Source of the DNA: Verrucomicrobiia bacterium
GTDB taxonomy: Bacteria; Verrucomicrobiota; Verrucomicrobiia; Limisphaerales; UBA8199
Direction of reading: 5' to 3'
NCBI GenBank assembly: GCA_035946615.1
Contig: DASYZB010000142.1
Coordinates: 1-54,521 of the forward strand
Length of the DNA stretch: 54,521 nucleotides
The first letter of the stretch is position 1. Every line of letters starts with the position of its first letter. Both the position numbers and the translations under genes were made by a program. Shown here one piece after another: positions 1-54,521 of the stretch. Below the pieces are notes generated by a model. That model was not told where the DNA came from and did not search any database. It worked only from the letters and a program-made list of their open reading frames with translations.

Positions 1-1035
1 TTCAATCTGCGAGTTCAAACTGCGCCCGGCATGCGGTTGCTCTTGGGGGTACTCAATCGACAAGCCGGTCGGCCGGCCACTCCCATTCACCTGCAACTTG
101 GCCTTAAAAACCCGACCAAGCCAGTCGGTTCCCTGAGTAGAGTTACCGGACCACTTCACAGTCGCTGGTCCAAGCGCTGGCAAACCCATGTTCAACACCC
201 TTGATGGCAGAACCAGAGGCAGAATAACAATCTCGGGAAAATGGTCAGAGCCGTCCGGAAGCGTGTCCAACGTCAACCATCCGTTGACGATGCGCCAGCA
301 ATCCTTGTCAAACCAACCGGCCGCAAGCGAATCGTAAACCTTGAAACCGGCGACCTGCTGGTTGTAATTGACGCTTCTGACATGTGACGCGAGAAGTTCC
401 TCCCGATTCAGCGCAATCTTCACAAAAAATGCGTTCTTCTGATACCGCATCTCCATCACCAAATTCCTCTCGAACGAACGACCCGCGTTGGCAATCTCGC
501 CGTTGAAAGCATCAAAGAGCAGCAAACGGTTCAACTTGGCCAAATCAGGCCCGACCAGCTTTTTGCCGAGCATTCCAGCGGCCTGCGGAGAAAGTCTTAC
601 TCGTGCGAACCGCTGGGTTTCGTACAGCGAGGTGCTGAAAATGGTGCTATTAATGTCTCGAACCAAAAGGTTCTGCAGTTCGGCCTGCGGCTTGGTACCG
701 TCATAGTTGGATAGTAACCGCGAGGCCATCCTGGATAAATTTGTCCGCAAATATTGGGAAATAGCGTCCGGCGGTTCCTTGAGCTTGTCGGCCAGCAAGG
801 TGATGTTCGTGATATCATGGTCCAGTAAGCCATACGAAGTTCCGCGAATGTGCACACGTGCTGTGAGACTTAGGATAATTGGCGGTGATTCCGTAAAGGA
901 TTTGAACGCCTTCACGTTCTCGGAATCACCCCCCGCAGCTTGGTCCATCCGAGAGGTCTCATCTGCGCCAGCCATGCGTACAGAGAGGACCATGAACGCC
1001 AAAACCAAACAAGAACCGCCGAACCAGACTCGCAT
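1..1035 (-). CDS. Secreted protein of unknown function, C-terminus beyond window
   Basis: An open reading frame of 345 codons runs without a stop from an ATG at 1035 off the left edge, so the protein is incomplete. The start is chosen because it is followed by a hydrophobic stretch of about 20 residues (MRVWFGGSCLVLAFMVLSV) ending near AGA, a plausible Sec signal peptide. The mature part is mixed, with an acidic N-terminal segment (residues 25-45), a central region rich in leucine and asparagine, and a later part with NGW and WLGRVFKAKL-like strands. I recognise no family or catalytic motif. It is convergent with nothing visible and lies 180 bp from the LuxR-type regulator, which is on the same strand upstream. 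An exported or periplasmic location is inferred from the signal peptide only. Confidence 0.7.
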   Translation of the reverse strand, partial: MRVWFGGSCLVLAFMVLSVRMAGADETSRMDQAAGGDSENVKAFKSFTESPPIILSLTARVHIRGTSYGLLDHDITNITLLADKLKEPPDAISQYLRTNLSRMASRLLSNYDGTKPQAELQNLLVRDINSTIFSTSLYETQRFARVRLSPQAAGMLGKKLVGPDLAKLNRLLLFDAFNGEIANAGRSFERNLVMEMRYQKNAFFVKIALNREELLASHVRSVNYNQQVAGFKVYDSLAAGWFDKDCWRIVNGWLTLDTLPDGSDHFPEIVILPLVLPSRVLNMGLPALGPATVKWSGNSTQGTDWLGRVFKAKLQVNGSGRPTGLSIEYPQEQPHAGRSLNSQIE

Positions 1036-1216
1036 GGAGCCCCGCGCCGTTCCGCACCCTTGAGTTCCCCGAGAAGGCGACCATCGGCGGCCGGACAAAG
1101 GCGGCGCTTGAATCCGAAAGCTCATCGCAACGCTCCCATAAAAGCACAGTCAGCGCCAGAGGTCGAGAGTCCAGAGGGGTTATTTTTGGGTTAGATTTTC
1201 AGCATTTCTGCTAGGG

Positions 1217-1930
1217 TTAGTGCAAAAAGCTTCTGATTGCTTGTGTCGCATCATGCGCGCCGAGCTTTTTAAATATCTTGACCAGATGCGCGTGAACGGT
1301 CTCGGCGGAGATGCCCATGCGTTTGCCAACTTCCTTATGATTTAGCCCCTCGGCCAGAAAGGCCATAACCTCCCTTTCCCGCGGGGTAAGACCAAGCTGG
1401 TCACCCCAGCGGCCCATACGATGGAGCCATCCGACGAGCACCCGCTCAGATTCTTTGCATAACACGAGTCGTCCGTGAGTTACCTGAGCGACTGCCATCG
1501 CCAAATCTGCCGTACCAACCGGTTTAACCAAACATCCCATTGCGCCGGCCATCAGGAGCGGCAGGATCGAACTCTCCTCTCCGGTGGGGACGAGCGCGAT
1601 AACCGGAATATCTTGAAACAAGCATCTGACCTTGCCGACAAATCTGGCCATTGAAGCCCCGCCCCTGGAGAAATCAACCAGCACAAGGGTGGGAGGAGGG
1701 GATTTTGGCTGGCGCAACACCTCGGACGGACTCGGATAGATCTCAAACGAGCCGGAAGGCGTCTGCCCCTTGACAACTTGCTCGATGGCAAGTCGCGTGC
1801 TTTGGTCAGCACTTGCGGCGATAACTCGCAAGGGCCTTGACGCGAGCCGAACGGCCTGCTTATGAAGCGCATCCACAGCAAAAAAAGAGCTTCTTAAGCA
1901 TGGCAAGGTACAATCAGATGTCAAGAGCAT
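1217..1930 (-). CDS. LuxR/NarL-type response regulator with degenerate receiver domain
   Basis: Two-domain transcription regulator. The N-terminal half has a CheY-like fold pattern: a central aspartate in LVLVDFSRGG could be the phosphorylation site and a conserved lysine is present in LVKPVG, but the acidic pair expected after the first strand is replaced by AASAD, so phosphorylation may be weak or absent. The C-terminal half is a typical LuxR helix-turn-helix: LTPREREVMAFLAEGLNHKEV, then GISAETVHAHLVKIFKKLG. The first ATG in frame is at 1987, but translation from there would read through four copies of an 8-bp repeat giving low-complexity sequence. The ATG at 1930 just after the repeat is preferred; neither has a convincing Shine-Dalgarno. 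It is divergent from the histidine kinase at 2192, and the two may form a regulatory pair (inference). Confidence 0.85.
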   Translation of the reverse strand: MLLTSDCTLPCLRSSFFAVDALHKQAVRLASRPLRVIAASADQSTRLAIEQVVKGQTPSGSFEIYPSPSEVLRQPKSPPPTLVLVDFSRGGASMARFVGKVRCLFQDIPVIALVPTGEESSILPLLMAGAMGCLVKPVGTADLAMAVAQVTHGRLVLCKESERVLVGWLHRMGRWGDQLGLTPREREVMAFLAEGLNHKEVGKRMGISAETVHAHLVKIFKKLGAHDATQAIRSFLH

Positions 1931-1935
1931 TTTAA

Positions 1936-1967
1936 TTGCCGTGTTGCCGTGTTGCCGTGTTGCCGTG
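1936..1967. repeat. Four perfect tandem copies of an 8-bp unit
   Basis: The unit TTGCCGTG occurs four times back to back on the plus strand, then continues as a degraded copy. It lies just upstream of the preferred start codon (1930) and inside the longer alternative reading frame (start 1987) of the LuxR-type regulator. Since 8 is not a multiple of 3, gain or loss of a unit would put the 1987 start out of frame and would change leader length for the 1930 start. This is the geometry of a slippage-prone, potentially phase-variable tract. Confidence 0.9.
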
Positions 1968-2191
1968 TGATTGCCAGTCTTCGCCATCGACTTGGGTCAG
2001 CCGGCGGTTTGGCCCTCCCAGCCGCCGGTGATAGCACGCGGCAGGCTTCCTCCGGCGTCTCCGACCGGCGTGGTTGCCGAGGTGTGCGGCAGCCGCCGTG
2101 CAGCAGGGTAGGATCTAACCCCGGATGATTTCGCCCGATCTGCCTTTATGCTACGGAGGGGAACGGATCGGACCGCCTTTGAGGAGGGCTG

Positions 2192-3793
2192 ATGAGCATT
2201 ATAAGACCTGATTTAACCTTCGAACTTTCAAACCTGAAGCCGGGCGAGCATCTTTGCTTGTTTTACGAGAAAGAGCCTGCCGAGCAACTGCCGGTCCTGG
2301 TTCCCTACATCCACGAAGGCCTCGCCCGCGATGAACAGGTCATCTATATCGCCGATGACCAGCCTGTCGAGCAACTCTCGTCGGACCTCGAGCACAATGG
2401 CATCGACGTTGCCGCAGCGCGCGCCAAGGATCGCCTGAGACTTTGGACACGCGCGGAATGGCGCCAGCCGGGCGCTCTTGATGCTTCCAAAAAGGCCCGC
2501 CAGGTTCGTGCCCTGATTGATGAGGCAGCGGCGGCTGGGTTTAAGGGGATTCGCTTTGCGGTGGAAATGACCTGGATACTCGGCCCGTCGATTAGCGCCG
2601 GGGAACTGGAGCTCTGGGAGGCCATGCTCAACGAATTGCTTTTGCGCGAATTCCCTTCGCGCATGATTTGTCAGTACAATCTCTCATGGCTGGGGCCCGA
2701 GATTCTGCTGGCAGCCCTTCACACCCATCCGGTGGCGGTCCTGGGAGAGGAATTCTGCCGGAATTGGTTTTACCGGGCTCCATTAATCCTCGGCAGTCAT
2801 AACAGGGCCTCTGAACCAAGCAGTTTGGCGAGTCCCATTGCCGGAGAACGCATCAGCCCGGCGGCTGAGTTGGATTGGATGACTCTGCAATTACGGAGCG
2901 CGCGGGAAACCGAAAAACAACGCGAAGAGCTGGTTCGTTCGCGGATGGAATTGGCCGAGGCGGAGCGGGGCCGGGCGCAACTGGCCAGGCTAAATGAGGC
3001 CCTGGAACAGCGCGTGCAGGAGCGCACGGCGTCTCTGCGTGAGGCCCTTAGGCAGATGGAGGAGTTTTCTTACAGCATCTCGCACGACCTGCGCGCCCCG
3101 TTGCGCGCGATGCAAGGTTTTGCAAAGGCCGTTCAAGAAGATTACAGCGAGCGATTGGATGGGCGGGGCAGAGAGTTCCTCGAGTGCATTGTTCGCAGCA
3201 GCCTGAGGATGGACCGGCTCATTCAGGACATTCTGAGCTACAGCCGGCTTGGCCGCCTCGGGCCACAGCTCTGTCCAGTGGCTCTGGATTCCTTCGCGCG
3301 CGAACTCGTCGGCCAATTTGCCAAATTGCACGCCCCACACGCGCGCATCACCCTCGATCGCCCATTGCTGCCCGTGCTCGGCCATGAGTCGTCCCTGAGC
3401 CAGGTGCTCTCGAACCTGCTTCACAACTCGGTTAAATTCGTCGCCAGCGGCATTGCGCCGCGCGTGCGGCTTTGGACCGAATTGCGGGGCGAGCGCGTGC
3501 GCCTATGGGTTGAGGACAATGGGATTGGGATTAAGCCAGCGCACCAGGGACGGTTATTCCGGCTATTCGTGCGACTCCACTCGCAGGAGAAGTTCGAGGG
3601 CACCGGCCTGGGGCTGGCTATCGTGCGCAGGTCAGTGGAAAAAATGGGCGGCACGGTGGGGGTTGAGTCCGATGGCCGCACAGGCAGCCGCTTCTGGATC
3701 GAATTGCCTGCGGCAGAGCGCGGGCCTCAATGCACAACCCACCCGGAACCGAGGCCGCTGCATCGCAATTCTCCGGCACCAGTTCAATTTTAA
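2192..3793 (+). CDS. Sensor histidine kinase with MEDS sensory domain
   Basis: Cytoplasmic sensor kinase of 533 residues. Residues about 10-175 match the MEDS domain (known from methanogen/methylotroph sensors and DcmR): it opens with LKPGEHLCLFYE and has IYIADDQPVEQL. A charged coiled coil follows (about 235-290, ETEKQREELVRSRMELAEAE). The dimerisation/phosphoacceptor domain has SISHDLRAPLRAM with His298, and the ATPase domain shows an N box (NLLHNSVKF), G1 (VEDNGIGI) and G2 (GTGLGLAIV). There is no membrane segment, so the signal is probably cytoplasmic. A good ribosome site (gaggagg) sits 4 bases before the ATG. It is divergent from the LuxR-type regulator, a likely but unproven partner. 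Its TAA shares TTAA with the stop of the convergent alginate-lyase gene. Confidence 0.93.
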   Translation: MSIIRPDLTFELSNLKPGEHLCLFYEKEPAEQLPVLVPYIHEGLARDEQVIYIADDQPVEQLSSDLEHNGIDVAAARAKDRLRLWTRAEWRQPGALDASKKARQVRALIDEAAAAGFKGIRFAVEMTWILGPSISAGELELWEAMLNELLLREFPSRMICQYNLSWLGPEILLAALHTHPVAVLGEEFCRNWFYRAPLILGSHNRASEPSSLASPIAGERISPAAELDWMTLQLRSARETEKQREELVRSRMELAEAERGRAQLARLNEALEQRVQERTASLREALRQMEEFSYSISHDLRAPLRAMQGFAKAVQEDYSERLDGRGREFLECIVRSSLRMDRLIQDILSYSRLGRLGPQLCPVALDSFARELVGQFAKLHAPHARITLDRPLLPVLGHESSLSQVLSNLLHNSVKFVASGIAPRVRLWTELRGERVRLWVEDNGIGIKPAHQGRLFRLFVRLHSQEKFEGTGLGLAIVRRSVEKMGGTVGVESDGRTGSRFWIELPAAERGPQCTTHPEPRPLHRNSPAPVQF

Positions 3794-5007
3794 TTTTGCG
3801 GCCCAACGGATGGGCATAGGAGTTGGAAGCGGCTCGAATCGGCGCCGGGGAGCTTATGAAGGAGCGCCTCGAAGACGGGATCGCCGTAAGCGAGGGCGGC
3901 CTGGCGCAGGAGCGGTGCGAAATCAGCGGCGTTGATGCGGCGGATTTGCTGGTAAGGCCAGGGCTTTGCGCCCGGGCCAATGAAGGGCAGCAGGAAATCG
4001 AGCGCCTTGCGCATCGAGCGTCCATCCGGGGTTTGGTAATGCCACAAATCCACGGCTGTATATTGGGCGAGGGTGGCCAATTCGAACAGGGCCTCGGTAT
4101 TGAACCGGCAATACCCCAGCGACGCCGTGCGGGCCAACTCGCGGGGCTGCCGGCCATCCGGCAAAATTGGGGCGGCGATGCGCTTTTCTTTTGCCGCCTC
4201 GGCCACTGCGCGCGCGAGTTTCGTTTTGCCCAGCACCAGGGCCAGGCGGACCACCAGGGCGTCATAAAATGTGCCGTGGTTATTGCGCGCGGCGGCCTCG
4301 GCGCGCCCGTTCTTGCTGGTCAACAGCCAATCGAGAAACGAATTGAGCCACACCTTGAGGGCGGCATCGGACTGGGCGGTCCAGGCCGGGGAACCGGCGA
4401 GCAACTGGGCGGCGTCGGCGGCCTGGGCAATGCCGCGCGCCTCGATAATGCCCGTGCCGCGCCCCTCGGTGATGCCGGGGACGGCTTGGGCGTAGTTGAA
4501 GTTGGGGTTCATCCGGGTGGCTGGGTCGAGGAACCATGCGCGCAGGCAGAGCGCCGCGCACTGGGCGTAGGCCTCATTCCCGGTGAAGTAATAAGCCAGG
4601 GCGAGGGTCTCGACCAAGCCGCCCATGCGGCCAATCGAGCGGTGGTCGAAGGCGCCGCCACGGGTGTGCGGGTTGACCCGGCCATCGTGGCGGATGTAAG
4701 GCAGGCCGTTCGAGCTTGCCGGGTCGGGCCAAAAATAAGGGCCGACGCTAAGGTAATCGTGTTTGTCACCGCTGGGTGGGAGCGAGGTTTTATCCATCAC
4801 GGAAGGCGGGTGGACCTCGAGCGCGCGGTGGGCGTCCAGCTTGAGTTTCTCGATGGCGAGGGCGAGGGAGGGGTCGCCGCGAGCCAACCGCGATTTGGTT
4901 TCCAGGAGGGCCCCGGGCGCCGCGCCGAAAAAGGCGGGGGCGGGCTGGGCGGCGCAAGCAGCGAGCGCGATGAAAAGGGCGATAAGAAAAACGGCAGAGG
5001 AACGCAT
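3790..5007 (-). CDS. Alginate lyase family (PL5-like) lipoprotein
   Basis: Predicted secreted lipoprotein of about 405 residues in the alginate_lyase (PF05426) superfamily, which cleaves uronic-acid polysaccharides by beta-elimination in an alpha/alpha barrel. Supporting motifs: SVGPYFWPDP near the start of the mature protein, ARNNHGTFYDA (the NNH...Y active-site region), and the helical stretches around RMGGLVETLALAYYFTG and LPDGRQPREL. The start at 5007 is preferred to the ATG at 5148 because it begins directly with a lipoprotein signal (MRSSAVFLIALFIALAAC), with Cys18 as the lipidation site. The C-terminus is ordinary and the length is normal. It converges on the histidine kinase with a 4-bp overlap. 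The real substrate could be another poly-uronide. It is the only visible polysaccharide lyase, so a catabolic role is inferred from family membership. Confidence 0.87.
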   Translation of the reverse strand: MRSSAVFLIALFIALAACAAQPAPAFFGAAPGALLETKSRLARGDPSLALAIEKLKLDAHRALEVHPPSVMDKTSLPPSGDKHDYLSVGPYFWPDPASSNGLPYIRHDGRVNPHTRGGAFDHRSIGRMGGLVETLALAYYFTGNEAYAQCAALCLRAWFLDPATRMNPNFNYAQAVPGITEGRGTGIIEARGIAQAADAAQLLAGSPAWTAQSDAALKVWLNSFLDWLLTSKNGRAEAAARNNHGTFYDALVVRLALVLGKTKLARAVAEAAKEKRIAAPILPDGRQPRELARTASLGYCRFNTEALFELATLAQYTAVDLWHYQTPDGRSMRKALDFLLPFIGPGAKPWPYQQIRRINAADFAPLLRQAALAYGDPVFEALLHKLPGADSSRFQLLCPSVGPQN

Positions 5008-5266
5008 TGGCGTGCGCCCGTACCGGGCGCGGCAAGCTCCAAAGTACGCAGACACTGGAGAGGCATAATTGTTAGTGGCCGCGAGCGCAAGGCAGGAAAC
5101 CGTTGAAAATTGAAAACGGTTTTCTTTGCCACTCGGACTCGCCGACACCCCGCTGAAGCGACCCTGAAGCGGGGGTGTGTAATGAGTCGCACTGCCCTGA
5201 AGAATTCTGTCGTGCGTTCATTAGCGTTTTACGGTGTTACGGGGTTAGCGGTTCGAAAATAGGCCG

Positions 5267-5295
5267 TTGACATAGATGGCAGGTTCTGGTTTATT
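5267..5295 (+). promoter_or_regulatory. Candidate sigma-70 promoter for rplU-rpmA
   Basis: A perfect -35 hexamer TTGACA (5267-5272) is followed by a 17-bp spacer and TTTATT (5290-5295; 4 of 6 consensus). It would start transcription about 25 bp before the rplU ATG, leaving a short leader. The preceding gene is on the opposite strand, so a promoter is expected here. Confidence 0.6.
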
Positions 5296-5325
5296 CACTG
5301 CCCCCATTTTGGCGGGAACTTTTTT

Positions 5326-5640
5326 ATGTACGCAGTCTTAGAAACAGGAAGCAAACAGTACCGTGTCACCGCGGGTGATACGGTCCAAATCGAGCGGCTC
5401 GACATCGAAGCCGGGCAGCCGGTGACTTTTGACCGGGTCCTGTTGCTCAATAACGAGGGCAAGCTCTCCGTCGGCGCTCCAACCATCGCTAATGCCACGG
5501 TCGTGGCTGATGTGGTCGAGCATATCCGGGGCGAAAAGAAAATTGCCTTTAAGATGAAACGGCGCAAAGGTTATCATAAAACCATCGGCCATCGGCAGGA
5601 ACTGACGCTCGTGAAAATCAAAGAGATCAAAAGCCAATAA
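5326..5640 (+). CDS. rplU: 50S ribosomal protein L21
   Basis: L21 binds 23S rRNA in the large subunit. The 104-residue protein has the standard length and family signatures: MYAVLETGSKQYRV at the N-terminus, VTFDRVLLL, and the C-terminal KMKRRKGYHKTIGHRQELT motif used for rRNA contact. It begins a plus-strand run with rpmA (48 bp downstream) and obg, the conserved rplU-rpmA-obg order of many bacteria. A candidate promoter lies at 5267-5295. The Shine-Dalgarno is weak (gcggga) with a T-rich gap before the ATG. Nothing in the sequence suggests loss of function. Confidence 0.99.
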   Translation: MYAVLETGSKQYRVTAGDTVQIERLDIEAGQPVTFDRVLLLNNEGKLSVGAPTIANATVVADVVEHIRGEKKIAFKMKRRKGYHKTIGHRQELTLVKIKEIKSQ

Positions 5641-5688
5641 ACGTCCCTGCTGCCACAGCCGGCAGTCACATCCCATTTTCCAGATTTT

Positions 5689-5979
5689 ATGGCACATAAG
5701 AAAGGTCAAGGCAGCGTCCGTAACGGACGCGACAGCGTCAGCAAACGGCTTGGGGTCAAGCGGTATGGAGGCGAGGCGGTCACCGCCGGCAGCATCCTGG
5801 TCCGCCAGCGCGGCACTAAATTCGTTGCCGGAAAAAATGTTGGGACCGGACGGGATTGGACGCTCTATGCGTTAGCTGATGGGAAGGTTAATTTTGATAA
5901 GGACGGGCGCCGCGTGAATGTCAAAGCGGAAACCGTGGGTGCCGCGAAGGAACCAGCGGCTGGACCGGCTGCGGGGTAA
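5689..5979 (+). CDS. rpmA: 50S ribosomal protein L27
   Basis: L27 sits near the peptidyl transferase centre. Family features are clear: the N-terminal [28 protein letters not shown], and [12 protein letters not shown] followed by [15 protein letters not shown]. The 96-residue length is slightly longer than usual because of an Ala/Pro/Gly tail (EPAAGPAAG). The N-terminus begins directly with the mature MAHKKG type, without the cleaved extension found in Firmicutes. It lies between rplU and obg on the same strand. The 182 bp to obg contain an inverted repeat of a dispersed element, so obg may be partly uncoupled. Confidence 0.98.
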
Positions 5980-6017
5980 GCCTGGATCAACGAAGCAACG
6001 AGCCGTCATTCCTGAGT

Positions 6018-6106
6018 GTAGGAGACGACGTAAGGAGTCTCTGATTAGCAACTTCCGGTGAGGCAAAGGCGGCGGCAGTCAATCTTGATCATACGTCGTC
6101 TCCTGC
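6018..6106. repeat. Inverted pair of a dispersed 15-bp element between rpmA and obg
   Basis: GTAGGAGACGACGTA (6018-6032) is matched in inverted orientation by TACGTCGTCTCCTGC (6092-6106), 14 of 15 positions complementary, separated by 59 bp. The first arm runs into AAGGAGTCTCT, so GAGAC (6022-6026) and GTCTC (6037-6041) can also form a small internal hairpin. A third copy with the same AAGGAGTCTCT tail lies at 44249-44277, also intergenic after an operon. This looks like a dispersed intergenic repeat family of this genome. Confidence 0.8.
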
Positions 6107-6161
6107 AAAGGTTTGGAACCGACCTTGTCATTGGCCCTGCTTTTCTCTTTGGCCCTTTCGG

Positions 6162-7334
6162 ATGTTTATCGATGAAATAAAAGTTTATGCCCGAGCCGGC
6201 CATGGCGGCAAAGGCTGCGTGGCCTTTCAACGGGAAAAGTACCGGCCGAAAGGCGGTCCGAGCGGTGGTAACGGCGGGCGCGGAGGAGACGTTATCCTGG
6301 AGGCCGACCACGACCTCAATAATCTGATAGCCCAATACTATCAGCCCCGCCTCATTGCGCAGGAAGGCGAGGGGGGCATGGGCAAGGGCATGGACGGCCA
6401 CGCGGGCAAGGACCTGCTGATCAAAGTCCCCTGCGGCACCCTGGTTTGGCGATTGCCCGGCAGTACGGCCCCTGAATCTGAACCGGATCCACCCGATTCC
6501 TCCAGCCCAGCCTCTTTTCGCGCCAGCTCCAGCCGCCGCGGGCTATTGCGCACCGGCGCCAGCGCCCGGGCCATCGAGGTGGACCTCGAAGAACAGGCCG
6601 CTCCCTCGCCGGCTTCTCTCTCATTGAAATCAAAAGGGGACCTGGCCGTCGACCTGACCGCCCATGGCCAGCGCTTTGTTCTGGCTAAGGGCGGACGGGG
6701 CGGTTTGGGGAACCGCAATTTTGCTACCGCCGCCCGCCAGACGCCCCGATTCGCTCAGCCGGGCGAACCCGGCGAAGAAGGCGATTTCCTTTTCGAATTG
6801 CGGATTATCGCCGATGTCGGTCTGGTGGGCTACCCCAATGCGGGCAAATCCACCTTGCTGACCGCCATCTCCCACGCGCGCCCTAAAGTCGCCCCCTACC
6901 CCTTCACCACCTTGCACCCTCAAATCGGCATCGTCGAATTCCCGGACTTTCATCGCCTTACGGTATGCGATGTGCCGGGCCTTATCGAAGGCGCTCACCG
7001 CAACGTGGGCCTGGGACACGAATTCTTGCGACACATCGAACGATGCAAACTCCTCGTGACCTTGATCGATATGGCCGCCCAGGATGGCCGCGCGCCGTGG
7101 GACGACTACAAAAACTTGCTCAACGAACTCGAACTCTACGACCCCGCCCTGCTGGAAAAGCCGCGCCTGGTGGTCGCCAATAAAATGGACGAGCCCGCCG
7201 CCGAGGCGAATCTCAAAACATTCAAACGCCATATCCGCAAAACGCCGGTGCTGCCCATCGCGGCGGCCTTCGACCAGGGAATCGAGCAATTTAAAGAAAT
7301 TCTTAGAGAAAGGCTTAGTGGGGATCCTCAGTAA
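6162..7334 (+). CDS. obgE: GTPase Obg/CgtA with an unusual insertion in the Obg fold
   Basis: Essential ribosome-associated GTPase acting in 50S maturation and stress control. It starts with MFIDEIKVYARAGHGGKGCV and has the glycine-rich Obg turns (GGPSGGNGGRGGDV). Its GTPase domain has G1 GYPNAGKST (about residue 223), G3 DVPGLIEGAH and G4 NKMD. The protein has no long C-terminal extension. Odd point: between GTLVW and DLTAHGQ there are about 65 residues where the family normally has about 10. The extra part is Pro/Ser/Arg rich (for example PDPPDSSSPASFRASSSRR) and covers roughly 6434-6640. It stays in frame and all GTPase motifs are intact, so the protein is probably functional. It follows rpmA by 182 bp and precedes hypF by 8 bp. 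Confidence 0.95.
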   Translation: MFIDEIKVYARAGHGGKGCVAFQREKYRPKGGPSGGNGGRGGDVILEADHDLNNLIAQYYQPRLIAQEGEGGMGKGMDGHAGKDLLIKVPCGTLVWRLPGSTAPESEPDPPDSSSPASFRASSSRRGLLRTGASARAIEVDLEEQAAPSPASLSLKSKGDLAVDLTAHGQRFVLAKGGRGGLGNRNFATAARQTPRFAQPGEPGEEGDFLFELRIIADVGLVGYPNAGKSTLLTAISHARPKVAPYPFTTLHPQIGIVEFPDFHRLTVCDVPGLIEGAHRNVGLGHEFLRHIERCKLLVTLIDMAAQDGRAPWDDYKNLLNELELYDPALLEKPRLVVANKMDEPAAEANLKTFKRHIRKTPVLPIAAAFDQGIEQFKEILRERLSGDPQ

Positions 7335-7342
7335 CGAGACCC

Positions 7343-10003
7343 ATGCAGGCCGAATTCAATCCGGGAGATGGAATCGTGCGTCCGTCTGGACTGACCTTCA
7401 AAGGCGCAGGCGCCCGCGAAGGGCGGCTCCGGGTCTCGGTCCGTGGCGCCGTCCAAGGCGTTGGTTTTCGGCCTTTTATTTTCCGGCTGGCAACCGAACA
7501 GACCCTGCGAGGCTGGGTGAACAACTCGGCCCAGGGCGTCTTGATCGAAGTCGAAGGTCCCCGCGCACAGCTTGAAAGATTTCTCCTGCGCATTGAAACC
7601 GAGAAGCCCCCGCGCAGTTTCGTTCAGAGCCTTGAGGCCTCCTGGCTGGACCCGGCCGGCTATGGCTCGTTCGAAATCCGCCAGAGCGACTCGGTTGGAC
7701 CCAGGACCGCTTTGGTTCTCCCCGATATCGCCACCTGCCCCGATTGCGCGCGGGAAATTTTTGACCCGGCCAACCGCCGTTACTTTTATCCATTCACCAA
7801 TTGCACCAACTGCGGACCGCGCTTTAGCATCATCGAGTCGCTCCCTTACGACCGCGCGAACACCTCGATGAAGGCTTTCCGCATGTGCCCGCAATGCCAG
7901 GCCGAATACGAAGACCCGCGCGACCGGCGCTTTCATGCCCAGCCCAATGCCTGCCCGGTGTGCGGGCCGCGCATCGAGCTGTGGGACAAGGCGCGAAAGG
8001 TCCTCGGGCGCAGCAACCCCGCCCCCACCGGAGTGCGCCCGTCCTCGGGCGCAGCGCACCCCATTTCCCCTAATCCCACCCATGCAACTCTCGCGATGGC
8101 AGCCGACGCCATCCGTTCAGGGCAAATCCTGGCTCTAAAGGGCCTGGGTGGTTTTCACCTGCTTGTTGCGGCTCACGATGAAAGCGCTGTGGCCCGTTTG
8201 CGCGAGCTTAAACAGCGCGAAGAAAAGCCTTTCGCGCTGATATTCCCTTCCGTTGAGGCAGTAAAGACACAATGCGAAGTCGCCCCACTCGAAGAACGCC
8301 TCCTCCGTTCCCCCGAATGCCCGATTGTTTTGCTCCGGCGCCGGGGGCAGTTGGCGATGGACACACCGCCCTTGGCAGCGTCGATTGCCCCCCACAATCC
8401 GTATCTCGGGGTAATGCTCCCCTACACGCCACTGCATCATTTGCTTTTGGCCGTGCTGGGTTTTCCCATCGTTGCCACGAGCGGCAACCTGAGTGATGAG
8501 CCAATTTGCACCGACGAACACGACGCCCTGGAACGGCTGGGCAACGTGGCCGACTTGTTCCTGGTTCACAATCGCCCCATTGTCCGACACGTCGATGATT
8601 CCATCGCCCGTATCATGGCCGGACGCGAGTTGGTCCTGCGCCGAGCCCGGGGCTACGCCCCCCTGCCGATACAACTCCGCAGCGGGGCCTCGGCCAGTGT
8701 TCTGGGGGTCGGGGCGCACTTGAAAAATACCGTGGCGCTCTCCGTGGGGTCCCAGGTCTTCATCAGCCAGCACATCGGCGATTTGGAAACCGACCTTGCC
8801 TATCGCGCGTTTTGCGGCGTGATTGAAGATTTCGAAAGGCTGTACGGAACACTTCCCACAACCATCGCCGCAGACGAACATCCCGACTACCTCTCGACCC
8901 GGTTCGCTCGAGAACTCGTATCGACTGGTCCGAACGCAGCACCTGCGGGCGCATTACTGGGAGGACAGCGGGATGGACTAAACAGAGAGGAACCCCTCTC
9001 CCCGGCCCTCTCCGCTTCTAAAGAGGAGAGGGAGAATCCTCGGCAGTTTACGGTTGTAGCACATGTGGCAGACTCCCCTGTAGTTCCCCGCTATGTTGGC
9101 GTTCAACATCACCTCGCCCATATCCTTTCCTGCATGGCCGAAAACGACCTCGAACCGCCCCTCCTCGGGGTCTCCTGGGACGGCACCGGCTACGGACTCG
9201 ACAACACGGTTTGGGGTGGTGAGTTTTTTGTGGTTCTGCAACCAGGCTCTGAACGGTTCGCACACCTGCGCCCCTTTCCCCTGCCAGGTGGGGAGCAAGC
9301 GGTTAAGGAACCGCGCCGGACGGCGCTTGGTCTGCTCTACGAGGCCTTTGGCGAGGCAGTTTTCGAAATGGGAGACTTGGCGCCCATCGCCTCTTTTTCC
9401 CCTGCAGAGCTGCGTTCGCTCAAGACCATGCTCAAGCGCAAGCTCAATTCACCTCGCACTTCCAGCGCCGGACGCCTCTTCGATGCTGCCGCTTCTCTCG
9501 CGGGCTTGCGACAGCGCGTTCGTTTTGAAGGCCAAGCCGCCATGGAACTTGAGTTTGCCACCGCCAGGTTCTCAACAGACGACGCTTACCCGTTGGCCCT
9601 CTTGGACCGGGCGGGACGCCCGGTCCACTCGCAGGCGAGGACGCCTACGCCACCCTCTGTCGATGGGTCCGCGCTGGGCATGGAGCGTTCGAGGTTTCTT
9701 GTGGATTGGCAGCCGTTATTGGAAGCGATTGTGAACGACCTCAAGGGACAAACCCCGTGCGCTGCAATCGCCGCCAGGTTCCACAATGGCCTCGTCGAGG
9801 CCCTCATCAAGGTTGCCCGGCAGGCCGCTCAAGAGAAGGTGCTCCTCTCGGGCGGCTGTTTCCAAAACTGTTACCTCACCGAACGGACCATTCGGCGTCT
9901 GCGGGAAGAGGGTTTTCGTCCTTATTGGCATCAGCGGGTACCGCCTAATGACGGTGGAATTTCTTTGGGCCAAGTCATTGCCGCCTTGCGGCATCGAGTG
10001 TAG
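7343..10003 (+). CDS. hypF: Carbamoyltransferase HypF (NiFe-hydrogenase maturation)
   Basis: HypF converts carbamoyl phosphate and ATP to a carbamoyl adenylate and transfers the group to the HypE C-terminal Cys, making the cyanide ligand precursor. Domains in order: acylphosphatase (about 20-110, VRGAVQGVGFRPFIFRLA), two zinc fingers from about 132 (CPDC...CTNCGPRF, then CPQC...CPVCGPR), YrdC-like domain (about 245-430, LKGLGGFHLL and VATSGNLSDEP), and a Kae1-like domain with VQHHLAHILS near 585 and GGCFQN, RVPPNDGGISLGQ at the end. At 886 residues it is over 100 residues longer than usual. The excess is in at least three in-frame low-complexity insertions, around 8000-8080, 8930-9060 and 9605-9690, two with palindromic DNA. 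It begins 8 bp after obg and is followed by hypC. Confidence 0.97.
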   Translation: MQAEFNPGDGIVRPSGLTFKGAGAREGRLRVSVRGAVQGVGFRPFIFRLATEQTLRGWVNNSAQGVLIEVEGPRAQLERFLLRIETEKPPRSFVQSLEASWLDPAGYGSFEIRQSDSVGPRTALVLPDIATCPDCAREIFDPANRRYFYPFTNCTNCGPRFSIIESLPYDRANTSMKAFRMCPQCQAEYEDPRDRRFHAQPNACPVCGPRIELWDKARKVLGRSNPAPTGVRPSSGAAHPISPNPTHATLAMAADAIRSGQILALKGLGGFHLLVAAHDESAVARLRELKQREEKPFALIFPSVEAVKTQCEVAPLEERLLRSPECPIVLLRRRGQLAMDTPPLAASIAPHNPYLGVMLPYTPLHHLLLAVLGFPIVATSGNLSDEPICTDEHDALERLGNVADLFLVHNRPIVRHVDDSIARIMAGRELVLRRARGYAPLPIQLRSGASASVLGVGAHLKNTVALSVGSQVFISQHIGDLETDLAYRAFCGVIEDFERLYGTLPTTIAADEHPDYLSTRFARELVSTGPNAAPAGALLGGQRDGLNREEPLSPALSASKEERENPRQFTVVAHVADSPVVPRYVGVQHHLAHILSCMAENDLEPPLLGVSWDGTGYGLDNTVWGGEFFVVLQPGSERFAHLRPFPLPGGEQAVKEPRRTALGLLYEAFGEAVFEMGDLAPIASFSPAELRSLKTMLKRKLNSPRTSSAGRLFDAAASLAGLRQRVRFEGQAAMELEFATARFSTDDAYPLALLDRAGRPVHSQARTPTPPSVDGSALGMERSRFLVDWQPLLEAIVNDLKGQTPCAAIAARFHNGLVEALIKVARQAAQEKVLLSGGCFQNCYLTERTIRRLREEGFRPYWHQRVPPNDGGISLGQVIAALRHRV
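8000..8055. repeat. 15-bp direct repeat inside a hypF insertion
   Basis: GTCCTCGGGCGCAGC occurs at 8000-8014 and again at 8041-8055, in the linker between the second zinc finger and the YrdC domain of HypF. The intervening 26 bp are C-rich and encode Pro-rich sequence. This suggests that the insertion arose or grew by local duplication while keeping the frame. Confidence 0.7.
9006..9032. repeat. REP-like palindrome within hypF
   Basis: CCCTCTCC (9006-9013) and GGAGAGGG (9025-9032) form an 8-bp stem with an 11-base loop. The surrounding C-rich and G-rich text (8993-9035) resembles REP-type intergenic palindromes seen in many bacteria, here read in frame as part of HypF (LSPALSASKEERENP). It sits just before the conserved VQHHLAH motif, in a position where most HypF proteins have a short linker. 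Confidence 0.65.
9604..9626. repeat. Perfect 9-bp hairpin within hypF
   Basis: GGACCGGGC and GCCCGGTCC pair perfectly around a 5-base loop, followed by a further GGCGAGGACGCC near-palindrome (9633-9644). It encodes DRAGRPVHSQART, an extra segment between YPLALL and the conserved WQPLLEAI of the HypF C-terminal domain. It is likely a second palindromic element inserted in frame. Confidence 0.65.
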
Positions 10004-10014
10004 GCTGTGGTGTC

Positions 10015-10296
10015 ATGTGCCTTGCAGTCCCAGGAAGAATCACCTGCATCAGCGGAGAGGACGCCCTGTTGCGCATGGGCAAAATTGATTTTGGAGGCGT
10101 CCTCAAAGAAGTCAGCCTGGCTTATGTGCCTGAAGCCAAAGTAGGCGATTACGTCATTGTCCACGTCGGATTTGCCCTCAGTCGCCTCGATGAGGAGGAG
10201 GCCAACAAAGTGTTCGAGTATCTGCGCCAGATGGAGGATTTGGCCGAACTGGAGGACACCGGTTCGGCTGCTCCTTCCGGCAAACCGTCCGGTTGA
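10015..10296 (+). CDS. hypC: Hydrogenase maturation chaperone HypC/HybG
   Basis: HypC is the small chaperone that carries the Fe(CN)2CO unit with HypD and delivers it to the hydrogenase large subunit. The protein has 93 residues, standard length, and begins [10 protein letters not shown] with the essential N-terminal Cys2 (after Met) that binds iron; [20 protein letters not shown] completes the family pattern. A short C-terminal tail ([11 protein letters not shown]) is non-conserved. It lies 11 bp after hypF and 4 bp before hypD, so it is almost certainly co-transcribed. Confidence 0.97.
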
Positions 10297-10300
10297 TCGC

Positions 10301-11398
10301 ATGCGTTTTCTGGATGAATACCGGGACAGCGAAGCGGCGCATAAATATGCGAACCAGCTTGCTCGCATCACCACGCGGCCCTGGACTCTCATGGAGGTGT
10401 GCGGCGGCCAGACCCATGCCATCCTCAAATTCGGCCTCGACGACTTATTGCCCAAGGGGGTTTCTCTTATTCATGGTCCGGGTTGCCCGGTTTGCGTTAC
10501 ACCACTCGAACTGATTGACAAGGCGCTGGAAATTGCCTCTCGGCCAGGAGTGATCTTTTGCTCGTTCGGCGACATGTTGCGTGTGCCCGGCAGCGGCATG
10601 GACCTATTAGGGGTAAAGGCAAAAGGGGGTGATGTGCGCATCGTCTATTCGCCTCTGGATTCGGTTGTGCTGGCTGAGCAGAATCCATCGAAACAAGTCG
10701 TCTTCTTCGGCGTCGGCTTCGAGACGACGGCGCCCGCAACCGCTATGGCCGTCTATGAGGCCGCGATGAAAGGCTTGAAGAATTTTTCCCTGCTGGTCTC
10801 GCATGTGCTGGTCCCGCCCGCGCTTGAAGCCATCCTGAGCGCGCCGGATTGCCGGGTGCAGGCCTTCCTCGCCGCCGGCCATGTCTGCACGGTCATGGGT
10901 TACGAGGAATACAAGCCCATCGCGCACAAGTACCGGGTGCCGATTGTGGTGACTGGCTTTGAACCGCTGGACATCCTGCAAGGGGTGCTGATGTGCATCC
11001 AGCAACTCGAGGCGGGCCGGGCGGAAGTGGAAAATCAATACAGCCGGTCAGTGCGCCAGGAAGGCAATGTCTCGGCGCAGCGGCTCATCCGTGAAGTGTT
11101 CCGAATCGTTCCTCGAAAATGGCGCGGTCTGGGGGAAATCCCCTCGAGCGGTCTGGGGGTGAGTGCGGCCTACGGAGCATTCGATGCGGAGGAGAGGTTC
11201 GGCTTGGCGGGTCTTTCGGTTCAGGAACCGGCTGAGTGCCTGAGCGGGCTGGTTTTGCAGGGCAAACTCAAGCCGCACGAGTGCCCCGCCTTTGGCGCGC
11301 GCTGCACCCCCGAACATCCGATGGGCGCCACGATGGTTTCCTCCGAAGGCGCCTGCGCCGCCTATTACCACTATCGGCGCGAACCGGCGCCGGTTTGA
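10301..11398 (+). CDS. hypD: Hydrogenase maturation factor HypD
   Basis: HypD is the [4Fe-4S] scaffold protein that, with HypC, assembles the Fe(CN)2CO moiety. Start chosen at 10301 ([20 protein letters not shown]), 4 bp after the hypC stop; a longer in-frame opening to 10157 merely overlaps hypC. Conserved motifs: [43 protein letters not shown] and the C-terminal cysteines in [28 protein letters not shown]. Length of 365 residues is typical. The gene sits in hypFCDE order and hypE follows after a 53-bp gap. Confidence 0.97.
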
Positions 11399-11451
11399 CT
11401 CGCGCCTGTTCTTTACCGCCTGATGAGCTAATCATCCCTAAAACTCCCGAA

Positions 11452-12507
11452 ATGGCCAATACGCTCGAATTCGCTCTCTCGTGTCCGTTCCCCATCCAAA
11501 ACTATCCCAATATCCTGCTTGCCCACGGCGGGGGCGGCAAACTCATGCACCAGCTTATTGGCAAGATGTTCCTTCCCGCTTTCCGCAATCCGCTTTTGGA
11601 ATCACAGCACGACTCCAGCGTGTTTCAAATCGGAACCAACCGGTTGGCTCTCACGACCGACTCCTATGTAGTCCATCCATTGTTCTTCCCCGGAGGCGAT
11701 CTCGGCTCCCTGGCAGTCCACGGCACCGTCAACGACCTGGCCATGAGCGGCGCGCGTCCGCTTTATCTCAGCGCGGCGTTCATCATCGAGGAAGGCCTGC
11801 CAATGAATACCCTGTGGGAAATCGTCTCGTCCATGCAACGCGCGGCAACCAAGGCAAACGTCCAAATCATCACTGGGGACACCAAGGTGGTCGATAAAGG
11901 AAAAGGCGACGGCCTTTTTATCAACACCGGCGGCGTTGGCCTGGTCGAGCACTCGCTGACCATCGCCCCGCAGAGCGTGCGGCCCGGAGACGCCATCCTC
12001 GTTAATGGCGACGTCGGCCGGCACGGCATGGCGATTATGGCCGTGCGCGAGGGCCTGGAATTTGAGAGCGCCATCGAAAGCGACTCCGCCCCACTTGCTG
12101 ACCTGGTGCTCTCCCTTCTGAGCACGGGCATCCAGGTCCATTGCCTGCGCGACCTCACGCGCGGCGGGCTGACCAGCGTCTTGAACGAAATCGCCGAGGG
12201 AGCAGGTTTGGCTATTCAAATTGAAGAAAAACCAGTCCCAGTGCGTGAAGACGTGCGGGCCGCTTGCGAAATACTTGGGCTGGACCCTTTCCATGTTGCC
12301 TGCGAAGGGCGTTTGGCCGCCTTTGTGCCTGAGAAGGACGCCGAGCGCGCTTTGGAGGCGCTTCGGGCCCATCCCGCCGGACAAGGCGCGTGCCGCATCG
12401 GGACAGTCACCAGCGAGCGTTCACGCAAGGTCCTGCTCAAGAGCATCATCGGCGCCCAGCGCATCCTGGATATGGCCAGCGGTGAACAGCTCCCACGGAT
12501 TTGTTGA
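11452..12507 (+). CDS. hypE: Hydrogenase maturation factor HypE
   Basis: HypE is the PurM-like ATPase whose C-terminal cysteine is carbamoylated by HypF and dehydrated to a thiocyanate, the source of the CN ligands. The family start is visible as [16 protein letters not shown]; further motifs are [17 protein letters not shown]-type sequence, [24 protein letters not shown], and the required terminal PRIC ending in Cys. Start at 11452 is used because the in-frame sequence before it overlaps hypD in a non-homologous way. It is the last gene of the hyp run; no hypA, hypB or hydrogenase subunit follows within the window. Confidence 0.97.
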
Positions 12508-12577
12508 TTGTCTTTGTCGCCTCGCCGGTGAGGTCGTGCCTTTCAAATCTCACGCCTCCTGAGGTTAGGCATTTGTG

Positions 12578-12842
12578 ATGGCAAATCTGCCGGGTTATGG
12601 GATGATTCAGGCTATGAATGCGGGACCTTCAAGCCTCGCCGGTTGGACGCCGGAGCAGATTGCACAGGGCAAGCGTTGGGTTCAGGCTTGGAAGGAGCCG
12701 GGGAGGTGATGGAACGATTGCGCCGGGACGTTATGCGGGCCAGCCGATTACCGTGTGGCTCCTCGAGCACCAAAGCCCAGTTCCGGTCTTGTAGAGCAAC
12801 AACGCTGGTTCATGCTGGCGCTGCGCCGTGATTGAAGTCATC
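12578..12842 (+). pseudogene. Decayed small gene, antitoxin-like partner of the next remnant
   Basis: The opening MANLPGYGMIQAMNAGPSS... has a Shine-Dalgarno-like gaggt and continues as AGWTPEQIAQGKRWVQAWKE, then hits TGA at 12707. The apparent continuation is split over other frames: AGEVMERLRRD (12685-12730 area), QPITVWLLEHQSPVPVL, and EQQRWFMLALRRD ending in TGA at 12840-12842. At least two frameshifts are needed to restore one protein of about 85 residues. The restored 3' end overlaps the GTG start of the next remnant, as in a toxin-antitoxin pair. The family was not identified; the pairing is inference. Confidence 0.55.
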
Positions 12843-12995
12843 CGAGCGGCCGAGGAACTCCAAAGGATCTGCGAGGACCAAGGCTGGCGTTTCTGCTTCA
12901 TTGGCGGTCTGGCGCTGCAGCGCTGGGGTGAACCCCGCGAGATTGGCGAGGCGACGCGTCGAGTTCGAGCGATAAATTACGCGCGGATGCGTTGA
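12828..12995 (+). pseudogene. Truncated nucleotidyltransferase (AbiEii-like) remnant
   Basis: From GTG at 12828 the sequence reads VIEVIRAAEELQRICEDQGW, then RFCFIGGLALQRWGEPRE, and then becomes unrelated before a stop at 12993. The phrase FIGGLALQRWGEPR is typical of the N-terminus of AbiEii/nucleotidyltransferase-fold toxins, where a catalytic DxD should follow within about 10 residues. Here it is absent, so only the first 40 or so residues survive. Non-functional. Together with the preceding remnant it looks like a lost two-gene module. Confidence 0.6.
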
Positions 12996-13082
12996 CTGAA
13001 CGGTTTGTGACCACGGTTCAAGGAATTAGAGAGGCAATCCAAGCGCTTCTCTTCGCTCGTGCTGTGAACCATGGGCAGTACG

Positions 13083-13120
13083 GAAAAAAAGGAGACGGCC
13101 CGTTGCCGGAACCGTCTCCT
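13083..13120 (-). terminator. Intrinsic terminator on the minus strand
   Basis: AGGAGACGG (13090-13098) and CCGTCTCCT (13112-13120) form a perfect 9-bp stem with a 13-base loop. On the minus strand the stem is followed by a run of seven T (13084-13090 complement), the classic rho-independent arrangement. No convincing minus-strand protein gene lies just upstream (13121-13332), so the transcript it ends may be non-coding. The rest of 12996-13332 contains nothing I can assign. Confidence 0.75.
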
Positions 13121-13332
13121 GAAACCACAACTAACCCCAACGTAGGTTTGAGAGGATGGGCCGCAGTTCCGTTCAAAAAAATCTTGAGCCTTCGTTAAGT
13201 GTTTTTGTTGTAAGGGCGCGATTTGCCCATCGATAGAGTCCCCCCCGGGGAATCCCCTGGGCATCTTTCAGCCACTCCCCGGGTTGCCCTCAGCCAGGCG
13301 GCACTGGACATTCTTCTTAGTTAGATGCAGTC

Positions 13333-13566
13333 ATGAAGATGTTGTTTTTCTCGTCCGACCTGTCCGAGGTCGAAGCGGTAAGCCGGGAATTTATCCAGGC
13401 GGGCATTCGGTGCGAAGTGCGGAACGGTTGCGGGCATCGCAATCGTCAGCGGGAAAAGGAGCTGTGGATTCAGAATGATCGGGATTGCCACAAGGCCTTC
13501 ATGCTCTGCGTGCGCCTGGGCATTGGATTTGCCCGCCGCCCCGCCTTGCCAGTTGAGGTCGAATAA
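13333..13566 (+). CDS. DUF2007-like small protein
   Basis: A 77-residue protein beginning MKMLFFSSDLSEVEAVSREF, with a pattern of short strand, helix, strand and the phrase IRCEVRN followed by ELWIQNDRDCHKAFMLC. This resembles DUF2007 (putative prokaryotic signal-transducing protein), where a similar strand-helix unit ends with ELWV.d.D...A. Function is unknown. It has four cysteines but no CxxC. It stands alone between the minus-strand terminator and the convergent lipoprotein gene (18 bp apart). Confidence 0.6.
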   Translation: MKMLFFSSDLSEVEAVSREFIQAGIRCEVRNGCGHRNRQREKELWIQNDRDCHKAFMLCVRLGIGFARRPALPVEVE

Positions 13567-13583
13567 ATAAGAATTGGTAAATC

Positions 13584-14108
13584 CTAGGCCGGGTTCGGGC
13601 CAGGCGCGCGGAATCGAGCAGCTACCTCATCGAGCAAATCCTGGTACTGACCGCCGCTGCTGATGGGGATTTCCTCCTCGATGGCATAGCCTTTATCGCT
13701 CACGCGGAAGACCTTGCACTCCAAAAGGAAAGCACTGTCCCCCGCCGGAACTATCGAGACCTTCACCCGAATCCAAATCGGGACGTCTCCGGGCCAATCT
13801 CCGTAGGCCAGCGTTTGGAACGTACTGCCCTTTTTCTCGAAAACCATTTTGTCCAGGCCCGGCTGGCTCAACTGGTAGCCCTTTGAGGAGAAGACCTGCT
13901 CGGTTACGCTGCTAATCTGGCCGGGTGTATTGCCGCGGATTTCCACCGAAGCAACTGCGTTGCCGGCTGGTTTTCGGGCCACACCAGGGGATCGGCAGCC
14001 CGTCTCGAAAAACGCACAGGCGCCAATCGCCACAATTACCATAAGGAGGCCATGTCGGGTCGCCGGGCGTCTTATGAAACGAACACTGCCTTGTGAATTA
14101 CTCTTCAT
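13584..14108 (-). CDS. Predicted lipoprotein, unknown function
   Basis: About 174 residues from an ATG at 14108, preceded by an aggt ribosome-site remnant; the open frame extends to 14297 but that part overlaps the upstream TPR gene. The N-terminus has basic residues, then a hydrophobic segment LLMVIVAIGACAFFETGC with a lipobox-like ending, so anchoring at Cys is likely. The remainder has a beta-rich pattern (VASVEIRGNTPGQISSVTEQVF, and IWIRVKVSIVPAGDSAFLLEC). Nothing identifies a function. It lies 40 bp downstream of the TPR gene on the same strand and may be co-transcribed with it. Confidence 0.7.
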   Translation of the reverse strand: MKSNSQGSVRFIRRPATRHGLLMVIVAIGACAFFETGCRSPGVARKPAGNAVASVEIRGNTPGQISSVTEQVFSSKGYQLSQPGLDKMVFEKKGSTFQTLAYGDWPGDVPIWIRVKVSIVPAGDSAFLLECKVFRVSDKGYAIEEEIPISSGGQYQDLLDEVAARFRAPGPNPA

Positions 14109-14148
14109 TTTACCTGCTGCTTTCGAGCGACCGAGGGACAAAAAGCGT

Positions 14149-15744
14149 TCATTTTTGCGCATCAAATTTCTGTTCGAGATTGGGATTGTGGGGCAAGCCA
14201 GCCGCCAGGGCCTTTTGGTAATGCCACCGGGCCAGTTCGATAGCGGGCGGCTGGTCGTTGATATAAGCGACGGCCAGGTCATAGTGGGCATGAGCAAAGC
14301 CGGGGTCTATCTGGATGGCTTTGCGGAAAGCCGTCTCCGCTGGCTCGCGTTGGCCCTTTTGAGTTAAGGCTAATCCGATAAAGTCCTGAACCTCAGCGTC
14401 CTGTGGGTCGAGTTTGGCCGCCCGCCCCAGCGCATCCAGGGCGTCGTCATACTTGCCTTGGGCCATCCTCAGCCAACCCAAAACGAAGACGGCAAAGGGA
14501 TTATCCGATTCGATGGTGAGCGCCTGTTTAATGTTCCGTTCTGCCATATCCAGGTGACCTGAGCGAACTTGAACGGCAGCCAGGTTGGCCAAGGCGCCCA
14601 CATTGTTGGGGTCTTCGTGCAAGACATCCAGAAAAGCGCTTTCCGCCTGGTCATATTGTCCCGCGTCGTAATAGCGCTTAGCCTGAATGACCAATCTCGC
14701 CGCCGCAGGAGACAGCTCCTTAATGGACCTTCTAGCCGGCTTTGCCTCAGGTTGTGAAAGCGAGGGGGTGGGTTGCTTGAACAGGGCCAGCTCTTCCGCC
14801 GAATAGGGCACCTGCCGGGCTTCAAATATCTCGATGCGGGCGCGAAGGTTGGCCAGTTCTGTTTCAAGTTCCTCGGTCTGCGCCGTCGTGCGCTTACCCT
14901 TGCGGCCATGCAGCTCGCGCTCGGCGACATCCAGCTTTCTCTGCAGTTCATCGCGCTCGCCTTGCAAGCGGAGCACCTGTGCGCTTGGTGTTTCCAGTGA
15001 AACCGCCGGCGCGCTGCTGGCCGCCGCGGTGGCGATTACCTGCTGCAGACGCGTTTCAAGCGCGGTCCTTTCCAGGACGAGCTTGCTTGCGATCTCCTTT
15101 TGGGCAGAAAGGTCTCGATTCGCCTCAGCCAACTGCTGCTGGAGCTGTTCCACACCTTTGGCATCCACAATGGGAGCCGGTGTTGCTTTCTGGGTCTGAA
15201 TCGAGGCCTTGAGCAATTCATTTTCCTTTTCCAGCGCTCGGGCCCGCTCCTGGGCGCGGGCCAGCTCGCGCGGGTCGGTGGCAGCAGGTTGGGCGGCCAA
15301 GGCCTCTTTGAGCTTGGCCTCGAGCACGACGCGATTAGCCTGCAATTGGCGGACCTGTTCCTTGGCGGCATTGAGCTGGTCCTGCCAGTCGGGTGGGGCT
15401 GCAGGAGCGCTCTGAGCGCCTGCGGGTGGGGCGTTAGTAGCGCCGGGAGCAGAAGCGGCGGGAACAGGTGCTTTGGGAGAAACAGCAGCGATTCTTTCAG
15501 CAAGATAACCCAACCGGAAATCCACCACCTGCGGATTCCAATCGGGGTTGCCTTTCTGGAATCTTTCGAGGGTCATCTTGGCTTCGATGTATTTCGAGAG
15601 CGCTTGCCTGGGGTCAGTCGTGCTGAGGCCGTCCGCCTCCTGAATGAGATTGAAAATCTGGGCATACTGATCGTCCAACCCTTGCGCCCGTCCCGACAGC
15701 GCGGTGGCCAGAGCCAGAAGAACCAAGGCAAACGTCCGTTTCAT
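14149..15744 (-). CDS. Secreted coiled-coil and TPR-repeat protein
   Basis: A 531-residue protein with a signal peptide (MKRTFALVLLALATALSGRAQ). After an Ala/Pro-rich spacer (about 85-110) there is a long heptad region (about 115-330) rich in Gln, Glu and Leu (ERARALEKENELLKASIQTQ). At least three tetratricopeptide repeats follow at about 350-520, with clear signatures YYDAGQYDQAESAFLDVLHEDP, GHLDMAERNIKQALTIESDNP-type and GKYDDALDALGRAAKLDP. Such proteins scaffold complexes; here probably in the periplasm. It is upstream of the lipoprotein at 13584 and 40 bp downstream of the cysteine desulfurase, all on the minus strand. The partner is unknown. Confidence 0.88.
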   Translation of the reverse strand: MKRTFALVLLALATALSGRAQGLDDQYAQIFNLIQEADGLSTTDPRQALSKYIEAKMTLERFQKGNPDWNPQVVDFRLGYLAERIAAVSPKAPVPAASAPGATNAPPAGAQSAPAAPPDWQDQLNAAKEQVRQLQANRVVLEAKLKEALAAQPAATDPRELARAQERARALEKENELLKASIQTQKATPAPIVDAKGVEQLQQQLAEANRDLSAQKEIASKLVLERTALETRLQQVIATAAASSAPAVSLETPSAQVLRLQGERDELQRKLDVAERELHGRKGKRTTAQTEELETELANLRARIEIFEARQVPYSAEELALFKQPTPSLSQPEAKPARRSIKELSPAAARLVIQAKRYYDAGQYDQAESAFLDVLHEDPNNVGALANLAAVQVRSGHLDMAERNIKQALTIESDNPFAVFVLGWLRMAQGKYDDALDALGRAAKLDPQDAEVQDFIGLALTQKGQREPAETAFRKAIQIDPGFAHAHYDLAVAYINDQPPAIELARWHYQKALAAGLPHNPNLEQKFDAQK

Positions 15745-15784
15745 GACATCCAGAATAGCAGAAAGATTTCAACCTTGGCAACCG

Positions 15785-16978
15785 TCATGGAGATTTGGGC
15801 GATAAAATGGGAGGAATCGACCCCAGAGGGGTGTTGGCCCGCAGCTTCTCTATTATCGACGGCAACTGCAGCAATAGGTAATCCACTTCCTCTTTTGTGT
15901 TGTCCAGCCCGAGGCTGAATCGGACGCTGGCGCGGGCCCGAGCCGGGCTGCAACCCATTGCCAACAACACATGTGACGGGTCCAGCGACCCGGTCGTGCA
16001 AGCCGAGCCGCTCGAGGCACAAATGCCGGCTTGGTCCAACAACAGCAAAATTCCCTCCGCTTCGACCCCTTCGAAGGCAAGATTAGTTGTGTTTGGCAAA
16101 CGCGGCTCCTGCGCCCCATTTCGGGACGTGCCGGGAATTGAGCTTAGAATCCCTTGCTCGAGGCGGTCGCGCAGAACTCGCAGGCGCGTATTGGCTTGGG
16201 GCAGCTTTTCGAGGGCAAGCTCAGCCGCCCGGCCAAGGGCTACTATGCCCGCGACGTTTTCGGTCCCCCCGCGGCGACCCCGTTCCTGGCCGCCCCCTAT
16301 TACATACGGCACATATTTTGTCTGCCGCTTTACATACAGCAAACCAATACCCTTTGGCGCATGGAACTTGTGCCCGGAGAGCGACAAGAAGTCCACACCA
16401 GTCTCTTTTACGTCAATAGGCTCTTTGCCGGCCATCTGAACAGCATCGCTGTGGCAGAGAACCCCTCTGCTGCGGCAAATGGCCGCTATCTCGGCAATCG
16501 GCAGAACAATGCCGGTCTCATTGTTCGCCGACATCACCGAGACGATTGCCGTGTCGGGCCGGATCGAGCGCTCGAGCAAACCCAAATCGAGGCTCCCTTC
16601 GGGCCTCACGGGCAAGGTGGTTACGGCGTAACCCCGTTTTTCGAGATGCTCGCAAAAGCGGGCTGTTGCCGAATGCTCGATGGCCGTGGTCAGGAGATGC
16701 CTTTTTTCCGGGTGGCTCATCAAGGCGCTGTGCAATGCCGAGTTGTTGCTCTCGGTTCCGCAACTTGTAAAAACAATCTCACGAGGTTCGGCATGGATGA
16801 GCGCCGCGGCTTCTTCGCGCGCCTGCTGCAATGGCCGGCGTAAATCATGTCCGAACGAATAAGCGCTGGAAGGATTTCCCCAGAGCTGGGTTAAAAAAGG
16901 CAGCATCGCCTCGACCACCTCGGGTGCAACTCGCGTGGTGGCGTTCTGATCGAAGTAAACGATAGCCGGCTGCGTCAT
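15785..16978 (-). CDS. Cysteine desulfurase (NifS/IscS family)
   Basis: PLP enzyme that removes sulfur from L-cysteine as an enzyme-bound persulfide for Fe-S cluster and thio-cofactor synthesis. The 397-residue protein has the family start VYFDQNATTRVAPEV, TSCGTESNNSALH, the PLP aspartate region HSDAVQMAGK, the PLP-lysine motif [25 protein letters not shown], and the catalytic loop ASSGSACTTGSLDPSHVL with the active Cys. The loop type (SSGSAC) is the long, group I NifS/IscS form. No iscU or sufU is nearby. It is divergent from the RCC1/VWA protein with a 286-bp gap that carries a TTTGTGAGGAATTGTGAGG direct repeat (about 17034-17053) but no gene. Confidence 0.95.
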   Translation of the reverse strand: MTQPAIVYFDQNATTRVAPEVVEAMLPFLTQLWGNPSSAYSFGHDLRRPLQQAREEAAALIHAEPREIVFTSCGTESNNSALHSALMSHPEKRHLLTTAIEHSATARFCEHLEKRGYAVTTLPVRPEGSLDLGLLERSIRPDTAIVSVMSANNETGIVLPIAEIAAICRSRGVLCHSDAVQMAGKEPIDVKETGVDFLSLSGHKFHAPKGIGLLYVKRQTKYVPYVIGGGQERGRRGGTENVAGIVALGRAAELALEKLPQANTRLRVLRDRLEQGILSSIPGTSRNGAQEPRLPNTTNLAFEGVEAEGILLLLDQAGICASSGSACTTGSLDPSHVLLAMGCSPARARASVRFSLGLDNTKEEVDYLLLQLPSIIEKLRANTPLGSIPPILSPKSP

Positions 16979-17264
16979 GGGGCTAACTGTACATAAAGAT
17001 TATGGCGATTTGGTTCGGCATAATCCAACCCTCTTTTGTGAGGAATTGTGAGGAAAACCCCTACAAACTTTCAGTTTTCGATCAATTGCGGCTCGAATAA
17101 TCTTGTCAGCGCGCCTCCAACCAAGCAGTCTGGCTCTTGTCGGCAAAACAATGAATTGGATGTGGCAGAACTGGCGCTCGAGCCGGGGGACGGTTTTTTG
17201 CGCCTTTGAGTCTGCGCCTTGATCGGGTGCTTACGCCAATCTGATCGCGTCTGGCAGACGGTGT

Positions 17265-20200
17265 ATGCAGTTTGATAAGCTATTTACTTGCATGAATGCT
17301 CCACGAGTTTCCTCCCGCTTTCCGGCCCCTGTTGCCTGGATTAGCCTGGCGTTGGTTTCCCTATTAAGCCCCATCTCGCTCACCTGTTCGCACGCTGCGG
17401 GCACCGTGGTGGCTTGGGGAGACAACAGCTCCTTGCAATCTCAGATTCCGATTAACCTAACGAATATCGTGGCGGTTGCAGGCGGCGTTTCCCACAGCGT
17501 CGCGCTCAAGGCCGATGGCACCGTGGTGGCTTGGGGCAATAACCTTTCCGGCCAGACCAATGTTCCATCGAACCTGGCCAGTGTGGCAGCCATTGCCGCC
17601 GGGGCTACTTACAGCATGGCGCTGCAGAGCAATGGAAACGTGGTCCTGTGGGGCAGTCAGCCGGCTGCCCCTTCCGGATTGGGCAACGTCACAGCTATCG
17701 CAGCCGGCTGGACACACTCCCTGGCTTTGAAGAGCGACCGCACCGTGGTTTCCTGGGGCACACAAACAGATGTCCCAGTGACATTGAGCAACGTCGTTGC
17801 CATTGCTGCAGGCAACGGGCAGAGCCTCGCCCTGCGCATTGACGGGACGGTGGTCGCCTGGGGAGACAATTCTTACGGCAAAACCAATGTTCCGGCGGGA
17901 TTATCGAATGTTATCGCGATAGCGGCCGGAGGGGATCATTGCCTGGCGCTAAAAAGCGACAGCACGGTAGTGGGCTGGGGCCGAAACGACGATGGGCAGA
18001 CAACGATTCCGGCCAACCTCAAAGCCGTGGCCGTGTCCGGAGGGGCGTTGCACAGTCTGGCCTTAAAGACAGACGGCACACTGGCCGCCTGGGGCGACAA
18101 TACTTATGGCCAAACGACCCTCAACCCGGGCGACTCGGGTTATATTTCGATTTCTGCCGGGGGTTATCACAACCTTTCAATCAAGGGCGACGGCAATCCC
18201 TTTATTCTGTTGCAACCCTTCAGCCAGACTGTGCTGGTTACCAAAACAGCAACCTTCCAGGTCATCGCGACGGGCACAGCGCCTTTGACTTATCAATGGC
18301 AGCATTATGGAACCAATATCGCAGGGGCTACCAGTCAGGGCCTAAATCTAACCAATGTCCAGCCTGCCGATAGCGGTCCATACACCGTTATCGTTCGTAA
18401 CGCGTATAGTTCAACGACCAGTTCTCCTGCCATTCTCAATGCCGTCGGCGGCGCTCCAGTCGTCACCGTCCCGCTTCTGGATCAAACCGCTATTTGCGGG
18501 GATAATCTTTCTTTTCAGGTTGTCGCCGGCGGCTCCGCGCCTGTGGCGTATCAATGGTCCTTTCAGGGCCAGCCGATCACCGGCGCAACCCAACCGAGCC
18601 TCGCCTTAACCAATGTGACGCCGGCCAATGCGGGCCCCTATACCGTCTTAATCACCAACGCGTTTGGCTCGATGAGCACCGGGGCGGTTTTGACGGTGAC
18701 TGTTCAACCTCCTTCGATTACCAGTTCGCTGGCTGCTTCCGGAACGCAGGGAGTCTCTTTTACTTATGCGACGACGGCCTTGCACACCCCGACGAGCTTC
18801 AGCGCCCTGTTCCTCCCGGCTGGTTTGAGCATCAATACCAATTCGGGCGTCATCTCGGGTATTCCGCAGGAAAACGGGACCTTTGGCGTGGTGCTGAGCG
18901 CCTTCAATGCTTGTTCCTCCGATAGCCAAACCCTGGTGCTCACGCTGGCCCCTGCGCTGCCCGTGATAACCAGCGCCACCAATGCCACCGCGACCGAAAG
19001 TTCTCCGTTCTCGTATCAAATCAGAGCCTCAAATTTTCCGACCTCCTATGGCTCGCAAAATCTGCCCACGGGCCTGTTGCTGAACCCAGCTACCGGCTTG
19101 ATTTCCGGCATACCCGTTTTTGCGGGCACATTCTTGTCCACCATCAGCGCATCAAACCAATGGGGCATCGGCAGCGCAACGCTCCAGTTCACGATTGCCA
19201 ATGTCAGCATCAACAGCCTCGCGATCCAGGGGCTGGTCCCCATTTACTCGTCGCCCTTTCTGCTCGATTTCCAATTCGCGCTCCGCGATAACGCGCAAAA
19301 CGCCGGGATCGTCACAAAACCCTCGCTCATAACGCCGACTTGCATGGAATTGTTGCCAAATGGAACCGTCAGCGCTCCGGCGCCAAACGTGCCGACCGCC
19401 ACCGCGCTCATTACCAATATCGTCGAGGAATCGGGAATCTTCATCGCGCGGGGCAACAACAAGGTGTTTAAGTCCTACCTGGTGCTGGATTTTAGCGACA
19501 GCATCTCCGACCCGCTGCTCAACGGCGACAGCGATAACGATGGCATCTCCGATGCCGTGGATTACGAATTGGCGGGCGCGAAGTATTTTGTTGATGAACA
19601 GCCGATCGGATCACAGATGGGCGTTTATGAATTTCACCGCGACGATGAAGACCCTCAGCAAGTCATTGCCCTCACAAAGAACAAAGGCTTGCTCGACAGT
19701 GCGATTGGAGGAATCTGGACTAATTACGTGCAGGGTTTCTACGCCGGCTCGCGGTGCTGGGACGCATTGAGCGACGCCATAACAGCCCTCGGCGCCTCCA
19801 ATCCGGACGAGCAGCACTATATCATTTTTGTCTCCGACGGTGTCGATTATTCCAGCACGGTAACATCGGACCAGGTGATTGCGATGGCGGTGGCCGCGAA
19901 AGTAAAGATCGACTGTGTGGCCTTTGGAGCCAATCCGGACTTGGCAACATTGGGGAATATTACCGCAGGCACCATTGGCCGGCTGTATATCGCGCAGAGT
20001 CCCACCAACCTCTTTGAGGAGTTCGCTTCCGCCAGCAAGGACATCCAGGCCCTATATGACTTGCGCTGGGCCACTTTGCGCCGCGGGACTAACTCGGTAT
20101 TCGACCCATACTTCCTGCTTTCCTACCAGGGCCTGAGCGCCGCGCCGGACCCCTGGACCACCTCGGGCTTGAGCACCAACCCCGTCCCACCCGTCCCCCC

Positions 20201-21095
20201 GAGCACCAATATGACGACCAATATTGTAATATCATGGCAAAACTCGAGCCTCGCCTCCTATGACCCCAGCAAATATACCGGGCCTGTCACCAATGGGACG
20301 CTGCGCCTGGTTCTCGATGATCAGGTCGAGCCCTCCGGGATTACACTTCGAGCCACCTACATCCCGCGTTTTGTCCGCCAGCTTCGTTTTCATTATCAAG
20401 CCAATTGGCCCTGCACCCCGATTTTGGACGCGACGAACTCCGGAGAGATGCTCTCTAGCTGGAGCATGACCCAGAGCAATGACGTGGATGGCAGCACGTG
20501 GTTGCTGTTGAGCAGCCCTAATCCTCAAGATCAAGCCACCAGCCTGCCCTTCGTCGGATTTGGTCCGCTAGTCACTTTCCAATTCAACGATATTCTGAGC
20601 AACCCAAGCAACGCCCTGGCGCTGATCGCGGTCGATAACTCCATCTATACGAACATTCTTGCCGGGGGCCAGTGGTTCTCCTTCGACACAAACAGCCTCG
20701 CTTCGTTCGTGACTAACTATCCGCCGCTCCCCTATGGCACTCCGGTTCCGTGGCTCTTGTACTACGGGTTCAGCGGCAATCTCACCAACGCGGAGGTCGC
20801 CGATACCGACGGCGATGGCATGGTCAATTGGCAGGAATACCGGGCCAACACAAACCCGACCAACGCCGCTTCGAAATTCTATATTGTGGGCGCCGCGCGC
20901 GGCTCAGATGGCCGGTTCCAGGTCACGTTCTCCACCTCAACCAACCGGACCTACAGGCTCGATTCATCCATCGACCTGGTCAGCTGGCAAACCGTTCAGG
21001 ACAACATCACGGGCGTCAACACCAACGTCACCATTATCGATACTCGCTACATCCCGAACCTGACGAACATCTACTATCGAGCGACGGTTTATTGA
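17265..21095 (+). CDS. Large secreted RCC1-propeller, Ig-like and VWA-type protein
   Basis: A 1276-residue secreted protein; a second ATG at 17292 starts just before the signal peptide and may be the real start. Residues about 45-310 are seven RCC1-like repeats (GTVVAWGDN, with IAAG...SLAL), enough for a full propeller. Two Ig-like domains follow (about 315-490, each ending ADSGPYTVIV or ANAGPYTVLI), then two He_PIG-type domains (about 490-650, LPAGLSINTNSGVISGIP). A VWA-like domain begins near Asp742 with the MIDAS motif DFSDS, after which come IIFVSDGVD and a calcium-binding-like DSDNDGISD. The tail has DTDGDGMVNWQEY and ends IYYRATVY, similar to two other secreted proteins here. A role in adhesion or ligand binding is inferred. 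Its stop overlaps the convergent YdjC gene. Confidence 0.88.
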   Translation: MQFDKLFTCMNAPRVSSRFPAPVAWISLALVSLLSPISLTCSHAAGTVVAWGDNSSLQSQIPINLTNIVAVAGGVSHSVALKADGTVVAWGNNLSGQTNVPSNLASVAAIAAGATYSMALQSNGNVVLWGSQPAAPSGLGNVTAIAAGWTHSLALKSDRTVVSWGTQTDVPVTLSNVVAIAAGNGQSLALRIDGTVVAWGDNSYGKTNVPAGLSNVIAIAAGGDHCLALKSDSTVVGWGRNDDGQTTIPANLKAVAVSGGALHSLALKTDGTLAAWGDNTYGQTTLNPGDSGYISISAGGYHNLSIKGDGNPFILLQPFSQTVLVTKTATFQVIATGTAPLTYQWQHYGTNIAGATSQGLNLTNVQPADSGPYTVIVRNAYSSTTSSPAILNAVGGAPVVTVPLLDQTAICGDNLSFQVVAGGSAPVAYQWSFQGQPITGATQPSLALTNVTPANAGPYTVLITNAFGSMSTGAVLTVTVQPPSITSSLAASGTQGVSFTYATTALHTPTSFSALFLPAGLSINTNSGVISGIPQENGTFGVVLSAFNACSSDSQTLVLTLAPALPVITSATNATATESSPFSYQIRASNFPTSYGSQNLPTGLLLNPATGLISGIPVFAGTFLSTISASNQWGIGSATLQFTIANVSINSLAIQGLVPIYSSPFLLDFQFALRDNAQNAGIVTKPSLITPTCMELLPNGTVSAPAPNVPTATALITNIVEESGIFIARGNNKVFKSYLVLDFSDSISDPLLNGDSDNDGISDAVDYELAGAKYFVDEQPIGSQMGVYEFHRDDEDPQQVIALTKNKGLLDSAIGGIWTNYVQGFYAGSRCWDALSDAITALGASNPDEQHYIIFVSDGVDYSSTVTSDQVIAMAVAAKVKIDCVAFGANPDLATLGNITAGTIGRLYIAQSPTNLFEEFASASKDIQALYDLRWATLRRGTNSVFDPYFLLSYQGLSAAPDPWTTSGLSTNPVPPVPPSTNMTTNIVISWQNSSLASYDPSKYTGPVTNGTLRLVLDDQVEPSGITLRATYIPRFVRQLRFHYQANWPCTPILDATNSGEMLSSWSMTQSNDVDGSTWLLLSSPNPQDQATSLPFVGFGPLVTFQFNDILSNPSNALALIAVDNSIYTNILAGGQWFSFDTNSLASFVTNYPPLPYGTPVPWLLYYGFSGNLTNAEVADTDGDGMVNWQEYRANTNPTNAASKFYIVGAARGSDGRFQVTFSTSTNRTYRLDSSIDLVSWQTVQDNITGVNTNVTIIDTRYIPNLTNIYYRATVY

Positions 21096-21784
21096 TGGCT
21101 GAACGAACACAGCTCGATATGAAGTCCGGCCAAAGCCTGCCGAGCCTGGGACGAGCATAAGGTTTCAACTTCTTTTGCCCGTTCGGCGCGATAAGCCGTC
21201 GCCAAGCCGTCGTCATAGCCGGCGTGGCAACCCAGTTCAGTCGTGCCATCGGGCAAAGAAGCCAGAATCGTTTCCAAACTGGCTATTGAAACGGCCTCTG
21301 GAAGGGACTCGCCTTCCCCGGTCTGGCCATAGAAATCACCGCAATACCTGATGCCTGGAGCGCATTCGCGCAACGGAACGGATAATTGGCGGGCCGCTGC
21401 AAGAAGAATTGATCGGACTGGTTCCTCGCGATGGACGTGCTGGTGAGAATCCAAATGCGTCGGAGCACGACCCGTCAACCTTCGGAACTCGGCTAGTTGC
21501 CGGGCGACCTCCTCCTGGACGGATGCTTCATCGGTTGTTGGGACCACGTGATACAAAGGCACCCATTCCTGGCCTCGAAAGACCCATTCACCGAGGTCAA
21601 GGTGCAGGCCGACGCTGAGCTGAGGGTGTTGCCGCGCATAGGCGCCGGCAGCAGCGGCCGCCGGCTGGCGGACCATCAAACTGGCGCTGGTCACAATGCC
21701 GCGCTCGAAGGATTCAATAATCCCGCGGTTAACACCCGGGCTGAGCCCAAAGTCATCGGCATTGACAATTAAGCGTCGCTTCAT
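21089..21784 (-). CDS. YdjC/ChbG-family carbohydrate deacetylase
   Basis: A 231-residue member of the YdjC/ChbG family of metal-dependent deacetylases (related to HpnK), which remove acetyl groups from N-acetylated sugars or oligosaccharides. Evidence: MKRRLIVNADDFGLSPGVNRGI with the catalytic/metal Asp pair in NADDFG, VGLHLDLGEW, and the metal histidines in HLDSHQHVH. The later ELGCHAGYDD is also typical. Start at 21784 rather than 21874 because the family begins with this motif. It is the last gene of the minus-strand glycan cluster, 5 bp after the glycosyltransferase-like gene, and converges with the secreted RCC1 protein over 7 bp. Substrate unknown; it may modify the glycan made by the cluster. 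Confidence 0.9.
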   Translation of the reverse strand: MKRRLIVNADDFGLSPGVNRGIIESFERGIVTSASLMVRQPAAAAAGAYARQHPQLSVGLHLDLGEWVFRGQEWVPLYHVVPTTDEASVQEEVARQLAEFRRLTGRAPTHLDSHQHVHREEPVRSILLAAARQLSVPLRECAPGIRYCGDFYGQTGEGESLPEAVSIASLETILASLPDGTTELGCHAGYDDGLATAYRAERAKEVETLCSSQARQALAGLHIELCSFSHQ

Positions 21785-21789
21785 GGTGG

Positions 21790-22968
21790 CTAAATACCGG
21801 CGCGTTTGAGAAGGCTGCCAACGACCTTTTCTGCAGCGAAATATTCCCCAGCTATTTCCCGCGCGGCATGGCAATTGCCCGCGTAGTCCGACTCAATGGC
21901 ATCCACCGCTGCCAGGATGTCCTCCATTGTCCGAAATGCAAAAAGGCCCTTGCCGGTGGGCAGATAACTGCCGAAGCCCGTATCCTGGTTAATCACGGGA
22001 CGGCTGGCAGCCAGATAACAGGCGCTGCGGTCGCTGAACCAGCCGCTGCGGAGGCGGATGTTCTGGTCTTTGGCTACCGTGAACTCACCACGAGAACGGC
22101 AGATGAAATTGCGATAACGAGCGCAATCGCTGGACAAAGCAAGCGGGTCGCGGAGCCGCCATCGATTCTCCCGCAATATTCTTCGCGCCGGCCCCTCGAC
22201 TCCCACCGCCAGCTCGAAGGGCGCCTTCCGCCGCAGCGGCAGGTCCAAAATCTTCAGAAACTCCCGGTCCTTGGACCAGTAATATGTCTCGCCCTGATAG
22301 ACCAAATCCTTGCCCTGATTTTGCCAGGTGGCGATTGTGTTGTAGGCAGCGCCGTTTTGGCGCGCTCGATCTGATTGTTCCCAAAAATCCAATAACACCG
22401 GCTGGCGGGTTGGCAGCCATTTAAAGCGCTCCAGGGGAACCCGGCAATCGGGCGCTCCGAAGTTGCCGCCGAAACTGAAGTGTGTATCGTGGGCTTCGAG
22501 GGCCACAATGGTTTGGTGGTCCCCCTGGGCAACTTTGACCTGGGCGGCGACCGGGTCGGTTTCCACATAGATACGGCGCGGGCAGGCCATATGTTCGTCG
22601 CGTATTTCCTGCGCGCCCGTTACGTTGAGGAACGCCGTGGCTTCACGATAGAGTTCAAGGATTTGCTGTCTTCTCAGGCCGAAGCAGCGGCCTCCGGGAT
22701 AATGGCCCCAAAAGGCCCAGCGACCGCCCAGGCCGTGGGCTTCGAGAATTGGCACAACCGCTTTTAAATTGCCGGACGGATCGGGCGAGAGGTCATTGAT
22801 TTGTGGATTATACAGCCAGCGACCAGAGTCCTCTATGTAATAGGGATCATACCCGAGCCTTCGTAAAGCCAGCAGGTAATGGAGGAATTGGTATGTCACC
22901 CCGGCCAGCGGGTACCAGAAAAGGATGCCAAAGACGATGATCTTGGGCCGAAGGGCTGGCGTCTTCAT
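21790..22968 (-). CDS. Glycosyltransferase-like protein
   Basis: About 392 residues from an ATG at 22968 (IIVFGILFWYPLAGVTYQFLHYLLALRRLGYD), placed 1 bp after the TGA of the preceding gene, so coupled. The N-terminal pattern of a strand with GxxFWYPLAGVT and a following helix is that of GT-B glycosyltransferases. The C-terminal part has a donor-site-like segment: FSDRSACYLAASRPVINQDTGF, then PTGKGLFAFRTMEDILAAVD, which matches the acceptor of nucleotide sugar in many GT4-like proteins (E/D.. remains unclear). No DxD motif is needed in this fold. The donor and acceptor are unknown. It belongs to the six-gene glycan cluster. Confidence 0.7.
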   Translation of the reverse strand: MKTPALRPKIIVFGILFWYPLAGVTYQFLHYLLALRRLGYDPYYIEDSGRWLYNPQINDLSPDPSGNLKAVVPILEAHGLGGRWAFWGHYPGGRCFGLRRQQILELYREATAFLNVTGAQEIRDEHMACPRRIYVETDPVAAQVKVAQGDHQTIVALEAHDTHFSFGGNFGAPDCRVPLERFKWLPTRQPVLLDFWEQSDRARQNGAAYNTIATWQNQGKDLVYQGETYYWSKDREFLKILDLPLRRKAPFELAVGVEGPARRILRENRWRLRDPLALSSDCARYRNFICRSRGEFTVAKDQNIRLRSGWFSDRSACYLAASRPVINQDTGFGSYLPTGKGLFAFRTMEDILAAVDAIESDYAGNCHAAREIAGEYFAAEKVVGSLLKRAGI

Positions 22969-22969
22969 C

Positions 22970-23584
22970 TCACAGCAGAGCCGTCTCGGGCCTCTCGTCA
23001 TTCTCAAGACGCCGAATGACGCGCGCCGGATTGCCCGCGACCAGGGTGTAGGGTGGCACATCGTCGAAGACCGTCGAGCGAGCCCCGACCACGGCCCCTT
23101 CGCCAATGGCCACCCCGGGCAACACGCAGCAATCAAATCCAATCCAGACGTTGCGTCCGATGCGGATCGGTTGTGCCGGTGTATTGCCTGCCGGACGGCG
23201 CCGTGAGTCTCGGGGGACGCTTTCGAGCGCGCGGCGGCGCGTCTGCAGGTCGCGCGACGCGCGATAGTTGTCCATCAGGACAACGTTCCACGAAATTAAG
23301 GAGTAATCACCAATCTCGACGGCGGCGTCACAAATAATCCACGCGCCATGGACCAGGGCGAACTGGCCCACGCTGATCTGGCCACAACGACCCACGTCGA
23401 ACATGGTGCCCAGGTACACCGTCGCTCCCGCAGAAATCCGGACTCCCTCAGGTTGCTCGCTGCGGAAGTGCAGAAAACTGTAGGTGGTTTCCAGGTGGGC
23501 GCTCTCGGCCAGGACTACGTTGCCGGGTATCTTGCCGTCATGCCAATCCCCGGCCAGGCTGCGATCCGCCAGGGTCACGCTCAT
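22970..23584 (-). CDS. Left-handed beta-helix acyltransferase (WcaF/maltose acetyltransferase type)
   Basis: About 204 residues of hexapeptide-repeat acyltransferase. Start at 23584 lies inside ATGA, overlapping the stop of the paralogous gene before it. The N-terminal domain begins [20 protein letters not shown] with FLHFRS, and is shared with the neighbouring paralogue. The beta-helix shows I.IG...I.ISWN type repeats, [31 protein letters not shown], and ends [11 protein letters not shown], the standard acetyltransferase finish. The likely reaction is O-acetylation (or another acylation) of a sugar with acyl-CoA. Its position between the ABC transporter and the glycosyltransferase suggests decoration of the exported glycan. 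Confidence 0.87.
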
Positions 23585-24162
23585 AGATTTTCGATAATTT
23601 GCGCCGGGTTGCCCATAACTCGCGCTCGAGGCGGAACAGACCGCGTGACCAGGGCTCCAGGTTCGATCCAGGCCCCAGCGCCAATCCGCACACCCTTGAG
23701 TATAGTCGCGTTTGGCCCGATCCAAACGTCATCCTCGATAATGACCGGCTTGGTGCAGATGGCCGGTCGCGGGCGGTCTTTTCCCAAAGGGGAGCACGCA
23801 ATGGCATCAGCAATCCGCGCGGCAGGCGAAAGGGGATGAAAATCGCTGTCGGCAATCGTCGCGTTCCAGCCAATCATCGCGTAGTTGCCGATTCGCAGTT
23901 CCTGCTCACAAAGCAGAATCGCATTCGAGAAATAGCAATAGTCACCTATCGTGACACGCCCCTGTTCGCCCAGGGCAAAATGGACTCCATCCATGGTGCA
24001 GTGCTGGCCGATGATCAAGGCAGGACTCAGGCGGCTGTGGAAGCGCAGAAAGGCCTGGTCGCCTTTCAGAACGGTATCAGGACCTAGCTGGACGTTCTCA
24101 GGCAAAGCGCCGTCCAACCAATCTCCGGCTCCCTTTTTTGATTGATGATTTTGAAGTTCCAA
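23581..24162 (-). CDS. Left-handed beta-helix acyltransferase, paralogue of the next gene
   Basis: A 193-residue hexapeptide-repeat acyltransferase. Its N-terminus ([23 protein letters not shown]) lines up with that of the downstream gene ([23 protein letters not shown]), so the two arose by tandem duplication and then diverged. The helix domain carries [45 protein letters not shown] and the closing VMGNPAQII. Both retain the WIG...LPGV/LKGV signature, so both may be active with different substrates or sites. It starts 22 bp after the ABC transporter stop, and its own TGA forms an ATGA overlap with the paralogue. Confidence 0.87.
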
Positions 24163-24183
24163 TTTCGAGTCTCGGGTTTGGGT

Positions 24184-26061
24184 TCACAAAGGCAGATTGG
24201 GCAAAGGCGCCGGCGCCGTCAAGGATTCGGCCTCTCCACACTGCAACTGGAATAAGTGGGCATAGCTCCTGCCGCGCGCTATGAGTTCGGAATGCGAGCC
24301 GCTTTCTTCGATAACCCCTTCTTTGAGCACGACGATCCGCTCGGCGCAGCGCACGGTCGAGAGCCGATGCGCAATGATCAGAGTGGTTCGTCCCCGCATC
24401 AGGCTCTCGAGAGCGTGCATCAGCGCCTCTTCGGTCTGGGCGTCCAGCGCGCTGGTCGGCTCGTCTAAAATCAGAACTGGCGCGTCTTTGAGGAATGCGC
24501 GGGCGATAGCCAGCCGCTGGCGCTGGCCGCCCGAGAGGGTCGCGCCGCGTTCGGCGAGTTGGGTTTCGTATCCTTCGGGCAACCCCTCAATAAAATCGTG
24601 CGCCCCTGCAGCCTGTGCTGCAGATTCGATGTCTGCCGAGGTTGCCCCAGGGCGGCCATAAGCGATGTTTTCGCGGATGCTTGAGGCAAAAAGGATCGGC
24701 TCTTGGGTGACCAGCGCGATGTTGGCGCGGAGGGACTCCAAAGTGAGCGCCCGCAGGTCCAGGGTGTCCAGAGTGATGCGTCCGCTCCCCGGGTCGTAGA
24801 ACCGTAAAAGCAAACTGGCCAGAGTGGTTTTGCCGCTCCCCGAAGGCCCAACCAGGGCAAGGCTCGAATTAGCCGGGATTCTCAGATTGATGCCGCGCAG
24901 GACCGGAAGGTCGCGCCTATAACCGAAACAGATGTTTTCAAAAACAATCTCTCCTTTCGCTCGATGAGGCAGTTCGATGGCATCTTTCGCTTCAGCAATT
25001 TCGGGCGCAGCGTCCAGGACCGCTAAAACCCGGCGAGCGCCAGCGGCCGCGCTCTGCACCGCCCCGGCGGTGTAGGCGAGTGTCTCAAGAGGCTTAAACA
25101 CCATGGCGACATAGTAAACCAGCAGCACCAGGTCCCCGGAAGTGATACGGCCTTGCAATACACCCCGCGCCCCGATCCAAATGACCGCTGCGGTGCCGAC
25201 TGCCAGCACCAGACCCACCAGGGCCTGCGAGGCGGTCTGGACCATCGTCAGGCGCAGATTGGCCTGGAGGCTGGCAGTGGCTTTGCTGCGGAACCGGTCG
25301 CTTTCAAACTGCTCACGGCCAAAGGCCTGGACAGCTCGGATGCCCACCAGGGTTTCCTGCACGCGCGTGCTGACCTCGCTTTCGTATTCGTGCACACGGG
25401 TGCTTTGCTCCGTCATCGGCTTGTCCAGCTTGCGAATCAGCACCAGCAAGGGCGCCGCCACGGCCAGGGCAGCCAATGTAAGCCGCCAATCCCTGCTGAG
25501 CATCACCAGCGCGATGCCAAGAAGCGTTACGCCGGCAGTCAACCCAGGAACTACCCCCTCGCTGAAGATCGCCTGAATGGAGTAGCTGTCCCAGGTAATC
25601 CGATAGAGCGAGTCTCCCACCGCGCGGCTATCATGAAACGCCAGTGACAGGCGCTGGACATGATCGAAGAGGGTGCAGCGCAGCCTGAAGACCATCCGTA
25701 GCGCAACAGAATTGAGCAGGTAGGCGCTCAGGACATTGAGTGCGCCCAGCAACAGTTCGATCAATAGCAAGGCCAGGCACAGACCCAGCAGCAAGTTCAG
25801 CTTGGGATGCGCCGCGGCGAACCCACTTGTGCCCAGAATCCGCAAGGGCGCAGCGAATACCACGGGGAGCGGTTTGGAGCCGACGACAGAATCCAGCACC
25901 AGTTTGAGAGGCCAGGGCTGCAGCAGCGCCGCCCCGGATGCCCCAACCAAAAGTATCAGGCCGAGGAGTACCCACCGCGTTTCGCCAGGTAAAAACTTGC
26001 GTAATAACCGGGCGCTGGCCTGGAGCGTGCCGGACGCTTGTTGTTCGATGGTCGCTTCCAT
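24184..26061 (-). CDS. MsbA-type ABC exporter (fused membrane and ATPase domains)
   Basis: A 625-residue half-transporter of the lipid/glycolipid exporter type. The first about 330 residues contain six hydrophobic segments (for example WVLLGLILLVGASGAALL and LLGLCLALLLIELLLGAL). The ATPase domain has Walker A GPSGSGKTT, the Q loop ALVTQEP, signature LSGGQRQRLAIARAF and Walker B LILDEPTSALD with the H loop IIAHRLSTV. A homodimer is expected to flip a lipid-linked molecule across the inner membrane. It lies 3 bp after the GH-GT2 gene and 21 bp before two acyltransferases, which implies that the substrate is a glycolipid or lipid-linked glycan made and modified by these neighbours (inference). 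Confidence 0.94.
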   Translation of the reverse strand: MEATIEQQASGTLQASARLLRKFLPGETRWVLLGLILLVGASGAALLQPWPLKLVLDSVVGSKPLPVVFAAPLRILGTSGFAAAHPKLNLLLGLCLALLLIELLLGALNVLSAYLLNSVALRMVFRLRCTLFDHVQRLSLAFHDSRAVGDSLYRITWDSYSIQAIFSEGVVPGLTAGVTLLGIALVMLSRDWRLTLAALAVAAPLLVLIRKLDKPMTEQSTRVHEYESEVSTRVQETLVGIRAVQAFGREQFESDRFRSKATASLQANLRLTMVQTASQALVGLVLAVGTAAVIWIGARGVLQGRITSGDLVLLVYYVAMVFKPLETLAYTAGAVQSAAAGARRVLAVLDAAPEIAEAKDAIELPHRAKGEIVFENICFGYRRDLPVLRGINLRIPANSSLALVGPSGSGKTTLASLLLRFYDPGSGRITLDTLDLRALTLESLRANIALVTQEPILFASSIRENIAYGRPGATSADIESAAQAAGAHDFIEGLPEGYETQLAERGATLSGGQRQRLAIARAFLKDAPVLILDEPTSALDAQTEEALMHALESLMRGRTTLIIAHRLSTVRCAERIVVLKEGVIEESGSHSELIARGRSYAHLFQLQCGEAESLTAPAPLPNLPL

Positions 26062-26064
26062 TTA

Positions 26065-28731
26065 TTACGTTACCGGTGGTGGAGCAGGTTTAAGACTGGC
26101 CTGCGATGTATCGATAGGCGACTCGACAGGAAGTGGCTCGACCTGCCTCGTTGCTTTCACGGAGGACAGGTGGTGTGGTTGTCCGCTGCAGGACACCACC
26201 TGTCGAATCGCAGACATCGAACTGGCGCACTCGTAAAGAGTCCGGCCGACCAGCAGGATTGCGGGCACATTCAGCAGCGCCCAGGCGGTCCATTCGAGGT
26301 CCAGGGCTGCGACGATGGCAAAACAGGCGAACAGCAGAGCGGCCAGCAGTACAGACAATTTGGCGATTGGCCAAAGGCGCATCCGGACATATTGCCGCCC
26401 CTCGCCATGTTCCTCGATGACCAGCATCAAGCGGGCAGTGCCAAGCAAGCCGCCGCGCACCTCCAGGTCCCATCGGTCGTAAGCCCCTCCGCGAATCACC
26501 GCAGCGCCCCTCGCGCGGAGTGTATCCTCGAACGATTTCAAACGCTGCTCGGCGCTCTGCCAATCGCCTTGGCACCACAGGTCGATGGCCTGTGGCAAAG
26601 GCATTACCAACTGTCCGCTCCCGCGCCGACGCCAGGGTGTCAAGCCATGGCACAAGCGGCCCCAGAGACGCGCAGCGGGCTGAATGAAATGCAAGCACGA
26701 AGTGACTATCGAGCGCTTGAGCCGCGCCCAACCACCCCGGCGACCAGTCCGAAAGGAAGCGCGGGCGCCGTTCAATAAGGCGTGAGCCAATGGAGGAATA
26801 AAAGACAGGGCCAGCAGCGCCAGGGCGAACCGCAGCGGCGGATAGAGCAGGGCACAAGCCGACAGGGCGGCGAGCAGAACAATAACCAAATACCATTCAG
26901 GCAGCATGAGTACGGAAGACAGAGTCCCCGGGGCGCGGCTATAGACCGATTGGAACAAAGCGCTGCCCCAGGTCCCATGGTAAATCCGGCGCTGGCTCCA
27001 ACTCAGGAATGAAAGCAGCCCCTTGGCGTACAGCCGTCCGCTCCAGGTTGCATGGCCAACCGCGTTGTACTTTTCCGGCCATTTCCGTTCGAGCATGGCT
27101 TCGGCTTTGCCATAATTGACTTGTTGCCCCCAATAGCCACGGAGAGTCCCTCGACGATGATGCCAAACCGCCGCAGCCGGGTGAAAGCCCAGTTTCCAGC
27201 CGCGTTGGTGCAGGCGCCAGCATAAATCGACATCGTCACCGGCTATCCGGAATTGCGAATCAAACCCGCCCACGGCTTCCAGGCAGCTTCTGCGGAAGGC
27301 CATGTTGCAGCCCGGCAAATGCTCTGCCTCTTGATCGGTGACCAGGACATGGGTGGGATTGCCGGGGGCGTGATCGACACATTCGGCCACCAGGCCATCA
27401 TCGGGCCAACAGAGGTTGGGGCCTCCGATACCGGCAAAATCGCACGTGAGGAACGAGGAGGCCAGATAGCTCAACCAATGCTGATCGGGACATGCATCGT
27501 CGTCCAGGTAGGCAACCATGTCGCCTTTGGCCGCCTGCCATCCAATGTTGCGGGCGTTGCTCAAGCCGCCATTGGGGATTCGGATCACGCGCACATCGAA
27601 TTCTGCAGCGATTTGAGCCGTGCTGTCCGTGGACCCGTCATCAACCACGATAATCTCCTTGTTCGGATAATCCAGCCGCAGGACCCCTTCCAAGCACGCT
27701 CGCAAAGTCCGGCTGCCATTATAGGAGCACACCACCACTGACATTACAGGCCAGGACCGTTCCGCAGGAAACGGAACGCGATGGAAGACCTGTTCGACTC
27801 GTTTCAGAGCTGGTTTTGGCGCACGCGCTCTCGTAGTCAGCCCGAATTGCCAGCCGTCGATATCATGGCCGCCCCGGTGCCATTCATCCGTCCATGAGAA
27901 CAGAAACAGCCCCGCGCAACCGGCGGCGAAGGCCGATTCCACCTGCCAGCCGAGCACCTCTGCTTGTTTGAGTTGTCCATGATGCAGACTGTCCAGGCCA
28001 ACCTCCCCCATGACCAGCGGCCGCTCGGTGCTGATATTTTGCAGTCGCGCCAGATAGGCGCGCAGTTTCTCCGGGGTCTCCAGGTAAACATTAAAGGCAA
28101 CAAAATCCAGGAAGGCCAACTCCAGGTACTCCGTCGAGGGGTAATTGACATAAGTGACCAGCCCCTCGGGGTCCTGGTCCTTGGCCGTCCAATAGAGCCG
28201 TTCGAGAAAGCGCTCTACACGGCGATGTCCGTGCCACCGCACGATAGCAGAGGGGACTTCGTTCCCGATAGCGTAGCCCAGGACCGCGGGATGACCGGCG
28301 CAGGCGCGCACAGCCTGTGCCAGACGGTCTCTGATTGCTTTTGCCCCTCGGCGCTCTCGCAGGAAAGTGACATGCTGCTCCCAAGGCAACCCAACCAGCA
28401 CACGCAGTTGATATTCCGCTGCCAGGTCCAGCAGCCAACTGGGGGGAGCCGTATAGGTCCGAACTGAATTGATTCCATGCTGCCGCATTTGGGCAAAGTC
28501 CTGCGCGACTACCTCGGCACAGTGATAATCGCACCCGTCAGACTCCGGACGGAATGGTCCGTAGGTCACGCCCCGGATGTAAAACTTCTGGTTGCCCGTG
28601 AAAAAGAATTTTCCTTGGATGGAGGGGCGTTCCTGAGGCCCGGTGGCAGAGTCCGCACCGGACAAGCCATTCCCGAGCGCCGGCTGCCTTGATGACTTAA
28701 TGAGCGAGGACTCGATAATATCGCTGTTCAT
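26065..28731 (-). CDS. Glycoside hydrolase-like domain fused to GT2 glycosyltransferase
   Basis: An 888-residue fusion. Residues about 40-320 form a TIM-barrel glycosidase-like domain of the GH2 catalytic type: FYIRGVTYGPF, the barrel GINSVRTYT, a catalytic acid/base candidate in AIGNEVPSAI and a nucleophile candidate in LVMGEVGLDS. Residues about 330-590 are a GT-A glycosyltransferase family 2 domain: VVVCSYNGSRTLRACLEGVL, VVDDGSTDSTAQ, and the metal motif in AYLDDDACPD, then ISGDDVDLCWRLHQRGWK-type sequence. Hydrophobic segments occur around 625-690 and 800-845. The N-terminal start overlaps the preceding gene by 35 bp; no other ATG lies close before the conserved domain. It heads the six-gene glycan cluster, so synthesis and trimming may be coupled in one protein. 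Confidence 0.88.
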   Translation of the reverse strand: MNSDIIESSLIKSSRQPALGNGLSGADSATGPQERPSIQGKFFFTGNQKFYIRGVTYGPFRPESDGCDYHCAEVVAQDFAQMRQHGINSVRTYTAPPSWLLDLAAEYQLRVLVGLPWEQHVTFLRERRGAKAIRDRLAQAVRACAGHPAVLGYAIGNEVPSAIVRWHGHRRVERFLERLYWTAKDQDPEGLVTYVNYPSTEYLELAFLDFVAFNVYLETPEKLRAYLARLQNISTERPLVMGEVGLDSLHHGQLKQAEVLGWQVESAFAAGCAGLFLFSWTDEWHRGGHDIDGWQFGLTTRARAPKPALKRVEQVFHRVPFPAERSWPVMSVVVCSYNGSRTLRACLEGVLRLDYPNKEIIVVDDGSTDSTAQIAAEFDVRVIRIPNGGLSNARNIGWQAAKGDMVAYLDDDACPDQHWLSYLASSFLTCDFAGIGGPNLCWPDDGLVAECVDHAPGNPTHVLVTDQEAEHLPGCNMAFRRSCLEAVGGFDSQFRIAGDDVDLCWRLHQRGWKLGFHPAAAVWHHRRGTLRGYWGQQVNYGKAEAMLERKWPEKYNAVGHATWSGRLYAKGLLSFLSWSQRRIYHGTWGSALFQSVYSRAPGTLSSVLMLPEWYLVIVLLAALSACALLYPPLRFALALLALSFIPPLAHALLNGARASFRTGRRGGWARLKRSIVTSCLHFIQPAARLWGRLCHGLTPWRRRGSGQLVMPLPQAIDLWCQGDWQSAEQRLKSFEDTLRARGAAVIRGGAYDRWDLEVRGGLLGTARLMLVIEEHGEGRQYVRMRLWPIAKLSVLLAALLFACFAIVAALDLEWTAWALLNVPAILLVGRTLYECASSMSAIRQVVSCSGQPHHLSSVKATRQVEPLPVESPIDTSQASLKPAPPPVT

Positions 28732-30811
28732 CCGTCAGGTTGGAATTTGTGACCTGCGCCACTGAGCCATCTCCGATAAAGTTGGTGAAGGTCGCCCAGT
28801 TGTTGCTCAGTGCAAGCGGAGCCACGTACTGGCAATCGTAAGTATAACCGGATTGAGTCGCAAACGCGAAGCTGAAGTTGCCGCCGATCAAGGCCGGGCT
28901 AAACAGCTTGATAGGCAACAAGGCGCCATTGGTAACCGTAATGCTGATGGCGTTCGTAGCCGTCAGTCCGGCGTTGTCTGATGCGATGGCTGTCAAGGTA
29001 TAGGTGCCGGCGCTCAGATTATTGGCCATGGCGCCATAGGGAGCGGCGGTTGCGTTGCCAATGACCGCGCTGTTGACCAGGAATTCCACGTTCGTCACCT
29101 GCCCATCGGCGTCCGAAGCCGACGCGCCTACCTGGATTGTGGCCGGAGCCAGGAAGGTTGCATTGGGGGCGGGGTTCGTGATGGCGACCGAGGGCGGAAC
29201 ATCCGTCACCGTGACGGTGATCCAGTTGGTCGCCTTCAGGCCGGCATTGTCTGAGGCGACCGCAGCCAAGGTGTAGGCGCCGGCGCTTAAGCCTGTGGCC
29301 GTAGCGCTGTAAGGCGCCGAGACGGCGTTGCCCATGACGGCGCCATTGGCCAGGAACTCGACATTCGTCACTGTCCCATCGGGATCGGACGCCGAGGCGC
29401 TCACGACAAAGGTGGCCGGGGTTTGAAAAGTAGCGTTGGCTGCCGGGTTTGTGATTGTCACGGTGGGCGCAGCGTCGGTAACGGTCACGTTAATAGAATT
29501 AGTAGCCTGCGCCCCGCCGTCATCCGAGGCGATGGCCGTCAGGGTGTACGCGCCGGCACTCAGGTTGTTGACCGTGGCGCTGTAAGGCGCCGAGCTGGCA
29601 TTGCCTATCACCGCGTTGTTGACCAGGAATTCGACATTCGTCACCAGACCACTGGTGTCCGAAGCCGAGGCGCTTACCTGAAAACTAGCCGGTGCTTGAA
29701 ACGTTGCATTGGGAGCAGGATTGGTGATGGAAACCGTCAGAGCGGCCGCCGGCGTCAAGAGATAGGCATGGTAGGAACCGTCTGAGAGGTAGCCTGAACC
29801 GGCGATTTGGCCGGCGTCATTGATCGCGTCAGCAGAAGCCAGGTTGGTCCAGCCGGAACCGGGTGGAATGAGGTCGCTGAGATTGATCATGGTCGAGCCG
29901 TTGTATAGGAAGGCGTTTGCAACCTCATTAGAATCGGTCGCATAGCCAACGATTTGACCATTATTATTAATGGCGCTGGCACTGCCGGTCGTGCCGCCCA
30001 ATGTCCCCAAATCACTCATGACTCCGTTGCGGTACACAAATGCACGCAGATAAGTGTTGCCCCCAATGACGCCCTCGGCTTCTCCGACGATTACTCCGGC
30101 ATCATTAATGCCTTTGGCGCTGCTGTAGCTGCCTCCCAACGTACCCAAATTGCTCATCACGCCGTTGCGGTAAACGAAGGCATTGTCGTTCGTGACCCCA
30201 CCCTGAACGACATCAGAATCGCCCACGATGACATCAGAACTATTGATCGCGCTGGCGCTGCTGTAATTGCCTCCCAAAGCCCCGAGGTCGGTTTTAGTCC
30301 CGGTGACATCGAGAAAGGCGTGGATGGTGCTGCCATTGGCCAGCGTTGCCTCCCCAACGATATGCCCGAACTCATTGATCGCATGGGCGCTGCTGTAGCC
30401 CCCGACCACCCCGCCTAATGTACCCAGACTGGTCATTTTCCCGTTCACATAGAGAAACGCATAGGTCGCGTTGGACGTATCCGACTCCCCCACAATTCCA
30501 TTGGTGTTGTTAATCCCGTAAGCAATCGCATAAGGCTGGCCCGAGAGATGCCCTAAATCGGTCATCGTGCCGTTTGTGTAAAGAAAGGCCAGGACATAGA
30601 AAAAAGTCGTCGGCTCATACTCTCCCACGACAGCGCCCGAGCCATTGATCCCATGGGCCTCGCTGTAGCTCCATGCGTTCGAGCCCAGGTCGCTAATGAT
30701 ATAACCCTGGCCAAATACCCTTCCCGGCCAGCCGAGCAACAGGCATATCAACGGGGTGAATGCCAGTGTTCTGAAGCAAGTATCCTTTCCCAGTTCGTGG
30801 CGTGTAGGCAT
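28697..30811 (-). CDS. Secreted HAF-repeat and bacterial Ig-like protein
   Basis: A 704-residue secreted protein (signal region MPTRHELGKDTCFRTLAFTP ... LLGWPGRVFG). Residues about 40-345 have seven HAF-type repeats, each with GINxxGxIVGxS and AFLY or AFVYxNGxMxDLGTLGG, a motif found in exported proteins of unknown role. Residues about 350-625 are three near-identical Ig-like repeats (NPAPNATFQAPASFQVSASASD, VTNVEFLVNNAVIGN, SAGAYTLTAIASD). The last 70 residues form a C-terminal domain ending EQRYYRVLAH, similar to the ends of the proteins at 17265 and 32168. No enzyme motif is seen. It is on the same strand as the GH-GT2 gene and overlaps it by 35 bp. Confidence 0.86.
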   Translation of the reverse strand: MPTRHELGKDTCFRTLAFTPLICLLLGWPGRVFGQGYIISDLGSNAWSYSEAHGINGSGAVVGEYEPTTFFYVLAFLYTNGTMTDLGHLSGQPYAIAYGINNTNGIVGESDTSNATYAFLYVNGKMTSLGTLGGVVGGYSSAHAINEFGHIVGEATLANGSTIHAFLDVTGTKTDLGALGGNYSSASAINSSDVIVGDSDVVQGGVTNDNAFVYRNGVMSNLGTLGGSYSSAKGINDAGVIVGEAEGVIGGNTYLRAFVYRNGVMSDLGTLGGTTGSASAINNNGQIVGYATDSNEVANAFLYNGSTMINLSDLIPPGSGWTNLASADAINDAGQIAGSGYLSDGSYHAYLLTPAAALTVSITNPAPNATFQAPASFQVSASASDTSGLVTNVEFLVNNAVIGNASSAPYSATVNNLSAGAYTLTAIASDDGGAQATNSINVTVTDAAPTVTITNPAANATFQTPATFVVSASASDPDGTVTNVEFLANGAVMGNAVSAPYSATATGLSAGAYTLAAVASDNAGLKATNWITVTVTDVPPSVAITNPAPNATFLAPATIQVGASASDADGQVTNVEFLVNSAVIGNATAAPYGAMANNLSAGTYTLTAIASDNAGLTATNAISITVTNGALLPIKLFSPALIGGNFSFAFATQSGYTYDCQYVAPLALSNNWATFTNFIGDGSVAQVTNSNLTDEQRYYRVLAH
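28930..29740. repeat. Three tandem Ig-like repeats of about 270 bp
   Basis: Three consecutive segments of about 270 bp (90 residues) inside the HAF/Ig gene are highly similar at DNA level. The core phrase encoding SAGAYTLTAIASD recurs near 29010, 29280 and 29550, each with the same GCCGGCGCT context. Copies can recombine and change domain number. Confidence 0.8.
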
Positions 30812-30890
30812 GTCTGTGTGGTTACCGCCAAATTCCGTCAGCTCGTTAAGGCGGCGGATGAAGTTGCACGAGAGTATCGATTATCGATTC

Positions 30891-31739
30891 TTATTGTGCC
30901 AGACCGGTGGTATGGCTCTGCAGCCAGGAGACATCTGGATTATTGGGGCAAAACTGGCTTTTAACGATAGGCGCCCCGCTCACCAGGGGCGGGTAAGTGC
31001 GCGGGTCGGTCCATTTATGGACCACAGCATGGCCATCCGCAAACGAGAGCGCCGCGGCGCGATTGTGATAACTGGCCGGAAAATCCACCCACCGCGCCTG
31101 GCCGCCCTGGTTGACCATATCCACCGCAAACCAACCATCGTTAATGCTGTCTTCGCGCTCGTCGAGGAAAACCCATGTGTCGGAGGGACTGGGGTTTTGG
31201 AGGTCGCTCATTTTGAAATTGAGTTTATAAAAAGGCGGAGCTGGCGGCTGCTGCCAATCGCGCGTATCGAATCCCACCCACCCATTCATCGAATAGCTGC
31301 GCACACGTTGATAACTCATCCCGCCGGCAATAACGGTGCTCCGGTCACCGGGGCAGTGATAGACCCCAGCATGTTTGGTGTATTGGCCCAGCGAACCAAA
31401 TGGGACCCATTCCGGACCCACGAGCAGGTCGATATTGGTGTCGTCAGAAAGGGACGCCGGGTCAGTGGAATAACTCATGTTTCCAGCCACCCACCCCGGA
31501 TTATCCAGGTCTTTGCCTTCATTGCCCAAATCGCTGTTGGGCGCCAGGTAATCATTAAAATCCTGGCTGTACATGGCCCAGCCTAATTGCATTTGTTTGA
31601 GATTGCCCATGCAATAGGTCCCCTGCGCCTTGAGCTTGGCGATGACCAGGCCGGGCAAAAGCAGGCTCGCCAGAATGGCGATGATGGCAATCACGACCAA
31701 CAGTTCCACCAGGGTGAAGGCTCGATGCTGTCTCCTCAT
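30891..31739 (-). CDS. Type II secretion/pseudopilin-like protein with prepilin N-terminus
   Basis: The protein carries a prepilin cleavage/methylation signature, [26 protein letters not shown], with the Glu at position 5 of the mature chain; cleavage is expected between Ala and Phe. The rest fits the DUF1559/H-X9-DG pseudopilin group common in Verrucomicrobiota and Planctomycetota: [23 protein letters not shown], a middle WVAGNMSY, and the C-terminal [11 protein letters not shown] with the H.x.DG motif. The start at 31739 has GGAG spaced 5 bases upstream; a longer in-frame start at 31817 (gagaaggg) is possible and would add 26 residues of leader. These proteins may build pseudopilus-like fibres or act as membrane-anchored substrates. 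It is 80 bp upstream of the HAF-repeat gene on the same strand. Confidence 0.88.
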
Positions 31740-31817
31740 TTCGTCTCCAACCCTTTCCGACTGCGCAGATTGCATTTGAGCAGGCGTTTTCATAGCTTTC
31801 TTATCAGTTTTCAGCAT

Positions 31818-32167
31818 ATCCCTTCTCAGCTTTTTTACAAGCCCGCTCATCGAGGGCAGAAGCAGACATTATACCAACCTGGATTGGCTCCTGTTCCTCG
31901 GAGCCCGCGGCGGCGGTGTCTTGTTCCCGGACAACCGCTGCCTTCGCGAGGTACCCGCTCTTCTTCTCCCATGCGCAAGGAAGTTCCTCCATTGGAATGA
32001 GCCTGCCTGTTCTGCCCAAACAAGTGTAAGGAACAGCGCTATCGCTACCCCTAACAAGCCGCCCGCTGATGAAGGCGAATATAGTGCCTTTAGCGTCGCA
32101 GGCAAGGGGTGCTTTGACCAGGTTTTGCCCAGGAATTTCCCAGGCGCTGGCTCCAAACAGGTCACTC
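31818..32167 (-). other. 350-bp interval without a confident gene
   Basis: Between the start of the pseudopilin gene and the stop of the 2154-residue protein. A minus-strand open frame crosses it (from 32244 inside the large gene to 31804) and encodes MEELPCAWEKKSGYLAKAAV-type sequence, but it has no recognisable domain, overlaps both neighbours, and has an odd composition. It probably holds the pseudopilin 5' leader. I see no clear promoter or terminator. Confidence 0.4.
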
Positions 32168-35100
32168 TTAATTGACCTGCACCCGGAAGAACTGCGTCCC
32201 TGCCGGTAGAGGGATGATGTAGGGTGAGATCGCACCGGAAACATTGGTGAAAGGCCCCGCAGGGCGGGGAGCCGATTGGAGCGTGCCGCCCGACCAGAGA
32301 AGCTGCACCTGACTGTTCAAAAGCTGGATGGTAATCGTAACGGGTCCAAGGTTTGTCACCTCGATAAAAGCTGCTTGGGCCAGACCATCGGTGCCAAGGG
32401 CGCCGCTAACGGTCAACGTGACGGTATTGGTGCCGGCAGAGGCATAGGTATGGTTGAGGCTCACCGCGGCGGTGTTGGTGCTGGTCCCATCGCCAAATGA
32501 CCAGAGCCGGTTGGTAATCGTGCCGGTGGACGCGTCGGTAAAGGAGACCGTCAGCGGCGCAAGGCCGCTGGTGGGGCTGCCGGTAAAGCTTGCCACAGGC
32601 GGGATTGCTCCAAGACCTGTCAGGGAATTGGTACTGTTGCCCCCATTGCTCGAAAGGACAACCACGTTGCTAAAGTTGGCCTCGCTGGCAGGGGCAAACT
32701 GCACCACGAGATTGGTTGAACCAAACCCCGCCAAGGTAAAGGGTGTCCCCGACAAAATGCTGAACGTACCATTGCCGACGGTTGCTATGCCATTGGTGAT
32801 AGCTGCCCCGCCTTCATTGGTAATCACAAAACTGGCCTGCGAAGTTGAACCGACTGCCACAGCCCCAAAATCCAGGCTGAACGGTTTAATCCCCAATTGC
32901 GGCGGTGTCACTGCGGAGCCGGTGAGCGCATTGGTGCTGTCGCCGCCGTTGCTGATAAACACAGCCGCGTTGCTGAAGCTGCCGGCGCTGGTCGGGTTGA
33001 AGGTGACCTGCACCAACCCGGTTTGGCTAGGTGCGATATCAAAGGCCGCGCCGCTCCTGATGGCAAAAGGCGAAGTGGTGGCAACAGAACCAGTAAGAGT
33101 CAGCCCGCCGGAATTAACCAGTTGGAATGTCTGTGTATTGGTCTGGCCGATCACGAGGGACCCAAAGCTCAACGAGGCCGGGCTCAGGGTCAATTGCGGC
33201 GGAGGCGGGTTCGTCGCCACGATGTAATTGGCCTGGGTTAGCGTGTTGGTTCTAACCGGGCCTGTAACGGTGAGAGTGACGCTGTTGGTGCTAGCCGTGG
33301 CGTAGGTATGATTGAGGTTCACAGCGGCCGTGTTGGTCGTGGCGCCATCGCCAAAGGCCCAGAACCGGTTGGTAATCGTGCCGGTCGAAGTGTCAGTGAA
33401 CGTGACCGTCAGCGGCGCAAGGCCACTAATAGGACTGCCGCTAAAGCCGGCTACCGGCGGGATGGCTCCCACTCCCATTAGCGAATTGGTGCTGTTGCCC
33501 CCATTGCTCGTGAGCACAACCAAGTTGCTAAAGTTTGCGGCGCTGGGGGGCGCGAACTGCACAACGAGATTGGTTGAACCAAACCCAGGCAGTGTGAACG
33601 GCGTGCCCGACAAAATGCTGAATGGTCCGCCGCTGACGGTTGCAGCCCCGTTGGTGATAGCAGCCCCGCCTTCATTGGTGATCACAAAACTGGCCTGCAA
33701 ACTTGAGCCCACCGCCACGATGCCAAAATCCAGACTCGCTGGTGTAGTCGCCAATTGCGGCGGCGTCAGTCCGGAGCCGGTAAGCGCATTGGTGCTGTCG
33801 CCGCCGTTGCTGGCAAAGACTGCTGCGTTGCTGAAGCTGCCGGCACTGGTCGGGCTGAAGGTGACCTGCACCAACCCGGTTTGGCCAGGTGCGATATTAA
33901 ACGGCGAGCCGCTGCTAAGGGCGAAAGGCAAGATGGCGCTAACCGATCCGGTCAGCGTGAGACCGCCGGAATTAACCAGTTGGAAGCTTTGCGTATTGGT
34001 CTGTCCAATAACCAGGGTCCCAAAGCTCAGCAAAGCCGGACTTAAGGTCAATTGCGGGGGCGGCAGGTTGGTCGCAACGATATAATTCGCCTGGGTGAAT
34101 GTATTGGTTCCAACAGGGCCGGTGACGGTGAGCGTGACGGTGTTGGTGCCGGCAGAGACATACGTATGGTTGAGGCTCACAGCGGTGGTGTTGGTGCTGG
34201 CCCCATCCCCAAATACCCAAAAACGGTTCGTAATCGTGCCGGCGGAAGTATCAGTAAACGACACTGTCAGTGGCGCAAGGCCTGTGGTGGGACTGCCGCT
34301 AAAGCCGGCTATAGGCGGGATGGCTCCCACTCCTGTTAGCGAATTGGTGCTGTTGCCCCCATTGCTCGTGATCACAACCATGTTGCTGAAGTCAGCCGCA
34401 CTGGCCGGCGCAAATTGCACAACGAGATTCGTTGAGCCAAACCCAGGCAGTATAAACGGCGTGCCCGACAAAATGCTGAACGGTCCGCCACTCACGGTTG
34501 CAGCCCCGTTGGTGATGGCCCCCCCGCCTTCATTGGTGATCACAAAGCTGGCCTGCAAACTTGAGCCCACCGCCACAGTCCCAAAATCCAGGCCGCCCGG
34601 CGCAATCGCCAGGTGCGGCGGCGTTGCTGCGGAACCGGTGAGCGCATTGGTGCTATCGCCCCCGTTGCTGAGAAACACAGCCGTGTTGCTGAAATTCCCC
34701 GAACTGGTCGGGCTGAAGCTGACTTGAACCAACCCGGTTTGGCCGGGCGCGATGTTATATGGCGTGCCGCTGCCGATAGTGAAAGGCAAGGTGGTCGCAA
34801 CTGACCCAGTAAGAGTCAGCCCACCGGAATTAACCAGTTGGAACGTCTGTGTGTTGGTCTGGCCGATCACGAGAGAGCCAAAGCTCAACGAGGCCGGGCT
34901 GAGGGTCAATTGCGGCGGCGGCAGGTTCGTCGCCACGATATAATTGGCCTGGATCAGGGTATTGGTTCCAACCGGACCTGTAACGGTGAGGGTAACGGAA
35001 TTGGTGCTAGCCGTGACGTAAGTATGGTTGAGGTTCACCGCTGTGGTGTTGGTGGTCGCGCCATCTCCAAATGCCCAGAAGCGGTTGGTAATCGTGCCGG

Positions 35101-38100
35101 TGGAAGTATCAGTAAACGAGACCGCCAGCGGCACAATGCCGCTAGTGGGACTGGCGGTAAAGCCCGCCACGGGCCAGACCGCGCCAACCCCTGTCAGTGA
35201 ATTGGTGCTGTCGCCGCCATTGCTCGAAACGACAACGGTGTTGCTGAAGCTGGCTGCGCTGGTGGGCGCGAACTGGATAACGAGATTGGTTGAGCCAAAC
35301 CCCGGCAGCGTCAATGGCGTGCCCGACACGATAGTGAATGGCCCGCCGCTGATTGTGGCGACACCGTTGGTTATGGCTGCCCCGCCCTCATTAGTGATTA
35401 CAAAACTAGCCTGCGAACTTGAGCCTACCGACACGATGCCAAAATCCAGACCGCCCGGCGCAATGGCCAATTGCGGCGGCGTCTCTCCGGAGCCGGTAAG
35501 TGCATTGGTGCTGTCGCCCCCGTTGCTGACAAATACAGCCCCGTTGCTGAAGCTGCCGGCGCTGGCCGGGCTGAAGCTGACCTGCACCAACCCCGTTTGA
35601 CCGGGCGAAATGTTGAAAGGCGTGCCGCCGTTAATGCTGAACGGCAACGTGGCGGTAACCGATCCAGTCAGGTTGAGCCCACCGGAATTAACCAGTTGGA
35701 AACTCTGTGTATTGGTCTGTCCAATCACCAGCGTCCCGAAGCTCAACGACGCCGGGCTCACGGTCAACTCCGGCGGCGGCAGGTTCGTCGCCACGATATA
35801 ATTGGCCTGGGTTAGCGTGTTGGTTCCAACCGGACCGGTAACGGTGAGCGAGACGGTGTTGGTGCTGGCCGTGGCGTAGGTATGGTTGAGGCTCACAGCG
35901 GTCGTGTTGGTTGTGGCCCCATCGCCAAATGCCCAGAAACGGTTGGTAATCGTGCCGGTGGAGGTATCGGTAAAGGAGACCGTTAGGGGCGCAACACCGC
36001 TGGTGGGACTGCCACTAAACGCAGCGACCGGCGGGATTGCTCCAACCCCTGTCAGGGAATTACTGCTATCGCCGCCATTGCTCGTCAGAACGACTGCGTT
36101 GCTGAAGCTGGCCGCGCTAGCTGGCGCAAAACGAATGACAAGGTTAGTCCAACCAAAACCCGCCAGGCTAAATGGTGTGCCGGATAGGATGCTGAATGGG
36201 CCGCCGCTAACGGCTGCGACACCGTTGGTGATAGCCGCCCCGCCTTCATTCGTGATGACGAAGCTCGATTGCGAACTCGAACCCACTGCGACGATTCCAA
36301 AGTTTAAACTGACGGGAGCTACCGCCAGTTGGGCCGGGGTAACCCCCGAACCGGTAACGGTGTTGGTGCTGTTGCCGCCGTTGCTGGTAAACACAACCAC
36401 GTTGCTCGAAAAGGTGGCTGTAGTGGGGCTGAAACTTACCTGCACCAGCCCAGTTTGGCCTCCAGCGATTGTAAAAGGGCTGCCACTGCTGATGCTGAAG
36501 GGCGAAGTCGTTGCCGCCGAGCCAGTCAGACTCAGATTGCCTGTGTTGACCACCTGAAAGGTCTGCGTGCTGGTTTGGCTGATGACTACCTGTCCGAAGG
36601 CGAAAGCGGGCGGGCTGAGAGTCAACTGAGGAGGGCTGGAGCCGGGAGCAATCGTCAGGAGCCCTGAGGCGCTGGTGGCTGATTGGCCATCCGGATTGGT
36701 AACGGCGATCGGGCGTGAACCCGTCGTCGCATTGGCTGCAATATCCAACACCGCGGTGATATTGCTCGGATTATTGTAGGTTAAGCTGTTTACAGTGACT
36801 CCGCCCCCATTAATCGCAAGCGCAAGGCGGTTGGAAAAGCCCGTGCCAGGATCAAAAAAGCCGGCGCCATTCGCCGTCGAGCCGGTAATCGAGACGCTCA
36901 CGCTGGCGACGCCCTGGGTCACTGTGTTCGGGCTGCAGCTCAGGGGCGCTGCAGGCGGGGGCGCCAACAATTTTGCCACCTGAACCCCGAAGCCGTTTCC
37001 GGAAAATGCGCACCACTCCTGGATTGTCCACATCGTCATATCATCATCCGGGTCGAGGCTCGTGAATGAGTAGTCGCCCCAACGATGCGGGGTTGAGCCA
37101 TCCGTGGGGTTGTAGGCCGAGGTGCTGGCGGTATAGCTGACGGGCGTGTTCATTGTGCCGAGGCTGTCGCCCACCAGCCGGCCAGTCGTCGCTGCGTCGA
37201 GGTAGTTCGTCGGACCCGCTGTGGTAAAGTCCAGCGCGGCATGACCCTGGCCGGAGACCATGATCGTCCCCATCCAGAAGCTCTGGCTTCCTACCGAGCC
37301 GTTCTGATAAACGATGCCCGATTGGACCACCGCGGGCGTTTGGCCCGTCGGGATGCCCGTTAACTGAAACCATTGAACCCCATTCCTGTCCGCCGATTGG
37401 CGCCGCGACCCAACGCTGCCGCTGCCAGTGACCCCCACGTTGTGCGAAGTCCATAACGAACCATTCCGAAAATGCGCCGCCAATAAGCGGTCATCCAGCC
37501 CGTCAATAGCTGTAGAAGAGCCTTGAACCGTCACATTGATAGGCGGGCCCCAGGTAGTCACCGAAATGGGAATACTGGCCGAAAGAGAGACGCTCGAGCT
37601 TCCGGGGTTTGATACCCGCAGCAAGTCCAGTTGGCTGGTGCTGGAAGCATCGACCCCAATCAGATAGCCTTCCGTCGCTGCAGCGTCGTAATTGTCGGCG
37701 CCATGCACGGTGAAAGGTCCGCTGCCCGAGATAAGCCCGCGAAAGGCCGTCACCTGGATGGGACCCCCGCTGAGGAGTGAACTCTTCTGAATCACAAAGG
37801 CCGTCGTATTGACGAAAGTGCCTGAACTGTTGAAGATACTCACACCCACATACAGCGCATTGGCATCTATCCCCAGCGTCGGGTAATCGGCAAAATCCCC
37901 CGTGTCCGAATTCGGGGCCGTTCCGACCTGGTCCTGCTGAAATTGAAAGAAGGTCCAGACCGTGCCGGCGGTGATGATGCTCGAGTCGCTCATGGCCATC
38001 ATCACACGATTGGGCAGTGTCCCCTTCTGGCCGGGGACATCGATCATTGTGATAAACCAACGCCCGCAGAGCCGATCATAACGGATTCGCGGGTCGGTGG

Positions 38101-38632
38101 TGAAATTGGACCCTGGAGTCATCACCGAGTTGAAGAATATATCTGTGGTGACATCAATGGCTCCATCTTTCGACCCGGTTGTTTTGTCGAACGAGCGCAC
38201 CCGCCCATTGAGCGCGATAATGAATTGAGTCGGGCCCACAGCCCCCATCGTATCGGGCGGCCAGCCCGAGCAATCATTGAAAGTTGCCGCCGTAAAATTG
38301 ATCGTGGGGCTGACGGTCTGCGCAATGAGCGGTTGAGGGGACACCCCCGCGGTTTGATTGTTCGGTTGCTGGAAGCTGGCTTGATTGGTTGATGCGGTGC
38401 TCTGCGGTTTGAGGACATGCCGAGGCGCAACGTGCAGCACCTTCGGTTTGCCGGCCTGCTCTTTGTCTTTGGTCACAATTTGCGCTGTGGTTTGCCGGAC
38501 CCCAGGTGCCCCATGCCAGGCTTGGCCCGAAACTCCGGACCCGGCTTGGCTTCGGCCAGTCAAAGCCAAACCCAGAAGAGCCCAAAAATAGAAAAGTCGT
38601 TTGAGCAAATTCGTCGGGCGGATTAGATGCAT
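32168..38632 (-). CDS. Giant secreted protein with alternating HYDIN/ASH-type and PKD repeats
   Basis: A 2154-residue exported protein with a signal peptide (LLKRLFYFWALLGLALTGRSQ). Residues about 90-560 form a unique N-terminal domain (starting NFTAATFNDCSGWPPDTMGA), perhaps a propeller. A TIG/IPT-like domain follows (about 565-660, SVSITGSTANGAGFFDPGTG). From about 667 to 2097 there are five copies of a 286-residue block, each made of two choice-of-anchor-D/ASH-like modules (LSFGSLVIGQTNTQTFQLVN, then LDFGIVAVGSS.QASFVITNEGG) and one PKD domain (VSFTDTSTGTITNRFWAFGDG). It ends with a domain closing GTQFFRVQVN. It probably forms an extended surface stalk. It shares no promoter with neighbours that can be seen; the next gene is convergent-free at 38633-39017. 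Confidence 0.86.
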   Translation of the reverse strand: MHLIRPTNLLKRLFYFWALLGLALTGRSQAGSGVSGQAWHGAPGVRQTTAQIVTKDKEQAGKPKVLHVAPRHVLKPQSTASTNQASFQQPNNQTAGVSPQPLIAQTVSPTINFTAATFNDCSGWPPDTMGAVGPTQFIIALNGRVRSFDKTTGSKDGAIDVTTDIFFNSVMTPGSNFTTDPRIRYDRLCGRWFITMIDVPGQKGTLPNRVMMAMSDSSIITAGTVWTFFQFQQDQVGTAPNSDTGDFADYPTLGIDANALYVGVSIFNSSGTFVNTTAFVIQKSSLLSGGPIQVTAFRGLISGSGPFTVHGADNYDAAATEGYLIGVDASSTSQLDLLRVSNPGSSSVSLSASIPISVTTWGPPINVTVQGSSTAIDGLDDRLLAAHFRNGSLWTSHNVGVTGSGSVGSRRQSADRNGVQWFQLTGIPTGQTPAVVQSGIVYQNGSVGSQSFWMGTIMVSGQGHAALDFTTAGPTNYLDAATTGRLVGDSLGTMNTPVSYTASTSAYNPTDGSTPHRWGDYSFTSLDPDDDMTMWTIQEWCAFSGNGFGVQVAKLLAPPPAAPLSCSPNTVTQGVASVSVSITGSTANGAGFFDPGTGFSNRLALAINGGGVTVNSLTYNNPSNITAVLDIAANATTGSRPIAVTNPDGQSATSASGLLTIAPGSSPPQLTLSPPAFAFGQVVISQTSTQTFQVVNTGNLSLTGSAATTSPFSISSGSPFTIAGGQTGLVQVSFSPTTATFSSNVVVFTSNGGNSTNTVTGSGVTPAQLAVAPVSLNFGIVAVGSSSQSSFVITNEGGAAITNGVAAVSGGPFSILSGTPFSLAGFGWTNLVIRFAPASAASFSNAVVLTSNGGDSSNSLTGVGAIPPVAAFSGSPTSGVAPLTVSFTDTSTGTITNRFWAFGDGATTNTTAVSLNHTYATASTNTVSLTVTGPVGTNTLTQANYIVATNLPPPELTVSPASLSFGTLVIGQTNTQSFQLVNSGGLNLTGSVTATLPFSINGGTPFNISPGQTGLVQVSFSPASAGSFSNGAVFVSNGGDSTNALTGSGETPPQLAIAPGGLDFGIVSVGSSSQASFVITNEGGAAITNGVATISGGPFTIVSGTPLTLPGFGSTNLVIQFAPTSAASFSNTVVVSSNGGDSTNSLTGVGAVWPVAGFTASPTSGIVPLAVSFTDTSTGTITNRFWAFGDGATTNTTAVNLNHTYVTASTNSVTLTVTGPVGTNTLIQANYIVATNLPPPQLTLSPASLSFGSLVIGQTNTQTFQLVNSGGLTLTGSVATTLPFTIGSGTPYNIAPGQTGLVQVSFSPTSSGNFSNTAVFLSNGGDSTNALTGSAATPPHLAIAPGGLDFGTVAVGSSLQASFVITNEGGGAITNGAATVSGGPFSILSGTPFILPGFGSTNLVVQFAPASAADFSNMVVITSNGGNSTNSLTGVGAIPPIAGFSGSPTTGLAPLTVSFTDTSAGTITNRFWVFGDGASTNTTAVSLNHTYVSAGTNTVTLTVTGPVGTNTFTQANYIVATNLPPPQLTLSPALLSFGTLVIGQTNTQSFQLVNSGGLTLTGSVSAILPFALSSGSPFNIAPGQTGLVQVTFSPTSAGSFSNAAVFASNGGDSTNALTGSGLTPPQLATTPASLDFGIVAVGSSLQASFVITNEGGAAITNGAATVSGGPFSILSGTPFTLPGFGSTNLVVQFAPPSAANFSNLVVLTSNGGNSTNSLMGVGAIPPVAGFSGSPISGLAPLTVTFTDTSTGTITNRFWAFGDGATTNTAAVNLNHTYATASTNSVTLTVTGPVRTNTLTQANYIVATNPPPPQLTLSPASLSFGSLVIGQTNTQTFQLVNSGGLTLTGSVATTSPFAIRSGAAFDIAPSQTGLVQVTFNPTSAGSFSNAAVFISNGGDSTNALTGSAVTPPQLGIKPFSLDFGAVAVGSTSQASFVITNEGGAAITNGIATVGNGTFSILSGTPFTLAGFGSTNLVVQFAPASEANFSNVVVLSSNGGNSTNSLTGLGAIPPVASFTGSPTSGLAPLTVSFTDASTGTITNRLWSFGDGTSTNTAAVSLNHTYASAGTNTVTLTVSGALGTDGLAQAAFIEVTNLGPVTITIQLLNSQVQLLWSGGTLQSAPRPAGPFTNVSGAISPYIIPLPAGTQFFRVQVN
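32350..36640. repeat. Five tandem copies of an 858-bp coding repeat
   Basis: Landmarks in the DNA recur at exact 858-bp steps: the phrase around tcgtcgccacgat begins at 33211, 34069, 34927 and 35785. The unit (286 codons) encodes ASH-ASH-PKD modules of the 2154-residue protein. Conservation is strong at DNA level, including synonymous sites. The first unit toward the N-terminus (36640 side) is the most diverged, the inner ones most alike. Outer limits are approximate. Confidence 0.92.
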
Positions 38633-38963
38633 AGGAAGGAGCGCAGAGCAGGAGCCGGCAGACCCACGCCGGAATTTGGGCAGTGCCCGAGGTCATTCAT
38701 AGCAGCAGATTTGTTTTCGACTATGCTCGTATCAGGAGAAGCAGGACGGGTGCCATGAAAACGCCATGCAATCCCCGGCATCACTGGCATTAACGTACCA
38801 GAGTGCGCGAAGCATCTTGGACTGCGGTAGTCCTCTAACGCTTTTGGAGGTCCTTCCACTCTAACCATTGGCCGCCAATTCAACGCCACTGAACGTTCCT
38901 ATTGGAGACCCCACCGCTGAAAGATATGAGATGCGCTCCCGCCGCTTTTTTGGCAAACTCCAG

Positions 38964-38992
38964 TTGACAAAAGCAGACGGAGATCGGAGAAT
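38964..38992 (+). promoter_or_regulatory. Candidate promoter of the sulfate-assimilation operon
   Basis: TTGACA (38964-38969), 17-bp spacer, GAGAAT (38987-38992, 4 of 6). It lies 25 bp before the start codon of the sulfite reductase gene and is the only good -35 in the 385-bp gap (38633-39017), which otherwise shows no gene. A CysB-type or SAM riboswitch was looked for and not seen. Confidence 0.5.
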
Positions 38993-39017
38993 CATTACTA
39001 ACATAGGCAACTAACTT

Positions 39018-40712
39018 ATGATTTCAGCAAGTCAATCTATTAAACTCGCTCGCAATGAGGGACTTAAGGAAAATAATCCGCTGCTTTGCGGGACAATCGC
39101 TCAAACATTGGCAGATTCTGCCACAGACCGTTTTTCGGAGGACGATTACGAGTTTCTGAAGTTTCATGGGATTTATCAGCAGGATGATCGGGACCAGCGG
39201 AAAATAGGCAAGCATTACATGCTGATGGTGCGCACGAAATTTCCTGGGGGTGTGCTGAGCGCTCCACAGTACGTGGCGTGCGACGAATTAACCGGCCAAT
39301 ACGGGAACAATACCATGCGGATAACGACCCGGCAGGACTTCCAATTCCATGGCATTCTCAAAGGGAATTTGCGCCAAAGCATGAAGCATTTGAACGAGGC
39401 GCTGGTAACGACGATTGCGGCCTGCGGCGATGTCGAGCGCAACGTGATGGCACCACCCACGCCTGCCACCAGTCCGCTGGTGGACCAAGTCCTGGCTGAG
39501 GCGCGAGCGCTTTCGGGCAAACTGGCGCCCAAGACGCCGGCCTATCACACAATATGGATTGAGGGCAAGGAATTGGACCTCACGACCGAAAGCAGCGCCG
39601 AGTTTGTTGACCCGCTCTACGGCAAAACGTATCTGCCGCGCAAGTTTAAGACCTGTTTTGCCATCCCACCGCTGAACGACGTGGATGTATTCACCAATGA
39701 CTTGGGCTACATAGTAATCGAAGAGCCAGGGCGGTTGGCCGGCTACAATCTCCTGGCAGGGGGCGGCTTGGGGATGTCCCACGGCAACGCGCAGACCTTC
39801 CCCCGCCTTGCGGATGTGGTGGGGTTTATCCGCCCTGAGCACCTGGAAGTCATGACCAAAGCGGTCATTACCATTCACCGCGACTTTGGAGACCGGACCA
39901 ATCGGAAACATGCCCGGCTGAAATATATCATCGAAGAGCGTGGAGTGGATTGGTTCCGTATTGAACTGGAGCAGCGAACGGGCATCAAGGTCGAACCCGC
40001 CCGGCCATTCCAGTTCACCAAACAAGGCGACTTGCTCGGTTGGAATCAGCAGACCAACGGCAACTTTTTCCTCGGGCTCTTCGTCGAGAATGGCCGCATC
40101 AAAGATTTCGACGGTTACCGCCTCAAGTCCGGTCTGCGACGAGTCATCGAACAGTTCAAGCCCGAGGTGCGCTTGACTCCGTCGCAAAACATTCTGCTGG
40201 TGAATGTGAAGCCGGAACAGCGCGCCGCAATTGAACAAACACTGGCCGAACATGGCGTTTCAGTGGCGAATCCATTCAGCCGCACGCGCCTGGCCTCGAT
40301 GGCCTGCCCCGCCTTGCCTACGTGCGGCCTGGCGCTGGCAGAATCCGAACGAGTCCTGCCCGGCATTCTGACCCAGATCGAGCGGCTCCAAGCGGAATTA
40401 AACATTCCCCAAGAGGAACTCATTGTCCGGATGACCGGCTGCCCAAACGGCTGCGCCCGGCCTTACACGGCTGAGATCGCCTTTGTCGGCAAAGGGCCCA
40501 ACAAATACCAGATTTATCTTGGCGGCAATGAGGCCAGCACCCGGCTCAACCGGGTCTATAAGGACTCCGTGAAGAGCGATGACCTCATCGCCGAAGTCCG
40601 AGCGGTGCTGGTCCGCTATCTTCAAGAGCGCCAGCCGGTCGAGCGGTTGGGTGATTTCTGCCGGCGTGTTATCTGGGCCGAACCGGCGCTGGCCGGCCAA
40701 CCGGCGCATTAA
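39018..40712 (+). CDS. Ferredoxin-dependent sulfite (or nitrite) reductase, siroheme protein
   Basis: Siroheme/[4Fe-4S] reductase of 564 residues that reduces sulfite to sulfide with six electrons. The C-terminal cluster ligands are visible: ACPALPTCGLA (C-x5-C) and MTGCPNGCARPYTAEIAFVG (C-x3-C), the last Cys bridging to siroheme. The N-terminal half contains RITTRQDFQFHGI, typical of the paired sulfite/nitrite reductase fold, and GGGLGMSHG. Sequence alone leaves a nitrite reductase possible, but the operon (cysH, cysD, cysNC downstream) makes sulfite the likely substrate. Electron donor: no flavoprotein subunit (CysJ) is present, so ferredoxin is probable. The start follows a candidate promoter, and cysH starts 23 bp after its stop. 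Confidence 0.92.
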   Translation: MISASQSIKLARNEGLKENNPLLCGTIAQTLADSATDRFSEDDYEFLKFHGIYQQDDRDQRKIGKHYMLMVRTKFPGGVLSAPQYVACDELTGQYGNNTMRITTRQDFQFHGILKGNLRQSMKHLNEALVTTIAACGDVERNVMAPPTPATSPLVDQVLAEARALSGKLAPKTPAYHTIWIEGKELDLTTESSAEFVDPLYGKTYLPRKFKTCFAIPPLNDVDVFTNDLGYIVIEEPGRLAGYNLLAGGGLGMSHGNAQTFPRLADVVGFIRPEHLEVMTKAVITIHRDFGDRTNRKHARLKYIIEERGVDWFRIELEQRTGIKVEPARPFQFTKQGDLLGWNQQTNGNFFLGLFVENGRIKDFDGYRLKSGLRRVIEQFKPEVRLTPSQNILLVNVKPEQRAAIEQTLAEHGVSVANPFSRTRLASMACPALPTCGLALAESERVLPGILTQIERLQAELNIPQEELIVRMTGCPNGCARPYTAEIAFVGKGPNKYQIYLGGNEASTRLNRVYKDSVKSDDLIAEVRAVLVRYLQERQPVERLGDFCRRVIWAEPALAGQPAH

Positions 40713-40735
40713 CCGCTTCAATTTACAGGACCATC

Positions 40736-41485
40736 TTGCAAAGCGCAGTCCAGAAACTTACGCCCGCGGAGGTCCGTTGGCTAAACGAGCAGTTCAATCA
40801 GCAACGGACCGAGCAAATCCTTGAATGGGGCTGGCGCCGATTCGGCAACCGGGCTGCCATCGGCACTAGTTTTCAAGGGGCCGGTCTGGTGATGATCCAT
40901 CTGGCGAAGAAGGATGGATTGCCTTTGCCTGTATTCACCCTGGATACGGGCCTGCTTTTTCCGGAAACGATTGCTTTGAAAAAACGGCTCGAAGACTTTT
41001 TCGGACTGACCATTGAATCGCTTGAACCCGACTTAACTGTTGCGGAACAGGCCGATATTAACGGGCCGGAATTATGGAAGCGCGACCCAGACCTGTGCTG
41101 CACAATTCGCAAGGTCCTGCCGCTGCGGGATAAGTTGTCCGAACTCGATTGCTGGATTACCGGCTTGCGCCGCCAGCAATCCGACACCCGCGCCGGCATT
41201 GGAATCATCGAGCTGTATGCCTTTGACGAGGCCTCAGGGCAGGACATCGTGAAACTCAATCCGATGGCCAATTGGACACGTGAGGCCGTTTGGGATTACC
41301 TGCGCGCCCATCAGATTCCCTACAACCCGTTGCACCTCCAGGGCTACGGTTCGATCGGATGCCAGCCTTGCACGCGCCGCGCCGCCAATGGCGAGAATGA
41401 ACGCGCTGGCCGCTGGACCGGGTTTAACAAAGTCGAGTGCGGCATCCACACCTTCATGCCCAAGAAGATCGATTTCCAGATTTGA
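40736..41485 (+). CDS. cysH: Phosphoadenylyl/adenylyl-sulfate reductase
   Basis: A 249-residue thioredoxin-dependent reductase that converts APS or PAPS to sulfite. Motifs: [17 protein letters not shown] (nucleotide-binding start), [47 protein letters not shown], and the catalytic ECGIHTFMP near the C-terminus. The cysteine pairs CC and CxxC are those of [4Fe-4S] APS-type reductases; PAPS-specific enzymes of E. coli type lack them. So the substrate may be APS, even though a CysC domain is present downstream. It lies 23 bp after the sulfite reductase and 2 bp before cysD. Confidence 0.95.
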
Positions 41486-41487
41486 CC

Positions 41488-42300
41488 ATGGATTATTTAT
41501 CAAAACTCGAAAACCAAAGCATTTACATCCTGCGGGAGGCTTTTAATAAGTTTGATAACCTGGCGATGCTCTGGAGCATCGGCAAAGACTCGACCGTGCT
41601 GCTGTGGCTGGCGCGCAAGGCCTTTCTGGGCCATGTGCCCTTCCCGCTCGTGCACGTCGATACGACCTATAAGATCGAGTCGATGATCCAGTATCGCGAC
41701 CAGTTGGTTAAGGATTGGAACCTGCAGTTGGTGGTGGGCAAGAACGAGGCCGTCCTCAAGAGCGGTGTCACTTACCCCAACGGCAAAGCCACGCGTGTCG
41801 AATGCTGCGGCACCCTCAAGAAAGACGCCCTCAAAGAGGTCCTGGACAAACACCACTTCACCGGGGTCATTGTGGGGGTGCGCCGCGATGAAGAACCGAC
41901 CCGGGCCAAAGAGCGCTACTTCAGCCCCCGCGACAAGAACATGGAATGGAATGTCGAAGACCAGCCCCCCGAGCTTTGGGACCAGTTCAAAACCGATTTT
42001 GATAAAGGAACCCATATCCGCATTCACCCGCTGTTGCATTGGACCGAGCTGAATGTCTGGGAGTACATCGAACGCGAGCAAATCCCGGTCATCCCCCTCT
42101 ATTTTGCGAATGCAAAGGGCGAACGCTACCGCAGTCTCGGGTGCGCCCCGTGCACGTTCCCGATCAAATCAAACGCCAGGACCGTGCGCGACATCATCGA
42201 AGAACTGCGCCATACCAAAACCCCGGAACGGGCTGGCCGCGCCCAGGATAAAGAGAGCGAAGACGCCTTCGAGAAACTGCGCCGCGACGGCTACATGTGA
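41488..42300 (+). CDS. cysD: Sulfate adenylyltransferase subunit 2
   Basis: CysD is the catalytic subunit of ATP sulfurylase, forming APS from sulfate and ATP with GTP hydrolysis by CysN. The 270-residue protein begins [19 protein letters not shown] and has the PP-loop [19 protein letters not shown]. It continues with [47 protein letters not shown], and ends RRDGYM, which is typical. The start at 41488 lies 2 bp after the cysH stop; an upstream in-frame start inside cysH is not homologous. It is 13 bp before cysNC. Confidence 0.97.
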
Positions 42301-42313
42301 GCGATAACTAAAA

Positions 42314-44215
42314 ATGATTTCTTCCAACGGCAGCGTTCCCAGCGAGCAGCTTAAGATCGTCATTGTCGGCCATGTGGACCATGGCAAATCGACCTTTGTT
42401 GGCCGGCTCTTTCACGACACCGGCTCGTTGCCCGACGGCAAGCTCGAACAACTCCAGAAAATCGCCGAGCGCCGCGGGGTCCCTTTCGAGTGGGCCAACC
42501 TGATGGATGCCCTGCAGTCTGAGCGCGACCAAAATATTACGATCGACACAGCCCAGATTTGGTTTCAAACACGCCGCCGCCAGTACGTCATCATCGATGC
42601 GCCCGGGCACAAGGAATTCCTGAAGAACATGGTCACCGGGGCGGCCAACGCCGAGGCGGCGCTGCTGCTCATCGACGCCCACGAAGGCGTGCAGGAGAAC
42701 TCGCGCCGGCACGGTTACCTGTTGAACCTGCTGGGCATCCGGCAGATTGCAGTGCTGGTCAACAAGATGGACCTGCAAGCCTACAGCCAGGCGCGGTTCA
42801 ACCAGATCGAGGCCGAGTATCGGGCCTGGCTGAAGACGGTGGGCGTCGAGCCCAAAGTTTTTATCCCAATCGCCGCCAGGCACGGAGACAACATCGCTAC
42901 GCGCAGCGCCAACACCCCCTGGTGGCGCGGCCCGACGGTGCTCGAGACCTTGGACGAGTTTCAGGTTGCCGAGTTGCCCAAACACCAGCCGCTGCGGCTG
43001 CCGATACAGGATGTGTATCGGTTCGATCACCGCCGCGTTCTGGCCGGGCGCATCGAGTCCGGCACAATCAAAGTCGGCGATCGGCTCGTATTCTCCCCAA
43101 CCAACAAAACCAGCGCAGTTAAAACCATCGAACGCTGGAATGCGCCAGCCAGCGACACCGCGTCGGCGGGCGAATCGATTGGAATCACCTTGGCCGAACA
43201 AATCTTCGTGGCGCGCGGGGCGATTGCGGCCCTCGAATCCGCGCCGCCCTTCGAGCTGTCGAGCTTCAAGGCGCGCCTGTTTTGGCTGGGCAAACAACCC
43301 TTCAAACCCGGCAAGGCTTACAAGCTCAAGCTGGCCACCCAGGAGGTTGATTGCCATATCGAATCGATAGAAAAAATCATCGACGCTTCCTCATTGGAAC
43401 CCGTTTCGCGCCAAGAGACGGATAGGTTTGTGGGCCGGCATGAAGTGGCCGAGTTGACGCTCCATACGAAAAAGCCGGTTGCCTTTGACATCCACTCCGA
43501 GATCGTTTCTACAGGCCGCTTTGTTATTGTCGATGGTTTCGACGTGGCGGGTGGCGGCATCATTGCCCCGGGCAATTACCCGCGCCGGACTCATGACTCG
43601 GCCAATAAGAGCAACAATATCTACTGGAGCCTGGGCAAGATAACCACGCGCCAGCGCGAACTGCGCAACGGCCATCGCGGCTGCGTCATCTGGCTGACTG
43701 GCCTGTCGAGTGCCGGCAAATCTACCATCGCCACCGAACTCGAACGCGAGCTGTTCGCGCTCGGGCGGCACGCCTATGTGCTGGATGGCGACAATATCCG
43801 CCATGGCCTCGGGGCGGACCTCGGTTTTTCCCCCAAAGACCGCGCCGAGAACATCCGGCGCATCGGCGAGGTGGCGAAACTATTTGCCGATGCCGGGGTG
43901 ATTTGCATCACTGCCTTTATTTCTCCATACCGGGCAGACCGCGACCTGGTCCGCAAGATTCTTCCCGAAGGCCGTTTTATCGAGGTCTTTGTCAATGCGC
44001 CGCTGGAAATTTGCGAGCAGCGCGACCCCAAAGGTCTCTATGCCAAGGCGCGCGCGAAAGAGATCAAGGAATTTACCGGCATCTCCGCCCCGTACGAGGC
44101 GCCGCTTACGCCCGAGCTCGAATTGCGCACCGACCAGTTGACAGTGGCCGAATCGGTGACACACATCCTCGATTACCTGCAGGTCCAGGACACCGAAACC
44201 GCCATTTCGATCTGA
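42314..44215 (+). CDS. cysNC: Bifunctional sulfate adenylyltransferase subunit 1 / APS kinase
   Basis: A 633-residue fusion. The N-terminal CysN part is a translation-factor-like GTPase: [22 protein letters not shown] (G1), DAPGHKEF (G3), NKMDL (G4), followed by the beta-barrel domains to about residue 440. The C-terminal part is CysC, APS kinase, with P-loop [13 protein letters not shown] (about 463), [16 protein letters not shown], and [22 protein letters not shown], ending with the PYEAPL... motif. Both halves look intact. The fusion would channel APS to PAPS, while cysH appears APS-type, a combination worth a check. Its stop is followed by a GC-rich stretch ending in TTTTTT (44220-44225) and a dispersed repeat, but no strong hairpin. 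Confidence 0.97.
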
Positions 44216-44248
44216 GGCGTTTTTTCACACGCAGGTCTCGCGCCCGAT

Positions 44249-44277
44249 GTAGGAGACGACGTACGTAAGGAGTCTCT
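44249..44277. repeat. Third copy of the dispersed 15-bp element
   Basis: GTAGGAGACGACGTA (44249-44263) followed by CGTAAGGAGTCTCT, matching the copy at 6018-6042 except for a 4-base insertion (CGTA). It lies between the cysNC stop and the next gene, an operon end, as does the pair at 6018-6106. It keeps the GAGAC...GTCTC hairpin. Confidence 0.8.
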
Positions 44278-44349
44278 TGACCAGTCTCTGAACTCTCCCT
44301 TGAATTCTCTGTTCCGCGAGCGGATGATGGAAACGACTAAAGAGTAGCC

Positions 44350-45525
44350 GTGAAAAGGCGCCTGTCTATCGGTCTAGGTCTCGTGGGAACCATAATCCTG
44401 GCTGGCCTTTTGGTGTCTGTCCCGCATTCCAGCCGCCCAACCTACCAGGGCAACACTGTAACCGAATGGGCGTTGCGCGCGAATTCGGGAGACCCACTCG
44501 CGACGCGCGCCCTGAAATCCATGGGTCAGCGTGCGGTCCCCGAGTTGCTCGGTCTATTGCAATATCACCGGTCTTTTTTAGGAACGAGACTGCGGTCTCT
44601 TACACCGAGCCTGGGGTCGCCATGGCGCGGTTTGGTTCCACGAAAGGTGCTCCAGCCTGATGCGTTCGTGTATCGGGAGGCCGGTGCGCATGGGCTTGGC
44701 ATCCTTGGCAGTCAGGCCAACGCTGCGGTTTATCCTCTGGCCAAGGCGTTGCGGGAAAAGGAAGGGCGCGTCCGCTGGGAGGCGGCTTCAGCCCTGGGTA
44801 GCATTGGCCAGGATTCGGTGCCTGCGCTCATCGAGGCTCTGAAAGCTCCCGATGTCATGGTGCGGCGCGCCGCGGCCTTTGCTTTAGGCCAAATCGGCCC
44901 AAGGGCTGCGCCTGCAGTGCCGGCTCTCATTGCACGGCTCCAGGACACAAACGAGCAGGTCGTGTCTTCCGCATCCCACAGTTTATCCACTATTGGTCTG
45001 CCCGCAATTCCAGCCCTAATGGAAGCGATCGAGCATGGGGATGCTCGCGCCCGCGAAGCTGGGGCTAGAGCATTTGATTCAGTTTACCCTTCTCTGATAG
45101 CGGCAGTGCCGGCGCTGTTGGACCAGGCAAACGCTTCATCAACCACTGCACGGAAGGAAGCCTTAGAAGAACTCGGCGCCGACCGTTTTGCCCGGAAGCC
45201 CGTTATTGAGACACTGGCCAGGGCTCTGGGTGATAAGTCTTTGGAAGTGCGTTCTGCCGCTGCCCTGGCCCTTGGGCGTATCGGTCGCCGGGCTGCCGAC
45301 GCCATACCCCAACTCCAAAAAGCAACATCGGACCCTGATGCCTCGGTTCGTTCCGCAGCTCGGCTCGCTTTACTCAAGATTCGGGGAGACGACATCATTG
45401 ACTGTGGCGATTCATTCAATCCTCGTGAAACTACTCGACGGAGAGGGATGGTGGGCGGCTTACGTAAGTCATTGATGGACTGGCGCACCCATCAGGAGTT
45501 GAACCTGAAACCTTCTGATCCGTAG
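44350..45525 (+). CDS. HEAT/PBS-lyase-repeat protein ending in tRNA-derived sequence
   Basis: A 391-codon frame from a GTG at 44350, with a signal-anchor start (MKRRLSIGLGLVGTIILAGLLVSV, first codon GTG). From about 110 to 335 it has HEAT-like repeats of about 30 residues (WEAASALGSIGQDSVPALIEAL, RRAAAFALGQIGPRAAPAVPAL, VRSAAALALGRIGRRAADAIPQL). Such repeats act in protein contacts. The last 15 residues, RTHQELNLKPSDP, are translated from a tRNA 3' fragment (45481-45526), which tells that the natural C-terminus was lost or changed by an integration event. The repeats themselves are uninterrupted. The stop is provided within the tRNA fragment. Confidence 0.85.
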   Translation: MKRRLSIGLGLVGTIILAGLLVSVPHSSRPTYQGNTVTEWALRANSGDPLATRALKSMGQRAVPELLGLLQYHRSFLGTRLRSLTPSLGSPWRGLVPRKVLQPDAFVYREAGAHGLGILGSQANAAVYPLAKALREKEGRVRWEAASALGSIGQDSVPALIEALKAPDVMVRRAAAFALGQIGPRAAPAVPALIARLQDTNEQVVSSASHSLSTIGLPAIPALMEAIEHGDARAREAGARAFDSVYPSLIAAVPALLDQANASSTTARKEALEELGADRFARKPVIETLARALGDKSLEVRSAAALALGRIGRRAADAIPQLQKATSDPDASVRSAARLALLKIRGDDIIDCGDSFNPRETTRRRGMVGGLRKSLMDWRTHQELNLKPSDP

Positions 45526-45526
45526 T
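45481..45526 (-). repeat. tRNA-Arg(ACG) 3' half, candidate attachment site copy A
   Basis: On the minus strand this 46-bp tract is the 3' half of a tRNA: anticodon loop CTACGGA (anticodon ACG, arginine), 3' anticodon stem, TTCAACT T loop with CAGG/CCTG stem, and an acceptor 3' strand ending in CCA. The 5' half (D arm, 5' acceptor) is not found next to it, so it is not a functional tRNA gene. It is identical over all 46 bases to 50003-50048. Integration by tyrosine recombinases into tRNA 3' ends leaves such duplicates. Confidence 0.85.
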
Positions 45527-45690
45527 CAAACATTGAAGCGATTTTTCGGGCAAGGTTGCGTGCTGCCAAAAGCTTATGAAAGTCAGCGGCGGGTATCGGC
45601 AGGTATCCGGTGCCGACCCCGCGTGTAAAATGTGTCCCACCCAAAACTCAGTCAAACGCAGTGAGAAAGCGAGGGTTGGGTCAACTCCGC

Positions 45691-46185
45691 TCAACTCCAC
45701 CGAGCCGGAAAATCCGCGTTACCGCCAGTCGCCTCCTTGAACTTGCTTCTCATCCTATGGGAGAACGAGGAGTCCATTGCGAGAGCCAGAAACTCTTCCT
45801 CAACCAGTTCGGCAGGCATAGCAGCCAGCGATTTAATGATGCCGCTCAGGTACTGTCGCGTAGTGTTGGAGCTTTTTACGCGTCGAAGCTCGGTGAACAG
45901 CAGACGGGCACAGGCCTCCGTTTGGACGTCGCGCAGCGCCTCCACGATTGTCAGGCGCCGCTCCCAGTTTTCGTCGCTGGCGGCCAACAAGCCCATAAGA
46001 AACACGCCGGCCTCTTTTCGACCGCTGCCATGCATCAGCCGCAGGATCGCCACGCCCGATTCAAACTTCCTTTGGTCACTCTCCACGGCTTGTTGCAAGA
46101 TTCCGTCAATGGGGAACTTGGCCGCGTCCAGAGAGCCTTCCTCGGTTATCCACGGCACGGCTCGATTTGAGCATTCGTCACTCAT
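45691..46185 (-). CDS. Hypothetical helical protein
   Basis: About 164 residues from ATG 46185 (MSDECSNRAVPWITEEGSLD); the open frame continues to 46344 but that part is low in coding character. Strongly helical by inspection, with alternating short helices such as FPIDGILQQAVESDQRKFESG, AILRLMH and YLSGIIKSLAAMPAELVEEE, compatible with HEAT-like packing. No known family. It is transcribed divergently from the gene at 46307 and lies within the segment bounded by the two tRNA fragments. Unknown function. Confidence 0.6.
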   Translation of the reverse strand: MSDECSNRAVPWITEEGSLDAAKFPIDGILQQAVESDQRKFESGVAILRLMHGSGRKEAGVFLMGLLAASDENWERRLTIVEALRDVQTEACARLLFTELRRVKSSNTTRQYLSGIIKSLAAMPAELVEEEFLALAMDSSFSHRMRSKFKEATGGNADFPARWS

Positions 46186-46306
46186 CGGTCGTATCGTGTC
46201 TGCGCGCGGAAGGCCGGTCAAGCGCCTTGGGTGGTAACCCGGCAGGGTGGCCAAGCCAACCACGATGTTGCTGGATAATCCACGTCCCTTCCACCAGGAT
46301 GGTTCC

Positions 46307-46642
46307 ATGAGCAAGCGGCCCGTGGGCAAGCGAAAATCGAGCAAAGTTAAGGATGTGTACCTGCGCCACCTGGGAAAAATTTGGCCAACAATCCTGCGGG
46401 CCTACAACGATTTCAAAGACATTAAGCCCATCATTGAATATCGCCTTCGCGAAAAGGTCGTCCTTGCCTATCCTGCCTTGCCTTACATCGCTGATTTGAC
46501 CAAACGAACAAGGGAGGAAACGCGCCAGGTTTACCGGGAGGCAGCAGAGAACAGAAGGTTCATGGTCTTCATCTCGGACAGCCGAGAGCGAGTTCTCCGG
46601 TCGTATGTCTTCGCTATAGAGGAACCGGCCGGGCGCATTTAA
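46307..46642 (+). CDS. Small hypothetical protein
   Basis: 111 residues from ATG 46307 (MSKRPVGKRKSSKVKDVYLRHL); the upstream in-frame extension to 46247 is unlikely. The N-terminus is basic, the middle has an aromatic helix (IWPTILRAYNDFKDIKPIIEY), and the rest is RLREKVVLAYPALPYI plus strand-rich RRFMVFISDSRERVLRSYVF. A nucleic-acid-binding role is conceivable from the basic N-terminus but is not supported by a motif. It is followed at some distance by 46879 and 47205 on the same strand inside the tRNA-bounded segment. Confidence 0.55.
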   Translation: MSKRPVGKRKSSKVKDVYLRHLGKIWPTILRAYNDFKDIKPIIEYRLREKVVLAYPALPYIADLTKRTREETRQVYREAAENRRFMVFISDSRERVLRSYVFAIEEPAGRI

Positions 46643-46878
46643 GCCTACAATCCAATGAAAAGCGAGACTCCGGTGAAGCGGGCGCAGCACGGATCCCCCT
46701 GGCCCGGCTGAGTCTTGCGGCCAACACACCTTTTGCTAACCTCGTGCTATGAGTGAATGCGAAGCTCATGCTGCCACCGTCGGCGAGGGATCGAAACATG
46801 TTTCGAATCGTCTTGGAAAAGCGCGAACGCTTCGCCGAAGTGGCAGGCGGGATAGAGAGATTAGCCGCTATTGATTGT

Positions 46879-47205
46879 ATGAAATCCTCGTTTGTCGGGC
46901 GATGGCGGATTGTGGAAATGGAGCAGTGGGAGCAGGAATTTGTGGATTTGGTAGCACCCGGCCACATTACTTTTGCGAGTGGTGGGCGGGGTCAATTTTC
47001 CTTTGGTGCAGTGGAGGCCAATTTGGATTGGAGGCAAGACCCCTCGGGCAAGCGCGTGAGTTTCTCTTTCGAGGGCTTTGATGAAGGCGACGAAGTTTCG
47101 GGCCGAGGGTGGGCGGAACCGGAAGGCGGAAGATTGACCGGGAGAATCGTTTTCCATCTTGGGGATGAGTCCGGCTTCGTGGCCCAGAGATCGCGGCGGA
47201 CTTAA
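46879..47205 (+). CDS. Small hypothetical protein, beta-rich
   Basis: 108 residues from ATG 46879 (MKSSFVGRWRIVEMEQWEQEF). The pattern is of alternating beta strands with many Trp and Phe (GHITFASGGRGQFSFGAVEANLD, RVSFSFEGFDEGDEVSGRGWAE), which resembles a small beta-barrel. An in-frame extension to 46753 adds a non-conserved segment with a separate tiny frame at 46748 that reads MSECEAHAATVGEG; neither is preferred. Its stop TAA overlaps the ATG of the next gene (TAATG), so the two are translationally coupled. No family recognised. Confidence 0.6.
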   Translation: MKSSFVGRWRIVEMEQWEQEFVDLVAPGHITFASGGRGQFSFGAVEANLDWRQDPSGKRVSFSFEGFDEGDEVSGRGWAEPEGGRLTGRIVFHLGDESGFVAQRSRRT

Positions 47206-48095
47206 TGGACGATATGCTCAAGGGAGGCAACCAGCGAGCGGGCAAAACCGATAAGCTGCTGACGAAAGTCCTCGGCCATCGTTTCACATTCGACGGCGGT
47301 CAAGCCGACCTGAAACTCTTGCGCTCCATCCACGCGGGAACGTACGCCAATAGGAAGCCGGGCGATCCGAGCTTCCACGCGTATGCCGCCGCCCTCAATA
47401 TGGCGAACGATTTCGCTTCGCAGGTTCTGGTTATTCTCGATCTGGTTCCGTTCAATAATCAGCTGGCCGACCTTCAAGACAAATACATGCCGAGCTATCC
47501 CCCGATGAGCCCGGTGACGTCAGCTTTCTTCGCCGGCTGGATGGTGCTCGATGCGCAAGATGGCTACTCCGGCGCGACTCTTGGCGAATTATTTGTCCAC
47601 TATATCCAGCACGCGGGTGAATACGAGTATGTCCAAAAGGCCATGGCCGCCTTGAACGATTCCTACTGCTCATTCTACGAGGTGATGGATGTCGGCGCAC
47701 CCGGACTCAAGCTATGGGACATCGCGGGCAAGCGGTAGCTTCGATGTTGGAACAGCAGCGGATATGCCGGTGGCAAAGGAGAAATCTGGTACGCCCGGCT
47801 GTTGCCGTCGCTTATTGAGTCCTCCAACCGGTTCGTGACCTTGAACACGCCCTATGTGTTCAGGAACAGCAGCCGGCACGTGTGGGAGAAATTCTTCGAG
47901 CGTCAATCCGTTTCGACGGCCGGCGATCATCGCTCACTGCGAAATTATCTGAAATTTGGCGACTGGCTCGGATACTGGCTCGAGTTCATTTTCCAGGCCT
48001 TTGTGGGTTATACCGGAAACATGATTTTGATAACGGGGGTTCCAGATGACCCCGCCTCGCTTCCACACCGCCATCCACAGCGCAAATTGTGGTAA
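47205..48095 (+). pseudogene. Hypothetical gene split by an in-frame stop
   Basis: The frame opens with ATG 47205 (overlapping the previous stop) and runs 177 codons to TAG at 47736-47738 (…LWDIAGKR stop). The same frame is open again for another 119 codons to 48095, with protein-like sequence such as GEIWYARLLPSLIESSNRFV, LNTPYVFRNSSRHVWEKFFE and GYWLEFIFQAFVGYTGN. A single nonsense change would explain the split, although two short genes or compensating shifts cannot be excluded. Restored length would be 296 residues. Family unknown. The 3' end is 5 bp from the end of the convergent ATPase gene. Confidence 0.6.
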
Positions 48096-48099
48096 TTAC

Positions 48100-49653
48100 T
48101 TAGGCAACGGGTCCCTTTTGGTCCAGCCACAGCAAAAGATTGGAAATCACGGCTCTCCCCGATAGGGTGATGCCCTTTTTCACGGAAGCTTTGGTCGGAT
48201 CGAGCATGTTCACCTCTCCGCTGGGGCTCACTGACGCAACAATCCAATGCCAGCGGAAACCGCGCCCTTCAGCGACCATTCTAGACCATTCGTTGCGGTT
48301 GAATCTGAGCGGCAACGGAGACCGCTTGACTTGGATTCCCAATTGCAGGGCGCCATGTGTCGCCAACAAATCGAAGGCGCCCCGAGATCCTTTGGACTGA
48401 TAGACCAGGTCGAATCCCATGGCCGAGAGCGCACCTGCTGCCGATTTTTCGGCCTCGTCGCCCACCACACTCATGGGCACGATGGTTCCGCCGGGGCGTC
48501 GCCAGCGCAGCCAGAGACCAAACGTTGGATCGGCGAGGCGGTAAAGCCCTTCCGCTGTTCGCTCAACCGCATCCTGCAGACGTTCCAGGTAAGTGACCGT
48601 CGGGCCGGTTGAAGCTCCAATGGTCCTGGAAATGGCCGTCAGGCTCGCCGGCCCCTCTGCCAAGGCGTCGAGGGTAGCGGCCAAAGAAGTCGAGCGTCCC
48701 ACCAGTTTTTGAAATTCGCTTTCGAAATAGAGGGCAAGGCGCCCGGTTCGTGAAAACAACAACTTTTGCAGTGAGGTCTTCAGGGAGGACCGGCTGGGAT
48801 GGCTTGGCGACTCGACCAACTCCTCACCCAGCATCTGAAGATAGAACGGATAGCCACCGATCGCTTTGACAGCCAGCTCGGCAACCTCGCTGGAAATGGG
48901 CTTTTCCGGACCGCTCTCCTGCTGCAATAGATCGACAGCGTCATCAGGGCGGAACGGCCCCAATTCCTGAAGCGCGAAGTGCTGGAAAAACGGTGACTGT
49001 TGGGATTGGACAAGCTTCAGCAGCATAGACCGCGCTGAACCCGAGATAAAATAGCTGACCCTCCTATGCTTCTGCCAACGGCTGCGCATGAACATGAAGG
49101 CGTTGAACTCCTTTCGTGCCCGCAGACCCTCCAACTCTTGGAACTCATCGAGCGCGATAACGAAGAATAGCCCCAAGTGGGCAGCCAGTTGCTCCGGCAA
49201 ATCAAGCCAGGCACCCGCGCGATGCGTATTGATCTCGCCCTCCACAAGCTCCAGAAGCTCGCTCCGGAGTGAGTCAGGCAAGCTCCCGAAGCGATCCGAC
49301 TTTTGAAGCAGCTTGCGATAAGCTGCAGGGTGGCCGCTCAATCTCTCGAGGGATTCGCCCAGTTCCCGCCCAACTGCGGCGTCCAGGACCTCCAAAGCCA
49401 AACGGCGGAAGATCGCCAATGAAGCAGGCCCTTGTTCCTGTACGTCAAGGGTAATGACCCGCAAGGTGTCCGTGCGCGCACGCCTGGCCGCCTCGAGCAC
49501 CAAGCTCGTTTTGCCGATCTTACGAGGTCCCAAGATGGCTATCCATCGTGGCTCGCCAGCCACCAGACGCTGCATGCTGCGCGATAAGGCTTCCAACTCG
49601 CTGGCTCGGTTGTGAAAGCCTTTTCCGACAACGGGCGTACTGGTTTGAAACAT
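48100..49653 (-). CDS. AAA-type ATPase with C-terminal restriction-nuclease-like domain
   Basis: About 517 residues from ATG 49653 (MFQTSTPVVGKGFHNRASEL); the in-frame start 49689 adds an odd leader. ATPase domain: Walker A in AILGPRKIGKTSL (about residue 42), Walker B in FFVIALDEFQEL (Asp169), sensor-like YFISGSARSML, and the GGYPFYLQMLGEEL helix-turn found in archaeal-type STAND ATPases (PF01637). A winged-helix segment follows (about 340-400). The last about 130 residues look like a PD-(D/E)XK nuclease: GFDLVYQSKGSRGAFDLLA then LGIQVKRS with Asp and QxK. Such ATPase-nuclease proteins occur in mobile and defence loci; the role here is inferred. It is in the segment bounded by the two tRNA fragments, with GTTGCA repeats just upstream. 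Confidence 0.82.
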   Translation of the reverse strand: MFQTSTPVVGKGFHNRASELEALSRSMQRLVAGEPRWIAILGPRKIGKTSLVLEAARRARTDTLRVITLDVQEQGPASLAIFRRLALEVLDAAVGRELGESLERLSGHPAAYRKLLQKSDRFGSLPDSLRSELLELVEGEINTHRAGAWLDLPEQLAAHLGLFFVIALDEFQELEGLRARKEFNAFMFMRSRWQKHRRVSYFISGSARSMLLKLVQSQQSPFFQHFALQELGPFRPDDAVDLLQQESGPEKPISSEVAELAVKAIGGYPFYLQMLGEELVESPSHPSRSSLKTSLQKLLFSRTGRLALYFESEFQKLVGRSTSLAATLDALAEGPASLTAISRTIGASTGPTVTYLERLQDAVERTAEGLYRLADPTFGLWLRWRRPGGTIVPMSVVGDEAEKSAAGALSAMGFDLVYQSKGSRGAFDLLATHGALQLGIQVKRSPLPLRFNRNEWSRMVAEGRGFRWHWIVASVSPSGEVNMLDPTKASVKKGITLSGRAVISNLLLWLDQKGPVA

Positions 49654-49683
49654 GCATCTCTCTCTAGCAGAACAGGAGCTTGC

Positions 49684-49719
49684 TTGCAAGCTTGCAACGT
49701 CTCAACTCTGCAACGTTGC
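49684..49719. repeat. GTTGCA-type repeats on the left of attachment copy B
   Basis: TTGCAAG (49684-49690), TTGCAAC (49692-49698) and the perfect palindrome GCAACGTTGC (49710-49719) lie within 36 bp in front of the ATPase gene. Related GTTGCA motifs occur on the other side of the tRNA fragment (50081-50160). They could be integrase arm-type sites or operators of the ATPase gene. Confidence 0.5.
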
Positions 49720-50002
49720 GAGTTTGCGGGCACGGCTACTATCCCACCGGGGCGGCCAGGGACGCAGGTTCCGGGCTGGCAGTCCCGCCATAAGGGAACG
49801 AACAGTTTGTCCTTTCCTTTCGGAGCCGAAAACGTCTCAAGCGCCAGGAATTCAAACCGTCTGATATTGCTTGTGTATAATCGGTCCCACCTTGGGGGTC
49901 AGCGCCGTTTTTTCCGCGAGGCCGACCACCGGATTCCGGTTATTTGATCGCGACAAAACCCTTGATTTACCGAGTGATTTGAAGGGTGAAGTTTTTTTTG
50001 GG

Positions 50003-50048
50003 TGGCGCACCCATCAGGAGTTGAACCTGAAACCTTCTGATCCGTAGT
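50003..50048 (-). repeat. tRNA-Arg(ACG) 3' half, candidate attachment site copy B
   Basis: Identical over all 46 bases to 45481-45526, with different flanks on both sides. As in copy A, only the 3' half of the tRNA is present; the sequence where the D arm should lie shows no tRNA. It sits 237 bp in front of the tyrosine integrase gene, as an attachment site should. The rest of 49720-50285 has no gene; short translations of this tract are artefacts. Confidence 0.87.
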
Positions 50049-50080
50049 TCGGAAAACTAGGGTTTTGGCCAGTCGTAACA

Positions 50081-50197
50081 AGTTGCATTTAGTTGCAAAT
50101 CCTCCACGTTTTCAAGGCTTTACACACCTGAGGGCTAAACTCGACGCAACTCGTTGCAACCGCCCAAAACCGAAAAATTGGCCAAGAATTGGCCAAG
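50081..50197. repeat. Direct repeats between attachment copy B and the integrase
   Basis: AGTTGCATTT and AGTTGCAAAT follow each other at 50081 and 50091; CGCAACTCGTTGC at 50145-50157 is an inverted variant, and GTTGCAA is at 50153-50159. TTGGCCAAG occurs at 50178-50186 and 50189-50197 (11-bp period, core TTGGCCAA palindromic). Position next to attachment site and integrase suggests arm-type integrase or excisionase sites; this is inference. Confidence 0.55.
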
Positions 50198-50285
50198 CAA
50201 CCCCGGCTTTTGAAGCTACGTGGGCTTTGCGCATCTTGTGTGGCTGATACACCGGAGCGCTCTGGTTTTCTGATGGCATTGGGGC

Positions 50286-51769
50286 ATGAGCGCCGGAAAT
50301 ATCGCTGACGATTCCAACGGTGCGGCTGCCGCAGCAACCGAAACCGCAACGAAGCGGTTTTACCCGAAGACTCATGCCAATTATTGGAAATCTCGGCTGG
50401 AACATCGCACCTATTCGCGCGATGGGAAAGCGTTCGAGGTTGCCGAATGGTCAGTCCGCATCCACTTCAAAGGCATCCGAAAGAGTTTCGATTTGGAAAC
50501 GGCGAACAAGGAGGAGGCGGCAGTAAAAGCGCGCGATATTTATCTGTCCATCCTGGCAAAAGGCTGGTCCGCCACAGTCAATGAACTCGCTCCGCAGTTG
50601 GTGCCATTAGCCGAAATTGGCAACGATTGCGCGACCGTTGGCGGGTTCCTCGCCGAAGTGGAAAGAACGGCGAATCTCAAACCGAAGACGTTCCGCTATT
50701 ACGGTTCATGCTTGCGACAGTTCGCGGCTTACGCCCAAGGAGTGAAATCAGACGCTTCGCGGTTCGACTACTGGAAAGGTGGGGCCACGGCATGGCGGCA
50801 GCAGATTGACGCAATTCCCCTTTCAGCGCTGACGCCCGCCGCTGTTGCCGACTATAAGATGTTACGCCTCAAACGGGCGGGGAGCGATCCGCGACGGAAG
50901 CTCGAAGTAAACCGCTCCTTCAACAGTTGGCTGCGGTGCACGAAAAGTCTTTTCAGCGAAGCGATTATTTGCAAACCGAACTTCCGCGTAAAAGTTCCCA
51001 AATTCAAAGTACCCGACGGCCAGCGGGGGGAACGAGAGGTTTACTGGTTTGAGACGGTGAAATTTGAGCGCCCAGGCTCGATGAAGTTCCAGGCGCCAGC
51101 CGGTGTCACGTACGAGGGGCTTGTAACGAAAGCGCGCCATGAGTTGCGCGCGCACAGTCCCGAATCGTACAAGTTGTTCCTCCTGTGCCTTTGTGCCGGT
51201 CTTCGCCGAGGGGAAGCTGATGTTTGCCTGTTTGCCTGTGGACGCAATTGAACGCCGATGACAACTCGATTAGAATCGAAGCCAACAAGTATATCGAGCC
51301 CAAGCACGGTTCAGGCGGCACTGTCTATGTTGACCCGTCATTGATGAAAGAACTGCTCAGCTTCAAAGCGCCGGAGCAAGATGGCTTCGTAATAGATTCT
51401 CCGTTGGAATGGAAGGAGACGACGTATCGCCGCTATCGTTGTGAACCGCATTGGCGGACGCTGATCGAGTGGTTGGAGAGCAACGGCATTGATGCGAAGA
51501 AGAAAGTTCACGAATTGCGGAAACTCTTTGGCGACGCCATCGTCAAGCGAAATGGAATCTTTGCCGGTAGCGCGCAACTCCGGCACTCAACTATTCAAAT
51601 GACGGCGAGTCATTACACTGATCCGCGTCAACGCGCGGCTCTGCCAGTCGGCAATTTGTTTTCGGATGAAGGTACGAGAATTGTGCCTGACCACCCCTCC
51701 GAAGGACAGGTTCCCGCGCAGACACTGAGATCAAACAACCGCAAGACTGGGGTCAAAAATCGGGTTTAA
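50286..51769 (+). pseudogene. Tyrosine recombinase (integrase), frameshifted
   Basis: The first frame (from ATG 50286) gives an N-terminal arm/SAM-like region, a core-binding domain (FLAEVERTANLKPKTFRYYG) and the catalytic domain up to the first Arg motif LCAGLRRGEA, then stops at 51251. The second frame continues from about 51239 as TQLNADDNSIRIEANKYIEP and carries the rest of the active site: HELRK, AQLRHS and the tyrosine in MTASHYTDP, ending 51769. The break coincides with a perfect tandem duplication of TTTGCCTG; removing one copy restores an uninterrupted 491-residue integrase. So the enzyme was recently inactivated, or slips in both directions. It lies next to a tRNA-derived attachment copy, as expected for its function. 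Confidence 0.9.
51223..51238. repeat. 8-bp tandem duplication in the integrase gene
   Basis: TTTGCCTG occurs twice in direct contact (51223-51230 and 51231-51238). Deleting one copy makes RRGEADVCLWTQLNADD read in one frame. This identifies the exact event that broke the gene. Confidence 0.92.
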
Positions 51770-52179
51770 TTCAGTCCGAGGGACAGTCGTTGCCGAATTT
51801 GCTCCAGGCATGGCGAGGGTCGGAATCGAACGAGGAACCTTTACCGTTCCGATTGCAACTCACTCAAATTCAAGCACTAGGATACATTGATTTTACGAGG
51901 GTTCAAGCACTTTTCGCGATCGTTCGTCCACCGCCTCGCCATTGCTCGCCTATTGCCCTCCCAGCGCTCGCCAGGTGAAGATTTAGGTGAAGAATTGGGC
52001 GAAGCATATCTCCATCGTAAATCGCGCAATAGGCAATGTTGCCTGGAGTTACTTTCTTGCCCCGAGCCTAAATTGGGCAGTTGGTCGGTGGGGTGGTTGT
52101 GGTGGGTCAGTGACGTCCGTCCTGCAAGCATATCCGACCTCAGGTCCGTGGCCTTGGACGTACGAATTAGGAATTCGCC
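51770..52179. other. 410-bp interval after the integrase with a tRNA-like tract
   Basis: No gene is supported. On the minus strand 51811-51831 reads like a tRNA T arm and acceptor end (GTTCGATTCCGACCCTCGCCA), next to GGAAC...GTTCC able to form a 5-bp stem with a 7-base loop; however U33 is missing and the T stem has mismatches, so this is at most a relic. The homology of the following sigma factor begins only around 52186. The rest holds short frames without family resemblance. Confidence 0.5.
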
Positions 52180-52548
52180 ATGCACAGCCGCGGATGGCTC
52201 CTACGGATCGTGCGGAACGTATTTTACGATTGGCTAAAACAGAACCGCGGCGAGGAAACCAGCGAACCGTTCGACGAAGAAGTGCATGGTGTCATGGATG
52301 AAACTCGAGGGCCCGACGGGCGGCTGCTGCTGGAGAAGGCGGACCATGAGCTGCTGCACAAAGCCATTGCCAGCCTGCCGCTGGAGTTTCGAGAAGTCCT
52401 CGTACTCCGCGAACTCGAAGGTTTTTCCTACAATGAAATCTCCCAGCTCGCGAATATACCGCTGGGCACGGTGATGTCTCGGTTGGCCCGCGCGCGCGAG
52501 CGCCTCCGCACGCAACTGATTGGCTTCATCCAAGAGGAGGGTAAATGA
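52180..52548 (+). CDS. ECF sigma factor lacking its N-terminal half of region 2
   Basis: Extracytoplasmic-function RNA polymerase sigma factor. The part present begins GWLLRIVRNVFYDWLKQNR, the end of region 2 (2.4), followed by a linker and a complete region 4: IASLPLEFREVLVLRELEGF, SYNEISQLANIPLGTVMSRLARARERL. The first about 60 residues of a normal ECF factor (regions 2.1-2.3, needed to bind core RNA polymerase and melt DNA) are absent; the frame upstream is closed by a TAG a few codons before the ATG. It lies just after the island and is probably truncated and inactive, though it is uninterrupted. Its ATGA stop overlaps the anti-sigma gene start, as in intact sigma/anti-sigma pairs. Confidence 0.8.
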   Translation: MHSRGWLLRIVRNVFYDWLKQNRGEETSEPFDEEVHGVMDETRGPDGRLLLEKADHELLHKAIASLPLEFREVLVLRELEGFSYNEISQLANIPLGTVMSRLARARERLRTQLIGFIQEEGK

Positions 52549-53333
52549 GCTGCGAAGACACAAAAAATCAGCTCCATGCCTATCTCGACGCTGAACTGGA
52601 CTCAGTGCGGCGCGTGGAGTTCGAAGAGCACCTCAAGGGCTGCCCCGCTTGTTCGCGCGCGCATCAGGAGTATCAGTCTCTGCGGGCGGCAATCACCAGC
52701 CCATTGCTCTATTTCGATGCGCCCCGCGGCCTAGAACGTAAAGTGCGCTCAGCGGTCAGAAAAGCTGCGCGTGCCGAGACATCTCGTCCCGCTTGGCGCT
52801 GGACTTGGAATTGGAAACTTCCAGTGTGGCTTGCTCCATTCGCCGCGGCGGCTTTGGTTACGGTTGTTACTTTGCATTTGTGGACTCAACACTGGACGGA
52901 GGATCAAAGAGTGCAGGAGATCCTCTCCGCCCACGTCCGTTCACTCATGGTCAACCATCTCTTCGATGTGGCCTCCGCAGACCCGCACACCGTCAAACCC
53001 TGGTTCACCGGCAAACTGAATTATTGACCACCCGTAATCGACCCGACGGCCGAGGGCTTTCCGTTAATCGGCGGGCGATTGGATTACGTGGCCGATTCCC
53101 CCACGGCGGCCGTCGTATATCAGCGCCGGAAACATTACATCAATCTGTTCATCTCGCCCGCCAACCAAACCGTAACGACCAAAGAGGATCTCCTGACACG
53201 GCATGGTTACAATATGCTCCACTGGCTGCAGGGCGGGATGGAGTATTGGGCTGTGTCCGATGTCAACAAGGGCGACTTGCAACAATTCGTTTTGTTAGTG
53301 AGGAAGGAAGCGTCGGCAGGGATTGTCAGGTGA
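52545..53333 (+). pseudogene. Anti-sigma factor (zinc-finger type) with in-frame nonsense codon
   Basis: The N-terminus (MSCEDTKNQLHAYLDAELD) has the zf-HC2 anti-sigma motif with HLKGCPACSRAHQEY (H-x3-C-x2-C). A membrane segment follows (about 88-107, WLAPFAAAALVTVVTLHLW), so the protein would be anchored with its zinc domain in the cytoplasm. The frame stops at TGA 53025-53027 after GKLNY, but the same frame continues open to 53333 with convincing sequence (PPVIDPTAEGFPLIGGRLDYV, HYINLFISP, YNMLHWLQGGMEYWAVSD), giving about 262 residues in total, the usual length. A TCA-to-TGA change would explain the break. Overlaps the sigma gene by ATGA. A shortened protein might still bind sigma. Confidence 0.82.
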
Positions 53334-53442
53334 AAGATTGCTTCACGCCGTTCTGAAAATGCAGTTCGGACGCGTCTAGGGGCTCACAGGATTTTCCGGT
53401 TCTTTGAATCGGCTCCCCTATGAAATGCACACACGAATACAT

Positions 53443-53634
53443 ATGAGCGTAGAATTCAATTCCATCCAACCTCGTGAAACGCAGGTCAGACTCGATAGCG
53501 GATGCAAGGACCTGGCCCACGTCGAAACCTTCAACGTCAGCGCCGAAGCCCAAGCCGCACTAGACCGCGAATACATCAAATTCCTCGAAGCCCAAAACGC
53601 GTACCTCAAAAACCTTCTCTCGATTGATTATTGA
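53443..53634 (+). CDS. Small hypothetical protein
   Basis: 63 residues from ATG 53443 (MSVEFNSIQPRETQVRLDSG; the in-frame ATG at 53404 may be the start). Contains a charged middle and a helix (AEAQAALDREYIKFLEAQNAYLKNLLS). No family recognised. It may be a fragment of a larger lost gene or a spurious frame, since it lies among pseudogenes. Confidence 0.35.
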   Translation: MSVEFNSIQPRETQVRLDSGCKDLAHVETFNVSAEAQAALDREYIKFLEAQNAYLKNLLSIDY

Positions 53635-53635
53635 G

Positions 53636-54401
53636 GCGGGCGCTAACGTGTTCCTGGCGGCCGAAAAGGCGCTCCAGGAATTACCGCTGACCCGGAGTTG
53701 AGCCAAGACGACAGTTACCTTCGAGCCGGTCGGCGTTGCCAGCCTGATCACTCCTTGGAACGCGAACTCGTTTTTTCTTTCTGCCAAGCTTGCATCCACC
53801 CTCGCCGCCGGTTGTACGGCGGTCATTAAGCCCAGTGAGCTGAGCGCAATGCAAACGCAAACGTGGCTCGAATGCATTCGCGAGGCAGTGAAGCTGGAAC
53901 CAGCTGTCAGCCTATCGGGCTGGTTCCAGCTTCACAACTGCACGGGTTAGAAGGTACCGGCTTTGAAACGTTGTGACCGGGCGCGGTGATGTGGTCGGGG
54001 CAGAGCTTGTGCGCAATCCTGATGTGGTGAAGATCTCGTTTACGGGCTCGGTTTCCCTTGGCAAGTCGATCATGCGCGACGGAGCCACGACGATGAAGCG
54101 CGTCACGCTCGAACTTGGTGGAAAGTCGCCCAATATCCTGCTCGACGACGCCGACCTCACAAAGGCTATCCCTAATGCGCTCGTCATCGGATTTCTCAAC
54201 AGTGGCCAAGCATGCGACGCAGGGGCCCGGCTCCTCGTGCCGAAGAACCGGCTCGACGAAGTCAAGCGAGCAATCTTGGATGCCATGCCCGCCTTTCCAG
54301 TCGGCGACCCGGCCGACCGAAAGACTGCCATCGGACCTATGGTCACACAGAAGCAGTACGAGCGAGTGCAATCCTATATCCGGTTTCTACGGGGATCATA
54401 G
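53636..54401 (+). pseudogene. Aldehyde dehydrogenase, broken and truncated
   Basis: Clear ALDH superfamily sequence in pieces. Piece 1 (53636 on) reads AGANVFLAAEKALQELPLT, has an in-frame TGA (53699-53701), then FEPVGVASLITPWNANSFF and AAGCTAVIKPSELSAMQTQ, ending at a 17-bp inverted duplication (53888-53935). Piece 2 is in another frame from about 53970: RGDVVGAELVRNPDVVKISFTG, MKRVTLELGGKSPNILLDD (catalytic Glu region) and NSGQACDAGARLLVP (catalytic Cys). It then stops at RFLRGS where a transposase end begins. The N-terminal third is missing. Cofactor-binding and catalytic residues remain, so loss is recent. Substrate unknown. Confidence 0.88.
53888..53935. repeat. Perfect 17-bp inverted repeat in the ALDH pseudogene
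   Basis: GTGAAGCTGGAACCAGC (53888-53904) and GCTGGTTCCAGCTTCAC (53919-53935) are exact reverse complements with a 14-base loop. The first arm is part of the ALDH coding sequence (EAVKLEP); the second appears to be a templated reverse copy that replaced or was added to the original sequence and shifted the frame. Confidence 0.93.
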
Positions 54402-54521
54402 TGGGTAGAGATTGAGCTTTCCGCAGAAGAACAGGATACGAATCCGGTAGTTGTGAAAGTTGCGAAAGCCTCGGGCAGCGGACTTGAGACTCTGGATTTT
54501 CGAGTTCAGCCCCTCGGTTAC
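54396..54521 (-). mobile_element. ISL3-family-like transposase, C-terminal end, cut by window edge
   Basis: The last 126 bases, read on the minus strand, give 41 codons and TGA: VTEGLNSKIQSLKSAARGF then RNFHNYRIRILFFCGK. This matches the conserved C-terminal TEGxNxKIxxxKxxAxGFRxFxNYRxRILFxxGK of IS204/IS1001/ISL3 DDE transposases. The gene continues past 54521. Its end coincides with the abrupt end of ALDH homology, so the insertion sequence probably truncated that gene. Terminal inverted repeats cannot be judged here. Confidence 0.75.

Follow-up and report, generated by a model that had tools for sequence, protein, structure and literature searches.

Gene Content of the Locus

The stretch of DNA analysed here, referred to as the window (54,521 nt, from a Verrucomicrobiia bacterium), contains two identical 46-bp sequences that enclose a 4.5-kb segment, termed element B (Table 1). 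Read on the minus strand, both copies give ACTACGGATCAGAAGGTTTCAGGTTCAACTCCTGATGGGTGCGCCA, which is tRNA-Arg(ACG) sequence that starts at the 5' edge of its anticodon loop and ends with CCA. To the right of copy 2 lies the visible part of a second element, element C, with an integrase gene, ECF sigma and anti-sigma type genes, an aldehyde dehydrogenase remnant, and repeated sequence at the contig end. A HEAT-repeat gene is located left of copy 1. Other genes of the window include sulfate assimilation genes at 39018-44215 (sulfite/nitrite reductase, two PAPS-reductase-domain proteins, and a CysN/CysC-like fusion) and, at 32168-38632, a gene for a 2154-aa protein with HYDIN/CFAP65-like Ig domains and PKD domains.

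Table 1. Features of the tRNA-Arg(ACG) integration site in the window.
Feature	Position	Strand	Basis or remark
ATCAATGACTTACG, possible P' remnant of a third, older element	45463..45476	-	motif enriched just past CCA at such sites
att1, displaced tRNA-Arg(ACG) 3' half	45481..45526	-	exact 46-bp match to intact C72 tRNA
Element B, integrase-less, between two tRNA halves	45527..50002		single copy in genome
Possible arm site of element B, CGGCGGGTAT/CGGCAGGTAT	45587..45608		weak
Possible arm site of element B, TCAACTCCGC/TCAACTCCAC	45679..45701		weak
Unassigned ORF of element B	45691..46344	-	no family match
Unassigned ORF of element B	46247..46642	+	no family match
Unassigned ORF of element B	46753..47205	+	no family match
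Frameshifted gene of element B, pieces 47205-47738 and 47802-48095	47205..48095	+	intact ~290-aa homologues elsewhere in the order
AAA/ATPase_2 family ATPase gene of element B	48100..49689	-	Pfam PF01637
att2, displaced tRNA-Arg(ACG) 3' half, B/C junction	50003..50048	-	exact 46-bp match to intact C72 tRNA
Visible part of element C	50049..54521
Putative P arm of element C, arm-type tandem site AATTGGCCAAGAATTGGCCAAG	50176..50197	+	kept in five relatives; 26 nt identical beside C72 tRNA
Tyrosine integrase pseudogene of element C, two frames	50286..51769	+	homology, PHROGs, conserved residues
Tandem 8-bp duplication TGTTTGCC x2, shifts int frame	51221..51236	+	alignment with intact G156 gene

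Displaced tRNA Halves and the Intact tRNA-Arg(ACG) Gene

A preliminary description of this DNA had reported the two copies as identical, and both their positions and their identity proved exact. It had further noted that they run from the anticodon loop to CCA and have no 5' half. In agreement, ARAGORN detected no tRNA in the window, and the complete tRNA-Arg(ACG) gene, predicted to lie outside it, was located as a single copy on another contig (G000:C72:65926-66002, 77 nt), with the 46-bp core starting at its nucleotide 32. Besides the window copies, the 46 bp match only inside this gene (≤3 mismatches, 5.6-Mb genome, 161 contigs); dinucleotide shuffles gave an expectation of 0 matches. The genome thus holds two 3' fragments only, both in the window, so neither of the two results named beforehand as speaking against an integration site was found, namely a full tRNA adjoining one of the copies or a wide occurrence of the 46 bp apart from tRNA genes.

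The sequence just upstream of the core differs among the three copies (gtctg, gtttg, and ccga); therefore, the window copies are not whole genes with minor damage. Since both are 3' halves on the minus strand, the missing 5' half is expected to the right. The intact tRNA and the 3' fragments occupy separate contigs (C72 and the window); the flanking arms described below would fit fragments lying downstream of the intact gene in a common orientation. A displaced 3' fragment with an exact counterpart inside an intact tRNA of its own genome, as found here, is one mark of an island targeted to a tRNA by a tyrosine recombinase.

Element B

No second copy of the element B DNA was found in the genome. 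The segment had been described as holding only orphan genes and an ATPase. The ATPase was confirmed and also matched weakly the PADLOC defence candidate PDC-S27, and the small ORFs matched nothing in Pfam, PHROGs, NCBIfam, or PADLOC; the orphan status did not extend to all other genes, as 47205-48095 has intact homologues elsewhere in the order. The claim that the segment lacks an integrase of its own held: searches of Pfam, PHROGs, and NCBIfam detected no integrase or transfer family inside it, and a broken integrase gene lies directly outside.

Right of copy 1 are two imperfect 10-bp tandem pairs, of a kind present in ~6% of background 250-nt segments, and 1.5% of random pairs score as well as the best P/P' match between the ends of element B. 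One of the tandem repeats (45679-45701), searched in 293 genomes of the order, occurred in the window alone and in none of the other 292. The tandem pairs and the end match suggest arm sites of a different integrase, and the ends of element B do not resemble those of element C. Because these arm sites are weak, the case for element B as a separate mobile unit is carried mainly by its two tRNA halves. With attL and attR at its ends (the tRNA halves at 45481 and 50003) and with integration and transfer genes absent, element B has the composition of a CIME (cis-mobilizable element), a category that assumes the former presence of such genes and mobilisation in cis by an adjacent element. Having no integrase, element B looks inactive now.

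Sequence Left of Copy 1

Motifs of the ATCAATGACTTACG type (≤1 mismatch) were present within 50 nt past CCA in 10 of 123 flanks of tRNAs or tRNA halves, against 9 of 20,000 random 50-mers, and they accompany P' arm repeats at several intact tRNAs. The motif left of copy 1 is most simply read as a short stretch of P' arm left behind by an older element, a reading that we regard as somewhat favoured and no more, because the motif was drawn partly from the same sites. Similarity of the HEAT-repeat gene to most relatives stops near 45390, and its reading frame ends within copy 1. Homologues of this gene within the family mostly show 30-36% identity, and synteny is therefore of little help; the genomes searched for an empty site all came from other genera.

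The Integrase and the Two Proposed Ends of Element C

The integrase gene starts 237 nt right of copy 2 and is split into two pieces (50286-51251 and 51224-51769), both of which weakly matched PHROGs phrog_1 (integrase). Intact homologues in the same order have open frames of ~490-514 codons, among them a 492-codon frame in the relative G156, and share as much as 87% identity with the first piece. Across 20 aligned homologues, the invariant residues include Arg-307, Lys-337, His-406, Arg-409, His-431, and Tyr-441, which we take to be the catalytic positions expected of a tyrosine recombinase. Element C therefore contains a tyrosine integrase gene, if only as a pseudogene, whereas element B does not. 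Because int is frameshifted, element C looks inactive now.

Between copy 2 and int, AATTGGCCAAGAATTGGCCAAG forms a tandem pair of 11-bp units, and five relatives have it almost without change. The 26 nt identical to this arm are found 68 nt past the CCA of the C72 tRNA, on the other side of the core, which corresponds to the opposite arm (P'); the score of this exact P/P' match was reached by 0 of ~400 random pairs of 250-nt segments. Exact TTGGCCAA-NNN-TTGGCCAA sites occur three times in the genome, all at tRNA 3' halves: at window copy 2, at the C72 tRNA-Arg, and at a displaced tRNA-Lys(CTT) half on contig C132. The sequences past CCA on C72 and C132 and in two relatives, G203 and G156, align as one P' arm. 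The pattern had been attributed to a tyrosine recombinase that integrates in a tRNA gene, and this attribution gains support from the integrase gene and putative arm-type site adjoining copy 2 and from the matching opposite arm adjoining the intact tRNA.

We infer that element C spans from C72 to window position 50049. The genome has five further occurrences of the sequence at the end of the window (54380-54521), three of them at contig ends (C93, C48, and C124) and the others inside C32 and C100. It probably represents one end of an insertion sequence at which the assembly broke off. As the window ends in repeated sequence, a join other than to C72 is possible, and the contig end provides no link between the two contigs. 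The visible part of element C yielded no genes for conjugation or mobilisation. The aldehyde dehydrogenase remnants (~53720-54400) include a perfect 17-bp inverted repeat with a 14-nt loop (53888-53935). Beside the intact tRNA on C72 is a 594-aa frame (L004:8970-10754) with a short radical-SAM start, an alpha/beta hydrolase, and a DUF3471 end, which appears to have arisen within element C by the fusion of gene pieces.

A Second tRNA Site in the Same Genome

On C132, at ~93.5-94.7 kb (L245:223-1431), an intact tRNA-Lys(CTT) and a displaced 3' half of tRNA-Lys flank an integrase-less segment of 1.1 kb that holds a single gene (230 aa). The displaced half is followed by the TTGGCCAA P' arm, and TGACAAA-like repeats are positioned near both segment ends. 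By its arrangement, the tRNA-Lys(CTT) locus is a putative second stacked site.

The Integrase Family in Relatives

A scan of GTDB genomes yielded 79 relatives of the element C integrase, nearly all from Verrucomicrobiota; 67 were examined, and 63 had sufficient upstream sequence. A tRNA 3' half was present 127-380 nt upstream of int, on the opposite strand, in 43 of these 63 loci, compared with 3 of 937 other segments of the same loci, and none of these had an intact tRNA at that position upstream of int. These counts indicate that int adjoins the displaced half in this Int family. The halves derive from several tRNAs (Arg ACG, Arg TCG, and those with CAT, CTT, GAA, and GTA anticodons, among others) and mostly begin in the anticodon loop. 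In the papers searched on integrases and Verrucomicrobia, this family is not described.

An independent instance of the layout at both ends came from G203, where contig C92 carries an intact tRNA-Arg(TCG) with the P' arm and contig C12 a displaced half, the P arm, and an intact Int. One contig of G156 combines an intact tRNA-Arg(ACG) with a 3' half located 15.8 kb downstream of it and followed by the TTGGCCAA P' arm; this tandem array is a stack like that proposed for the window. The same layout in relatives, together with this comparable stack, strengthens the earlier claim of at least two integrations, or tandem elements, in one target.

The intact tRNA-Arg(ACG) of G156 (L116, C17:51860) and the 3' half downstream of it (L125, C17:67661) have a common T stem, ATAGG/CCTAT; the displaced half beside Int (L133, C26:56690) has the T stem TCAGG/CCTGA, and integration may have replaced the 3' half of the G156 tRNA with a variant. 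In three elements (L169, L172, and L176), int is closely followed by a complete tRNA-Met(CAT) gene on its own strand; in two of them, the displaced half upstream of int also comes from a CAT tRNA. These genes are perhaps element-borne tRNAs.

Discussion

Given the integrase, the arm sites, and the family layout beside copy 2, the 4.5-kb segment is best read as an older, integrase-less element that was pushed away by an Int-bearing element entering the same tRNA. We consider it very likely that integrative elements have accumulated in tandem at this locus, in the anticodon loop of the only tRNA-Arg(ACG) gene, with element B arriving first and element C second. In the proposed history, integration of element B would have pushed the resident 3' half to 45481. 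Element C would then have entered the regenerated tRNA by means of its tyrosine integrase and the TTGGCCAA arm sites on both sides of attP, pushing the B-borne 3' half to 50003 and leaving the intact tRNA at the far end of element C, on C72. Recombination by the integrase would take place in the anticodon loop, with the anticodon-stem dyad presumably serving as core sites; the 3' half brought by the element would be joined to the host 5' half, restoring the tRNA and displacing the resident half together with element B. We infer the order of these events and the excision and integration activities behind them, and element B would either have had its own integrase once or have been moved in trans. 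The anticodon loop with its stem has been stated to correspond to the canonical 7-bp overlap and core organisation (PMC8371274).

It is possible, though on the unlikely side, that element B was never autonomous but a small satellite that had att sites of its own, lacked an integrase, and relied on that of another element for movement in trans. The lack of any integrase trace in element B and the 1.1-kb integrase-less segment at tRNA-Lys(CTT) would fit such a satellite, but the broken gene at 47205-48095 fits decay, and the neighbouring Int is unlikely to have moved element B, since the ends of B are unlike those of C. An improbable alternative is that B and C form one composite element with an internal tRNA half that arrived in a single integration, as only one integrase gene is seen and transfer of accreted composites has been described (PMC5704250). 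Against this, the Int-family layout puts an element end at the half beside int, which makes 50003 an end of C; a joint later arrival of B and C is still compatible with this layout. An artefact, in which the tRNA pieces stem from tandem duplication or the contigs were misjoined at the 46-bp repeat, is very improbable even for a 161-contig draft genome with the repeat identical in three places, as the flanks of the copies diverge at once on both sides and the conserved P arm-int unit beside a tRNA half recurs in dozens of independent assemblies.

The favoured succession of B and C resembles arrays known from other systems. In the Islander data, attP is anticodon-centred in 2083 of 3919 islands, and 125 tandem arrays contain two or more islands (PMC4383910). 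As in the window, the tRNA fragments of tandem islands are displaced to one side in the same orientation; a tandem call in Islander, however, needs an integrase gene and a fragment for each member (PMC4383910), whereas here element B has no integrase and that of element C is broken. Arrays of ICEs and IMEs have been explained by integration, decay to a CIME, and accretion of a new element (PMC5704250). Elements B and C match this model in that an integrase-less element with both att ends lies beside an integrase-bearing element and shares one att with it at the tRNA 3' end; CIME accretion involves an ICE or IME (PMC5704250), whereas no conjugation or mobilisation genes were detected in what is visible of C. 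By their description alone, the tycheposons of Prochlorococcus (PMC10872708) can be likened to these elements in having a tRNA at the border and a tyrosine recombinase.

The arrangement itself is well known; here, the repeat pair has been resolved into a delimited, stacked integration site, and the integrase, its likely arm sites, and the intact tRNA target have been identified. Two points are less ordinary: throughout the family, int tends to stand next to the displaced half, and the genome contains a second integrase-less segment, at tRNA-Lys. A more speculative and rather doubtful extension is that the Verrucomicrobiota Int family, acting in the anticodon loops of many isoacceptors with int beside the displaced half, coexists with small integrase-less elements that share its tRNA sites and are moved in trans (4.5 kb at tRNA-Arg and 1.1 kb at tRNA-Lys), which would constitute a satellite system. 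The combination of a tRNA 3' half, a TTGGCCAA arm pair, and int provides a recipe to find and delimit the elements of this Verrucomicrobiota integrase family.
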